Below, in pieces: positions 1 through 64,000 of a stretch of 64,000 bases of DNA (position 1 is the first letter of the stretch; the number at the start of each line of letters is the position of its first letter). The notes below the pieces were generated by a model, which saw only the letters and a list, made by a program, of their open reading frames with translations, ran no database searches and was not told where the DNA came from. Made by a program: the position numbers and the translations under genes. Origin of the DNA: Conchocele bisecta (taxonomy: Eukaryota; Mollusca; Bivalvia; Lucinida; Thyasiridae); the NCBI GenBank assembly GCA_029237695.1, contig CM055265.1:213854506-213918505 (forward strand). Reading direction: 5' to 3'.

Positions 1-1452
1 CATGCCTCATAACACTGTCCTAATGTTCATCTTGTTGTCGGGTTGTATGACGTAACGGCACACCCGGTACTGCATGGAGATCACTTATCCGCGTATTTTA
101 GACATGGTATTCTCGGAACATTCAACACAGATTCTACTTTCACTTTCAAAGTTGCAATACAACACATTTTTCGATAGGCTTTGGTTCTGTTCCAACGTGG
201 ATATAGAATACTAAAGTGTTTATTACAGTATACATGTAATTTGTCATTTGTCATATTTCTAAGCGTGTCGTGGGTCTTGAATTGTCAAGCAGCACCTTCA
301 ATGTCATTATGGGCCATAATTATGTTCCCCAGATCCAGATTGTGTTTGACCAGAATTATGTCCCCTTGTTTGTCACATGTAATTCATGAAACATCACAAA
401 AAAAACATCGTAAATACAAAAAACTTCAGATGCAATTATCAAATTTATTGGTGTAAAATCTAAACTATAAACTATTAACATAGACTGTATGTGTTAGGCA
501 ATCCATTTTTTATAAAACTGTATTCTTCATCAATAGCATGTAGTATTAAATTTAATTAAATGTCTGCCAAGATGTATAGTAACCTTCGGATAATAAGTAC
601 AATTTGGTTTTTATTAATCCTTCAAAACAATTTTTAAGTTAACCTGGTTTCTCTTCAACCCTCGCATAAAATCTTCGCCTTTTTACGATAGATTTCCGTG
701 AGAGAACATTTAATGAGACTATATACCTTCATTTCTTAGCCCTGTGAAAACCGGGTAAGCAAAGTAAAACAAATGATACGTAGCAAAATGTTTCTCTTAT
801 GATAGTAGAAGTGGTATAAATAGCGGTTTTTTTTTATTTATCCCCCGATGTTTGTACGTGTGTATGTAACAGCTTATTGTATGCACGGTCCGCACAGGGT
901 ACAAGCAGGGATTTGTCAACAACATGGACACTAAAGTCTGCTAACGTAGAGAAAGGAATTACCTAAGGATAAATAGTTATCTAAAGCGCGTTTGCGAACA
1001 CGCCCACCAAATCTTCCCATGCTTGTGCACAGACAATATGGCGGATTCTGAATAGCCCACAATCGCCAGATTATAAAGTAATGAAACATTGCACACAAAA
1101 ATTGCACATGAAAACAGGGTATAGTTTTGTCAGATTTACAGATGTCCAGGGAAATAAATCTGGTTAGTTTCAAAATTGAAGTGGAATAAATGTAATATAC
1201 TTGCTCTTCGAAAAATGTGAAATGCTCTAGACCACTTATAACATTGCCAAAATTGACGGAATTTTGACGTTAGTGTATGAATTTTTCTTTCACCCGGGAA
1301 ATGACGTAAAAACATGACGTCATAACGTCCTCGCGAACGTCTACAGGAAAATATTTCCTTCAAGGAAAATTAAATAACTCCAGAATCACTGGTAGAACAT
1401 CACTGGGTAGCATTTAATATACGGTTTATAACCCCTTAAAATGTGGAAATTA

Positions 1453-3275
1453 AGCCCCACTGTCTCAAGGCACAGCCACAGAACCAGGAAGCTAGACTAG
1501 CCGCCACAAAATGCACCCCATTTCTCCGGCACTATCTTTCACAATCGGGAGCTAGATGGCATAAACACCAAATAAAGCCCTATTTCTCCAGTCCACTCAC
1601 ATAAGGAGGTAAAATGGCCACGAACACCATAAGCCCCATTTCTCCAGTCACTCACATATAAGTAGCTAGACTGGCCACAAACACCAAAGCCCCATTCTGC
1701 CAGTCACTCCATATAAGGAGGGTAGACCTGACGAACAACACCACAAGCCCCATGTTCTCCCAGCTCTGTCACATATAAGGAGCTAGACAGGCCACAAACT
1801 CCAGTTGTCCCCATGTCACCAGTCAGCTCAAATATAAGGAGTTAGACTGCCACAAAAAACCATAAGCCCCATCCAAGTCACTTGTCTAAGATCAGGAGCT
1901 TAGACGGGCCACACCATGTCTTAAACCCTATTGGATCCAGTCAACTGGCCGCCCAGAATTTCAGGAACAACTGCACCAACACCAAGAAGCCGCCATTTCT
2001 ACCAGGGTCACGACATATAAGGAGGGAGACAGCCACAAACACCTTAAGAGCCCCAATTTGGTCCAGGTCAATCACATATGAGGAGGTTGACTGGCCACAA
2101 ACACCATAAGCCCCATTTTCTCCCCCAGTTTCACTGTCCCAGATTCAGGAGGGAGGCTGGCCACAACGCCATAAGCCCCATTTCTCCAGTCAACTGGTCA
2201 CATATAAGGAGCTAGACCTGGTCACAGCACTCCATAAAGCCCACCATTGCTGCGTCAACTGTCACCATATAAGGAGTAGACTTTGGCCACAAACACCCAT
2301 AAGCCCCATGTCTCCAGTCACTGTCACAGATCAGGAGCTAACTGGCCACATACACCATAAGCCCCAATTTCTCCTGGACACTATCACAGATCAGGAGGTA
2401 GACTGGCCACAAACACCATAAGCCCCATGTTGTCCAGGTCACTCCAACATTAAGGAGCTAGACTGTTCACAAAACACCATAACCCGCCCCATTTCTTTCC
2501 AATCCGACTGTCACATATAAGGAGGTAGACGGCACAAACACCATAAGCCCATGTTCTCCATTCACGGTCAACATAAATTAAGGAGGGAGACGGCACAAAA
2601 CACCATAATCCCCATTTCTCCAGGGTCCCCTTTCCACATAAATAAGGAGCCGAGAACTGGCGAACACAAAAAGCCCCAATTTCTCGCCCCAGTTTCAATG
2701 TCACAGATCAGGAGCTAACTGGCCACACATGGTCATAAGCCCCATTTCTCCATCACTGTCACTGGATCAGGAACTAGACTGGCCACAATGGACCATAAGC
2801 CCCCATTTCTCCAGTTTCATATCCAACAGGATCCCCAGGAGCTTTTAGACAGGCCACACATGTCCATAGGCCCCATTTACCAGGCATTGTCACTGATCAG
2901 GGAACTAGGACTGGCCACAAATGCATAAGCCCCATTTCTTCCAGTCTTAAGTCACAATTATAAGGAGCTAGGGACTGGCCAGAAAAACAAACCCATAAGC
3001 CCCATTTTCCCATTTCACAGTCACCTATGGACATACAATGAGCTTAAACTGGGCCACATATCTCGTAAGCCCCATTTCTTTTTCCAGTCACAGCCACCAA
3101 TACCGGGAGCCTAGGAACTGGCCCACAAACTATCATAAGCCCCATTTCTCCAGGTCACTGTCACAAAGATCAGGAGTTGGGACTGGACACAAAAATGGTC
3201 ATAAAGCCCCATTCTCCAGTCACCAGCCACATAATCAGGAGTTAGACTGTCTCCAAGGGAACATAAGCCCCATTA
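1453..3275. repeat. Minisatellite block 1 (57-61 bp unit), noisy copy
   Basis: Repeats of a monomer containing 'cataagccccatttctcc', 'agtcactcacatataagg' and 'agctagactggccacaaa'. Two monomer variants alternate, one with 'catataagg' (57 bp) and one with 'cacagatcagg' (about 60 bp). Monomers here contain many extra bases compared with block 5. Confidence 0.9.
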
Positions 3276-5370
3276 TCAATTAATACATGTCACACAATTT
3301 CTTTTATTGGCTCATTCATATTTTCATTGTTACCCTAATAATCATGATTGGCCTATCACATCTAACTAATAATATTTTACTATTAATTGTTTTTATTCTT
3401 CATCTACATTTGCTTGGGCCCTAAATGATTACTATTTTGTGTTGGGTGGGGCCGTTATGCACCATTCCATTCCAAATCCATTTTCCAGTCACATTTATTT
3501 TTTAGTACGGCAACACTATACGTGCAGTTCCAATGTTTTGTAATTAGTTTGAGTTTTTTTTATTTTTTTGTCATTTTCAATGAATATTTTTTTTAAATAT
3601 TCAGGGACCCTAATTAACGTGGCCATTTCACCCATTTTGCAATTCGCGCCAAGGCGGTATATTAGGTTGAAGACGCCCTGATTTGCCGACTTATCTAGAT
3701 TACAACTGATACTCTTGTTCGAAAAATGTTTCCTCTGATGGGTGACAAACTCCGTTACGGTATCTGTGGGCAACGACCACCGTCTCACGCCAATGCCTCA
3801 GTAACACCTGTCTCCCCCCAATGTCATCTTGTTGTCGTGTTGTTATGACGTATAACGACACACCGGTTACGTGCATTGGTGATTCACCTGATTCGCGTAT
3901 TTTTAAGGACCATGGATTCTCGTAACAGTCAACACAGATTCTACTTTCAACTTTCAAATTTAAAAGTTGCAATACAACACCATTTTCGATAGGCTTTTGT
4001 TCAGTTCCAACCGTGGGGATTTTCAAATAACAAATTGTTTTATTACCAAGTATACAATGTTAATTTGTCAATTTGCATATTTCTAAGCTGTGTCTTGGGT
4101 CTTGAATTGTCAAGCAGCACCTTTCAAGTCATTTATGGCCATAATTATGTCCCCTGATCCAGATTCTGTTTGTCAGAAATTATTGTACCCTTTGTTGTCA
4201 GCATTGTAAATTCATGAAACATCACAAAACATCGTAAATACAAAAACTTCAGATGCAATTGATTCCAAATTTATTGGTGTTAAAATCTTAAAACTATAAA
4301 AACTATTAACATTAACTTATTGTTTAGGGCAAGCCATTTTTATAAAAACTGTATTTCTTCTTCAAATACATGGTAGTATTAAATTTAAATAAAATGTTGC
4401 CAAGCATTTGATTTTAGTAACCATTCCGGATACATAAGTAAACAATTTGTTTATTTAGCCTTCAAGTAAAACAATTTTTAAGTTAACTATGGTTTCTTTC
4501 TTTCAACAAACCCACGCATATAAATCTTTCGCCTTTTACTAAAGAATTTCCAGAGGGAGAGGAACTATTTTAATTGAGTCTATAGACTTATTTCTTTTTT
4601 TAGCCCTGTGAAAAACAGGGTAATCAAATAAAACAAATGATACGTAATTCCAAAATGTTTCTTTTCTTTGATGATAGGTAAGATGGGATAATAGCGTTAG
4701 TCGATTGTTTGTAACGTTGTGTATGTAACAGCTATGTATGCACTCGGTCGCACAGGTACAAGCAGGGTGGATTGTCAAAAACATGGGACTCTAAATGTCT
4801 GCATTACGTAGAATAGGATTACCTAATGGGATACAAATTATTATCTAAAGCCGTTTTGCGAACAAATCGGCCCACCAAATCTTCCCATAGGCTTGTGCAC
4901 AGGACAAGATAATTGGCGGATTTCTGGAATAGGCCCACCCAAGAATCGCCGAGTTTATAAAGTATTTGAACAAATTGCACCATCCAAAAATTGCACATGG
5001 AAACAGGGTATTAGGTTTTGTCAGATTTACAGATGTTCAGGGGAAAAATAAATTTTTCTGGTATTTCAAAAATTGTAGTGGAATAATAAAGTGTATATTA
5101 CATGCTCTGTCGAAAAATGTTGAAATGCTCTTAGACCAGCTTATAACATTAGCCAAAAAATTGTACGAATTTGACGTTGAGTGTATTGAACTTGTTTCTT
5201 CACCTGGAAATGACGGTTAAAAAACATGAACGGTCAATAACGTTCGCGGAATCCGTCTACGAGGAAATTATTTCCTTCAAGGAAAATTAAATTACCTCCA
5301 GAATCACATGTAAATTCAACTGGGTAGCATGGTAACATTACGAGAATTTACCTTAAAATGTGGGAAATTT

Positions 5371-7395
5371 AAGCCCCCACTTATCCAGGCACAAGCCACA
5401 TAACCCAGGAGCTAGACTAGCCGGCCCACCAAATGCAGCCCCATTTCTCCAGGCACTTTTTTCATTCATTCAAGGGGAAATCTGGGAGCGTAGACTGGCC
5501 CATAAAAACACCATAAGCCCTATTTCTCCAGTCACTCACATAAGGAGGGTTAGTAAGTGGCCAACAAACACCATAAGCCCCATTTCTCCAGTCACTCACA
5601 TAATAAGGAGCTAGACTGGCCACAAACACCACCTTAAGCCCCATTTCTCCAGTCCACTCACATATAAGGAGGTAGGATGACCAACAAACACCACAAGCCC
5701 ATTTCTCCCAGACACTGTCACATATAAGGAGCTAGACTGGCCAACAAACACCATAAGTCGCCATTTCTCCAGGTCACTCACAATATAAGGAGTTAGGAAC
5801 TGGCCACAAAACACCATAATGCCCCATTTCTCCAGTCACCTTGTCACAGATCAGGAGCTTAGACTGGCCCACAATCCGTGTCATAAACCCTATTTCTCCA
5901 GTTCACACTATATGGGAGTGGTTGAGTGGTGTCGCAGTGTGTTCGCAGTCCAGCAGTCCAGTCAGATCAGGAACTAGACTTGGGCCGACAAATCACCATA
6001 AGCCCCATTTCTCCAGTCACTGTCAACATATAAGGAGGTAGACTGGGCCACAAATCACCATAAGGCCCCATTTGTCCAGTCACTCACCATATAAGGAAGG
6101 TAGACTTGGCCACAAAAATCCACCATAAGCCCCATTTTTTTTTTTTCCCCTTCCATGTCACTGTCACAGATTCAGGAGGTAGGTGGCCACAAAACGACCC
6201 ATAAGCCCCATTTCTCAGTTCACTGTCACAAAATATAAGGAGCTAGGGACTGGCCACAAACTCATAAGCCCATTTCTGCACGTCACTGTCACATATAAGG
6301 AGGTTGAACTGGCACAAACACCATAAGCCCCATTTTAAGTCACTGTCACTGATCAGGAGCTAGATAGGCCAACAAACACCTAGCCCCCATTTCTCCAGTC
6401 ACTATCACAGATCAGGAGGTATTGACTGGGCCACAAACACCATAAGCCCCATTTGTCCAGTCACTCACATATAAGGAGCTAGACTGTCCACAAACACCAA
6501 TAAGCCCCATTTCTCCAATCACTGTCATTTAAGGAGGTAGACTGGCCACAAACACCAAAGCCCTTTCTCCAGTCACTCACATATAAGGAGCTAGACTGGG
6601 CCACAAAACACCATAAGCCCCATTTCTCCAGTCACTCACTATAAGGAGGTTAGACTGGCCATCAAACACCATAAGCCCATTTCTCCAGTCTCATATAAGG
6701 AGGTAGACGGCACAAACACCAATAAGCCCATTTCTCCAAGTCACTCCATAATAAGGAGGTAGACGGCCACAAACACCATTAAGGCCCATTTTCTCCCAGT
6801 CATTTCACATATAAGGAGAGCTAGAATGGCGGCCAAAACACCATAAGCCCCCCATTTCTCCAGGCACTGTCACAGATCAGGGCTAGACGGCCACACATGT
6901 AATAAGCCCCATTTCTCCAGTCACGGCACAGATCAGGAACTAGACTGGCAACAAATGCCATAAGCTCCCATTTCTACAGTCATATCACAGATCAGGAGCT
7001 AGAATGGTCCACACATGTCATAGGCCAATTTCTCCAGTCACTGTTCACTGATCAGGGAACTAATGGACACAAAGGCCATAGCCCCATTTCTCCAGTCAGT
7101 CAACATATAAGGAGCTAGCTAGACTGGACAGAAAACCATAAGCCCCTTTTCTCCAGTCACTATGACTATACAAATGAGCTAAACTGGCCAATATCTTCTG
7201 TAAAGCCCCATTTCTCCAGTCACAGCACATACCGGGAGCTAGACTGGCCACCACAAATATTCATAAGCCATTTCTCCAGTCACTGTAACAGATCAGGAGT
7301 TGGACTGGACACAAATGTTCATAAGCCCCATTCTCCAGTCACAGGCCACATAATCAGGAGTAGACTGTATCAAAGGGACATAAGCCCATTATCCA
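5371..7395. repeat. Minisatellite block 2, noisy copy
   Basis: Same monomers and internal order as the other blocks, preceded by 'aaaatgtgggaaatt' and closed by 'cataagcccattatcc'. It is the longest block, mainly because of scattered insertions. Confidence 0.9.
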
Positions 7396-9350
7396 TTAAT
7401 ACATGTCCACATTTCGATTGCCTCATCATATTTTATTGTTACCTAATAATCTGATTGCCTATCACATTAAAATAATATTTTACTATTATTTTTATTCTTC
7501 ATCTACATTGCTTGGCCCCTAAATGATACTATTTTGTGTTGGTGGGCCGTTTATGCACCATTCCATTCCATAAATCCATTTTCAGTCACATTTATTAGTA
7601 CGCAACACTATACGTGCAGTTCCAAGTTTGTAACGTTTGTGTATTTTTTTTGTATTTTCAATGATTATTTTTTTTAATATTCAGGACCATAATTAACGTT
7701 TGCCCATTTTCACTTTTGGCATCGCGCCCCGGCGCGTATATTAGGATGAAGCGCTATGCGACTTATCTAATATGACATCAGATACCTCTTGTGTTCGAAA
7801 ATGTGAAGGGTGACAACTCCCGTTTTCGGTTATCTGTGGCAACGGACACCCGTCACGCCATGCCTCAGTAACACTGTCTAATGTCATTTGTTGTCGGTGT
7901 TGTATGATCGTAACGTCACACAGGGGTACGTGCATGGTGATCCCTAGATCGCGTTTTTTTAGACATGGATTCTTCGTAACAGTCAACACAGATTCTACTT
8001 TAACTTCAAAAAGTTGCAATACATCACATTTTCCGAAGGCTTTTGTTCTGTTCCAACAAGTGGATTTAAATACTTAATTGTTTATTACATATACATGTAA
8101 TTTGTCAATTTGCATATTTCTAAGCTGTTCTTGGGTCTTGATGTCAAGCAGCACATTCAAGTATTATGGACACTTAATTATGTCCCCTGATCCAGATTGT
8201 GTTTGTCAGAATTATGTCCTTGTTGTCAGCATTTTTATAATTCATGAAACATCACAATCATCGTAAATACAAAACTTCAGATGCAATTATTCTATTTAGT
8301 GGTTGTAATATCTAAACTATTTAAATTTACATTATGTATGTTAGGCAAGCCATTTTTATTAAAACTGTATTCTTCTTCAAATACCCCATGTTAGTATTAA
8401 TTAATAATTTGTCTGCCAAGATTGTATAGTAACCATTCCGGATATTAAGTACAATTTTGTTTATTATCCTTCAGAAAAACAATTTTAAGGTTAACTCTGG
8501 TTTCTCTTCCAAACCACGCATAATATCTTTCGCCTTTTTCTAAAGATTTCCGTGGAGAGGAACATTTAATGAAAGCTATAGACCTTATTTCTTTAGCCCT
8601 GTTAAAACCGGGGTAATCAAATAAAACCCCAAATGATTTCACGTATCCAAAAAATGTTTCTTGATGATAGGTAAGATGGGATAATAGCGGTTAGTCGATG
8701 TTTGTACCGTGGGTGTATGTAACGCTTCTGTATGCAACTGGTGGCACTGGTACAGCAGCGGATTGGTCAAATCATGTGGACCTCTAAAGTTCTGCATTAC
8801 CGTAGAATAAGGATTACCCCTAAGGATAAATTTCGTATCCTAATAGCCGTTTGCGACAAACGCCCACCTAATCCCCTTCCCAATGCTTGTGCACAGACAG
8901 ATATGGGGATTTGAATTAAGGCACAATCGCGATTATAAAGTTTAATGAACAATTGGCACTATCAAAAATTGCACCATGAAAACAAGGGTATAGTTTGTTC
9001 CAGTTTTACAGATGTCAGGGGGATAATAAATTGGTAATTTCAAAATTGGAGTGGAATAATAAGTGTATTATTACATGCTCTTCGAAAAATGTGAATTGCT
9101 TCCTTAGACCAGCTTATTAACAATTGGGCCAAATTGGATCGAATTTTGACGTTAGTGTATGAAATTGGATTTTTCACCGGGGAAAGAAAGACGTTAAAAA
9201 CATGACTTCCAATTAAAGTTCTCTGCCCCGATCTGTTTCTACCGAGAAATAATTTCCTTCAGGAAATATATACCTCCAGAATTTTCAACTGGAAATCACT
9301 GGGTTAGCATGGTAAATATTCGGAATATAACCCTTAAAATGTGGGAAATT

Positions 9351-11215
9351 AAGCCCCATTAATCAAGGGCCTACCAGCACCATACCGGAAGCCCCTAGGA
9401 CTTTTTAGCCGGCCACAAATGCCAGCCCCATTTCTCCATGGCACTATCATTCAACCAGTTCGGGAGCTAAGGACTGGCCTTAAAAACCATTAGGCCTATT
9501 TCTCAGGTCCCAAACTCACATAGGAGGTTAGAATGGCCACAAACTCCCATAAGCCCCAATTTCTTCCAGTCACTTCACATATAAGGAGCTAGACTGGCCA
9601 CAAACACCATCAAGGCCCCATTTCTCCAGTCACTCACATATAAGAGGTAGAAACTGACACAAACACCACAAGCCCCATTTCTCCAAGTCCCCACTGTTTC
9701 ACATATAAGGAGCCTTTAGACTGGCCCCCACAAAAACACCATAAGGTCCTTTCTCCAGTCACCTCAACATATAAGGAGTTTAGACTGGCCACAAACACCA
9801 TAAGCCCATTGGGTCTCCCAGTCACTTGTCCACAGATCAGGAGCTAGATTGGCCACACATGTCTTAAACCCTATTTCTCCAGTCACTGTCGCTTGATCAG
9901 GAAACCCCGAGACTTTGGGCACAAACACCATAAGCCCCATTTCTCCTGTCACTGTCAACATATAAGGAGATAGACTGGCCACAAAACACCATAGCCCATT
10001 TGTCCTGGTCACTCAACATAATAAGGAGGTAGGAGCTGGCCACAAACACCAATAACGCCCCAAATTTCTCCAGTCCACTGTCTCAAGTTCCTGGAGGTAA
10101 GGCTTGGCCACAAACGCAATAAGCCCCATTTCTCCAGTCATGTTTCACATATAGTGAAGCTAGGACTGGCCACAAAACTCCATAGGCCCCATTTCCTGCA
10201 GGTCACTGTCACATATAAGGTAGGTATAGAATGGCCACAAAACACCATAAGCCCCATTTCTCCAGGTCCCACTGTTTTCACAGTCCAGGATGCTAGTCTG
10301 GCCACAAACCCATATTGCCCAATTTCTCCAGTCACTATCACAGGAATCAGGAGGTTGACTTGGCCACAAAACACATAAGCCCATTTGGTCCAGGTCACTC
10401 ACCATATAAGTGCTAGAAACTGTCCACAATCCACCATAAGCCACATTTCTCCAATCCCCACTGTTTCACATATAAGGAGTAGACGGCCACAAACACCATA
10501 TGCCCATTTCTACCAGTCACTCACATATAAGGAGGTAGGAACGGGCCACATACACCATAAGCCCCTATTTCTCAGTCTTTCAACATATAAGGAGGCCTAG
10601 ACTGGCGCCAATACAAACCATAGCCCCTTTCCTTCCAAGTCCCCACTGTCTTTCAGATCAGGAGCCTAGGGAGCTGGCCACACATTGTCATAAGCCCCAT
10701 TTCTTCAGTCACTGTCAGCTGAATCGGAACTAGAACTGGCCACAAAATGCCATAGGCCCCATTTCTCCCAAGTCATTATCTCAGTTAAAGGAAGGCCCCT
10801 TAGAATTGGCCAACAGTGTCCATAGGACCATTTCTCCAGTCATGTCACCTGAATCAGGTAATAGACCTGGGCCACAATGCTATAAGCCCATTTTTCCTGG
10901 TACTAGGTCCACATATAAGGAAAGCTAGAATTGGCCAGAAAACACATAAGCCCCATTTCTTTCCAGTCACCGATGACATACATATGGAGCTAAACTGGCC
11001 ACATATCTCGTAAGCAACATTCTCCAGTCACAGGCCATCATTCCGGGAGTTGGAACTGGCCACAAACTTCAAATAAAGCCCTCATTTCTCCAGTCCAATG
11101 TCACCCCAGATTCTGGACTTTGGGCTGGACACAAATGTCATAAGCCCCATTCTCCAGTCACCAAGCCCTATAGCAGGAGTTAGACTGTCTCCAAGGGACA
11201 TAAGCCCCATTATCC
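9351..11215. repeat. Minisatellite block 3, noisy copy
   Basis: Same monomer series; it opens after 'aaaatgtgggaaatt' and closes at 'taagccccattatcc'. Scattered insertions and doubled bases obscure the period. Confidence 0.9.
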
Positions 11216-13127
11216 ATTAATACATGTCACACATTTCTATTGCATCATATATTTTCATGTTACCCTAATAATCTGATTGCCTATCACATCTAACATAATA
11301 TTTTACTATTATTTTTATTCGTTCATCTACAATTGCTTGGTCCCTAAATGATACTATTTTGTGTTGGTGGGCCGTTATGCACCATTCCATTCCATAATCC
11401 ATTTTTCCAGTCACATTTATTAGTACGCAACACTATACGTTGCAAGTTCCAAGTTTGTAACGTTTGTGTATTTTTTTGTCATTTTCAATGAATATTTTTT
11501 TTAATATTCAGGACCCCTAATTAACGTGCCCATTTCACATTTTGCATCGCGCCCTCCCCGGCGCGTATATTAGATGATGACGCTATGCCGACTTATCTAA
11601 TATTACAACAGATACATCTTGTTCGAAAATGTGAGGGGGGTGACAACTCCCGTTACGGTATCTGTGGCAACGACACCGTCACGCCATGCCTCAGTAACAC
11701 TGGTCTAATGTCATCTTGTTGTCGTGTTATGACGTAACGTCAACACCGGTACGTGCATAGGTGACACCTGATCGCGTATTTTAGACATGGATTCTCGTAA
11801 CAGTCAACACAGATTCTACTTTCACTTTCAAAAGTTGCAATAACAACACATTTTCGATAGGCTTTTTTGTTCTGTTCCAACCGTGGATTTAAATACTAAT
11901 TGTTTATTACATATACATGTAATTTGTCAATTTGCATATTTCTAAGCTGTCTTGGGTCTTGAATTGTCAAGCAGAGCACCCGTTCAAGTCATTATGGCCA
12001 TAATTATGTCCCCTGATCCAGATTGTGTTTGTCAGAATTATGTCCCTTGTTGTCAGCATTGTAAATTCATGAAACATCACAACATCGTAAATACAAAACT
12101 TCAGATGCAATTATTCAATTTATTGGTGTAAAATCTAAACTATAAACTATTAACATTACTGTATGTTAGGCAAGCCATTTTTATAAAACTGTATTCTTCT
12201 TCAATACATGTAGTATTAAATTTAATAAATGTCTGCCAAGATTTATAGTAACCATTCGGATAATAAGTACAATTTGTTTATTATCCTTCAGAAACAAAAA
12301 CAATTTTAAGTTAACTCTGGTTTCTCTTCAACCCACGCATAAATCTTTCGCCCTTTTCCTTTTAACTAAAGATTTCCGTGGAGAGGAACATTTAATGAGT
12401 CTATAGACTTATTTCTTTAGCCCTGTGAAAACAGGGTAATCAAATAAAACAAATGATACGTATCAAAATGTTTCTCTGATGATAGGTAAGATGGGATAAT
12501 AGCGTTAGTCGATGTTTGTACGTGTGTATGTAACAGCTATGTATGCACTGGTCGCACAGGTTACAAGCAGCGGATTATTGTCAAAAATGGACTCTAAATT
12601 CTGCATTACGTAGAATAGGATTACCTAAGGATAAATAGTAATCTAAAGCCCGTTTGCGAACAACGCCCACAAATCTTCCCATGCTTGTGTGAACAGACAG
12701 ATATGGCGGGATCGAATAGCCCACAATCGCCAGATTATAAAGTATGAACATTGCACATCAAAAATTGCACATGAAAACAGGGTATAGTTTTGTCAGATTT
12801 TTTTTTTTTTTTTACAGATGTCAGGGGAAAATAAATCTGGAATTTCAAAATTGTGTGGAATAAAGTGTATATTACATGCTCTTCGAAAAAAAATGTGAAA
12901 TGCTCTTAGACCAGCTTATAAACTTGCAAAAATTGACGAATTTTGACGTTAAGTGTATGAATTGTTTCTTCACCGGAAATGACGTATAAAAACATGACGT
13001 CAATTAAGTCTCGCGAACGTCTAAACGAGGAAATATTTCCCTTCAAGGAAATAAATACCTCCAGAATCACTGTAAATCACTGGGTAGCATGTAATATACG
13101 AATATAACCCTTAAAAATGTGGGAATT

Positions 13128-15010
13128 AAGCCCCACTTCTCCAGGCACAGCACATACCAGGTGCTAGACTAGACTGGCCCACAAATGCAGCCCCATTTTC
13201 TCCAGGCTACTATCATTCACAGATCCGGGAGCTAGACTGGCCATAAACACCCATATGCCCTATTTCTCCAGTCACTCACTAAGGAGGTAGAATGGCCACA
13301 AACACCATATAAAAGCCCCATTTCTCCTGTCACTCACATCATAAGGAGCTAGACTGGCCACAAACACCATAGCCACATTTCTCAGTCACTCACCCCATAT
13401 AAGGAGGTAGACTGACCAAACAAAACCCACAAACCCCCATTTCTCCAGTCACTGTCCCCAATATAAGGAGGTAGACTGGCCACAAACACCATATTGTCCC
13501 ATTTCTCCAGTAACTCACATATAACGGAGTAGATGGCCAAACCATTCACCCATAGCCCCATTTCTCCAGTCACTTGTCCACAAAGAAATCAGGAGCTAGA
13601 CCTGGCCCCACCACATGTCATAAACCTAATTTTATTTTCCAGTCACTGTCGGCCTGAATTTCAGGCACAAATATAAAGGAGTTTAGACTGGCCACAAAAA
13701 ACACATAAGCCCCATTTCTCCAGTCACTTGTTCACCCCAGATTTTCAGGAGCTAGGACTGGGCACATGTATAAACCCCTATTTTTTCTCCAGTCACTGTC
13801 GAGATCCGGAAAACTAGACTGGGCCACAAACACCATAAGCCCCATTTCTCCAGTCACTGTCATATAAAGGAGGTGATGGCCAAAACAAAACCTTAAGGCC
13901 CCATTTGTCCAGTCACTACATATAAGGAGGTAGGTGGCCAACAAACACCATAAGCCCCTTTTCTAGTCACTGTCACAGATAGGAGGTAGGCTGGCCACAA
14001 ACGCCATAAGCCCCATTTCTCCAGTCATGTCACATATAAGGAGCTAGACTGGCCACAAACTCCATAAGCCCATTTCTGCAGTCACTGTCACTATAAGGAG
14101 GTAGACTGGCCCAAACACCATAAGCCCATTTCTCCAGTCACTGTCACAGGATCAGGAGTAGTGGGCCACAAACACCATAAGCCCCATTTCTCCATCACTA
14201 TCACAAGATCAGGAGGTAGATGGCCAAAAAACAACCATAAGCCCCATTTTGTCAGTCACTACATATAAGGAGCTGACTGTCCCAACAAACACCCATAAGC
14301 CCCATTTCTCCAATCACTGTCACATATAAAGGAGGTAGACGGCCACAAACACCATAAGCCCCATTTCTTCCAGTCACTCACATATAAGGAGGTAGACGGC
14401 CACAAACACCATAAGCCCATTTCTCCAGTCATTCACAATATAAGGAGCTAGACTGGCGCAAAACACCATAAAGCCCCATTTCTCAGTCACTGTCACAGAT
14501 CAGGAGCTAAGACCTGGCCACACATTTCATAGCCCCATTTCTCCAGTCACTGTCACTGATCAGGAACTAGACTGGCCACAAATGCCATAAGCCCCCATTT
14601 CTCCAGTCTATCACAGATCAGGAGCCTAGACTGGCCCAACACAAATGTCATAGGCCCCATTTCTCCAGTCACTGTCACTGATCAGGAACTAGATGGCCAC
14701 AATGTATAAGCCCCATTTTCTCCAGTCAGTCAACATATAAGGAGCTAGACTGGCCAGAAACACCATATAAGCCCCATTTCTCAGGTCACTATGACTACAA
14801 TGAGCCTAAATGGCCACATATCTCGTAAGCCCCATTTCTCCAGTCACAGCCACATACGGGAGCTAGACTGGCCACAAATATCATAAGCCCATTTCTCCAG
14901 TCACTGTCACAGATCAGAGTTGGACTGGACACAAATGTCATTAAAGCCCCATTTCCAGTCACAGCCACATATCAGGAGTTAGACTGTCTCAAGGACATAA
15001 GCCCCATTAT
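13128..15010. repeat. Minisatellite block 4, moderately noisy copy
   Basis: Same monomer series. Error-like differences are fewer than in blocks 1 to 3, and the non-minisatellite DNA to its right becomes nearly clean. Confidence 0.9.
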
Positions 15011-16877
15011 CCATTAATACATGTCAACACATTTCTATTGCTCATCATATTTTCATTGTTACCCTAATATCTGATTGCCTATCACATCTAACATAATATT
15101 TTACTATTATTTTTATTCTTCATCTACATTGCTTGGCCCTAAATGATACTATTTTGTGTTGGTGGGCCGTTATGCACCATTCCATTCCAAATCCATTTTC
15201 CAGTCACATTTATTAGTACGCAACACTATACGTGCAGTTCCAAGTTTGTAACGTTTGTGTATTTTTTTGTCATTTTCAATGAATATTTTTTTTAATATTC
15301 AGGACCCTAATTAACGTGCCCATTTCACATTTTGCATCGCGCCCCGGCGCGTATATTAGGATGAAGACGCTATGCCGACTTATCTAATATTACAACAGAT
15401 ACATCTTGTTCGAAAATGTGAGGTGACAACTCCCGTTACGGTATCTGTGGCAACGACACCGTCACGCCATGCCTCAGTAACACTGTCTAATGTCATCTTG
15501 TTGTCGTGTTGTATGACGTAACGTCACACCGGTACGTGCATGGTGATCACCTGATCGCGTATTTTTAGAGCATGGATTCTCGTAACAGTCAACACAGATT
15601 CTACTTTCACTTTCAAAAGTTGCAATACAACACATTTTCGATAGGCTTTTGTTCTGTTCCAAACCGTGGATTTAAATACTAATTGTTTATTCCACAATAC
15701 ATGTAATTTGTCAATTTGCATATTGTTTCTAAGCTGTCTTGGGTCTTGAATTGTCAAGCAGCACCTTCAAGTCATTAGGCCATATTATGTCCCCTGATCC
15801 AGATTGTGTTTGTCAGAATTATGTCCCTTGTTGTCAGCATTGTAAATTCATGAAACATCACAACATCGTAAATACAAAACTTCAGATGCAATTATTCAAT
15901 TTATTGGTGTAAAATCTAAACTATAAACTATTAACATTACTGTATGTTAGGCAAGCCATTTTTATAAAACTGTATTCTTCTTCAATACATGTAGTATTAA
16001 ATTTAATAAATGTCTGCCAAGATTTATAGTAACCATTCGGATAATAAGTACAATTTGTTTATTATCCTTCAGAAAACAATTTTAAGTTAACTCTGGTTTC
16101 TCTTCAACCCACGCATAAATCTTTCGCCTTTTACTAAAGATTTCCGTGGAGAGGAACATTTAATGAGTCTATAGACTTATTTCTTTAGCCCTGTGAAAAC
16201 AGGGTAATCAAATAAAACAAATGATACGTATCAAAATGTTTCTCTGATGATAGGTAAGATGGGATAATAGCGTTAGTCGATGTTTGTACGTGTGTATGTA
16301 ACAGCTATGTATGCACTGGTCGCACAGGTACAAGCAGCGGATTGTCAAAACATGGACTCTAAAGTCTGCATTACGTAGAATAGGATTACCTAAGGATAAA
16401 TAGTATCTAAAGCCGTTTGCGAACAACGCCCACCAAATCTTCCCATGCTTGTGCACAGACAGATATGGCGGATTCTGAATAGCCCACAATCGCCAGATTA
16501 TAAAGTATGAACATTGCACATCAAAAATTGCACATGAAAACAGGGTATAGTTTTGTCAGATTTACAGATGTCAGGGGAAATAAATCTGGTATTTCAAAAT
16601 TGTAGTGGAATAAAGTGTATATTACATGCTCTTCGAAAAATGTGAAATGCTCTTAGACCAGCTTATAACATTGCCAAAATTGACGAATTTTGACGTTAGT
16701 GTATGAACAATTGTTTCTTCACCGGTAATGACGTTAAAAACATGACGTCAATAACGTTCTCGCGAACGTCTACGAGGAAATAAATATTTCCTTCAAGGAA
16801 ATAAATACCTCCAGAATCACTGTAAATCACTGGGTAGCATGTAATATACGAATATAACCCTTAAAATGTGGGAAATT
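15011..16877. repeat. Unique ~1.87 kb segment of the array unit (reference copy)
   Basis: AT-rich, non-coding part of the satellite unit; counterparts lie at about 1-1452, 3276-5370, 7396-9350, 11216-13127 and 18751-20531. Visible elements are a GC hairpin 'cgcgccccggcgcg' near 15,340, a palindromic 'tgacgtaacgtca' near 15,514-15,526, and a cluster of TGACG/ACGT motifs at 16,680-16,775 including 'acatgacgtcaataacgt'. No open frame is conserved between copies. Whether the unit is transcribed cannot be told from the sequence. Confidence 0.8.
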
Positions 16878-18750
16878 AAGCCCCACTTCTCCAGGCACAG
16901 CCACATACCAGGAGCTAGACTAGCCGGCCACAAATGCAGCCCCATTTCTCCAGGCACTATCATTCACAGATCGGGAGCTAGACTGGCCATAAACACCATA
17001 AGCCCTATTTCTCCAGTCACTCACATAAGGAGGTAGAATGGCCACAAACACCATAAGCCCCATTTCTCCAGTCACTCACATATAAGGAGCTAGACTGGCC
17101 ACAAACACCATAAGCCCCATTTCTCCAGTCACTCACATATAAGGAGGTAGACTGACCACAAACACCACAAGCCCCATTTCTCCAGTCACTGTCACATATA
17201 AGGAGCTAGACTGGCCACAAACACCATAAGTCCCATTTCTCCAGTCACTCACATATAAGGAGTTAGACTGGCCACAAACACCATAAGCCCCATTTCTCCA
17301 GTCACTTGTCACAGATCAGGAGCTAGACTGGCCACACATGTCATAAACCCTATTTCTCCAGTCACTGTCGCAGATCAGGAACTAGACTGGGCACAAACAC
17401 CATAAGCCCCATTTCTCCAGTCACTGTCACATATAAGGAGGTAGACTGGCCACAAACACCATAAGCCCCATTTGTCCAGTCACTCACATATAAGGAGGTA
17501 GACTGGCCACAAACACCATAAGCCCCATTTCTCCAGTCACTGTCACAGATCAGGAGGTAGGCTGGCCACAAACGCCATAAGCCCCATTTCTCCAGTCACT
17601 GCAACATATAAGGAGCTAGACTGGCCACAAACTCCATAAGCCCCATTTCTGCAGTCACTGTCACATATAAGGAGGTAGACTGGCCACAAACACCATAAGC
17701 CCCATTTCTCCAGTCACTGTCACAGATCAGGAGCTAGACTGGCCACAAACACCATAAGCCCCATTTCTCCAGTCACTATCACAGATCAGGAGGTAGACTG
17801 GCCACAAACACCATAAGCCCCATTTGTCCAGTCACTCACATATAAGGAGCTAGACTGTCCACAAACACCATAAGCCCCATTTCTCCAATCACTGTCACAT
17901 ATAAGGAGGTAGACTGGCCACAAACACCATAAGCCCCATTTCTCCAGTCACTCACATATAAGGAGCTAGACTGGCCACAAACACCATAAGCCCCATTTCT
18001 CCAGTCACTCACATATAAGGAGGTAGACTGGCCACAAACACCATAAGCCCCATTTCTCCAGTCACTCATATAAGGAGGTAGACGGCCACAAACACCATAA
18101 GCCCCATTTCTCCAGTCACTCACATATAAGGAGGTAGACGGCCACAAACACCATAAGCCCCATTTCTCCAGTCATTCACATATAAGGAGCTAGACTGGCG
18201 CAAACACCATAAGCCCCATTTCTCCAGTCACTGTCACAGATCAGGAGCTAGACTGGCCACACATGTCATAAGCCCCATTTCTCCAGTCACTGTCACTGAT
18301 CAGGAACTAGACTGGCCACAAATGCCATAAGCCCCATTTCTCCAGTCATATCACAGATCAGGAGCTAGACTGGCCACACATGTCATAGGCCCCATTTCTC
18401 CAGTCACTGTCACTGATCAGGAACTAGACTGGCCACAAATGCCATAAGCCCCATTTCTCCAGTCAGTCACATATAAGGAGCTAGACTGGCCAGAAACACC
18501 ATAAGCCCCATTTCTCCAGTCACTATGACATACAATGAGCTAAACTGGCCACATATCTCGTAAGCCCCATTTCTCCAGTCACAGCCACATACCGGGAGCT
18601 AGACTGGCCACAAATATCATAAGCCCCATTTCTCCAGTCACTGTCACAGATCAGGAGTTGGACTGGACACAAATGTCATAAGCCCCATTCTCCAGTCACA
18701 GCCACATATCAGGAGTTAGACTGTCTCCAAGGGACATAAGCCCCATTATC
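16878..18750. repeat. Minisatellite block 5, clean reference copy
   Basis: About 31 monomers of 57-61 bp with few differences, so this is the block to use as reference. Monomer variants (catataagg versus cacagatcagg, ggagcta versus ggaggta, and a right-hand group with 'tgatcaggaact') occur in a fixed order shared with the other blocks. That order means whole 3.74 kb units were duplicated after the minisatellite had formed. Long minus-strand open frames here are translations of the monomer and not genes. Confidence 0.93.
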
Positions 18751-19820
18751 CATTAATACATGTCACACATTTCTATTGCTCATCATATTTTCATTGTTAC
18801 CCTAATAATCTGATTGCCTATCACATCTAACATAATATTTTACTATTATTTTTATTCTTCATCTACATTGCTTGGCCCTAAATGATACTATTTTGTGTTG
18901 GTGGGCCGTTATGCACCATTCCATTCCAAATCCATTTTCCAGTCACATTTATTAGTACGCAACACTATACGTGCAGTTCCAAGTTTGTAACGTTTGTGTA
19001 TTTTTTTGTCATTTTCAATGAATATTTTTTTTAATATTCAGGACCCTAATTAACGTGCCCATTTCACATTTTGCATCGCGCCCCGGCGCGTATATTAGGA
19101 TGAAGACGCTATGCCGACTTATCTAATATTACAACAGATACATCTTGTTCGAAAATGTGAGGTGACAACTCCCGTTACGGTATCTGTGGCAACGACACCG
19201 TCACGCCATGCCTCAGTAACACTGTCTAATGTCATCTTGTTGTCGTGTTGTATGACGTAACGTCACACCGGTACGTGCATGGTGATCACCTGATCGCGTA
19301 TTTTTAGACATGGATTCTCGTAACAGTCAACACAGATTCTACTTTCACTTTCAAAAGTTGCAATACAACACATTTTCGATAGGCTTTTGTTCTGTTCCAA
19401 CCGTGGATTTAAATACTAATTGTTTATTACATATACATGTAATTTGTCAATTTGCATATTTCTAAGCTGTCTTGGGTCTTGAATTGTCAAGCAGCACCTT
19501 CAAGTCATTATGGCCATAATTATGTCCCCTGATCCAGATTGTGTTTGTCAGAATTATGTCCCTTGTTGTCAGCATTGTAAATTCATGAAACATCACAACA
19601 TCGTAAATACAAAACTTCAGATGCAATTATTCAATTTATTGGTGTAAAATCTAAACTATAAACTATTAACATTACTGTATGTTAGGCAAGCCATTTTTAT
19701 AAAACTGTATTCTTCTTCAATACATGTAGTATTAAATTTAATAAATGTCTGCCAAGATTTATAGTAACCATTCGGATAATAAGTACAATTTGTTTATTAT
19801 CCTTCAGAAAACAATTTTAA

Positions 19821-20028
19821 CTGCCTAGCGGCGTGCGTTGTGTCCTTGAGCAAGACACTTTATCCACACTGTTCCAGTTCACCCAGCTGTAAATGGGTAC
19901 CGATAATTCGTAGTTGCTCTGTAAATACGAATTACCGGCTTCTCTCAAAAAATCTCTACCTCCGTTCTTTCTCCCATTCTTGGGAGACGGCATGCAAGGT
20001 CCTAGAGCCAGTGCCGCCGTTAAATATA

Positions 20029-20096
<68 letters not shown>
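19821..20096 (+). mobile_element. SINE-like retroposon with poly(A) tail, inserted in the last array copy
   Basis: The insert interrupts the satellite segment at 'acaattttaa', which is uninterrupted in every other copy. It ends in a ~65 bp A-rich tail, and 'aattttaa' is repeated on both sides (19,813-19,820 and 20,095-20,102), a target-site duplication typical of LINE-driven insertion. The body contains 'ccttgagcaagacacttta' and 'cacccagctgtaaatggg', which resemble the conserved central domain of widespread animal SINEs. No clear tRNA-like head is visible at the 5' end, so the copy is probably 5'-truncated. A lysine-rich open frame through the tail is not a gene. Confidence 0.7.
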
Positions 20097-20102
<6 letters not shown>

Positions 20103-20531
20103 GTTAACTCTGGTTTCTCTTCAACCCACGCATAAATCTTTCGCCTTTTACTAAAGATTTCCGTGGAGAGGAACATTTAATGAGTCTATAGACTTATTTC
20201 TTTAGCCCTGTGAAAACAGGGTAATCAAATAAAACAAATGATACGTATCAAAATGTTTCTCTGATGATAGGTAAGATGGGATAATAGCATTAGTCGATGT
20301 TCGTACGTGTGTATGTAACAGCTATGATGTATGCACTGGTCCCACAAGCAGCGGTATTGTCAAAACATAGACTCTAAAGTCTGCATTACGTAGAATAGGG
20401 ATAAATAGTATCTAAAGCCGTTTGCGAACAACGCCCACCAAATCTTCCCATGCGTGTGCACAGACAGATATGGCGGATTATGAACACCCCACAATCGCCA
20501 GATTATAAAGTATGAACATTGCACATCAAAA

Positions 20532-21450
20532 AATAAGTACAGAAAATAAATAGTAATGTCCGTTAACATTTTAAGGAACACTGTTATCTCCCCTGATATC
20601 AGTGTGGAAATTTATTTCTGATATAAAATGTATAATAATGCCAATCAATACGTGGGTAATGGTGAATGAATGTTTATTTTGCCAGAAAATGACACATCTA
20701 CAGAATATACAAAACTATCTGCCTCACTATATTGTAACCTATTGAGTGGGCATGTACCTTTAATGCCGCGTTGTTGATCAACACTACTGTATTATAACTA
20801 CCAATTGAACTTGCATTCTACAATTGCTGCTGTGTCAGAATTTTTCCTGTTCATTGCTGAAAATATATAATGCCATGTGATTTGTCTGATAGCTTGATCC
20901 TTAGAATGCCAGCTGTTGTTTTATATTTTCTCAATTAAAACATGGTTTGACATCACTTTTGAATTATTTCCATTGCAAATGATGCTATTAAAAGTAATTT
21001 CAAACTGTGTTTTGATCAGAAAAATGGAAAATAGAAAATAAACAGCATACATCAACATTTAATTAAGCATTGTATTAAATAGTTAAAGCGACAGTGTCTT
21101 AGATGGTACCTCTGAAAATGCATTTCACAAAAACAGTTGAGATATGTCAATGGATGTTGTATGAATACAGTTGCAACTTGTCACTGGTCATAAACATGCA
21201 TCGGCTAATTGTCACATTTGAATGTCAGCTTCAACTCCAGGAAATTTGCGTCATAGATCAATCGGAAAACCAGATAAGACACAAAGACAAACTTTTTTGA
21301 AACACTTTAAAAGCTATATAACATGCTATGGTCAGCATTGCAAACTTCTATACAATCACCATAAGCACTGTAATACCGTAACACACGATGTACGTGTATG
21401 ATCATGAAAAATAACTAAATTTAAAAATGCGATAACTGAATGTTATAAGT
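20532..21450. other. AT-rich host DNA, no gene seen
   Basis: The sequence right of the array end is unique within the window. 'acatggtttgacatcactt' (around 20,940) resembles one arm of the palindrome at 23,351-23,421, so it is a fragment of the same dispersed repeat. No splice-bordered exon or RNA gene was recognised. Confidence 0.5.
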
Positions 21451-21453
21451 GTA

Positions 21454-22665
21454 CAGGGATCCTCCAGATTATCGGACAAAAATGGCAGTATTTTTACGAT
21501 ATTTTTCTTGAAATAGCAGCTTTCTCAGCGCATGTAAACTATTTAGCAAAATGTGCCATCTTTCTCACTTAAAATTGGGTCAGATCATCAGTCGTAAGAT
21601 TGCCCCAAAATTAACATTGACAATCAATTATCTGGACAAACGTATAGTCTTATAACTTCTATTCTCACATTGAAATCATAAGGGTTATCGCCTGTAAACC
21701 AGTGTAAATAACATTGTGTAGTTGTGCAGAAAAATCAGTCACCCTTCGCTTCTTCGAAAACACTGTGTTTATAGAATTTATTGTAGTACAGAACAACTCT
21801 GCAATGACATAATGGGTGCACTCGACTTTTGACGTTGTAAACAACTTGTGGACAGGGTTGAGGAATGTTGTTAGCAAAGTTTACTAAAATGTTTACCTCA
21901 GGCCTCGAATTTATGAGTAACTTTTCAGTCTGGGCGAGTGGAAATTGAAAGCCGCTCGTCCAGTCGGGCGAGTGGAAATTTGAAGATCACCACTGAGAAA
22001 ATGCAAATGCGAAGTTTTGCGAAGCGAAATATTAAATTCCAATAAAATATTCAACTGATTACCGAGCGTGGTAAAGGGAGACTACCTACTACACACGCAT
22101 TTCTGCGTTGTCAAGATACACATATACAATGCAGACTGTGTCCGACTTATTCCCATTCATGGCTGCAACTACTGAATTTAATATGTGCATTCTACAACCA
22201 GTCACCGTGACTCAGCATCCTGTTTAACTGTCGTCTGCTCTGTGTTTACAAACAAAACAAGATGTCAGACATACGCCGGTTTTTGCAGGGCGGCGGAGAT
22301 ATTGATAGATCCAATGAACAACTCGAAAAGGCGAAATTAATCACGGGTATCTGGCGAATTATATCTAAAACTAATTAAAGACATTATATAATTACCATTT
22401 CTGAAAATGTATGTTTTGTTATTTGACAAAAAGTTTGGACGAGTAGAAGTCCAGTCTGGACGAGTAGAATTTTATGTTCTCTCGTCCAGTGGGACGAGTC
22501 AGAAAATAAAACTTTGTCGAGGCCTGTACCTTAGCAATATATTCTTCACACTGATATGAAAACAGCAAGCAGCTGCGTGATCAAAAATCAAAAGAATGCG
22601 CTTAATTAGCAGGTATTTTGATTTGTCTGATAAACTGATTGTCCGGATAACTGGTATGACCCCTG
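21454..22665. mobile_element. Non-autonomous Tc1/mariner-pogo type element, copy 1
   Basis: Flanked on both sides by TA (21,452-21,453 and 22,666-22,667). Its left end 'cagggatcctccagattatc' is an imperfect inverted copy of the right end 'ggataactggtatgacccctg'. TA duplication with CAGGG termini fits the pogo/Tigger branch of Tc1/mariner. A second copy lies at 33,731-35,641. No transposase is encoded. A different element is nested inside at 21,899-22,526; copy 2 lacks it and so shows the empty site. Confidence 0.65.
21899..22526. mobile_element. Small DNA transposon (MITE-like) nested in the pogo-like copy 1
   Basis: Ends are exact 10 bp inverted repeats, 'caggcctcga' and 'tcgaggcctg', with 'tacct' duplicated immediately outside. 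Sub-terminal 'gggcgagtgg' and 'gacgagtagaa' motifs repeat several times. At 22,262 a 35-codon frame starts with MSDIRRFLQG, which may be a leftover transposase N-terminus. The related site near 35,480 in copy 2 is uninterrupted, confirming the insertion. CAGG termini suggest hAT, but the 5 bp duplication is shorter than hAT's usual 8 bp, so the superfamily is unresolved. Confidence 0.6.
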
Positions 22666-22756
22666 TAGCGTTTGCAACGCTAGTTATTTTTTCAAGAATA
22701 TAATATTTTTATGCCACCGGGTTTCGAAGAAACGGGTAGCATATAGTGTTTAGACC

Positions 22757-23010
22757 GTCCGTCCGTCCGTCCGTCAGGGCACACATTAGGGTACTTATGT
22801 GGCTAGCCCCACAGGGTTATGGACTTGTTAAAGGATAGGGTTGGTTACAATTAGCCACCTAAAAAATCGTTTTATGTGGCTAAAAATCGTTTTATGTGGC
22901 TAATATTTAACATGTGATAAACCACATAAGTACCCTAATGTAAGAACGGACGTCCGTCCCGTCCGTCCGTCCATCTGTCCCGTCCGTCCGTCCGTCCGTC
23001 CGTCCGTCAC
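22757..23010. repeat. CCGT-type microsatellites flanking a 159 bp MITE
   Basis: Runs of 'ccgt' lie at about 22,757-22,776 and 22,945-23,008. Between them, 22,783-22,802 'acattagggtacttatgtgg' is perfectly inverted at 22,922-22,941, bounding a 159 bp MITE-like unit that also carries an internal direct repeat of 'aaaaatcgttttatgtggct'. Left of it, 'caccgggtttcgaagaaac' is part of a palindromic dispersed repeat. Confidence 0.7.
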
Positions 23011-23350
23011 ACTTTTCGGTTAACCACTTTGTCACAGTTTCTCAAATATGCTGCAGGTGGCATCTGTAGCGTCTGTCACCCATAGCATCTGTCCGGTTAT
23101 ATATGTTTAGAAAACCGATACAAGTCTACCGTGAAATGCTCTTTTACCAACCGTTTTTTTCACATTTCATCCGCATCTGAGACATGGGGTCTTTAACAAT
23201 TTGGGCACCACATAAGAATCATCTCCTGGCTAGAAGGTCTTTGTATGTGAATTAACCCTTACACCGCTATCTTAATTTTTTGTCGTCTGCTGTTTATTTT
23301 CCATTTTTATCATCAAAACATGCTTTGACAGCACTTTAGAATAATTTACA

Positions 23351-23421
23351 ACATGGTTTGACAGCACTTGAGAATCATTTCCATTTGGAAATGATTCTGA
23401 AGTGCTGTCAAACCATGTTTT
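23351..23421. repeat. Near-perfect palindrome (hairpin repeat)
   Basis: 'acatggtttgacagcactt' reads inverted as 'aagtgctgtcaaaccatgt', and the arms continue to a centre at 'ccatttgg'. Partial single arms occur just upstream (23,317-23,345) and at ~20,940. Confidence 0.75.
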
Positions 23422-23685
23422 TATTGAGAAATAAGGCAAGATATAAAAGCAACAGCAGACGACAATAACAGGAAATACTTTGAGTTAACAAACATTTTAG
23501 TTTAGTTAACAAGAGTTGTTATATAGGAAACATGTACTTGGGACCAATAATTTTCTTTCAGTAGTTATCAGTAGTTTGACTTTAGAGAGTTTGAGGTAAC
23601 GAGTATATACTGTATTGTGCTTGCATTGCGGATATAGCAGTACAATTTGGTCAGGTTTTGTGTAGTGTTTTCTATTTGTCGCCAG

Positions 23686-23798
23686 AAGTTGCGGGAGGGG
23701 AAGGACGGACTACAGGCCATGTTTGCCCAGGCCCAGACACGACTACAGAGGTATGCCCGGCCCGCTGTCACTACACCTCGCCTGCGAACGACTAACAA
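23686..23798 (+). CDS. Host gene, internal exon A (first recognised exon)
   Basis: Preceded by a polypyrimidine stretch and AG ('tgtcgccag') and followed by 'gtttatgcc' as donor. It is 113 nt in phase 0, encoding 37 codons plus 2 nt. The peptide begins KLREGKDGLQAMF, is rich in K/R/Q and has a TTPRLR stretch. GC content is well above the flanks. The leftover 2 nt complete a lysine codon with the first base of exon B, which supports membership in one gene. The start of the gene is not recognised; it must lie to the left, possibly beyond the satellite array. I do not recognise the protein. Confidence 0.55.
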
Positions 23799-24811
23799 GT
23801 TTATGCCCGTTTCCCTACCCCCCTCGCCTCGGAGTTGCCCCTGTCATGTCTATTTCACTGATCGGGATTTCCACATCAGTGTGAACTTCAGATACATCTC
23901 ATATATCTTATATTTATCCATTTCGCATTTCACTGATATCCGACATAGACTGTTTCATGCGGGATTTATAATGCGGCCCCTGTAGCGCCGGGAATCTTAT
24001 AGTGTGGAGTGTTTCTGTCCGTCCGTGTGTGTGTTTGTCCGTGTGTGTGTCTGTGGGTCCGGGAGCATTTGGTGTGCCGACAGGCTACATTTACTATTCC
24101 ATTATTCATAGTGTTTGAACTGTATGTCCATGTGTCTATCCGTGGATCTGGTTAAACAATTACCAGCTTCTCCAATTTGTCAATCCGGTAACCTTTCTAT
24201 CTCTTGAAGCATTACATCAATATTTCAATATATTTTGTGTACAAATACCATGCAAATTTATATATATATTCCAGTGCTGCATTAGCCGTAAATCATGTTT
24301 ACATGTATATGATTGTAAAACTTTCTGACTGTAAACATGAATCTCGTGTTTGAAATCCAGCAGTATGATTTGTATAGACTGATGTTTGATCACACACTAA
24401 TTGTTTTGAGTTTGTGCATAGCTGTGGGGCAACTTGGACAACGCCATCACGTACACTGGTCGTGTGTGTTAAAAACAAGTTCCAACATGGAATATACTTT
24501 GTCATACTTTGCCCATGTTGTTGAATTGGCAGATTGGCAGTTACATTAAGCATCGTTATTCAAATCCATTACATGATTAAACTGCCCAAAATGTCGAGGG
24601 GTATATAGTTTTCATATTTCTGTCGGTCCGTCCGTTTGTTAGTTGGTCTGTCCGTCTGTTCTTAAGATGCGAGATAAAGTTTTTGTTGGTTGGCCCAGCC
24701 TCTGCTCACTTGCTCTAGTTATTATCTATGTTGGACAATGTTAATTTTGTTTATGGACTACCTATCCCGTATTTGTATATTATATGTTTAGTACGGTTGA
24801 TGCATGTACAG
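23799..24811. other. Intron A-B of the host gene
   Basis: AT-rich, with a 'gtccgtgtgtgtgt' microsatellite near 24,020-24,060 and a 'gtccgtccgtttg' run near 24,628. Around 23,985-24,010 a 'cgccgggaatcttatagtgtgg' type repeat leads into the GT microsatellite and resembles the repeat at 22,710-22,760. No further exon is supported. Confidence 0.5.
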
Positions 24812-24959
24812 ATACGAGATAAAGATGCCGGGAGACAGATTGCCCACCCCCCACAGCGTGGAGAAGGTTCCCGGTAAGGTCCTGTCTGCCGTTCCCACCC
24901 GCCTTGCCTTCAGTACACCCCTCACCCGACACAGCATCTGTATGGAGCTCAGGGACAAG
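24812..24959 (+). CDS. Host gene, internal exon B
   Basis: Acceptor 'tgcatgtacag' at 24,801-24,811 and donor 'gtgaat' from 24,960. It is 148 nt: one base completing the codon from exon A, then 49 codons with no stop. The peptide contains MPGDRLPTPHS, SAVPTRLAFSTPLTRHS and ends MELRDK. Several S/T-P sites could be proline-directed kinase targets. The strong GC contrast with the introns, intact borders and matching phase make a real exon likely. Function is unknown. Confidence 0.65.
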
Positions 24960-25703
24960 GTGAATATTTAAACTGGATTCAAGATCAAAGTCTAGGTCTA
25001 GTCTAGTGTAAGGTGTAATCTTGAAAGCATATAGCATGGTCCCCGCGTACCATCTAGCTAGGTCTAAGGTGAACAACGTATGACCTACAATAGCTGGTGT
25101 AATGTATTATGAAATGGTGATGGTCCTGATGAGATCCTGATGAGGCGGCTCATTACAAGCCTGATCATCTGGATCTTCACCATTTCAAACATTGAGAGGG
25201 AAGTCTATGGTGTTGAAAGAATATAGCATATAGCTACGTGAGCAATGTATAACCTTCAGTTTCTGTATCACATAAACTGCTCAATATATAGAAAAACTCC
25301 ACATATTATTTGATCACCCCTCGTATTAACTACAATGTCCAGTACAGATAGAAAAAAATGTGCGCATTACCATTTTAAGCTACCAGATAAAAAGGCTGCT
25401 TTGCAGATGCCAGTATTCTGAAATTCCTGTAGTGCAGATCCTGATAAGCCGGCTTGTTTGGATCTATACACTGTTTGCGAACATTGAGATTGAAGTCTAT
25501 GTGTTGAAAGCATATAGCATGGTCCCCGTGTACCTGTAGCTAGCTCTAAGGTGAACAACGGATAACCTACAGTAGCTGGTGTAATGTATTGTGAAATAGT
25601 GCAGATCCTGATGAGACCATCTGTATCTACACCATTCGCAAACATTTTAAAGATTGAAGTCTGGTGGTCGAAAGAAAATAATCTGGTCCTTGTATCCCTA
25701 TAG
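24960..25703. other. Intron B-C with dispersed short repeats
   Basis: Contains two divergent copies of a ~100 bp motif: 'catatagcatggtccccg' with 'tctaaggtgaacaacg' at 25,025-25,080 and again at 25,508-25,562. Degenerate copies of the 'gatcctgatgagncggct' family occur at about 25,125-25,180, 25,438-25,470 and 25,603-25,640. No coding signal seen. Confidence 0.55.
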
Positions 25704-25856
25704 CTGGACGAAGACCGCCATCTACCGTCGCCCCTCTGTGAGAAACTAGAGATGTCCAACGACGTGTCCCTGTTTATGCGGTCCGCGGTGCTGCCTGCCT
25801 ACATGTCTGCCTGGGAACTCGACGGCTCCAATAACTCTGACTACTCCGTAGACCTG
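25704..25856 (+). CDS. Host gene, internal exon C
   Basis: Acceptor 'tccctatag' at 25,695-25,703 and donor 'gttagt' at 25,857. It is 153 nt, exactly 51 codons in phase 0, matching the phase-0 end of exon B. The peptide starts LDEDRHLPSPLCEKLEM and contains MRSAVLPAYMSAWELDGS. It is acidic and lacks a recognisable domain. The next intron, 25,857-33,196, is 7.3 kb and contains the whole G-rich repeat array. Confidence 0.65.
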
Positions 25857-26110
25857 GTTAGTCAACCCTCTTTCATCACTAATGGGATGGAGTCTTCTAT
25901 GTGAATTTTTGGGGTGTTCCATTTGTGGGAAAAGTCGTCATTTTCTGACATAGAAATATACATTGTGAAATGGTGTAGATCTTGTTGAGCCGGCCGGCTC
26001 TACTGGATCTTCACCATTTGCAATCATTGAGATTATAATGTGTTTTGTTGAAAGTGTCAAATTGGAAAATATTTCTTTTGTTCTCGTGTCATGAAAGGGA
26101 ATTGTGACGG

Positions 26111-29100
26111 AGTTCGTTTTAGCCTCTGCGAATTTGCCGCACAGACACTGTCCACAAAACTTTTAATGTATTTTCATATACATTGTTGATATTGTGCTTA
26201 GGAGCATACAAAATGCACATGCTAGAACCAGTCTGTTGGTAACAAAGGACGTACTTTCCCTACATGTATACCCAACTAACATAGTCATAATGTATGTCTG
26301 CTTGTGGAGAAGTATGTGAATAGGCGAGGCAGCATTTTCTATAAAAGAGCTCTCCAATTTAGTATAATATCTATACATAGACAATACAGTGGTGGTGGGG
26401 CGGTAGAGATTCTATTGGCATGTATTGAGGGAGGGGGGGGGATTTTCCAAGGAAATATCCCCCCAACCATCTACCATATGCATAGCGGATATGAATGTCT
26501 CTTTGTAGACAAGAATAGTCCACGATTGGGGGAGTATTTCTTGTCTACACACGGACATTCACATCCGCTATGCATATGGTAGATGGTGGTGGGGGGGGGG
26601 GGAATATTTCCTAGGAGTTCGTTTTAGCCTCTGCGAATTTGCCGCACAGACACTGTCCACAAAACTTTTAATGTATTTTCATATACATTGTTGATATTGT
26701 GCTTAGGAGCATACAAAATGCACATGCTAGAACCAGTCTGTTGGTAACAGAGGACGTACTATCCCTACATGTATACCCAACTAATATAGTCATAAGGTTT
26801 GTCTGCTTGTGGAGAAGTATGTGAATAGGCGAGGCAGCATTTTCTATAAAAGAGCTCTCCAATTTAGTGTAATATCTATACATAGACAATATAGTGGTGG
26901 TGGGGCGGTAGAGATTCTATTGGCATGTATTGAGGGAGGGGGGGGGGATTTTCCAAGGGAATATTCCCCCCCCCCCAACCATCTACCATATGCATAGCGG
27001 ATGTGAATGTCTCTTTGTAGACAAAAATAGTCCACGATTGGGGGAGTATTTCTTGTCTACACAGAGACATTCACATCCGCTATGCATATGGTAGATGGTT
27101 GGGGGAATATTTCCTAGGAGAATCTCCCTAGGAGCATATCTATACATAGACAATATAGTGGTGGTGAGGCGGTAGAGATTCTATTGGTATGTATTGAGGG
27201 AGGGGGGGGGGATTTTCCAAGGAAATATTTCCCCCCCCCCCCCCCCCCCACCCCCCCCCCCCCCAACCATCTACCATATGCATAGCGGATGTGAATGTCT
27301 CTTTGTAAACAGGAATAGTCCCACGATTGGGGGAGGGGGGGGTATTTCTTGTTTACTTAACACGGACATTCAACATTCCGCTGATTGGGGCCATATGGTA
27401 GATGGGTTGAGGGGAGGGGGGGGGGGGGGAGGCGGGTGGGGGATAATATTTCCTTAGGAGTTCGTTTTGAGCCTCATGCGAATTTACCGCACAAAGTACA
27501 CTGTCCCACAAAACTTTTAATGTTTATTTTCATATCAATTGTTGATATTGTGCTTAGGAGCATACAAAATGCACATGCTAGAACCAGTCTATTGTTGGTT
27601 AAACAGAGGACGTACTATCCCTACAATGTATACCCAACTAATATAGTCATAAGGTTTTTGTCTGCTTGTGGAGAAGCTATGTGAATTCGGCGAAGGGCCA
27701 GCATTTTCTATTCAAAAGAGCTCTTCCAATAATTTTAGTGTAATAATCTATACATTAGGAACAATAATTTAGTGGGGTGGGGCGGGGCGTTAGAGATTCT
27801 TATTTGGCAATGTACTTGGGGTATGGGGGGAGGGGGGGGGGGGGGGATGTTTTCCAAGGGAAATATTTCCCCCCCCCCCCAACCCCACCCCAACCATATA
27901 CCATAGGGGGGGGGGGGGGGGGGGGGGTGCGGATGGGGGGGAGGGATGTGAATGTCTCTTTGTTAGACAAAAATAGTCCGACGATTGGGGGAGTATTTCT
28001 TGTCTTACACCAGAGACATTTCACATCCGCTATGCATATGGTAGATGGTGGTTGGAGGGGGAATATTTCCTAGGAGAATCTTCCCTAGGAGCATATCTAT
28101 ACATATGGGACAAAATATAGTGGTGGTGAGGCGGTAGGACGATTCTATTTGGTATGTATTTGAGGGAGGGGGTGGGGGGGGGAATTTTCCAAGGAATAAT
28201 ATTTCCCCCCCCCAACCCCCCCCCATCCATTCACCATATTTGCATAGCGGATGTGAATGTCTCCTTTGTAGACAAGAATAGTCCCAACGATTTGGGGGAG
28301 TATTTTCTTGTCTACACACCGGACAAATTTCTTAATCCGCTATGCATTATGGTAGATGGTTGGGGTTGGTGGGGGGGGGGGGGGGAATAATTTTTCCTAG
28401 GAGGGTTCGTTTTAGCCACTGCGAGCGAATTTGGACCGCACAGACCACGTCCACAAATAAAACTTTTAATGTATTTTCATATACAATTGTTGGTTGATTA
28501 TTGTGCATTAGGAGCATACAAAATGCACATGCTTAGAAAATCCAGTTCTGTTGGTAACAGAGGAGGCTACTATCCCTACATGTATACCCTAACTAATATT
28601 AGAACTCATTAAGGTTTGTCTGCTTGTGGAGTAAGTTATGTGAATAGGCGGAGGGCAGCATTTTTCTTATTTAAAAGACGCTCTCTAATTTAGTGTAATT
28701 AGTCTATACATAGAACAATATAGTGGTGGTTGGGGCGTGGGGTAGAGTTTCTTTGAGTTCTATTGGACAATGTATTGAGGGATGGGAGGGGGGGGGGGGG
28801 TATTTTCCAACCAAGGAAATATTCCCCCCCCCCAACCATTCACCCATACGCATAGCGGAGTGGGAAAGGTCTTCTTTGTTAGACTAATAAAAAATTGTCC
28901 ACGATTGGGGGATGTTATTCTTTCTTGTATTACACAGAGGACATTCACATCCGCTATGCATTTGGTTAGATGGTTGGGGGAATATTTCCTTAGGAGAATC
29001 TCCCTGGAAGGGCATAATAATTTCTATTACATAGGACAATATTTTAGTGGTGGTGAGGCAGGGTTAGTAGGATTCTTTATTATTTGTATTGAGGGAGGGG

Positions 29101-30553
29101 GGGGGGATTTTCCTAGGAAATTATTTCCCCCCCACGGAAATTTTTCCCCCCCCCCAACCATCTACCATATGGACATGAGCGGTATTGTGAATGTCTCTTT
29201 TGTAGACAGGGAATTAGTCCCACGAGTTTGGGGGAGTATTTCTTGGTCTAAACACCGCGGGACTATTCACATTCCGCTCATGCTTATGGGTTAGGATGGT
29301 TGGGGGGGGGGGTGGGGGGGGAATATTTCCGAGGGAGGGGTTCGTTTTTAGCCTCTGCGAATTTTGCCGCACAGGACACCCTTGTCCACCACAAAAACTT
29401 TCTTTTAAATGTATTTTTCATGAATAATCCATTGGTTGATATTAGTGCATTTAGGAGCATAACAAAAATGCACATTGCTAGAACCAGTCTTTGTTGGTAA
29501 CTGAGACGGGACAACCATTACTATAACCCTTACATGTATACCCAACTTAATATAGTTCATAAGGTTTGTCTGCTTGTGGAGAAGTATGTGAAATTAGGCG
29601 AAGGGCAGCATTTTCTATAAAAGAAGATCTCCCAATTTAGTATAATATCCTATACAATAGACAATATAAAAATTGGTGGTGGCGGGCGGTTCGAGAGATT
29701 TCTAATTTGGCATGTGTGTATTGAGGGAGGTGGGGGGGGTGGGGGGGGGGATTTTCCAAGGAAATAGGTCCCCCCCCAAATTTCCCCCCCCCCCCCAACC
29801 ATCTACCATATGCCATAGCGGATGTGGAATGGTCTTCTTTGTAGACAAAAATTAGTCCACGATTGGGGGCGTTATTTCTTGTATACACAGAGGAACATTC
29901 ACATCCGCTATGCATATGGTAGATGGTTGGGGGAATAAAATTTCCTAGCGGAGAATCTCCCTAGGAGCATATCATATACATAGACAATATAGTGGTGGTG
30001 AGGCGGTAGAGATTCTATTGGTTATGTATTGAGGAGGGGGGGGAGGGGGGGGGGATTTTCCAAGGAAATATTTACCCCCTAACCATCTACCATTATGCAT
30101 TAGCGGGATGTGAATGTCTCTTTGTAGACAAGAATAGTCCACGAATTTGGGGGAGGGGGTATTTCTTGTTTTTTCTTACACACGGACTTACATCGCTATG
30201 ATATATGGTAGTGGTTGGGGTTGGGTGGGGGGGGGGGGGGTGGGAATTTGGGGGGGGGAATGGGGGGAAGGGGGGGGGAAAGGGGGGGGGGAAAAAAAAG
30301 GGGAGGGGGGGGGGGGGGGGGGGGGGGGGGAATGGGGGGGCAGGGGGGGGGGGGGGGGAATGGGTGGGACGGGGGGGGGGGAATGGGGTGTTGAGGGGGG
30401 CGGGGGAATTGGATGGGGGGAGGGGGGGGGGGGGGGCAGGGGGGGGATGAGCGGGGAGGCCGGACATGGGGTTCAGGGGGGGGGGGAGGTGAATGGGGGG
30501 GGGGGGAAGGAGGGCGGGCATTGGGGGGGGGGGGGGGGGGGGGAGGGGGGGGG

Positions 30554-30587
<34 letters not shown>

Positions 30588-30608
30588 GGGTGGAGGGGGG
30601 GGGGAAAT

Positions 30609-30643
<35 letters not shown>

Positions 30644-31627
30644 GAAGGGGGTTGGGGAAATAATATGGGGGAGAGGCGGGGGGGGGGGGGGGGGAGGAAA
30701 AAAGGGAGGGGGGGGGGGGAAAATATTTCCTAGGAGTTCGTTATTTTTAGCCTTCTGCGAATTTGCGACCGCCACCAGACACTGTCCACAAAACTTTTAA
30801 TGTATCTTTTCATATTACCATTGTTGATATTGTGCTTAGGAGCATACAAAATGCACCATGCTAGAAACCATGTCTTGTTGGTAACAGGGAGGGACGTTAC
30901 TATTCCCATACATGTTATATCCCCAACTAATTATATCATTAATGGTTTGTCTGATTGTGGAGGAAAGAAGTATGTGAATAGGGCGAGGCAGCATTTTCTA
31001 TAAAAGAGGCCTCTTCCAATTTAGTGTAATAATTCTATTATTCATAGACAATATAGTGGTGGTGGGGCGGTAGTGGTAGAGTTCTATTGGGCATGTTATT
31101 AGAGGGAGGGGGGGGGGATTTTCCAAGGAAATATTCCCCCCCCCAAACCATCTAACCATAATGCATAGCGGATTGTGAATTGTCTTCTTTGTAGGACAAA
31201 TAAAAATAGTCCACAGAGTTGGGGGAGTTGTATTTTCTTGGTATACACAGAGAATTCATTCACAACGCTATTGCAATTGGTAGATTGGTTTGGGGGAATA
31301 TTTCCTAGGAGAACTCTCCCTAGGAGCATTAATATCGTAATACTTTAGACAAATTATAGTGGTGGTGTGAGGCGGTAGAGATTCTATTGGTATGTTTTGA
31401 TTGGGGAGCGGGGGGGGGGGGGGGGATTTTCCAACGGAAATTAAATTTTCCCCACCCCCCCCCCAACCATCTTTACCATATGCATTAAGCGGATGTTGTA
31501 ATGTCTCTTTGTTTAGACAAGAATAGTCCACGATTGGGGGAGTATTTCTTTCTTGTCTACACAGAGACCTATTCACATCCGCTATACAGATGGTAGGTGG
31601 TTGTGTGGGGGGGGGGGGGGAGGGAAT
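26111..31627. repeat. Intronic tandem array of G-rich hairpin units
   Basis: Units begin with 'agttcgttttagcctctgcg' at about 26,111, 26,615, 27,459, 28,402, 29,339 and 30,734. The first complete unit is 504 bp; later ones reach 840-1,400 bp because a sub-part is repeated and G/C runs are longer. Each unit carries an inverted repeat: 'accatctaccatatgcata' pairs with 'tatgcatatggtagatggt', and a poly-C tract faces a poly-G tract. From ~27.35 to ~31.6 kb scattered base insertions appear, as in the left satellite copies. Confidence 0.85.
30212..30722. repeat. ~500 bp near-pure G tract
   Basis: Almost entirely G, with isolated A, T or C. It occupies the place of the 10-20 nt G run found in neighbouring units. 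Plus-strand open frames through it (poly-Gly) and minus-strand ones (poly-Pro) are composition artefacts. On DNA level it could form many G-quadruplexes. It may equally be a sequencing or assembly expansion. Confidence 0.85.
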
Positions 31628-32330
31628 ATTTCCTAGGAAAAATCTCCCCCTCCCTCAATACATGCCAAATGCTATCTGTTCTACACAAACATACATTATT
31701 TCATCATGAGGGAGGGGGGGGGGTTATTCTTGTCTACAAAGAGACATCCACATCCGCTATGCATATGGTAGTTGGTTGGGGGGGGGGGAATATTTCTTAG
31801 GAAAATCCCCCCCCCCCTCAATACATGCCAAATGCTATCTGTTCTACACCAACATACATTATTTCATCAGAAATACTCCCCCAATCGTGGGTTATTCTTG
31901 TCTACAAAGAGACATTCACATCCGCTATGCATATGGTAGATGGTTGGGGGGGGGATATTTCCTAGGAAAATCTCCCCCCCCCCTCCCTCAATACATGCCC
32001 AATGCTATTTGTTCTACACCAACATACATTATTTCATCAGAAATACTCCCCCAATCGTGGGTTATTCTTGTCTACAAAGAGACATTTCCGCTATGTATAT
32101 GGTAGATGGTTGGGGGGGGGGGGGAATATTTCCTAAGAAAATCTCCCACCCCCTCCCTCAATACATGCCAAATGCAATCTGTTCTACACCAACATACATT
32201 ATTTCATCATGAGGGAGGGGGGGGGGTATTCTTGTCTACAAGGAGACATTCACATCCGCTATGCATATGGTAGATTGTTGGGGGTGGGGTGGGGGGATTT
32301 CCTAGGAAAATCTCCCCCCCCCCCCCTAAC
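31628..32330. repeat. Secondary ~165 bp tandem repeat at the end of the G-rich array
   Basis: Five copies starting near 31,628, 31,796, 31,960, 32,128 and 32,305 contain 'caatacatgccaaatgct', 'catacattatttcatca' and 'tccgctatgcatatggta'. They combine the hairpin arm of the larger unit with new sequence. Copies are clean. Further right, 32,597-32,625 holds a palindrome 'gagcctggaaatattccagg'. Confidence 0.8.
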
Positions 32331-32699
32331 TGTTCTACGCAAACATTTTCACTCGATCAGAAATCTTCCCCCAATCTTGTCTATCAAGGGACTTACACTA
32401 TGCATATGGTAGATTGGGGTGGGGTGTGAGAGGTGATTATTTATGTTCCCCTTTCTCTTTCTTATACTACCAAATGACATACATTGTGCCTATGTGCACA
32501 TGTTTTGTGGGAAATAATTCTGCTTTTAGCATTCAAACACAAACTTTTGGGTGGGGGGGGGGAGAATTTCCAGTGTGGTGGGGAGGATATCCTAGGGTCG
32601 AGCCTGGAAATATTCCAGGCTCGACTCTTCCCCCCCGCCCGTGGGGGAAGATTTCCAGGGGGGAGAATTTCCTGTGACACCGGGTGCATGCTCCCTCAA

Positions 32700-33196
32700 A
32701 CATTTTAGAAATCTAAGAGGAGTGAAACGTCATTTCCTGCATTCTCAGGGCCCAGTCTTGAGGGCCCAAATGGCCTGATGTTGCTAGGGGGCGGGGAAGG
32801 GGGAGAGGGGGAGGAGGCATGCTCCACCGCCATTTCTCAGCAAGTTTGAGGATGAGAAATTGTGCTTTATTACATAATTATTGAGGGGGCCAGGGGGGGG
32901 GGGGGGGGGGGGGGGGACCCACTTCTGGCCGCCCCTGATATATTATTATAGCCTTAAAAAATACATTAAAACTATTTTACTTTAAGTAACCAAGCCGATA
33001 CCTTGGTGCCTGCCCATTTAGGATACACACTAAGCGTTGTGGAATGGCTTGCACATATTTCGGATATGAGAAGAATTTATATAAAGCTTGTTTTCTAATC
33101 CTACTTATCTTTTCCTGCACTAATGCTATGTATATAGGCATGTACCGGTACATGTTGTAATGACTGAAATATAATAGAGTTTAAATCCTATTTCAG
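32700..33196. other. Intron tail before exon D
   Basis: Contains one more G run (32,880-32,920) and AT-rich sequence up to the acceptor of exon D. No other feature seen. Confidence 0.5.
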
Positions 33197-33318
33197 ATAA
33201 AATCACGGAGGAGCATGTTGACCTCGGAACTTTGTGAAGTGGACTTTGAGAAGAAGGCCGAGGGCTTGAAGAACCTGGAGAAGGATGCCATGTATGGGGA
33301 GATAATCAAGCTATACAG
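33197..33318 (+). CDS. Host gene, internal exon D with a probable GC-AG donor
   Basis: Acceptor 'tatttcag' at 33,189-33,196. Phase 0 continues from exon C for 40 codons plus 2 nt: it begins IKSRRSMLTSELCEVDFEKK and ends GEIIKLYR. The region is helix-forming, possibly coiled-coil (KKAEGLKNLEKD). The best donor is 'cag|gcgagt', which would be a GC-AG intron. Otherwise the exon runs 14 codons into a stop at about 33,359 and would be terminal. No later exon was found with confidence. Confidence 0.6.
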
Positions 33319-33339
33319 GCGAGTAACAACAACAACAAT

Positions 33340-33600
33340 TATGGCAGTTCTTTGTTGATTTGTGGCTCAGACTTGAGAATTTGCGACCAGTGTAGATCCA
33401 GATCAGCCTGCGCATCCACGGTCTGATCAGGATCTGCACTCAATTCACCATTCAGTCATGGAATCACATGTGATATTTCTAAGAAGCAATCGTTATAGGC
33501 TACAGGAGTGTGCAATTTGATCAGGAGCTATGTTGCAAACCCCATAAGCCCCATTTTGCCAGTGACAGCCATATATACTGTTGTCACATGTGACTTTTTA
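33340..33600. repeat. Dispersed repeat with a single satellite-like monomer
   Basis: 'gatccagatcagcctgcgca' near 33,400 followed by 'gtctgatcaggatctgcact' forms an imperfect palindrome found again near 37,780-37,830. About 100 bp further on, 'aaccccataagccccatttt' and 'gccagtgacagcc' match the core of the left-hand minisatellite monomer as a single, non-tandem copy. Confidence 0.6.
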
Positions 33601-33730
33601 AAGCAATTGTTGCCAGACCTTCTGTCGCCCTAATCAACTAGCACACTCCCAGGGATTTCGCTGATGAAAATAAAAAAATTGCCACTTCAACAAAAAAATA
33701 ATAATAAAAAAATGAATAACCAATACTGTA

Positions 33731-35641
33731 CAGGGACCCTCCAGATTATCAGACAAAAATGGCAATTTTTTAACAATATTTTTCTAAAAATAGCAGCTAC
33801 GGGCATAAACTTTTCACAGAACAATCGTCGGTTCTTGCTTTCTCAACGCATGTAAACTATTTAGCAAACTGTGCCATCTTTCTCGCTTAAAATCGGGTCA
33901 GACCATCAGTCGTAAGATTGCCCCAAAATTAACATCGACAATCAGTTATCCGGACAAACATATAGACCACCGTATTTAGCCGTGTATTGCGCGCACTGGT
34001 GTACAACGCGCATCTATATTTTGGGGGAAAAAATCAGGAAAAAAATTGTTCGCGTCTATAGCGCGCAACAAAAAAAAGAAAGAAAAAAAAAGAAATCGGC
34101 GGAAATTTCGTCCGTCACGAGTATAAGAAAATTGTATTCCGAGTTCACATCCACAATGCTAAACGTGTGCTGTTAGGCTCTCTCAAAGAGAAAAAGATCG
34201 TCAAAGGTCAGCTTTGCTAATCGAGGCTATTTACTCATTAATATGCTTAATAAAAATTCAAGATGCATGTAATAAACTTATTGAACCTACTTACGAAGAA
34301 ATTTGTTGTATATAATGCCCCCATATTTGCCATTCGTGTATATAACATAATTACCCGTAATCGCAAACACACAGCAGCCATGTGTAAACTTCTTCCCCAA
34401 GGCGATAATAACTCCCTACTAGTGACCTGCACATGAGAAATGGGCCATAAACAAAAATAGTAACACAGTCAGTCGGCACCTAGCAACGAAAAACGACCAT
34501 TACCGAGTGTTATCGAGTGCGATCTGAATGTGCGCGACGCTTGATTTAGCATCTAAAATCTTACATCAAGCGCTTATGGGATTGAGATAATCTGTCCTCA
34601 TTAATTATTCACAGTATGGCAGACGTGTGACGTCACTTTGAAAATGTACAACCAAACAATACCCGACAGGCAACATTTGACCGATATGAGATCGGTACAC
34701 CAGCGTAAATACAGAAAACATGTAAATTTCCTCTAATACACGTAGCCTTTTATGTTACGAGCCTGGCTATATTAAATCCCAAAAGATACCAATTTACCAT
34801 CAATCTATACTTATCGCACCCATTCATATCAATTGATTCCTTTTCTCTTGTTTCACACTATGCGTAAATCAACGTCATAGCGGACACCTGTCAAAAATTG
34901 TTTAATACACGTAGCCTTTTATGTTACGAGCCTGGCTATATTAAATCCCAAAAGATACCAATTTACCATCAATCTATACTTACCGCACCCATTCATATCG
35001 ATTGATTCCTTTTCTCTTGTTTCACACTATGCGTAAATCAACGTCATAGCGGACACCTGTCAAAAATTGTTATTTCCGTTTCCGGGCTTGTTTTGTTTGC
35101 GTAAAACTGGCAGAAATCAGTTGGAAAAAATGTTTGAAATTTATGTTCCTACTTATAACGTGCAGGGTGACTTCTGGATTAAAAATAGGGCTGAAAAAAT
35201 GCGCGCAATACACGGCTAAACGGTAATCGTCTTATAACTTCTATTCTCACGTTGAAATCATAATGTTATTGCGTGTAAACCAGTGTAAACAGCATTGTGT
35301 ATTTCTGAAGAAAAATCAGTCACCCTTCGTTTCTTGGAAAACATCGTATTTATAGAATGTATTGTATTTATAGAACAATGACGTAATTGGGCGCACTCGA
35401 TTGAGCCCCCGCATGATTTTGTCGTTGTAAACAACTTCTGCACAGAGTTGAGAATGTGTTCAGCAAATGTTACTAAAATGTTTACCATGCCGACATATTC
35501 TTCACACTGGCATGGAAAAAGCATGCACCTGCATTACTTAGATGCATTCGTTGCAAAATCGGATCAAAAGAATGCGCTTAATTAACAGGTATTTTCATTT
35601 GTCCGATAAACTGATTGTCCGGATAATTGGTATGACCCTTG
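33731..35641. mobile_element. Non-autonomous Tc1/mariner-pogo type element, copy 2
   Basis: Bounded by TA at 33,729-33,730 and 35,642-35,643. The left end starts 'cagggaccctccagattatc'; the right end is 'ggataattggtatgacccttg'. Internal segments match copy 1 (21,454-22,665), for example 'tcgtaagattgccccaaaatt' spread over positions near 33,910. It is split by a nested element at ~33,969-35,225 that copy 1 lacks. Confidence 0.65.
33969..35225. mobile_element. TIR element 'ACCGTATTTAGCCGTG', copy A
   Basis: Left end 'accgtatttagccgtgtatt' and the inverted right end 'aatacacggctaaacggt' define a ~28 bp terminal inverted repeat. Copy 1 of the surrounding element reads straight through this site, so the insertion is certain, although its target duplication is unclear. 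A 169 bp internal block is duplicated in tandem (34,734-35,069). No transposase is encoded. A longer relative lies at 39,729-43,245 in the opposite orientation. Confidence 0.7.
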
Positions 35642-35642
35642 T

Positions 35643-36060
35643 AGGATAAAAATAAACAATTGGCGATAAATTTTTTTTTTTTTTTTTTTTTTTTAGAAAA
35701 TTGTAGTTTTTTATCGCAAATTGTTTATTTTTATCCTATTGGTTATTATAGAAAAAAAGAACAGAAAAAAAAAAAATAATTATCGCGAAAGTGGCGATCG
35801 CCAGCGGAATGAATCCCTGCACTGCTGTAGCTTGATAAGGAACTATGGCTTGTTAAAAGGATGGTGACTGGTAATGGTGAACTATGCAGACCCTGATCAG
35901 ACTGGGAACGTGCAGGTCTACACTGGCCCCATTTCTCCAGGGACAGTCACATGTTAACAGTGCAGATTCTTCATGAGACGGCTCGTTATGAGTCGGATCA
36001 GCTGGATCTACACTGTAAACATTTGGAAAGCAGTCTGTGGTGTTGTAAGGGTTAATTACT
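35643..36060. repeat. Palindrome and dispersed-repeat fragments
   Basis: 35,643-35,737 is an inverted repeat ('aaaaataaacaatt' against 'aattgtttatttt') around a T run. At 35,870-36,010 two degenerate copies of the 'gatcagcctg' family flank 'ggccccatttctccaggga', another single copy of the minisatellite core. Confidence 0.6.
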
Positions 36061-36823
36061 AGACTGAGAAGTAAATGACTTAGCTCGCAGTCCTCCGGTA
36101 TTGCAGTCTGCTTGCTAACCTCAGTCTAGACGCAGTCCCAGGTCTGTTTGCTTTGCAGCCCTCTGGGAGAGAAAAACGTATTGAACTGGTATTTAATTTA
36201 TTACAATAGTGACGTTGACTGGCAGGCGAGCCAGCCTGCATCCTGAGCTGCAGATACATGCTATATATTATCATGATATTTGTTGTTTCTGCATACAATA
36301 GCATGCATAATGGACTTTCCTCGAATTGTGGCCCTAGATGATGCGTTTGTCAGCAGTTCGCTAAGCATTATTCCATTTCATTTCTTTAGAATTGTCGCGT
36401 CAAGGAGACTCCGATGGATTCACTACTTGTCTCATTACATTTGGAATACACTTTTAGGTGTATCAAAATTTTGAAAACTTTTCTTTCAGATCTACATTAT
36501 TTTCCCTCACTGAGGCAAGGGGGATATAGCATTAGTCAATGTACGTATGTGTGTGCGTGCGTGTGTTAGTAAAACCTTTCATTTTTCAACCACTTATGAA
36601 CCACTTCACCGATTTTGATAATATTTGGCCACAATGTGTGTCTAGGGATGGTGCTTTGTTTTGCAAACGACCCACGTCCCACCGCCCAAGGTCAAGGTCA
36701 CTGAGGACTTATGTTCACCTTGTTTATAAGGCAAAATTGTTAAAAAAAAAAAATGATTATCAAGGCTGTCTGTGAGGGGATTAGCTTAGTGATAACGATG
36801 ACCTTGTTTCTCAATAATATAAG

Positions 36824-36960
36824 TTATTGTGATTCTACACAGGCTATATGGTGTAATATTGCCCGTCTGGAGGTATGTTCACCCGAGGCGATAGCCGAGG
36901 GTGAACATACCTTCAGACGGGCAATATTACATCATATAGCCTGTGTAGAATCACAATAAC
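36824..36960. repeat. 137 bp near-perfect palindrome
   Basis: Arms such as 'tgtgattctacacaggctat' and 'atagcctgtgtagaatcaca' match almost base for base, with the centre at 'gaggcgatagccg'. It would fold into a single long hairpin, as foldback MITEs do. Confidence 0.8.
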
Positions 36961-36964
36961 GTAT

Positions 36965-37646
36965 TTGTCATACCGCAGATCCGTTATTTGGCCGTATAAA
37001 CATATCTCTTCTTTTGATCTTTGCGTTTTTTCAGGAAGAAAAATAATCCGAGATTCGATTTTCTACCATCAGTCTTAATATAAAGGCGTAAATGAACATT
37101 TTGTTTCTTTATTAAACGAAAACAAACTAAATATGGAGTAAGAAATCCATCGAAAACGACTTTATGACAGTTTTTTTATGTCGTGTAATTTAATTGATAT
37201 TCCACTGCTCTATCGATCTACTCTCCCTTTGGCGCCTCCAGAAGAATGCGACTGGTTCCCAAATATTCGCTGTCATTGCTACGCCGCGCTTCGTGCGTGG
37301 AACCCATAGTTTATGACCCAGTCACGAAGCCAATTCTGTTGAGATTTGAAAACACTAAATGGGACAGTTTGTGGCATTTTTCGCTCATATTTTGATGAGC
37401 GAAGAATATTTATGGAAACATAAACAATAAAGACTGGTTTTGAGTGTACAATTTGTTACTTTTATTGATCAATTCGGGGTTTTATTGTGTTTAGTAGACG
37501 CTTGCAAAATGTGTCTGCATTGGACGCGAGGCGCCGGAGGGGAATCGCAATTCCTGTATGTCCGACGGTCTTGGCAGGTCATATAATATATATGACCAGG
37601 CAAGCTAGCCAATCAAACCCCGAGAAACTTATCTGCGGTATGACAA
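36965..37646. mobile_element. ~680 bp MITE with 16 bp TIRs
   Basis: 'ttgtcataccgcagat' at 36,965-36,980 is perfectly inverted at 37,631-37,646. No coding sequence is seen inside. It directly abuts the palindrome at 36,824-36,960, so the two may be parts of one larger foldback unit. Confidence 0.65.
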
Positions 37647-37729
37647 CAGTATATGTTGTGACCACTCATTTGAACCATCACTAAGGGCTATCTGAAGCTG
37701 TATGTTGTTATGGCTCTGGGACAATTTGT

Positions 37730-37860
37730 TCATGTGTGGCAGTGACTGGAGAAATGGGCCTTATGGGTTTTGCGACCAGTGTAGATCCAGATCAGCCTGT
37801 GCATCCGCACAGTCTGATCAGGATCTACACTATTCTCCATTCCATCAATGAAACGTGTCA
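37730..37860. repeat. Dispersed 'gatcagcctg' repeat joined to a minus-strand satellite monomer
   Basis: 'cagtgactggagaaatgggc' followed by 'cttatggg' is the reverse complement of the minisatellite core. It leads straight into 'gtgtagatccagatcagcct', the palindromic dispersed repeat. The same association, in the other order, is seen at 33,340-33,600. Confidence 0.65.
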
Positions 37861-38025
37861 TGCTTCTAACAAGCAATATAGATCTTTATCAGGCTATAGG
37901 AGTGATATGTAGCCTGTTTCACCAACATTGTAAAGTATACTTTGAGGGAGTAATCATTTATTTTTCCTGAAATGCATTATTTCATATAGAACTAACGACT
38001 GCATATATTGATGATTACAAGTATG

Positions 38026-38155
38026 CAGAATTATTATACTGAATTTATTACATTATCACAGCCAAAATGGCTGTGATAACAGAATTATTATACTGAATTT
38101 ATTACATTATCACAGCCAAAATGGCTGTGATAATGTAATAAATTCAGTATAATAA
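38026..38155. repeat. Duplicated AT-rich hairpin
   Basis: 38,085-38,155 is a palindrome with 'cacagccaaaatggctgtg' at its centre and arms 'attatactgaatttatta'. The left arm plus centre is also present just before it (38,026-38,081), as if half the hairpin had been duplicated. Confidence 0.75.
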
Positions 38156-38159
38156 AAAT

Positions 38160-39728
38160 TAATAAATTTATCCTAGAATTTAAAATTTCTGCCTCAAATT
38201 ATACTTTGCTAGAAAAGTATGCTTTGCAATTTTGATGAAATCGGCTTCTGATCAGGAGCGACACTGATGAATTTTCATTTACAGATATTGTACATTTTGT
38301 AAAAATCTGCAAAATCATGTACAAAATCACATGGCTTGTCTCATAATTCAACTGAAATGATGAACGAAAACATACATCCATCACATACATAGAGACGACA
38401 CTGATTATATATGGACAATTGTGAATATTTTTTTTATTTCTCACTGAAAGTGACAAAGACTGCCTGCCTGTCCTTGTGTATGATCTATGGTGATATACTG
38501 CTGTCTGATCATTACATCATTAGCCACCAATATGAAAATTCCCATTCACGTCACATCTGCAGGTCTATATTTTGCAGCAGTCATGTCCACTTATTTCAGC
38601 TATGTGTGACTGTGCGATCTCTGGACAGCATAGCTTGTTCCGTGACAAACATCTCTATACGGTAGTCATGTCCACCTACACTGCTGTATGTGTGACTGTG
38701 TGATCTCCAGTCAACATGGCTTCCTCCGTGACAAACACGCATCAATCAATAGGAGACCAGTGTAGCCCCAGTTGTAGCTTAATGATCAATTAAAGTGGTT
38801 GTCCTTCATACTTGAAAAGGAGGTCCTTATCTGTGACTGGGACATTAAACCCATTCATCTTTGTTGTCTGCTGTTATTTTATGCATCCCTGCCACCGTCC
38901 CGTACATCGTAACGTAACAAACTTAATGCTCGGGTAAATTTCTTATAATTTATATTTCCTTTTTCATAACTGCTTCATATTTCACATGGTCCTCTATCAT
39001 GCTGTGACAAGATCCTCGGGCCCCCGCTCAACCCAAGGTCAATGTCACATACTTGTAGTGCATTCACAAAGTGAAACTGAAATATCTTTGATGGTCCTCT
39101 ATCATGCAATGACCAATCCACGATCCTCCCGGCTTTTGTGTTTTCAAATGTGCCCTTATTTTCTTTGGCTGTGAGCGGTGGGACATTCGTCTGCCGACAG
39201 GCAACATTTCTAGTTTTTGTCACGCCAGCTCAGTAGGCCCCGGGCGCGTTAGGGTTGTCGGTACCATCCGAGTGCACCAAAGTTTTCTGGTGCCAATGTG
39301 TTTAGACACATATACTGTATATATTTCCGCATGATTGACTTTTCAAAGTAGTAGCTTAAGCCCACTAATTTGAATAAACAAGATGGCCGCCAGTGAAAAA
39401 AGCATCGGCTACCGTAGGATATATATTACATTGTGGAACAAATATTAGAAGGGTCATATTGGCGCATCCTTATTTATTTAATAGCTAATACATTACCGAA
39501 TATATAACAATCGATATAAGATTGAACCGAGCTTGTGAAAATCCAAAATGGCTGCCATTTTACAGGAATTTAAAAAAAATAAAAAAGGTACATGCCCACT
39601 CAGTAGGCACAAACTATTCTTTATATCAGTGACAACATCTGGGACATTTTGTATCCTGAACATTACATGTGTTAAAAGCATCATGGCTGTCGTGTACACT
39701 TGTTAAGTTCCACAAACAAGATGACAGT
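38160..39728. other. Host DNA without a recognised gene
   Basis: Two ~80 bp copies of 'gtcatgtccac...gtgtgactgtg' lie at 38,577-38,650 and 38,661-38,742. 'tggtcctctatcatgc' occurs at 38,991 and 39,091. Otherwise there is AT-rich sequence with no exon-like segment. Confidence 0.45.
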
Positions 39729-40832
39729 ACCGTATTTAGCAGTGTATTGCACGCACTTTTTCAGCCCCATTTTTAATCCAGAAGTCACCCTGCGTGTCAT
39801 AAGTAGGAACATATATTTCAAACATTTTTTCCAACTGATTTCTGCCAGTTTTACGCAAACAAAACAAGCCCGGAAACGGAAATATCAATTTTTGACAGGT
39901 GTCCGCTATGACGTTGAAATACGCATAGTGTGAAACAAGAGAAAAGGAATCGATCGATATGAATGGGTGCGGTAAGTATAGATTGATGGTAAATTGGTAT
40001 CTTTTGGGATTTAATATAGCCAGGCTCGTAACATAAGAGGCTACGTGTATTAAAGGAAATTTACATGTTTTCTGTATTTACGCTGGTGTACCGATCTCAT
40101 ATCGGTCAAATGTTGCCTGTCGGGTATTGTTTGGTTGTACATTTTCAAAGTGACGTCACACGTCTGCCATCCTGTGAATAATTAATCAGAACAGATCTCA
40201 ATCCCATAAGCGCTTGATGTAAGATTTTAGATGCTAAATCAAGCGTCGCGCACATTCAGATCGCTCTCGGTAACACTCGGTAATGGTCGTTTTTCGTTGC
40301 TAGGTGCCGACTGACTGTGTTACTATTTTTGTAAAGTATTGACAAGTATTCACGCATCAATACCTTATGACATGTGCGACCAGCATAGCCCCTGATTCAT
40401 CTGCGCATACACTGATATGGGGCTATGTTGGAATGTCGTGTATTCAGGTAGTACCTATGTATATTGTTAAACCTAATCAATAAACAGTGATTACACACTA
40501 TCTGTACCTACGTATATCCACGGTGGTCCACAGTGTCAATATTTGGCTGGGGGGAATTGTTTATGGCCCATTTCTCATGTGCAGGTCACTAGTAGGAGTT
40601 ATTATCGCCTTGGGGAAGAAGTTTACACATGGCTGCTGTGTGTTTGCGATTACGGGTATAAATGACAGACGATAATAAGTTGCTGGAGGTCAATCGATGA
40701 GTCCAAATATAGGTAGGCCAGGTGTATTATCATATCATAGCCTCGTTTTCGTGTATACTAACTACATGATAAAGTGCACGTGCATGCATGTCAATATAAT
40801 AGTGTATCTTGGTGCGCAAAATAGACATGTAG

Positions 40833-40925
40833 TGTGGCTCAGTGGCTCAGCGGGAGAATATCCATAGTTAGCAGAACGTTTGTTCATTTTATCTGCTCGA
40901 GAGTTCGAACCTCACAAAACGCATT
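40833..40925 (+). repeat. tRNA-like sequence (pseudo-tRNA or SINE head)
   Basis: 'tggctcagcggg' fits an A box and 'gagttcgaacctc' a B box, spaced as in a class with a long variable arm or an insertion. Stems do not close cleanly, so it is unlikely to be a working tRNA. Confidence 0.35.
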
Positions 40926-40945
40926 ACTTTTGTCGATATCATTCT

Positions 40946-42345
40946 GTTTTTGTCGCGCCCGCTTGCGGAAAGCGCGATATAGTCGGCCGTTTGGCGTACG
41001 TTCGTACGTACGTGTGTCCGGTTAAAGTTTTTGGTTAAGCTGTAAGGTTAAGTTTTTTGGTTAATGTTTTTGGTTAAGTTCTTTGGTTAAAGTTTTTGGT
41101 TAACTTTTTTGGTTAAGTTGTTTGGTTAAATTTTTTGGTTAAAGTTTTTGGTTAAATTCTTTGGTTAAAGTTTTTGGTTAAGTTTTTTGGTTAAGTTTTT
41201 TGGTTAAAGTTTTTGGTTAAAGTTTTTCGTTATACTATATCTCTGCAACTGCTTTGCCCATTACCTTGAAACTTCACATGGGTGTTTATCATCATCTATA
41301 TTTTCATTCTACCCCCATCCCGTGCGGCCCCTGTGCCCAATGTCAAGGTCAAATTACTTTGAAGTTTTTGGTTAAGTTTTTTGGTTAAAGTTTTTGGTTA
41401 AGTTTTTTGGTTAAGTTTTTTTGGTTAAAGTTTTTCGTTATACTATATCTCTGCAACTGCTTTGCCCATTACCTTGAAACTTCATATGGGTGTTTATCAT
41501 CATCTATATTTTCATTCTACCCCCTCCTGTGCGGCCCCTGTGCCCAATGTCAAGGTCAAATTACTTTTGAAATTTTTGGTTAAGTTGTTTGGTTAAAGTT
41601 TTGGGTTAAGTTGTTTGGTTAAAGTTTTTGGTTAAGTTCTTTGGTTAATGTTTTTGGTTAAGTTTTTTGGTTAAGTTTTTTGGTTAAGTTTCTTGGTTAA
41701 AGTTTTTCGTTAAGTTTCTTGGTTAAAGTTTTTTGTTATACTATATCTCTGCAACTGCTTTGCCCATTATCTTCAAACTTCACATGGGTGTTTATCATCA
41801 TCTATATTTTCATTCTAGCCCCCTCCCGTGCGGCCCCTGTGCCCAATGTCAAGGTCAAATTACTTTGAAGTTTTAGGTTAAGTTGTTTGGTTAAGTTTTT
41901 TGGTTAAAGTTTTTCCCCTGTGCCCAATGTCAAGGTCAAATTACTTTGAAGTTTTTGGTTAAGTTTTTTGGTTAAGTTTTAAGTTTTTTGGTTAAAGTTT
42001 TTCGTTATACTATATCTCTGCAACTGCTTTGCCCATTACCTTGAAACTTCACATGGGTGTTTATCATCATCTATATTTTCATTCTACCCCCCTCCCGTGC
42101 GGCCCCTGTGCCCAATGTCAAGGTCAAATTACTTTGAAGTTTTTGGTTAATGTTTTTGTCGCGCCCGCTTGCGGAAAGCGTGATATAGTCGGCACTTTGG
42201 CGTACGTACGTGTGTCCGGTTAAACTTTTTGGTTAAGTTTTTTGGTTAAGTATTTTGGTTAAAGTTTTTCGTTAGACTATATCTCTTTTTTTAGTGTCCA
42301 TGCCTCGCCACAAGGCGCGACATGCAGGCCGCGGCCATCTAGTTT
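40946..42345. repeat. TTGGTTAA low-complexity array with four embedded conserved blocks
   Basis: Short repeats of 'gtttttggttaa' or 'gttttttggttaa' are interrupted four times by a ~135 bp block starting 'actatatctctgcaactgc' and containing 'gtgcccaatgtcaaggtca' (about 41,226, 41,440, 41,735 and 42,000). The array is bracketed by 'tgtcgcgcccgcttgcggaa' at ~40,951 and ~42,156. It is part of the sequence inserted into copy B. Confidence 0.85.
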
Positions 42346-42627
42346 TTATGACTGGTTGCTGGAGAAGGGAATAAGTGAAACGGCGAGGGTTATCACTATT
42401 GCTGTTTGACCTCAATATGACATGATCTGCGAGAACATACTCCAAGATTCTTCATGTACATACATATGTGCATTTAGTTATTAGTTTTCTAAGTGAGACT
42501 AACGTTCTACATGTAATCTATATCATGCTTAGTTAATGTAATTTGTAAGAGCAACACACATAAAAAAGAAATATATAATAAAATATAAACAAATACAAAT
42601 ATATGTGTATACATGTATGAAAAACTA

Positions 42628-42700
42628 AGATTCGAACTCACTAGCTACGGCATTGATATCTTCACTGTAACCCCTCGACTACATAACACTTCATGACAAA
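42628..42700 (-). repeat. tRNA-like sequence on the minus strand
   Basis: Read in reverse, 'tagtcgaggggttacag' resembles a D-arm/A box and 'gagttcgaatctt' a B box. Arms are imperfect. It is probably a tRNA-derived repeat. Confidence 0.3.
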
Positions 42701-43339
42701 TCTCAAAAATCAATATTGAAAAGGAATATTGCCACGGGTATATTTACCTGTCTCACCTATTCTGTGTTTTGTTTATGATCGGTTTGTATGTAAACAAGTA
42801 GCAAGTTATCGTCTGCGGACTATAATTATGTTATACTCGAATGGCAAATATGGTGGAATTATATACAACAAATTTCTTCGTAAGTAGGTTCAATAAGTTT
42901 ATTACATGCATCTTGAATTTTTATTAAGTATATTAATGAGTAAATAACAATAAATATAACATACTTTTAGACAATATAAAGTCTAATTTATGCCATAAAG
43001 CCGACCTTTGGCGATCTTTTTCTCTTCGAGAGAGCCTAACAGCACTTGTTCAGCATTGTGGATGTGAACTCAACTCGGAATGCAATTTTCTTATACTCGT
43101 GACGGAATTTCCGCAGATTTTTTTATTTTTTTTTTATTTTTTGTTGCGCGCTATAGACGCAAACAATTTTTTCCCTGATTTTTCCCCCCAAAATATAGAT
43201 GCGTGTTGTACACCAGTGCGCGCAATACACAGCTAAATACGGTAATTGTTGAAAATTACATATATTTTATAAACTTTTTCTCTCTATATGTATCATACAT
43301 GCATACACGACGGGAATTTTCCAACCAACTTCGGATAAT

Positions 43340-43700
43340 TAATAAATATAATGCATCCACCTGTTTAGCAGGCAATTTTGTGATATGTACATGGTCAATA
43401 AATAGATGGCCGCCACTTTATGCGAATTGTGTTGATTATGCGGATCAGTTGGCACACACTGCCTGTCATGATCAGCTTCGGTACCAAGCAGCATAGTCGG
43501 GCTCACAAGATGATTGGACACAATCGTGCTAACGATGGCATATATCAGAAGATAATTAACACTTAAATATATATGAGAAAGGGTGGCAGCCAGTGTTAAT
43601 CTACTAATAGAAATTGCATCATTTTGTACCAGTAATACCAGAAATGAAATGATAACAATTTCCGCTACATGTTCAAACAGGTATGTCAGACTCATATACT
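43340..43700 (-). CDS. Possible exon of a membrane protein (weak)
   Basis: An open frame in the ~500 bp of host DNA between element copy B and the Polinton encodes about 118 residues with two or three hydrophobic stretches (around EIVIISFLVLLVQ and YLLIYAIVSTIVS). A possible acceptor 'tatgag' precedes it. There is no recognised family, no confirmed partner exon, and AT-rich DNA can give such frames by chance. Confidence 0.2.
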
Positions 43701-43744
43701 CATAGTATTCATATCAAATGTTGGTTGCATGGACTGTCATCTAT

Positions 43745-43925
43745 AGTAGTATATAGGGAGTCAAAATGATACCACCTAACGGTGGTATCATTTCTCCACC
43801 CTATATACTACTCCACCGCCCCCCGAAAAACTCCAAAATTGGTTAACGAGGAAATTGTCACCCGACAGCAAAAACGTGACAATTGGTGTCATAAATACAT
43901 AGATGAAAAGAGGTCCAATTGAACA
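43745..43925. repeat. Left terminal inverted repeat of the Polinton with terminal hairpin
   Basis: It begins 'agtagtatatagggagtc'. The first ~69 bp fold on themselves: 'tgataccacc' pairs with 'ggtggtatca' and 'agtagtatataggg' with 'ccctatatactact'. 'attggttaacgagg' and 'cccgacagcaaa' follow. The same succession occurs at both ends of the element nested in the capsid gene (50,234-50,433 and 55,742-55,940), which identifies it as a terminus. The partner repeat is expected to the right of position 64,000. The AG start agrees with Polinton termini. Confidence 0.7.
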
Positions 43926-44080
43926 GATAAAACTATACTAATAAAAAGGATTTGTTTTCGTCTCGTTGTCATATTGGTGTCATAAATACCTCATGTTCAT
44001 TTAACGTCCAATTGAACAGATAAAACTATACTAATAAAAAGGATTTATTTTTGTCTCGTTGCCATAAATACCTCATATTT
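43885..44080. repeat. Subterminal direct duplication (~97 bp) in the Polinton
   Basis: 'attggtgtcataaata' followed by 'caattgaacagataaaacta' and 'ctaataaaaaggattt' occurs twice, starting near 43,887 and 43,974. 'attggtgtcataaata' also occurs next to the right repeat of the nested insert. Confidence 0.7.
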
Positions 44081-44908
44081 ATTTTTCAACACGGCATTTT
44101 CCTCCTCCACTATAGCTAATTTATTTCTATAATATTGAAAAATTATTAATAATTTGTAAAAATTAAAAAAAATAGCAAAAGCCTCCACTCGTGCACACAC
44201 CCCCAGCGACTGGGCAGATTTCTTAGCCGGCACCCAGCCACTGGGGTGTTGGGACCTTTCTTAAGCCCACGCATCTGTTGGCTCACAGTCTCATTTTACG
44301 GGTCGCCTTTAACCCCATTGCCAATTCCTCAATTCAGAGAAACCGACGAAGTAAGGCGAGCCTATTTTGTGATTTGGTGATGTAATTGCAAGCTCTTAGG
44401 TAGAAATCTTTTAGGCCGGCACCTTTGAGCTATACAATTCCATCACCAATTCACACACACATTTAGAGACTGCTACCATTAAACAGACGAGACGGACGTC
44501 ATACCGGATCAACAACATGGCACACACGAGATGAGACCAATTGTTGTAAGGCTTTCAAACGTATATATACTCATCACTTTACTATACAACATAAAAATGG
44601 TGTGCAAATTATAATTATTCATAAACACTTAGCAAGGTTCACGAATTTCCGGGATGGTTTGTTATTTTATTCATTTGATAATTAGTTTTGTAAAAATTAT
44701 TATTAATTAATTTTAAGAAAATTATAAAGCTAATTAATATAAGAAAACAAATGAAAAACCACAAAGTATATCGATACGCGGTTATAGCAAATGTATGGTG
44801 GTCAGTGGGTGTCGATACGCGGTTATAGCAAATGTATGTTGGTCAGTGGGTGTCGCAACGAGGCCCTAAATTATTATTTATTTATTTTTATGTTCCGTAT
44901 GGAGGGGC
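44081..44908. other. Polinton left non-coding region
   Basis: AT-rich. It includes a weak 62-codon minus-strand frame (44,045-44,233) and two 44 bp direct repeats containing 'tcgatacgcggttatagcaa' at 44,769-44,855. 'aattaattttaagaaaatta' near 44,705 recurs before the gene at 57,168. It probably contains the rest of the terminal repeat and the 3' ends of minus-strand transcripts. Confidence 0.45.
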
Positions 44909-44909
44909 C

Positions 44910-45578
44910 TTAGGAACAGCTGGAATGTATGGTGGAGGAATATCCTGCTGTTGATGCAGACACGCGAATAAGCATATCATGTCCCGAGACGGGAGAGCAG
45001 ATTTTTTCTCTCGTCGCCCTCCCCTCAATAACGATTTTTTTTATATCTTCGTCCGCGAGAATTTGTGGTCGAGCCTTGGACCGGATCGTACCCTTTAACT
45101 CCTGGTATCTGGCCATCTCTTCGACGACCATTTTGAACTCACTATCTGATATATCGTTGTCGGTTATCGCTTTCGACAAGATAACGTTGATACTGTTTTT
45201 CTTAGATCTCGCGAGAACCGCTATTCGATCGTGCTTTCGACTCTTGGCCTCTAGTTTTCGGCCCACGAGTCTGGTCGTCATGCAAAACAGTCCCGCCCCC
45301 GCCGCTGTCGCACTCAAGGCCGCTGCGACCGGTGCAGCGACAACTGTTGACAATAAAGACACACTCCCCACCCCGCTTATAACGGATGCTGAGGCTAACG
45401 CGGTGCTCACCCCCTCAAATATATTGACCGACCGCCTATATTTCTTCGCATAACCCGTCCGCATCTCTCCCTCGTGTTGTAGAATATGTTGTATCTTGAT
45501 GATCCTGGTCATCCTAAAGGATGCCGGGTCGACCGTCCCCGAAGGTAAGTGTGGATATACTTTCTCATCATTCATCAT
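44910..45578 (-). CDS. Conserved-type Polinton protein with hydrophobic segment, function unknown
   Basis: 222 residues from ATG 45,578. Its start overlaps the stop of the upstream fibre-like gene by four bases (ATGA), so both are probably co-expressed. Residues ~50-100 form a long Ala/Val/Ser-rich hydrophobic stretch (VVAAPVAAALSATAAGAG) suited to one or two membrane passes. It is followed by a basic, helical half with EMARYQELKGTIRSK. The last ~15 residues as read (SSTIHSSCS) look unnatural. One frame over, the DNA reads a proline-rich tail with PPPY, so a late frameshift near 44,945 is likely. It lies last in the minus-strand structural block, which suggests a virion or membrane role. I do not recognise a named family. 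Confidence 0.65.
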   Translation of the reverse strand: MMNDEKVYPHLPSGTVDPASFRMTRIIKIQHILQHEGEMRTGYAKKYRRSVNIFEGVSTALASASVISGVGSVSLLSTVVAAPVAAALSATAAGAGLFCMTTRLVGRKLEAKSRKHDRIAVLARSKKNSINVILSKAITDNDISDSEFKMVVEEMARYQELKGTIRSKARPQILADEDIKKIVIEGRATREKICSPVSGHDMLIRVSASTAGYSSTIHSSCS

Positions 45579-46086
45579 AAATCAAGTTGTATTAACAGTG
45601 TAACAATAGTGGAGGAAGCCGATTGGGCAGCAATTTTTGTAACAAAGTTAATAACACTACCTGCCGAAACTTTAATTGTAGTGTCATCATCGAATATAGT
45701 AAACCCTGACCTCTGCCCCGCGTGCTTGGTGATGCCAATATTCTGTTCTACACCATTCAGGACGATATTCACTCGGACTTCATCAGTGGCGTGTCCGCGA
45801 AAGTTGACCGAGCAGACCGCCATTCGAAAAATCGTCCCAGACACTGCCATGGTGTGAATGAATATTCGTAGGCCCCCTCGCTTAGTGAACCCCGCTCCTC
45901 GGCACAAACTGTTATGACGTGTCTGCTAGCTTGCAATGTTCTAATTTGTTCAACCGCCCTAGTTAAAATTGTGTGGGACTGTGATACGCCCCTCTCCAGC
46001 CTTCTCATTGCGGCTTCATCGTATGCTGCGGCCGCGACGGGAACGTCCCGTTCTAAGTTGGAACCACCTGGACCGAATATGCTCAT
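45575..46086 (-). pseudogene. Small fibre- or knob-like protein, frameshifted
   Basis: The gene opens at ATG 46,086 with MSIFGPGGSN, followed by a heptad-like helical part (MRRLERGVSQSHTILTRAVE) and then a beta-rich part. The original frame deteriorates after ...EGAYEYSF. The plausible continuation is in another frame, from about 45,850, ending ...TIVTLLIQLDL at 45,577. A frameshift near 45,850-45,900 therefore splits a ~170-residue product. Short coiled coil plus compact beta-sandwich is the layout of trimeric fibre or C1q/TNF-like heads, but this is structural guesswork. A 27 bp AT palindrome (46,087-46,113) separates it from the penton-like gene and may carry its promoter. Confidence 0.45.
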
Positions 46087-46113
46087 GATTAATATGTATA
46101 TATATATTAATGT
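46087..46113 (-). promoter_or_regulatory. TATA-like AT palindrome between two minus-strand genes
   Basis: 'attaatatgtatatatatat' is nearly self-complementary and is the only space before the ATG at 46,086. A TATA-type promoter is plausible but unproven. Confidence 0.3.
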
Positions 46114-46784
46114 TTAATCGGTTATTTCGAGAACGCTCGAAATCGAGTAATAGTTATTCAACTCTTGCGCTTGATCATCTAGAATAGAAATCTTCAACTC
46201 ATGAATGTGTCCCGATTCCAAAACGTTCATCTCGGGGGTTGGGAAGTCTAAGGTCAGGGTCTCACCATAGAAACAGTCGCTGGCGTGCACAGTTTTTAGT
46301 AATGTACTGGGAGCTCCATCTAACGTGTTGTACGATGTGTTCAATTGATCCAGGTGCACCCTGAGAGTTTTTGTGAAGACGAAGTTTACTGGGATGTCAC
46401 CGACGTACTCGCCCGGGTTAAACCAACCCCTATTGTCGGAGTATGTTTTTGAAAAACCGAGCCGCACAGCCAAATCCGGGGTGATCGTTACCTGTTTGGC
46501 GGGTTCGACGGTAAAGGTCGCGAGATTGTGAGGCTGGCTCTACCATCAAGCTCCGACGCAACAAAAGCTTGGAGCGATCTCGAACTCCAAAGGCCGGGGG
46601 GCAGCTTTACACCTACTTGGCGGGGGGCCTTCACGTAGCCGAACCCTTCGTTCATCCCCACGTTTTTCCACCCAACCGTGAAGGTGATTGATCTGAGGCC
46701 TACCCGGCGTTTTCCGCAGCAGTTTTCGATTGACTTTTGAAGTTCACAACTCCCATTTTGAACATTAGTGATAGAAGCAAACAT
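46114..46784 (-). pseudogene. Probable minor capsid (penton-like, single jelly-roll) protein, frameshifted
   Basis: Two frames join into one ~224-residue product: MFASITNVQNGS... from ATG 46,784, and a second frame carrying LGFSKTYSDNRGWFNPGEY to ...SSVLEITD at 46,117. The switch is near 46,500-46,540, where the first frame turns into a Pro/Ser-rich tail. Alternating hydrophobic beta segments (SITFTVGWKNV, VGVKLPPGLW, IPVNFVFTKTLRVHL) suit a single jelly roll, and the length matches Polinton minor capsid proteins. It sits beside other virion genes, and its ATG is 15 bp from the divergent ATG at 46,800. The penton assignment rests on family pattern memory, size and context, not on a search. 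Confidence 0.55.
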
Positions 46785-46799
46785 AATAAATATCTTTCA
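46785..46799. promoter_or_regulatory. 15 bp divergent intergenic gap
   Basis: Only 'ataataaatatctttca' separates the start codons of the minus-strand penton-like gene and the plus-strand 471-codon gene. Promoter elements must lie inside one or both coding regions or be shared. Confidence 0.3.
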
Positions 46800-48212
46800 A
46801 TGGATACCCAAGCATTTAGCTTTAACTCTAATGCAAAGTACGCGGTCGGAGGTTAATACACACAAAAAGACGTTGTTGACCACCTTGTACACCCAACTGT
46901 AACAGTTAGACCGAAAAGTGGCTTTACCACCAATTTTCCCGACATCTTTGAACGATATAGGCTGCCCAAGATTACTACGATGGAGGCCGTGAACGGGTGG
47001 AAAGCAACACCGATGCAGTTTTGGCAGAATCAGCTCAACTTCGCCGTATGGTGCGCAACGGCCGGATGCGGAGTTTCGCATCAAGACCATCTGACATCCG
47101 AGAATGTCATGCTCCGAAGTGTCTACAACTTTCACGCGTATTACACCATTAGGAGGATTATCAAAGAACTAGGTATTCCACTACCTCAAGATGACGCATG
47201 GAATCCCATTTCCAACACGTACGATCGTAGGGCGTTCGAAAGACTGTGTAATGAATTTGACGTTTCAAAAGATGCGGACTGGAGACAGAAAGTATTTCCT
47301 GGCCTCGGGGACGTTCTCATTCGGGGCCAGTCCGGGAATTGGACACAGACTGATTTTAGACACGATCGATCGGGTGACCACATCGTCAGTCGGAATGCCG
47401 GGAATTTTGATCCCGCGACGATGACCTTCGGGCCGGAAGTATCTGGTGGTCGGCACTGCGGTGTCTCATCCTGCGAATGGTTACCTCCGAAACGAGCTCA
47501 CATAGATTACATACAGCAGGCTGCTGAGGTCCGGGACGCGTGGGGTACATTTATGTTAGATAAGGGTATGGGGTTCACGCAGGCCGGTGTTACTCGCCTC
47601 AACGACTCCATTCGGACATACGTCTGGGCCATCCTCGGCGCGCAGAAGCAAACTCGCAGTTCTATACTAGGCACGGGAACGGCGTTTGACACGCAAAAAC
47701 AATTCTTGGCACTCGTAGAGGACGCCATCTCGGCTAAGGTGGACCTGGAGAAGGCGATCGAGCAGTATCAAGACGTTTTGCAGAATGCCAGCACCCCGGT
47801 AGACTATGTATTTGGAATAGGTCTTTATATGGCACCGAGCGATATGATACTACGAGACGACCCGGTTGACGGTTACAATAATCAGATCGTAATCGCCACC
47901 GTCAATCAAAAAATCGGCCACAACGGGAACGTGAACGCGGATATCATCAAGCGCACCCCCGACAGTGGAACCGATTTCATAAAACCGCCAATTCACGAAT
48001 TGGGCCCCCCATCAAGTTCATTCGAACCCAGTGTTCCACCGAGTTCCGCTCCTGTTTCACCCTCTGCAATAGGACCAGCAAGTTCCCCCCTCAACACTGT
48101 TGAACGCGATTGGATTGGAACAGGGAAAAATAGTACCACAACCCACGAGGAGGAGAAATTAGGGCTCGTCGTAGCCCTCGTGGCGGCCGGGCTATTTGTG
48201 CTTTGGATTTAG
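46800..48212 (+). pseudogene. Large conserved Polinton virion-type protein with C-terminal membrane anchor; early stop
   Basis: The reading frame starts at ATG 46,800 (MDTQAFSFNSN), meets an in-frame TAA at 46,854-46,856, then stays open for 451 codons to 48,212. An internal ATG at 46,980 could start a shorter 410-residue product, but the coding pattern upstream of it (YTQKDVV, FPDIFERYRLPK) shows that the gene began earlier. The N-terminal third has a conserved-looking Trp/Cys motif (FWQNQLNFAVWCATAGCGVS). The middle is mixed helix and strand, then comes a Ser/Pro-rich linker (about residues 395-430), and the end is a transmembrane helix (LGLVVALVAAGLFVLWI). Large proteins of this kind occur in animal Polintons without an assigned function. 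The 3' end overlaps the convergent gene by 21 bp. Confidence 0.6.
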
Positions 48213-49795
48213 GAACTCTCGGGAGGCTAAAAGTAGGAGACCGGCGATTGCCACGATTAGAGCCCAAACATTATCGGCGAGCCATCCGGCCATTTTTGAT
48301 AATATAGATAGCAAGAAGGAGAGGAGACCCCCGATCAACCCAGGCAGCGCGGCAGCCAACTTTCCTGCTAATTTAGCCAAGAGATTGGCGAGGGCTTTTA
48401 GTTGTTTTTTTATCCATTCTTTGGCTCCACCGGATGGAGCTGGTGCTGGCTGGTCTGGCGCGGTGTGGCGCTGGTGCTGGCGCTGGTGCTGGCGCTGGCG
48501 CTGGCGCGGTGCGGCGCTGGTGCTGTCGCTGGTGCTGGCGCTGGTTGCTGGCGGGTGCTGGTGCCGAACCACCCGTGATAGATAGAACTAGAGACGATAT
48601 AGATAGAATTAGGGTCGATATAATCATGGTGAAAGCTGTGAGGATGGTTACTATTGTGAAGCCCTTCTCTCTGAACAGAGTGCGAAGACGTTCACCGAGT
48701 GTCGTGTCCTCGCGTAGGATACTCGTGATTGATTCGTGGCTACGACTTACTTGTCCAGAGAGTGTCTCACGGTTAATTGAGACAGCCGCTAAGCGAGCTT
48801 CTCTTTCGTCCCGCAACGACCGCAGGAGTTTGTTGATCCGCTCGGTAGATTCTCTATCGCCACGGGCTTCCTTTATTTTTCTTTCTTCTTGCTCGATATG
48901 TTCGTCCAGCTCCGTGAGTTTGGAGAGGTTATTAACTAGTTCACCACGGCCCGTTTGCAGAACCTTATTGAGTCCCAGGAGTTCGCGAAGAGGTAACGGT
49001 GGGTCATACTTCGTGCCGTTTATTTCGTTGACCGTGGTTTCCACTGTGTTAATCGCGTCGGTGACTATACGAGGGACCTCGCTGATATCGCTCGTTTCTA
49101 TAGCGATGGCCGTCTTCGCCAGCGTTTCGTCGGTATCCTGCATGGTTTTTATCATTTTTTTAAGCACCTGCGACCGATCATCGAGCACTCCGAGAGCTCG
49201 AGCGAGGTCTGCTCCATATCGGCTCACTGAAGAGGGTTTGAGGAACTTGGTCGGGTCGTTCTTGTACGTCAGCAACTTCCAGCTATTGCCCCATTTAACC
49301 CACAGGTCTCCTCTTTTAGTGCTGCGAAACTCCAACGTGGCCTTGATGCCGTGTTTGGACACTATACTCGCCCACCGTTGCACCAGAGAATTCGTTTCCC
49401 CCGAGTCCGGCCAGCTCACCCTTGGAGACCCCCGCAGGAATATCGGCACCGCCCGCCCATGCCGGAGTTTCGGGTGGGGCCTCCCACGTATGTAAAGGTG
49501 TATTACCCCGATACTTCTCGGGTGTGTCAAACAAACGTGTCTTATACTTCTCGGGTGTGTCAAACAAACGTTTGTTCTCGGGTAACCACGTATGTAAAGG
49601 TGTGTCTGTATCAAACAAATGTGTATTCCCGGATGCCCACCCGGGAAACGGATTCTTCTCGGGTGGGGTCTCTATGAAGGTCGTTTCTTCTTCTTCATCA
49701 TCTTCATCATCATCATCATCATCATCATCGAGGTAATCGTCTCGGTCGTCCGTATCGAGATTGAATTCGTCCATGCCAATATCAAGACCAGCCAT
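48192..49795 (-). pseudogene. Large structural-type Polinton protein: acidic head, coiled coil, membrane helices; two frameshifts
   Basis: The product is read in three frames, 49,795 to ~49,390, then to ~48,450, then to 48,192, giving about 530 residues. The head is strongly acidic: an Asp/Glu run encoded by an ATC-repeat microsatellite, followed by repeats of LFDTPEKY. The middle has a folded-looking part (WASIVSKHGIKATLEFRS, YGADLARALGVLDD) and a long coiled coil (ELDEHIEQEERKIKEARG to LLRSLRDEREARLAAV). A first membrane helix is ~VTILTAFTMIISTLILSISS. Then a Pro/Ala/Gln/Arg-rich linker encoded by GCTGGC repeats leads into the amphipathic KKQLKALANLLAKLAGK and a final hydrophobic helix. The second shift lies in that repeat, the first near 49,390. 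Membrane association in virion assembly is a guess. Confidence 0.55.
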
Positions 49796-49847
49796 CTTTA
49801 ATAATTATTATTATATTAAAGACAAAACCATACAGGTTTAATAGATT
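49796..49847. promoter_or_regulatory. 52 bp AT-rich divergent promoter region before the capsid gene
   Basis: 'taataattattattatatta' and 'taatagatt' separate the minus-strand ATG at 49,795 from the capsid ATG at 49,848. A shared bidirectional promoter is likely by position only. Confidence 0.35.
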
Positions 49848-50233
49848 ATGTCTTCGAGTCAATACGGTCGTAAACTCAATCCATATCGCAGACTGCGTGA
49901 GCCCCTCGGGGCAAAAGGTGTGAGACAGAGTGTCGTTATTACGAACAACCCATCGACGATCGACCAGAACCAGCAGCTCTTAGTCCGCTTCCCCAACCTC
50001 GGAGCTAGCGACGTCATTATGCCGGGGACTGTTCGCCGCGCTTTCACTATTTCGCTTACATCGACGGACGCGGACCGAACCATCGTTCAGAACCTGGGTC
50101 GCGCCATCGTCAAGAAGACTATGATAAAGATTTCTGGTAATGAGGTGATGTCGATCGATGACAGCGACGTCTACCATTGCTACCAGGACCTGTGGAAGAC
50201 TGCGCAAGAGCGCGAAAATGCGGTATATCAGGG

Positions 50234-50433
50234 AGTAGTAGTAAGGGAGTCAAAATGATACCACCTACCGTGATATCATTTATAACCCTCTATAATACCC
50301 CCACCACCCCCGAAAATCAAAAAATTGGTTAACGAGGAAAATTGGGTCTCCCGACAGCAAATTTATGAATTTTTGGAGAAAATAATTTTGAAAAGAGGGA
50401 GTCCCAATTATATTGGTAATTGACTTTTGAAAA
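50234..50433. repeat. Left terminal inverted repeat of the nested element
   Basis: Inverted copy at 55,742-55,940, with one or two differences over ~200 bp. 'gggagtcaaaatgatacc', 'attggttaacgagg' and 'cccgacagcaaa' are shared with the Polinton left end. The terminal hairpin is degenerate here ('ccacctaccgtgatatc'). Confidence 0.88.
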
Positions 50434-50464
50434 AAGTCGAAATCATTCATGCAAGTACAATAGT

Positions 50465-52497
50465 TTATAAGAGTGTAAAAATCGCTCCGACAACAACGGT
50501 TTTCGACAACCACAATCCATAGAAAACCACAGCAAGCGTTTCTGCAACCAAATTCTAGCTATTTGTAGTACTTTTTTTCTCGCATGGGAGGGTTTGGAAG
50601 ATTCTATCGAAACAACTTCCCACCAACATCGAAATATTCTAGAACAACCAATTGAATTAACATATGTTGTTGTATATGTATTCGACAACAAAGTTTGAAA
50701 AATGGCATATACGACAACTTTCCAAGAGATGGGTATCCGAGCAGCGAAAAGTGTTTCCAAGCATTTGCTCTTGGAGAACGCATTCGAAAACAATCTTGTT
50801 TTGACAGTCGAGGGGTAGACTACCTCGAAAGCCACGAGGGACAAACAAATTTGCAACCTCTAGAAGGTTTGCCAGCATTTGTAGACGATTTGTACGTGTT
50901 TGGCTATCTAGATAGAGAAGAATGTGTAGTAGTAGGAAACAAAGCATCTTGCACAACAGGGGAAAAGGGGTCTGCGAAAAATTGCGTGGGTAGGATAGCA
51001 ATTGCATCTAGAGAAACAATTGGAAGGGATAGCAAACCATTGCACACTACAATCGTGCACACAATTCGACGTGGGGAAGAGTTTGGAAATAGTTCCATTC
51101 GAAATACTGTGGAGCGCATAAAAGAAGCTAGCGGAAGCATAGCAAAAAGAAGGTGGGTAGAAATACACTAAGGGGCAAACCCCTTCGCATTGTTTGTTGC
51201 AAAAATAGCAGTGTCCGAAATAGCAATAGAAATTCTAGAAGAGCAGCTGCAATCTCTGCTTACTAGACTGCGAGCAGCTGGAATGGAAATCTACTGTGTG
51301 GACTACACGAAAGACTTTTCCGGTACACTAGATAGACCGGCTTTGGTAGAACATCTAGAGAAAGAGAAATACTTTGCGATGCAAGGGAAAAATAGAGGAT
51401 GGGGAGGGTTCGAAGAAGATGTAGGAACAATTCAGGTAATAACAACACAGGTACAGTAGGGAATCATGTTTGCTCTTGGGTACAAACCAGAGACAACAGA
51501 ACCACTAGAACGAAATTGTACAACAAGGTAGTTTCCAATTTCGAGGCAGGAGAAGTACGAGCAAGCATTGGTGGGCATCTAGCAGACTACGCAGATTGCA
51601 CAAACGACCATCTTCGGAAAACATTCCAACATGCGGATGTACAACGAAGAGGTTGCACTAGAATCGAGGTTTCGGTCTACGGTTCTCCAGATATTTCCAA
51701 AGAGACAGCACTAGAGGTGCTTGCAGAAGCAGAAGAGAAAGTGTCGGGGGCAAATCTATTTGTCGTACAGCCTCCGTACAAACAATGGGAAAATCCATCG
51801 ATAGATGTTTTGTGCTAGGAGACAAACCATGTGGAGAGATCTTTGTAGCATGGTATGTGCACACAGGTACAGGTAGGATTGCTGGAGTTCGTGTACGACC
51901 AACTGCGGCCACTATTGCAGATCCTTCTAGATGGAGTAGAGCAATGGAGTGGGCAGCTGCAGATTTTGGGTTCCGGGAATGTCCAATCTTTCTAGCAGAG
52001 ATTCTGTCTGTGGAAGATGGAGATATAGAAATGTCTCCACTACGGTGTTTTGCAAAGGCAAGCGATTCTTCCACAATACTCTGTGCTTGCAGTCGTCCAA
52101 CCGAAATTCGTGCTAGAAGCGAGGAAGTAGATCTAGAAGAAGTACTTCCATCTACAAAATACATCCAATGGAAGTGGAGAGAGGAAAAATGCCAAACGGT
52201 AGGTGTAGGGAAATCCAAATTCGAAATTCTAGAAGTTCCGGAAATAGCAGCTACTAGGTGTGTTTCCACGCTCTCCCCATACAATAGAGCGAACAGAATG
52301 GCACAATTGCAAGATGCCGAGGAAGCAGAAAGTTGGAGAAGGGCAACCCTTGCAAAAGAGCTAGAAAACTACTCTAGAGAAGAGCACAATAGACGAGCAA
52401 TCGAGCTAGAAAAGCTTGCGGAAGCTGCCAAGAAACATACAGAATACATTTGCCAAAAGGAAGAAGCTGTTCGAAAAATGCTAGGAGACAACAGAAC
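50465..52497 (+). repeat. Left arm of the fold-back palindrome
   Basis: Starts 'ttataagagtgtaaaaatc'. Nearly identical, inverted, to 53,228-55,272; differences are few substitutions and small indels, such as ~10 bp missing here near 51,795. The arms diverge after 'aggagacaacagaaca'. Arm plus spacer carries protein-coding character on the strand pointing inward. Confidence 0.9.
50470..51171 (+). pseudogene. Fold-back cargo gene 1 (left-arm copy), unrecognised protein
   Basis: Coding character begins right at the arm start without an ATG and switches frame near 50,690 and 50,810. It then runs open to a stop at 51,169 (...RNTVERIKEASGSIAKRRW). Recognisable stretches are NILEQPIE, GYPSSEKCFQAFALGERIRK and NKASCTTGEKG. 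Codon choice is distinctive (many CTA, AGA, GCA, and the TCTAGA string is common) and unlike the Polinton genes. The right-arm copy at 54,571-55,270 has its own, partly different lesions, so neither is intact. I do not know the family. The missing start suggests that the 5' end was lost or lay outside the palindrome. Confidence 0.4.
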
Positions 52498-52507
52498 AAT
52501 GTTCTAG
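51190..52507 (+). pseudogene. Fold-back cargo gene 2 (left-arm copy), possible replication-initiator-like protein, truncated
   Basis: Runs from about 51,190 (FVAKIAVSEIAIEILEEQLQ) through frame changes near 51,440 and 51,795 to 52,507. The middle has TRTKLYNKVVSNFEAGEVR, then GCTRIEVSVYG about 45 residues on. A 'KLYNK ... RIEV' pairing is seen in some Rep_trans/phage-type replication initiators, which is my only functional hint. Further on are WAAADFGFRECPIF and a coiled coil (ELENYSREEHNRRAIELEKL). The 3' part of the gene is lacking because the arm ends. The fuller copy is on the minus strand (52,498-54,552). No close family is recognised. Confidence 0.4.
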
Positions 52508-53227
52508 ATTTTCTTTTGGATGGTGTAGTGCGAGGCTCCCCAATTCTACATCGAAGTGGATTCTGTAGTTCCCGAAGAGGTACACCAATGCTATCTATTT
52601 CTTTCTGTAGGAAAAACCCGTATGTAGGAATTTCCACTCCTGTTGTTGGAGTACCGTCTTCGTTTGTGGCTACCAGAAATAGAATTGTTCTTTCGCATCC
52701 TCTGTACAGTGTGTTGCAGTACCTACTACAATCGTACAAACCTGCTTCTACATCTATATCTCTGTGGGTTTCCATTTTCTTTTGCAATACAACCTCCTCT
52801 ACGCACAATCTCTCTGTAGAATTGTACTCTTCCGTCTCTCTAACCAATTTTTGTACTCTCTCCAACTCTCTTGGATCTGGGGTTTCTACAACTTCTATGG
52901 GGTTCCATCGAATGGTCCTACCTCGGCTCCAGAACTGCTTCCCAGGGCATACTAGAATTCGAAGAGAAACACGTGGTGGTAGCCAGAATGTTTCCCTATC
53001 TAGATGCTTTCCACCCTCCCTTTTGAACGCCTCCTTGCAACTATCTAGAACTTTGGAAATTCCTCTGGTTGTCCAAACACAAAGATGTTTTGTGCCAGTT
53101 TTGCGTATGGAATCTCCCCACAAAACTACTCTCGTACTATCTCCAAACTCCCCACCAGATCTACTACGGAAACCTAGAATGTGCCACACTTTGTTTTCTC
53201 CTTCTGGTAGGTCCGAAATTTTGTATG
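52498..53227. other. Unique spacer (loop) of the fold-back palindrome
   Basis: 730 bp present once. On the minus strand it continues the frame of the right-arm gene for about 240 codons without a stop, then runs into antisense left-arm DNA. It shows which end of the gene is single copy. Confidence 0.85.
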
Positions 53228-54552
53228 TTCTGTTGTCTCCTAGCATTTTTCGAACAGTTATACGGAGTTCTTCCTTTTGGCAAATGTATTCTGTATGTTT
53301 CTTGGCAGCTTCCGCAAGCTTTTCTAGCTCGATTGCTCGTCTATTGTGCTCTTCTCTAGAGTAGTTTTCTAGCTCTTTTGCAAGGGTTGCCCTTCTCCAA
53401 CTTTATTTCTGCTTCCTCGGCATCTTGCAATTGTGCCATTCTGTTCGCTCTATTGTATGGGGAGAGCGTGGAAACACACCTAGTAGCTGCTATTTCCGGA
53501 ACTTCTAGAATTTCGAATTTGGATTTCCCTACACCTACCGTTTGGCATTTTTCCTCTCTCCACTTCCATTGGATGTATTTTGTAGATGGAAGTACTTCTT
53601 CTAGATCTACTTCCTCGCTTCTAGCACGAATTTCGGTTGGACGACTGCAAGCACAGAGTATTGTGGAAGAATCGCTTGCCTTTGCAAAACACCGTAGTGG
53701 AGACATTTCTATATCTCCATCTTCCACAGAACAGAATCTCTGCTAGAAAGATCGGACATTCCCGGAACCCAAAATCTGCAGCTGCCCACTCCATTGCTCT
53801 ACTCCATCTAGAAGGATCTGCAATAGTGGCCGCAGTTGGTCGTACACGAACTCCAGCAATCCTACTGTACCTGTGTGCACATACCATGCTACAAAGATCT
53901 CTCCACATGGTTTGTCTCCTAGCACAAAACATCTATCGATGGATTTTGCTAGATTTTCCCATTGTTTGTACGGAGGCTGTACGACAAATAGATTTGCCCC
54001 CGACACTTTCTCTTCTGCTTCTGCAAGCACCTCTAGTGCTGTCTCTTTGGAAATATCTGGAGAACCGTAGACCGAAACCTCGATTCTAGTGCAACCTCTT
54101 CGTTGTACATCTGCATGTTGGAATGTTTTCCGAAGATGGTCGTTTGTGCAATCTGCGTAGTTCTGCTAGATGCCCCACCAATGCTTGCTCGTACTTCTCC
54201 TGCCTCGAAATTGGAAACTACCTTGTTGTACAATTTCGTTCTAGTGGTTCTGTTGTCTCTGGTTTGTACCCAAGAGCAAACATGGTTCCCTACTGTACCA
54301 GTGTTGTCTAGAATTGTTCCTACATCTTCTTCGAACCCTCCCCATCCTCTATTTTTCCCTTGCATCGCAAAGTATTTCTTTCTCTAGATGTTCTACCAAA
54401 GCCGGTCTATCTAGTGTACCGGAAAAGTCTTTTGTGTAGTCCACACAGTAGATTTCCATTCCAGCTGCTCGCAGTCTAGTTTGCAGAGATTGCAGCTGCT
54501 CTTCTAGAATTTCTATTGCTATTTCGGACACTGCTATTTTTGCAACAAACAA
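52498..54552 (-). pseudogene. Fold-back cargo gene 2 (right arm plus spacer), longest version, frameshifted
   Basis: On the minus strand from ATG 54,552 it repeats the left-arm protein, with frame changes near 54,360, 54,030, 53,740 and 53,360. It then reads through the spacer: EGENKVWHILGFRSRSGGEF, FWLPPRVSLRILVCPGKQFW, TPDPRELERVQKLVRETEEY, ERTILFLVATNEDGTPTTG. It ends artificially where the left arm begins (...TTPSKRKSR). Total coding length would be about 680 residues: an N-terminal helical part, a possible Rep-like core, a central coiled coil and a C-terminal beta-rich part. No catalytic motif could be assigned with confidence. Codon use is as in gene 1 and unlike the Polinton. Confidence 0.45.
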
Positions 54553-55272
54553 TGCGAAGGGGTTTGCCCCTTAGTGTATTTCTACCCACCTTCTTTTTGC
54601 TATGCTTCCGCTAGCTTCTTCTATGCGCTCCACAGTATTTCGAATGGAACTATTTCGAAACTCTTCCCCGCGTCGAATTGTGTGCACGATTGTAGTGTGC
54701 AGTGGTTTGCTATCCCTTCCAATTGTTTCTCTAGATGCAATTGCTATCCTACCACGCAATTTTTCGCAGACCCCTTTTCCCCTGTTGTGCAAGATGCTTT
54801 GTTTCCTACTACTACACATTCTTCTCTATCTAGATAGCCAAACACGTACCAAATCGTCTACAAATGCTGGCAAACCTTCTAGAGGTTGCAAATTTGTTTG
54901 TCCCTCGTGGCTTTCGAGGTAGTCTACCCCTCGAATGTCGACACAAGATTGTTTTCGAATGCGTTCTCCAAGAGCAAATGCTTGGAAACACTTTTCGCTG
55001 CTCGGATACCCACTCTTGGAAAGTTGTCGTATATGCCATTTTTCAAACTTTGTTGTCGAATACATATACAACAACATATGTTCAATTGGTTGTTCTAGAA
55101 TATTTCGATGTTGGTGGGAAGTTGTTTCGATAGAATCTTCCAAACCCTCCCATGCGAGAAAAAAAGTACTACAAATAGCTAGAATTTGGTTGCAGAAACG
55201 CTTGCTGTGGTTTTCTATGGATTGTGGTTGTCGAAAACCGTTGTTGTCGGAGTGATTTTTACACTCTTATAA
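53228..55272 (-). repeat. Right arm of the fold-back palindrome
   Basis: Inverted counterpart of 50,465-52,497 and almost identical to it. It ends 'cactcttataa' at 55,272. No target duplication is visible around the palindrome itself: left flank 'caatagt', right flank 'cagccta'. Confidence 0.9.
54571..55270 (-). pseudogene. Fold-back cargo gene 1 (right-arm copy)
   Basis: Counterpart of 50,470-51,171. Readable parts include EDSIETTSHQHRNILEQPIE, YPSSEKCFQAFALGERIRK and, in another frame, LRGRIAIASRETIGRDSKPL ending at 54,571. One-base differences from the left arm (for example near 55,013 and 54,835) move the frameshifts. The shared reading frame with locally different breaks suggests decay after the inverted duplication formed. 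Confidence 0.4.
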
Positions 55273-55273
55273 C

Positions 55274-55350
55274 AGCCTACATGGTCGTGTGGGTTAAGGC
55301 AATACTCTATAGAGACGAGGCTCGTGGGTTCGCGCCGCGGTAGAAATGTA
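55274..55350 (+). other. tRNA-like stretch next to the palindrome
   Basis: 'atggtcgtgtgggttaaggc' resembles the D-arm of Leu/Ser-type tRNAs and 'gtgggttcgcgccgcgg' a T-arm with a B-box-like core. 'ctac' and 'gtag' could close an acceptor end. The anticodon arm is not convincing, so I treat it as tRNA-derived or coincidental. Confidence 0.3.
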
Positions 55351-55403
55351 CATTCGTAAACGAATCGTTGGGTTTTAAAATTTTTGTATAATACACCTTA
55401 GTT

Positions 55404-55754
55404 TCATATCTGATACGCATTATCTGTCTTAATGTTCGTATTTGCCTCTTGTATAGTTGACATAATTGCCGGTATAATTGTAAATGCAACGTTTTTATCG
55501 GAGCGTAATAAATTACGCTGGTATTTCATGTATTCGATATCACCTAGTGTTCTCATTTTATAGAATTTATATACAGGATTATAACCCTCGTAAGCTTCGT
55601 AAACTTCTTCAACACAGTCATTAAAAATTTGCAATTCAAATTGTATTGTATTATCCATTTTCTCTAATAATATTGGTACTTGTTTTTTCTGTTCAGTTGG
55701 ACGTGAAAAAAACATGATGTATTTATGACACCAATATATACTTTCAAAAGTCAA
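55404..55754 (-). CDS. Hypothetical 116-residue protein of the nested element
   Basis: Open from ATG 55,754, just inside the right terminal repeat, to 55,404. The product is mixed, with helical stretches (KMDNTIQFELQIFNDCVEEV, DIEYMKYQRNLLRSDKNVAF) and no membrane segment, Cys cluster or known motif. It is AT-rich and its codon use is closer to the Polinton polymerase than to the fold-back cargo, so it may be a remnant of the element's own gene content. A chance frame cannot be excluded. Confidence 0.35.
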   Translation of the reverse strand: MTFESIYWCHKYIMFFSRPTEQKKQVPILLEKMDNTIQFELQIFNDCVEEVYEAYEGYNPVYKFYKMRTLGDIEYMKYQRNLLRSDKNVAFTIIPAIMSTIQEANTNIKTDNAYQI

Positions 55755-55940
55755 TTACCAATATAATTGGGACTCCCTCTTTTAAAAATTATTTTCTCCA
55801 AAAATTCATAAATTTGCTGTCGGGAGACCCAATTTTCCTCGTTAACCAATTTTTTGATTTTCGGGGGTGGTGGGGGTATTATAGAGGGTTATAAATGATA
55901 TCACGGTAGGTGGTATCATTTTGACTCCCTTACTACTACT
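55742..55940. repeat. Right terminal inverted repeat of the nested element
   Basis: Inverted counterpart of 50,234-50,433. Just inside it, 'gtatttatgacaccaatat' (55,718-55,736) is the inverse of the subterminal repeat near 43,974, extending the homology to the Polinton end beyond the repeat itself. Confidence 0.88.
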
Positions 55941-56246
55941 CAGGGTTTTGACACCAGTCGAAATAAGAACGTAACCAGACTTAGAATCGGGGCTGGTGAC
56001 AAGGTAGATAACGTCGCGAGTGACAACGCGGTCGCGGGCAACCGATTGTACATCATGCTTGACTTTGAGTTGCTGGAGAGTCACATGCCCTACTATCAGA
56101 GCGCTTTGGCGGACCGCCTCGAATACGAACTAATGTTCAACGACTACGGCCGAGTGTGACGATCCAGATAACCAAAGAGGCGGATGGATCTGGCACATTG
56201 AACGTATACTTATATATAATAACGGACGCGCAACTCAACATCGGAA

Positions 56247-56855
56247 ATGGCCGATACGTCTCAGCTTTATACTAAAAATCAATACCAATTCACGATTGGA
56301 GATGCCCACTCTGCCATAATATGTGGGCAGACAGGATGCGGAAAAACGGTTTTCATCCTCGACTTATTCGAGGGCTCCTACCGCGATGCCTTTCGTCACA
56401 TTGTGATCCTGTGTCCCACTGTGCGGCACAACGATACTTATCAGCGGCGCCCGTGGATATGGACCGACCCTGAGGTATACGTTATTGACCCCGGCGACAG
56501 GCTTCACGGTTGGCTGCGTGTCTTCTATCAAATATTCCAGGGAGAGCTCACCCTATACGTGATTGACGACTGCTCGGCCAAGGTGGCGATGACCAAAAAG
56601 AAGGACATGCTCTCTGAGCTCGCATTTTCTGGCCGCCATGCGAGGCAAAGCGTATGGATCTCCACTCAGAAGTACAACGCCGTCCTCAAGGATCTGCGCG
56701 AGGACCGAGACTCATTCGATGAATGTCTTCGAGAGAACGACGTTATCCCAACGCGCGAGGAGCTCCTGGAGGTTCGACAGATACTTTCGGAAACTAAGCA
56801 CGCCAAGCTTCTGCTAAAGACTGATCAACCAACTGATTATAATGTAATTAATTAG
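56247..56855 (+). CDS. ATP: Genome-packaging ATPase (FtsK/HerA-type), intact
   Basis: 202 residues with the Walker A motif GQTGCGKT at about residues 27-34 and a Walker B LTLYVIDDC at about 98-106, in the compact form typical of Polinton, adintovirus and virophage packaging ATPases. Downstream SGRHARQSVWISTQ (about 128-141) fits the sensor/arginine-finger region. It would pump the linear genome into the capsid. The start ATG lies 29 bp before the end of the capsid frame, a common arrangement in this element. It is one of the few large genes here with no visible lesion. A short repeat array follows its stop. Confidence 0.85.
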   Translation: MADTSQLYTKNQYQFTIGDAHSAIICGQTGCGKTVFILDLFEGSYRDAFRHIVILCPTVRHNDTYQRRPWIWTDPEVYVIDPGDRLHGWLRVFYQIFQGELTLYVIDDCSAKVAMTKKKDMLSELAFSGRHARQSVWISTQKYNAVLKDLREDRDSFDECLRENDVIPTREELLEVRQILSETKHAKLLLKTDQPTDYNVIN

Positions 56856-56861
56856 TAACTG

Positions 56862-57025
56862 CTGAGTAAATGCTTAACAATGCTGAGCAAATGCTGAACA
56901 ATGCTGAGCAATTACTGAGCAATGCTGAACAAATGCTGAGCAATGCTAAGCAATTTCTGAACAATGTTGAACAATGCTTAACAAATACTTAACAATGCCG
57001 AGAAAATGCTTAACAATGCTGAGCA
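56862..57025. repeat. Short-period repeat between ATPase and the next gene
   Basis: About fourteen degenerate copies of an 11 bp motif ('aatgctgagca', 'aatgctgaaca') follow the ATPase stop. It encodes nothing convincing and may have expanded by slippage. Confidence 0.7.
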
Positions 57026-57167
57026 ATTGCTAAGAATTTGTTGCTCCGCTGCGAGCTTTATTGCGAGTATAACGGTGATCATAAGTATCTGGTGGTGCGC
57101 TTGGCAATATGTTAGACTTATGAGACTTGTAAGAATAATTAAATTAATTTTAAGAAAATTAGCAATA

Positions 57168-57791
57168 ATGAACTGCGACGAACTTCTCGATCAGCTAATG
57201 GAAGAAACAGTCGCTCCGACTGCCGACACGACTGAAACTGTAGGAACACCTGTCAGCACGACTGCCGATACGGTTCCGAAAGAAAATGAAAACGCGGCGC
57301 GTCGCGAGCGTCTAGCTGCGCTGGTTGCAGGGGGACAGTCGGAGCATTATCTCGGTAGGCGTCTCTCAGTTTGTCAGGTGGATAAGATGTCAGATGCGGA
57401 GGTCGATACGATGTACGCGCGATACGAATCAAAATTAGGTGCGAAGATGACAAAAACTCTCGGATCGGCGGCTATTCATTTGTACGCCACCACCGTTAGT
57501 ATACTTCTCCCTATACCAGACACCGCGGGGGTGATTCGTGATCTAGAGACTGACCCTTTTATAGGACACACTCTTAGAACGGCATGCTGCTCAATTTATC
57601 ACAAGTTTGGAATGTACTTAGCTCCGCTGACAACCGCATTGACCACGGGTAAACACTGTCAATTTGGACATATATGCCCACGAACTATAAGCCCTAATAT
57701 TATAAATGATGACACAAGACACACCTGTGAGAGTGACGGAACCACACTCAACCCAATCGAAATTGGAGTTGAACCAGAGCACGTTGGATGA
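57168..57791 (+). CDS. Conserved-type Polinton protein, function unknown
   Basis: I place the start at ATG 57,168 (MNCDELLDQL), after an AT-rich stretch. An in-frame ATG at 57,006 would add 54 residues with a membrane-like helix but starts inside the 11 bp repeat. The 207-residue product has a Thr-rich variable N-terminus. A conserved-looking core follows: RRERLAALVAGGQSEHYLG, VDKMSDAEVDTMYARYES, and FIGHTLRTACCSIYHKFGMY with LAPLTTALTTG. The core is helical with no catalytic motif seen. Its 3' end overlaps the next gene by 86 bp in another frame. The last ~30 residues look atypical, so a late frameshift is possible. Confidence 0.6.
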   Translation: MNCDELLDQLMEETVAPTADTTETVGTPVSTTADTVPKENENAARRERLAALVAGGQSEHYLGRRLSVCQVDKMSDAEVDTMYARYESKLGAKMTKTLGSAAIHLYATTVSILLPIPDTAGVIRDLETDPFIGHTLRTACCSIYHKFGMYLAPLTTALTTGKHCQFGHICPRTISPNIINDDTRHTCESDGTTLNPIEIGVEPEHVG

Positions 57792-58161
57792 ACCCTCAAC
57801 AGCACGACATAAAAACCCAAAAAGACAGGCAGCTGGGCGGGCGGGCGGCGGCTGCCACCCGAAAGTTCAACAAGATAAAATACTCGCCGAGCTTCGAGAG
57901 GTCAAACTCCAATTGAGATTGGAGTTGCAATCGGAGACGACAAAACACCCGGTGGCAGCTGTTTCTCCCCCAATCGCTATTGGATCGAAACCGATTGCTC
58001 CAACTCCCAATACTGATTGGATCCCGTGGGTTGTTGTTGGTGGTCTGTCGGTTGTGGGCACCCTGTATGTGCTTTACCGTTCCAACAACAGGTCATCAAC
58101 GAGGTTGAAATTGAAAAAAACAACCCCCAACACTGTTGGATGCGCCCCATTTAAACATTAA
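57706..58161 (+). CDS. Small membrane-anchored Polinton protein
   Basis: 151 residues from ATG 57,706, overlapping the preceding gene. A basic Gly/Lys/Arg-rich N-terminal half (KNPKRQAAGRAGG) is followed by a helical segment (ILAELREVKLQLRLELQS), a Pro-rich linker and one transmembrane helix (WVVVGGLSVVGTLYVLY, about residues 107-124), with a basic cytosolic-type tail. The same linker-plus-C-terminal-helix plan occurs in the 46,800-48,212 product. Function unknown. Confidence 0.55.
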   Translation: MMTQDTPVRVTEPHSTQSKLELNQSTLDEPSTARHKNPKRQAAGRAGGGCHPKVQQDKILAELREVKLQLRLELQSETTKHPVAAVSPPIAIGSKPIAPTPNTDWIPWVVVGGLSVVGTLYVLYRSNNRSSTRLKLKKTTPNTVGCAPFKH

Positions 58162-58185
58162 ACGCGATCCCTTTTATATGCAATA

Positions 58186-58419
58186 ATGGCTGAACGCGAT
58201 GGTAAAATGATAGTGAATGCGCTTTATCACGCTGTGGTGATATCGGGTCTCAGTATCGGGTACGCTCGACTATCAAAGATGACCCTAGGAGGGTCCGCTC
58301 CCAAATTGGACTTTACTGCGAGAGACGTAGGGCTCGTGACCTTAGATGTAGCTGCCGCAGTTTGGACCCGAGATTATCTAATTAAAGCTGGAATTCTACC
58401 CGTTAATATATGGAAATAA
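58186..58419 (+). CDS. Small hydrophobic Polinton protein
   Basis: 77 residues with two likely membrane passes (ALYHAVVISGLSIGYARL and VGLVTLDVAAAVWTRDYL). 'cttttatatgcaata' just upstream could be its TATA region. It is separated by one base from the next gene at 58,421, so both are probably on one transcript. No family recognised. Confidence 0.6.
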   Translation: MAERDGKMIVNALYHAVVISGLSIGYARLSKMTLGGSAPKLDFTARDVGLVTLDVAAAVWTRDYLIKAGILPVNIWK

Positions 58420-58420
58420 A

Positions 58421-58840
58421 ATGGCTTCGATCGGAATAATAGTAGGAGGAGCACTCGTGAACGCATTGGCGTTCAGCGGCAGCAACTTTCTATTCTCTAA
58501 ACTACAAAACTCGAACGTGGATGAGGAGCGCAAGCGTCACGATTTAGCTGTAGAACAACTGAATAGCGCAAAGGAAGCATGGTCACGAAAACGAACCGCC
58601 CATCTGGACTGGGTCAACGAAGAGCTTCGCCGCGAGAATCACGCCGCGCAAACTTTCCAGAACGTTGAAGAAGCCAACCACGAGTACGCGCTGGCATATC
58701 CGCAGAGAAGTCTCGCGCCGCTGGATCGCGAGCCCCAACTTTCAGATTTCTATGTACCGTCAGAGGCCCAAAAAGACCGCGAGATCGCGTTCATCGTCGT
58801 GGGAATATGTGTGGTGGGTTTCGTCGGCTACTATATTTAA
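58421..58840 (+). CDS. Small protein with hydrophobic ends and a central coiled coil
   Basis: 139 residues: an N-terminal Gly/Ala-rich hydrophobic stretch (IGIIVGGALVNALAF), a charged helical middle (EERKRHDLAVEQLNSAKEAW, WVNEELRRENHAAQ), and a C-terminal membrane helix (IAFIVVGICVVGFVGYYI). It starts two bases after the previous stop. It may span or bridge membranes during assembly; function unknown. Confidence 0.6.
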   Translation: MASIGIIVGGALVNALAFSGSNFLFSKLQNSNVDEERKRHDLAVEQLNSAKEAWSRKRTAHLDWVNEELRRENHAAQTFQNVEEANHEYALAYPQRSLAPLDREPQLSDFYVPSEAQKDREIAFIVVGICVVGFVGYYI

Positions 58841-58844
58841 TCAA

Positions 58845-58917
58845 AATTTTAAATTAATAATTTTTATAAAATTAATAATTTTTATTTTTTTTTATAAATA
58901 TATATATATATAGAACG
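58845..58917 (+). promoter_or_regulatory. AT-rich, TATA-containing leader before the integrase block
   Basis: Direct repeats of 'aattaataatttttataaa' followed by 'tataaatatatatatatata' end three bases before the ATG at 58,918. This is the longest non-coding gap in the right half of the element and the best candidate promoter for the 58,918 gene and the integrase. Confidence 0.4.
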
Positions 58918-59256
58918 ATGTTAGTTGACGAACTTTATTACGCTATGATCGATGTAGGCTACACTGCCCAAAAACATCGTATAGCTGGTGCAAAGAGTAT
59001 GATTCGTCTGGCCCAAGATTCTCTCGAGACGTGGCGCGAGGACGGAAAAGCGGCCACCCTTTTCGCAAAGCGGATGTTAGAATCCTCCTCAACTCCAATC
59101 GATGAATTAGATTCCTCCGAGTTCCTTCAGAACTTAACCTCCAAATGTGATTGTACTTCCAACAAAGGTTTATTATTAACGACGCAGTTACCGGACGAAC
59201 TGGTGGGTGCATGTTGGAGATTGTCCGATATATTAGAATACTTCGCATTACGATGA
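58918..59256 (+). CDS. Hypothetical 112-residue Polinton protein upstream of the integrase
   Basis: Open from ATG 58,918 after a TATA-rich leader. Helical throughout (YYAMIDVGYTAQKHRIAGAK, LAQDSLETWREDGKAATLF), acidic near the middle, and with a single Cys pair (CDC). Its stop overlaps the integrase ATG at 59,253 by four bases (ATGA), so the two are likely translated from the same mRNA. No family recognised. Confidence 0.6.
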   Translation: MLVDELYYAMIDVGYTAQKHRIAGAKSMIRLAQDSLETWREDGKAATLFAKRMLESSSTPIDELDSSEFLQNLTSKCDCTSNKGLLLTTQLPDELVGACWRLSDILEYFALR

Positions 59257-60273
59257 ACACGCGCAAACTTGATACCAACTAACGAAGGAAGCTGGCGAAT
59301 ACGTACTATAGCCCACGCGGCTACTGGAAGGGACTCGCGGCCATCAAGAACCTCGCGGCGGCGACCAAGGTTTCCGAAAACGCTGTCAAGGAATGGCTCA
59401 AGAAGCAGGCCATCTGGCAGATCTATTTACCCGCGCCTCACAATATTCCGCGCCCGAAATTCGACGTGCCGGTTCCGAACCAAGTTCACCAAGCGGATCT
59501 CCTGTTTGTCCCTCACGATCGCATCGGTCGCAAGACGTACAAGTACGCACTGACAATCGTTGACGTAGCGTGTCGTTATAAGGGGGCTGAGCCGTTGGCC
59601 ACTAAAGAGTCTAAGGAGGTGGCCGAGGCTCTTTCCCGAATATATAAGAGGAGTCCTCTCAAATGGCCAAATCTTCTCCAGGTCGATCCCGGCCGTGAGT
59701 TCATGGGCGCGGTCTCTCATCTATTGTCTAAGCACAAAGTTTCTATCAGACGCGGCCGCGTCAACATCCACCGGGACCAGGGGATCGTGGAGCGCTTCAA
59801 TCGAAACCTGGCTGAGAGACTGTTCGGACACCAATACGCTAAAGAACTTGTAGACCCTCATTCGCGATCGACCGAGTGGGTGGCCAGACTGCCCGCCGTG
59901 GTCTCCGCACTGAACGGAGAGGTGACCAGATTGATAGGTAAGAAGCCCGTAGATGCTATCAAGTTTAAAAGGGTGACGAGCAAGCCCTCTGCCTCGTCTC
60001 GCGCGGCGACCCGTTGGTTTAGAGGAGCAACGGCTTCCATCGGATATTGACGTCCGCTACCTCTATCAACCGGGAGAGCTCGAAGGTGGCAGCCGCCGCG
60101 CGACTGATCCCGTGTGGTCTCTCAATGTATATCATCTAGATCGATCTATTACCAAACCTGATGAGCCCGTGCTCTACTATTTGGATGATGGGCCCTCTCG
60201 AGGGTTTGTTCGCGAAGAACTTCTTATGGTGCCTTCTGACACCCAGTTACCCCCAGATCGTCAGAGTCTTTAG
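59253..60273 (+). pseudogene. INT: Retroviral-type (rve) integrase, with an early stop and a late frameshift
   Basis: The frame starts at ATG 59,253 but meets TAA at 59,280-59,282. The same frame then encodes the N-terminal domain (YYSPRGYWKGLAAIKNLA, VKEWLKKQAIWQIYLPAP) and the catalytic core. Catalytic acidic residues are visible as HQADLLFV, QVDPGREFMG and GIVERFNRNL; the last two are 35 residues apart, the D,D-35-E arrangement. Near 60,015 the frame shifts: the old frame ends at 60,050, while another frame continues with a C-terminal part (VRYLYQPGELEGG, YHLDRSITK) to 60,273. About 340 residues in all. A start at the GTG codon 59,466 is not credible in a eukaryote. It would insert the element with a 5-6 bp duplication. 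Its stop overlaps the convergent polymerase stop by four bases. Confidence 0.85.
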
Positions 60274-61337
60274 AGAGGTTCCGTATGTATTCTGTCCGAT
60301 AACACGCGTCTTTTATCGTAGTACGCCGATAGTCCTAATTTTCGTTGACAGTACGTTTTCATAACGCCGTCTTTCATTTTAAATCCTCTATTTTGCGCAA
60401 CATCTATAATGTGTTTTCCATCTTCTGTAGTTTCGCTTAGTACTCGTTTATATCTATCCCAATTTAAATCGTTAGTTCTCTTGGACATTCCTTTCGCAGA
60501 GTTTTTATTAATTGAATTAAGTTTTTCTACGAAATAACACTTACTAGATAACGCTATCGCCCTATCTCCACTAAATTCCATTTTGAAAAGTCCTGGCTCT
60601 CTTTGGCTCCATTTATCCCAAGACAACCATTTCTTTTTTTCTTTTTCAAACTCGTCTAGTAAGTTAGGTCTAATCAATTCCTCTATCGTTTTTCCACTAA
60701 CTCCTATATACATACGATCCGTGTCCATCTGTATTAATTCGAAGTCTTCTCTTTTTACGTATTTGTCTAGAAATTCGTAGTAAAATTCCAACATTCTCAA
60801 TTTAGCGTGTTGATAAACCGCTATTCCACAGTGAAAGGGTCTCTTTACCGCACACCTGGGTTTTCGGGAAGATATTTCGTACGCATCTCCTATCTCTTCC
60901 AAATCATCAAAATACGCGGATCTTAATGCTTTGTCAACACAGGTTTCGTCTCGTATATATGTCGTATTTAAATGTCTCTCCGTTGCCTCTATCATTTTTC
61001 CACAACACAAGTTTCCTAATAATTTCATTATGTCGCCCACCGGTTTCTTATTTGGTTCTACATCCCCCGTTCGTCTTGCGGCTGTAGCTTCTTTAGCGAA
61101 CCATTCGAAGGGTTTACCACTAATATAATCTATAACACGATGAACTCCCGTTATTTCTAGGCCGTGTTTTAAATACCATTTCAACAGTGGCGCGTACAAC
61201 AATACTTTACTGGCCGACATAGATCCCACCAATTTTCTTCCATTTCCTCTAGTTCGGCCAGTATCTTTTAAATATTTTAACATGTGTGCGGGAACTTCAT
61301 CAACCTCTACTTCTCTGTTTATAAAAAGTGGAGACAT
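60270..61337 (-). pseudogene. PolB: Protein-primed DNA polymerase B, C-terminal fragment (palm/thumb)
   Basis: 355 codons. Motif B-like KLLGNLCCGKMIE, motif C QMDTDRMYIG and a KxY-type KCYFVE lie in order, followed by the thumb and a basic tail. In motif C the usual serine after DTD is arginine, which would probably weaken catalysis if real. The upstream frame ends one base away at 61,339 (...PHNLKDKF stop), so a single frameshift separates this from the preceding fragment. The gene converges on the integrase. Confidence 0.85.
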
Positions 61338-61338
61338 T

Positions 61339-62212
61339 TCAGAACTTATCTTTTAAGTTGTGTGGAACTTCTATATCCACCTCCGCAAACCCAAACCAGT
61401 CTCCGGATAAAACTCTTTTACTAAACTTTTTAATAAGTTTAGGATTATGTGAGTTATTTATATGATGTATAGTTTCTTTCTCACACGGCATCTCTTTATT
61501 TAACGTAGATAAATATAACGCGTTTGCGTCGTACCCCAAAACAGCCTTGCAAGGTTTGGAACCCACTCTAATATTTGAAACACCGGCTTCTGCATATCGT
61601 GTAAATACTATTGATGGACCACCAACTAGAGCGTCTTTCATCATTTTGTATGTTTCTTCTTTTGGTGCATATAGAGCATCCTCCGGTATAATCGTCTTTG
61701 AAGATTTTTGTTCTTTAATGGTTCCTCTCAATAAATATTGTATAGCCACACCCGGTAGTGTTACCGCGTCTTTGAAGATATCTGCACCCCTGTGTTTATA
61801 AAATTCACACATTTTTCCCACAGCTTCTAGGAACGGTGCTACATCTAAATCGTTATAATATTTCAACCAATCTCTGAAAGTTTTCATATTATTTTCTTCG
61901 AAAATTCTACGACATTTACTTAATTCTGTTTCGTCTAGTAACATTTTCCCAGATAGTTTGGAATACCAATTCTCTATATCCGGTAGTCCCGGGTAATCCA
62001 GCTTGTCTGTAGAATCGAACCACTCATAAGGAAAGAAAGATTTCTGTCCTTTGCAGTCGTAGGCTTTTATCCAACTATCGTAACTTACACCGGGTCCTAG
62101 ATAAAGTATTACATCAAGAAATCTAAACTCCGGAGTAAATAGAAATATTGTTGCGTTCGCCCTTTTTCCAACCATTACTTTCTTCGTTGTTGATGACAGT
62201 TCACCTACTAAA
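61339..62212 (-). pseudogene. PolB: Protein-primed DNA polymerase B, middle fragment (Exo III to motif A)
   Basis: Open codons from just below 62,212 (LSSTTKKVMVGKRANA) through the Exo III region (FRFLDVILYLGPGVSYDSWI), the protein-priming insert region and motif A (GYDANALYLSTLNKEM). Two one-base shifts, near 62,213 and 61,340, detach it from its neighbours. An ATG at 62,175 is internal to the conserved sequence and is not a true start. Confidence 0.85.
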
Positions 62213-63418
62213 TTATTTCTTTATTAAGTTTATATCGTACTTACTGCTGTTAAAACCTATAACCGGTACTTGATCTATCCACTGTTCGATCTGGGCGATT
62301 TGTTTTTCACGTAAATATTCCGTATTAAACTCGTATCTTGACCATACTTCTTCTCTTATAGCTTTTCCCCTGACTTTCAAATCTTCTGCGAATTTTTCTA
62401 TAAGTTTTGCGGGATCTTTATCACAAATATGAGTTACTGTTCCTGAGAAAATATCTCCTATACTAACGCTTACCGGAACGTGCTCAGCTTCGTACTCTAA
62501 ACTATTACCGGTAGTTTCAACTTCTGGCTGGAGATACGCCTCAAAATCGTATACTATCTGATATGGATAAAGAGTAGTGTCGCAACCGATCTTTATATCT
62601 TTACCCATTCTTCGAAATTCGCATTCCCACATAACTACTAGGTTGAATTCTTTGCTTTTTCTAATAACTTTATCTCTTCTCATTGTGGATGCACGTTCTT
62701 CTTTTTTATGCTTTGCATGAATCTCACACCCGTGCCAGTAACAGCCGTGATATTGATATACGGTATTGGTTTCTGGACAGTATCCATCTACCGGAGCTCC
62801 TAAAATCCATCTTTCACCTCTGTGTCGGCACTGTTCGTGGTGAATGTGAATTCCCTCCCGCTTTTCCACAGAGTGCATCCAATCGATCGCACCATAACTG
62901 TTAGAACCTTTTGGGTAGAACGCTTTCTCGAACGACGAACGCGGGCGCTCTAAATAATTACCATCGCATATTACTTTTGTCTCACCTCTCATACATGTTG
63001 GTCCGTGTCTCTTCATATTACTCGCTTTCGTGAATTTCTGCTTGCAATTATCGCAGGCGTAAATTTTAGATAGGTTTTTAAGGTTTTTTATCAGAAATGC
63101 GTGATTATTAAACAGTCCTATTGGTTTATTACCTATTGCATCATAGTGCGCTGGTACCTTTTTCAACCACCATACGTCACATTTGGTGGGTTGATATACT
63201 TCTATACCAATTTTAAAAAACTCTTCAACCTTTTTCAGATCTGAAAAAGGAATTGGTGAGACCACATTACTACCGAAATATTGCTTACTAAGTTCTTTCG
63301 CTTTTTCTGTACATCTGTCAGGTCTGATCTTTTTATCAAGGTGCATAGCTAGACACCTGAACAGACATAGGTCGTCATTATACTTATCTAAAGAATACAT
63401 ACCTTTTCTATTCCTCAA
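62213..63418 (-). pseudogene. PolB: Protein-primed DNA polymerase B, N-terminal/exonuclease fragment
   Basis: About 400 codons. Order of features: CLFRCLAMH, reminiscent of an OTU-like Cys motif; a C2H2-like finger CDNCKQKFTKASNMKRH; a nuclease-like stretch VDGYCPETNTVYQYHGCYW with CEIHAKH; Exo I (VYDFEAYL); Exo II (VIGFNSSKYDINLI). This is the arrangement of animal Polinton polymerases. It ends in a stop one base out of frame with the next fragment. Confidence 0.87.
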
Positions 63419-64000
63419 CCTCTGGAAGTTCTCCTCCCGCTGCTTCTTTGGATTGTAGTCCCAAATCTATTCCCCTACTGCCCTGTATTAACTTTACAAA
63501 AATCTCTACCCATCCTACAAACTTCCACTTTGTATTCGGTCTGTCTATTTTATCGGACATTATTCGTGTTTGCTCCTTATCTGACAACCATTTTTTAACG
63601 GTTTTCATTGATGATAGTGGTTCGCTACCACCGAGATTTTTGTGAAATATTATAGTTTTAGGTTTTCCATTTTTAGTTTCCTCCATATGTTCTAGCTTGT
63701 AAGAATATGAATATCTCAAATAAAAATTTGTTGTTAGATACGGAGCGATTTTATCGGACATGCGTTCAGACTCGTTGATGTCAATGTTTTTACGAAAGGA
63801 TAATATAACTACCCGTCTTCCATTTTCTACCTTTTCCAATGTTTCATCGTGAGCCCCCAATATTTCTTCACCTTTTTCCACTATCGCGCGAACGATAGAT
63901 TTTTTCTTATTATTTGGGTTGCCTGTGCGTCTAATTTGGGATGTGCTTGAAGGTTTGATTACACTGGCCCTTAACCCCGCAATACTTTCTTTTTGAATTC
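63408..64000 (-). pseudogene. PolB: Protein-primed DNA polymerase B, N-terminal extension, runs off the window
   Basis: The frame is open from the right edge of the window to 63,408 with no ATG (a GTG near 63,881 is not a start). Readable parts include KSIVRAIVEKGEEILGAH, VVILSFRKNIDINESERMSD and KWKFVGWVEIFVKLIQGS. The stop at 63,408 overlaps the next frame by 11 bases, so either a frameshift splits a long N-terminal extension or a separate small gene precedes the polymerase. Position and strand favour the extension. The true start and the right terminal repeat lie beyond the window. Confidence 0.6.

What the first reader, a model, noticed from the sequence alone, without database searches (positions are those of the whole stretch)
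50234..55940. Major capsid gene of a Polinton disrupted by a second element with a clean target duplication
Seen: 'caggg' flanks a 5,707 bp insert with inverted termini, and the capsid reading frame on the right resumes in the frame left on the left if one duplicate is discounted. Known: Polinton integrases leave ~6 bp duplications and the termini begin with AG. Inference: a mobile element targeted the capsid gene of a Polinton, which would abolish virion production while leaving polymerase and integrase available.
Basis: partly seen in the sequence, partly recalled or inferred. Interest (0 to 1): 0.88.

Follow-up and report, generated by a model that had tools for sequence, protein, structure and literature searches.

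The report
Polinton-tipped palindromic element in capsid gene
A 5.7-kb insert in the capsid gene of a virus-like element (a gene that is also damaged elsewhere) consists of the two ends of another virus-like element family wrapped around a near-perfect mirror-image repeat element, whose main protein is predicted to nick DNA much as bacterial plasmid starters do and which likely hitchhikes on the virus-like element's integration machinery.

Summary
In detail: 50234-55940 is a 5,707-bp insert with 199-bp inverted ends (1 mismatch) and a 5-bp duplication (caggg). Five of eight related Polinton copies read from the same genome have the uninterrupted site. The insert is a composite. Its ends are the two ends of an abundant ~17-kb Polinton family ("A"; 1,138 right-end motifs) that makes 5-bp duplications. 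Between them lies an internally deleted copy of an independent, near-perfect palindromic element ("Pal"; 119 terminal motifs). A second composite was found on contig 10, and the 5-bp duplication expected there (GTTAG) was then read. Pal arms encode a ~870-aa protein with 117 relatives; no Pfam family shown matched more than 2 of 56 scanned. It is predicted to have a TBP-like fold, with acidic, KxYxK and RxE residues in the order of Rep_trans rolling-circle initiators, known from bacteria with archaeal cousins. Variants are shared by the two arms of one Pal element far more often than by arms of different elements. The capsid gene also has a ~550-571-bp deletion with an immediate stop, so the insert is not the only lesion; their order is unknown. 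Nicking, hairpin replication and hitchhiking are inferred.

The parts
43745..64000 (.). Outer Polinton (subfamily B, about 75-95% identical to family A over aligned blocks); left tip at 43745, right end beyond the window
   Evidence: Tip and subterminal blocks align in order with family A; capsid, Pox_A32-type ATPase, rve and DNA_pol_B_2 matches
49848..50233 (+). Capsid gene, 5' part up to the insert
   Evidence: Capsid_N E 7.6e-4, below cut-off; aligned with family-A capsid genes
50229..50233 (+). Target duplication caggg, left copy
   Evidence: single CAGGG in the uninterrupted sites of L031, L032, L035, L037, L038
50234..50464 (+). Right end of family-A Polinton: 199-bp terminal repeat plus 32 bp
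   Evidence: Subterminal motif 557+581 times in the genome at up to 3 mismatches, control 0; 199-bp repeat 98-100% in the 11 family-A loci shown
50465..52498 (+). Pal element, left arm; its ORF 51785-52507 is a fragment of the large Pal protein gene
   Evidence: 97.2% identical (gaps counted) to the inverted right arm; fixed terminus TTATAAGAGTG
52499..53225 (-). Spacer of the palindrome here; in full Pal copies this stretch belongs to both arms, so the window copy has an internal deletion
   Evidence: 442 candidates; 40 scored, the window's own at 100% and 39 others at 94-99%, many as inverted pairs 1.9-2.9 kb apart start to start
53226..55272 (-). Pal element, right arm, with frame-broken copy of the large protein gene on the minus strand
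55273..55741 (-). Left-end interior of family-A Polinton: 73-bp block joined to 402-bp block, about 225 bp between them missing
55742..55940 (-). Left terminal repeat of family-A Polinton, 199 bp
55941..55945 (+). Target duplication caggg, right copy
55941..56159 (+). Capsid gene after the insert: 72 codons, then a stop at a deletion edge
56154..56155 (+). Edge of a second lesion: about 550-571 bp of capsid gene missing relative to 6 of 8 family-A copies

Best explanation
The 5,707-bp insert is a composite, the two ends of an abundant ~17-kb Polinton family (A) enclosing an internally deleted copy of an independently repeated, near-perfect palindromic element (Pal), and it likely entered the capsid gene through family A's integrase, which would recognise the Polinton tips and leave the 5-bp duplication. 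Shown: the composite structure, the duplication, the uninterrupted site in relatives, the abundance of both components, a second composite on contig 10 with its own 5-bp duplication, variants shared by the two arms of Pal elements, and 5-bp and 4-bp microhomology at the two Pal/Polinton joints here. Inferred: Pal DNA likely becomes joined to broken or replicating Polinton DNA, at least here by microhomology and perhaps while both are extrachromosomal, giving molecules with a Polinton tip at each end that the Polinton integrase accepts. Predicted: Pal's ~870-aa protein carries a TBP-like, Rep_trans-like nicking domain (acidic residues D62/D63 and D206/D210, K274-x-Y276-x-K278, R323-x-E325 in homolog P0009) and would start replication by nicking. 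The palindrome would be renewed by copying around a hairpin end, which would explain why its arms stay alike.
For: Ends: 199-bp repeats 98-100% and the 603-bp left end 97.7-99.2% identical in the 11 family-A loci shown; 3,350 first-look candidates for the 469-bp left-end probe, 40 scored; 1,138 right-end motifs, control 0. Family A duplicates 5 bp: ggcca, gtatt (2 of 3 copies tested). Uninterrupted site in 5 of 8 copies. Pal is repeated on its own: 119 terminal motifs at up to 2 mismatches, control 0; seven merged copies each palindromic over most of the 6.2-6.6 kb read. Second composite: C10:43928811-43936921 has Polinton right ends on both sides; its left flank ends GTTAG, so GTTAG was expected on the right and was then read there. 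Polinton tips stood at the expected distance in 2 of 2 other Pal loci checked, on the one side checked (L116, L117). Pal flanks are enriched in family A: 7 of 30 flanks, 6 of 15 elements of the TTATAAG type, against 0.2-0.5 flanks expected. One Polinton right-end/Pal joint recurs at 6 places; microhomology at that joint (3 of 3 native copies) and at the window's right joint (7 of 8 native copies). Arms: minority variants present in exactly two of 14 arms fall in the two arms of one element 92 times, in different elements 10 times (7.7% expected by pairs). Protein: 117 relatives among the 7,998 candidates scored; domain model pLDDT 91.1, pTM 0.87; best Foldseek hit of that domain is RepDE, 4cwe, E 1.4e-3, probability 0.69; the residues named are conserved in 53-56 of 56 rows and in the order described for Rep_trans (PMC4797284, PMC13107129, passages read).
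Confidence: 0.72

Rival explanations
1. Pal is an ordinary cut-and-paste transposon with long inverted repeats that jumped into a deleted, non-autonomous family-A Polinton; the loaded Polinton derivative then moved once.
For: Pal ends are fixed at TTATAAG next to many different sequences; the Polinton ends and duplication are standard.
Against: No target duplication of 3 bp or more outside the shared TTATAA/TATA in the 20 Pal elements sampled, apart from a 6-bp palindrome AGTACT inside the inverted flanks of three. The two native Polinton sites at the window's joints lack TTATAA (TTATAT, TTATGA). In L087 and in the contig-10 composite both flanks come from the same Polinton end in inverted orientation, which a simple insertion does not give. 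No transposase-type Pfam match across the family, save DDE_Tnp_4 in one of 56 members.
Confidence: 0.17
2. The insert is a fold-back (defective-interfering-like) deletion product of one Polinton lineage that happens to carry Pal genes; Pal is not independent.
For: Inverted duplication is a known outcome of linear DNA replication (recalled, adenovirus-type genomes); Polinton ends flank several Pal copies.
Against: No Pal match in the first 10 kb of eight family-A copies; Pal has a fixed terminus of its own and 117 relatives. The right 7 kb of family A was not read, so Pal genes there are not excluded directly.
Confidence: 0.06
3. Assembly artefact: a chimeric or palindromic read was built into the contig.
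For: Perfect-looking palindromes can come from read artefacts (recalled).
Against: 5-bp duplication, 469 bp versus 32 bp asymmetry between arm and tip, 2-3% divergence with indels between arms, other palindromic copies on other contigs, and a second composite where the expected duplication was found.
Confidence: 0.03
4. The composite is real (this overlaps with the structural part of the best explanation), but the Pal protein is a TBP-fold DNA-binding protein without nicking activity, and arm identity comes from ordinary gene conversion.
Against: KxYxK and RxE with two acidic strand positions conserved in 53-56 of 56 rows; Rep_trans proteins themselves resemble TBP by fold (PMC4797284 passage).
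Confidence: 0.25

Closest known systems
Polinton/Maverick elements (family A here) and their non-autonomous derivatives
   Same: AG...CT tips, long terminal repeats, short target duplication (5 bp here)
   Different: No Polinton gene found inside the insert; interior replaced by a palindromic element
Rep_trans rolling-circle initiators (RepDE, RepSTK1) and archaeal Rep-Arvir
   Same: TBP-like fold predicted; acidic positions, [K/R]xYxK and RxE in the same order
   Different: Proteins of ~870 aa from animal genomes and metagenomes; motif II differs; no Pfam match; palindromic element; no activity tested
Ngaro retrotransposons inside EMALE virophages of Cafeteria (PMC8547959, passages read)
   Same: A mobile element that preferentially sits inside virus-like elements (nested parasitism)
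   Different: Ngaros are retrotransposons in a protist with direct repeats; Pal is a palindromic DNA element, apparently carried between Polinton tips
Foldback/long-inverted-repeat DNA transposons (recalled)
   Same: Very long inverted repeats
   Different: Each Pal arm carries the same ORFs; no target duplication of its own seen in the 20 elements sampled

Membership tests
Polinton/Maverick (insert ends) | Terminal repeats starting AG and ending CT | tested here: met
Polinton/Maverick (insert ends) | Short target duplication; 5 bp in family A | tested here: met
   caggg here; ggcca and gtatt in two full-length copies, a third copy not readable; GTTAG in the contig-10 composite
Polinton/Maverick (insert as an autonomous member) | Own polymerase, integrase, capsid and ATPase genes | tested here: not met
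   Apart from the Polinton ends the insert is Pal; no Polinton-type Pfam match in its ORFs scanned; a non-autonomous derivative at most
Polinton (outer element) | Capsid, ATPase, rve integrase, type-B DNA polymerase | tested here: met
   Capsid_N 7.6e-4 and rve 1.5e-6 (both below Pfam cut-off), Pox_A32 3.8e-9 and DNA_pol_B_2 1.5e-8 (above)
Rep_trans (PF02486) initiators | Pfam model match | tested here: inconclusive
   0 families for P0009 at E<=1; for 56 members PF02486 is not among the 25 of 37 families shown
Rep_trans initiators | TBP-like crescent fold of the catalytic domain | tested here: inconclusive
Rep_trans initiators | Motif III R/K-x-Y-x-K with catalytic tyrosine | tested here: met
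   K274 56/56, Y276 56/56, K278 55/56; RepDE has R189-x-Y191-x-K193, so K stands for R at the first place
Rep_trans initiators | Motif IV R-x-E and two further acidic metal ligands on strands | tested here: met
   R323 54/56, E325 55/56; D62/D63 53/56, D206/D210 56/56 on predicted strands; metal binding itself untested
Rep_trans initiators | Motif II T-x-Y-x-G | tested here: not met
   T246 36/56, L248 54/56, N250 56/56
Rep_trans initiators | Site-specific nicking and rolling-circle replication | not testable with these tools
   Needs protein and DNA
Cut-and-paste DNA transposon (for Pal) | Own target duplication | tested here: not met
   None of 3 bp or more outside TTATAA/TATA in 20 elements sampled, save palindromic AGTACT in three; native sites at the window's joints lack TTATAA

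The most novel reading that the evidence does not exclude
Pal is an unrecognised class of animal mobile DNA: a hairpin-replicating, fully palindromic element driven by a eukaryotic relative of Rep_trans nickases, living as a satellite of Polintons by swapping its DNA in between Polinton tips and riding their integrase, a eukaryotic counterpart of defective-interfering or hitcher elements.
Probability: 0.4. Interest if true: 0.92.

Novelty: categorically new. Interest (0 to 1): 0.8.

Why it matters
If right, Polintons have satellites of their own in animals, and a replication enzyme group that one 2026 paper describes as bacterial with archaeal cousins has a third, eukaryotic branch. It would give a testable route by which virus-like elements pick up foreign DNA, bear on how a whole-element palindrome is kept uniform, and name a family of proteins of about 870 residues, found in sea slug, sea anemone and metagenome sequences, for which no Pfam model was found here.

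Tried and rejected
Pieces of the broken Pal gene and of the outer capsid and ATPase genes found no relatives in viral contigs, nor did alignment A1; alignment A2 found none in prokaryote genomes. One 240-aa piece found a single relative. Solved-structure sequence searches gave nothing credible. A first 200-bp terminal-repeat search returned nothing, not even the window itself; the tool says it skips very common words. The idea that the insert is a plain MITE was dropped when the palindrome proved to be repeated on its own; the idea that it is an ordinary Polinton copy was dropped because no Polinton gene was found inside. tRNA scan: none. The second Pal ORF (238 aa) found 1 relative and no credible Pfam match. 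The viral fold library gave three hits at E<1e-3, two without names and one uncharacterised phage protein, target TM 0.19-0.21, not used. Literature: six searches, of which I saw the rows listed (titles and abstract starts; all rows, only the best 8-20 of 21-51 in the others), and passages of four papers. No listed row names a palindromic Polinton-associated element or a eukaryotic Rep_trans-type element. Repbase was not at hand and no preprints were held.
Full report
1. The observation. Five of eight family-A Polinton copies read from the same genome (L031, L032, L035, L037, L038) have the capsid gene running straight through with a single CAGGG at this place; L036 lacks this part through its own deletion, and L033 and L034 gave no capsid match within the 10 kb read. 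The assembly is 1.89 Gb in 1,196 contigs; the window is C1:213854506-213918505.

2. A second lesion. After the insert the capsid frame lasts 72 codons and stops at 56157-56159. The stop stands at the edge of a deletion of about 550-571 bp relative to the six family-A copies that could be compared. Which event came first is unknown, so it is not certain that the insert killed an otherwise whole gene. The DNA_pol_B_2 match of the outer element is confined to one of four consecutive minus-strand ORFs, three of which were scanned, so I read the polymerase as broken too (inference).

3. The outer ends are Polinton ends. The 199-bp repeats and the 603 bp at the right side of the insert are 98-100% and 97.7-99.2% identical to one end of family-A copies in the 11 loci shown. 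The left-end probe gave 3,350 first-look candidates, of which 40 were scored. The 32 bp after the left repeat mark the other end of family A: the motif occurs 557 + 581 times at up to 3 mismatches, 0 in the control. Pairing the two kinds of end on one contig gives lengths of 17,431 bp (C2:55864667-55882097) and 16,953 bp (C1:224217965-224234917). Both have identical 5-bp flanks, GGCCA and GTATT; in a third copy one tip was not seen in the stretch fetched. So family A duplicates 5 bp, as here, and the insert carries one right end (231 bp) and one left end (73 + 402 + 199 bp, with about 225 bp missing between the first two blocks).

4. The inside is another element. Positions 50465-52498 and 53226-55272 form an inverted repeat, 97.2% identical with gaps counted, around a 727-bp spacer. 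The spacer found 442 candidates; 40 were scored, the window's own and 39 others at 94-99%, many as inverted pairs 1.9-2.9 kb apart start to start. Seven pairs of overlapping stretches, merged, are palindromes over most of their 6.2-6.6 kb. In them the 727 bp belong to both arms, so the window's copy has lost its middle. The terminus TTATAAGAGTGTAAAAATC(N)CTCCGACAACAA occurs 59 times forward and 60 reverse at up to 2 mismatches, control 0, many of the 100 places listed being inward-facing pairs. I call this element Pal.

5. Pal sits between Polinton pieces. Of 20 Pal elements whose 60-bp flanks were fetched, 15 have the TTATAAG tip. 7 of their 30 flanks, in 6 of 15 elements, match the parts of family A available (left 10 kb plus last 231 bp). 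With 1,138 to 3,350 copies, 0.2-0.5 flanks are expected. None of the five TTATAGG-type elements sampled matched family A. In L087 the two flanks are the same Polinton end in inverted orientation, broken at different positions. No Pal-own target duplication of 3 bp or more was seen outside the shared TTATAA/TATA, apart from a palindromic AGTACT in three TTATAGG-type elements. The window's right joint is unique at up to 3 mismatches. The left joint occurs at six places, two of them with TTATAGG tips; a seventh listed place is not a Pal tip. Native Polinton sequence at that joint shares TTATA with the Pal tip in 3 of 3 copies, and at the right joint TTAT in 7 of 8: microhomology of 5 and 4 bp. 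At five other joints that could be aligned, native and Pal sequence share 0-1 bp, and a sixth (L091) has 9 unmatched bases, so microhomology is not general.

6. An expectation that came true. At C10:43929042 a Pal copy begins at the same Polinton right-end joint. Its Polinton tip lies at 43928811, preceded by GTTAG. Its other flank proved to be a Polinton right end too, inverted, so the far tip was expected at about 43936921 and, if the unit had integrated as one, GTTAG beyond it. The stretch fetched next reads CTTACTACTACT|GTTAG. So at least two different composites, 5,707 and 8,111 bp, have Polinton tips on both sides and a 5-bp duplication. At two further loci a Polinton tip stands at the expected distance on the one side checked (L116, L117).

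7. Arms that stay alike. In 14 arms of seven Pal copies, minority variants present in exactly two arms fall in both arms of one element 92 times and in different elements 10 times; 7.7% would be expected from pair numbers. Of the 92, 71 come from the divergent C1a. Without C1a and the rearranged C6a it is 31 versus 7 (10 arms; 11.1% expected). Against a simple rule, the two arms of C3a fall in different parts of a tree, and 344 variants are in one arm only. Arms therefore tend to be renewed together, by copying around a hairpin or by gene conversion; I cannot separate the two.

9. Novelty. PMC13107129 (2026; [quoted passage not shown] In six literature searches no listed row named a eukaryotic counterpart or a palindromic Polinton rider; most of those listings were capped. 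The nearest precedent seen for nested parasitism is Ngaro in EMALE virophages (PMC8547959, passages). Repbase and preprints were not searchable, so an unnamed entry for Pal may exist.

10. Verdict. The insertion is real and ordinary in mode (Polinton tips, 5-bp duplication) but extraordinary in content. The composite structure is shown; mobilisation by the Polinton integrase is strongly suggested by two composites with duplications; nicking, hairpin replication and a satellite lifestyle are predictions.

Noticed in passing
window 1-20222: Tandem repeats of about 4 kb, with five U5 snRNA genes (4484-4622, 8492-8615, 12312-12437, 16088-16205, 20105-20222; Rfam RF00020, 47.8-89.7 bits) at about 4-kb spacing.
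   Followed up: no
window 33969-43243: Another large nested inverted repeat (for example 34590-34900 / 39886-40196 at 97%), with no BLAST match to the insert.
   Followed up: no
window 43745-43812: The outer Polinton's left tip forms a 32-bp near-hairpin with a second inverted copy of its own tip 4 bp away.
   Followed up: no
G000, TTATAGG-type Pal pairs, e.g. C1:9993793-10005445, C4:121880900-121893524, C16:6903075/6903188: A second Pal subfamily, often 8-12.6 kb between tips; in the five sampled the flanks continue as inverted repeats; at C16 two tips lie 113 bp apart, suggesting tandem terminal repeats.
   Followed up: partly
L046:2405-3118 (-): Second Pal ORF (238 aa) inside the arms; one relative at 47%, no credible Pfam match.
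   Followed up: partly
window 30001-31000: Extreme G-rich block, GC 0.60 and GC skew 0.68.
   Followed up: no
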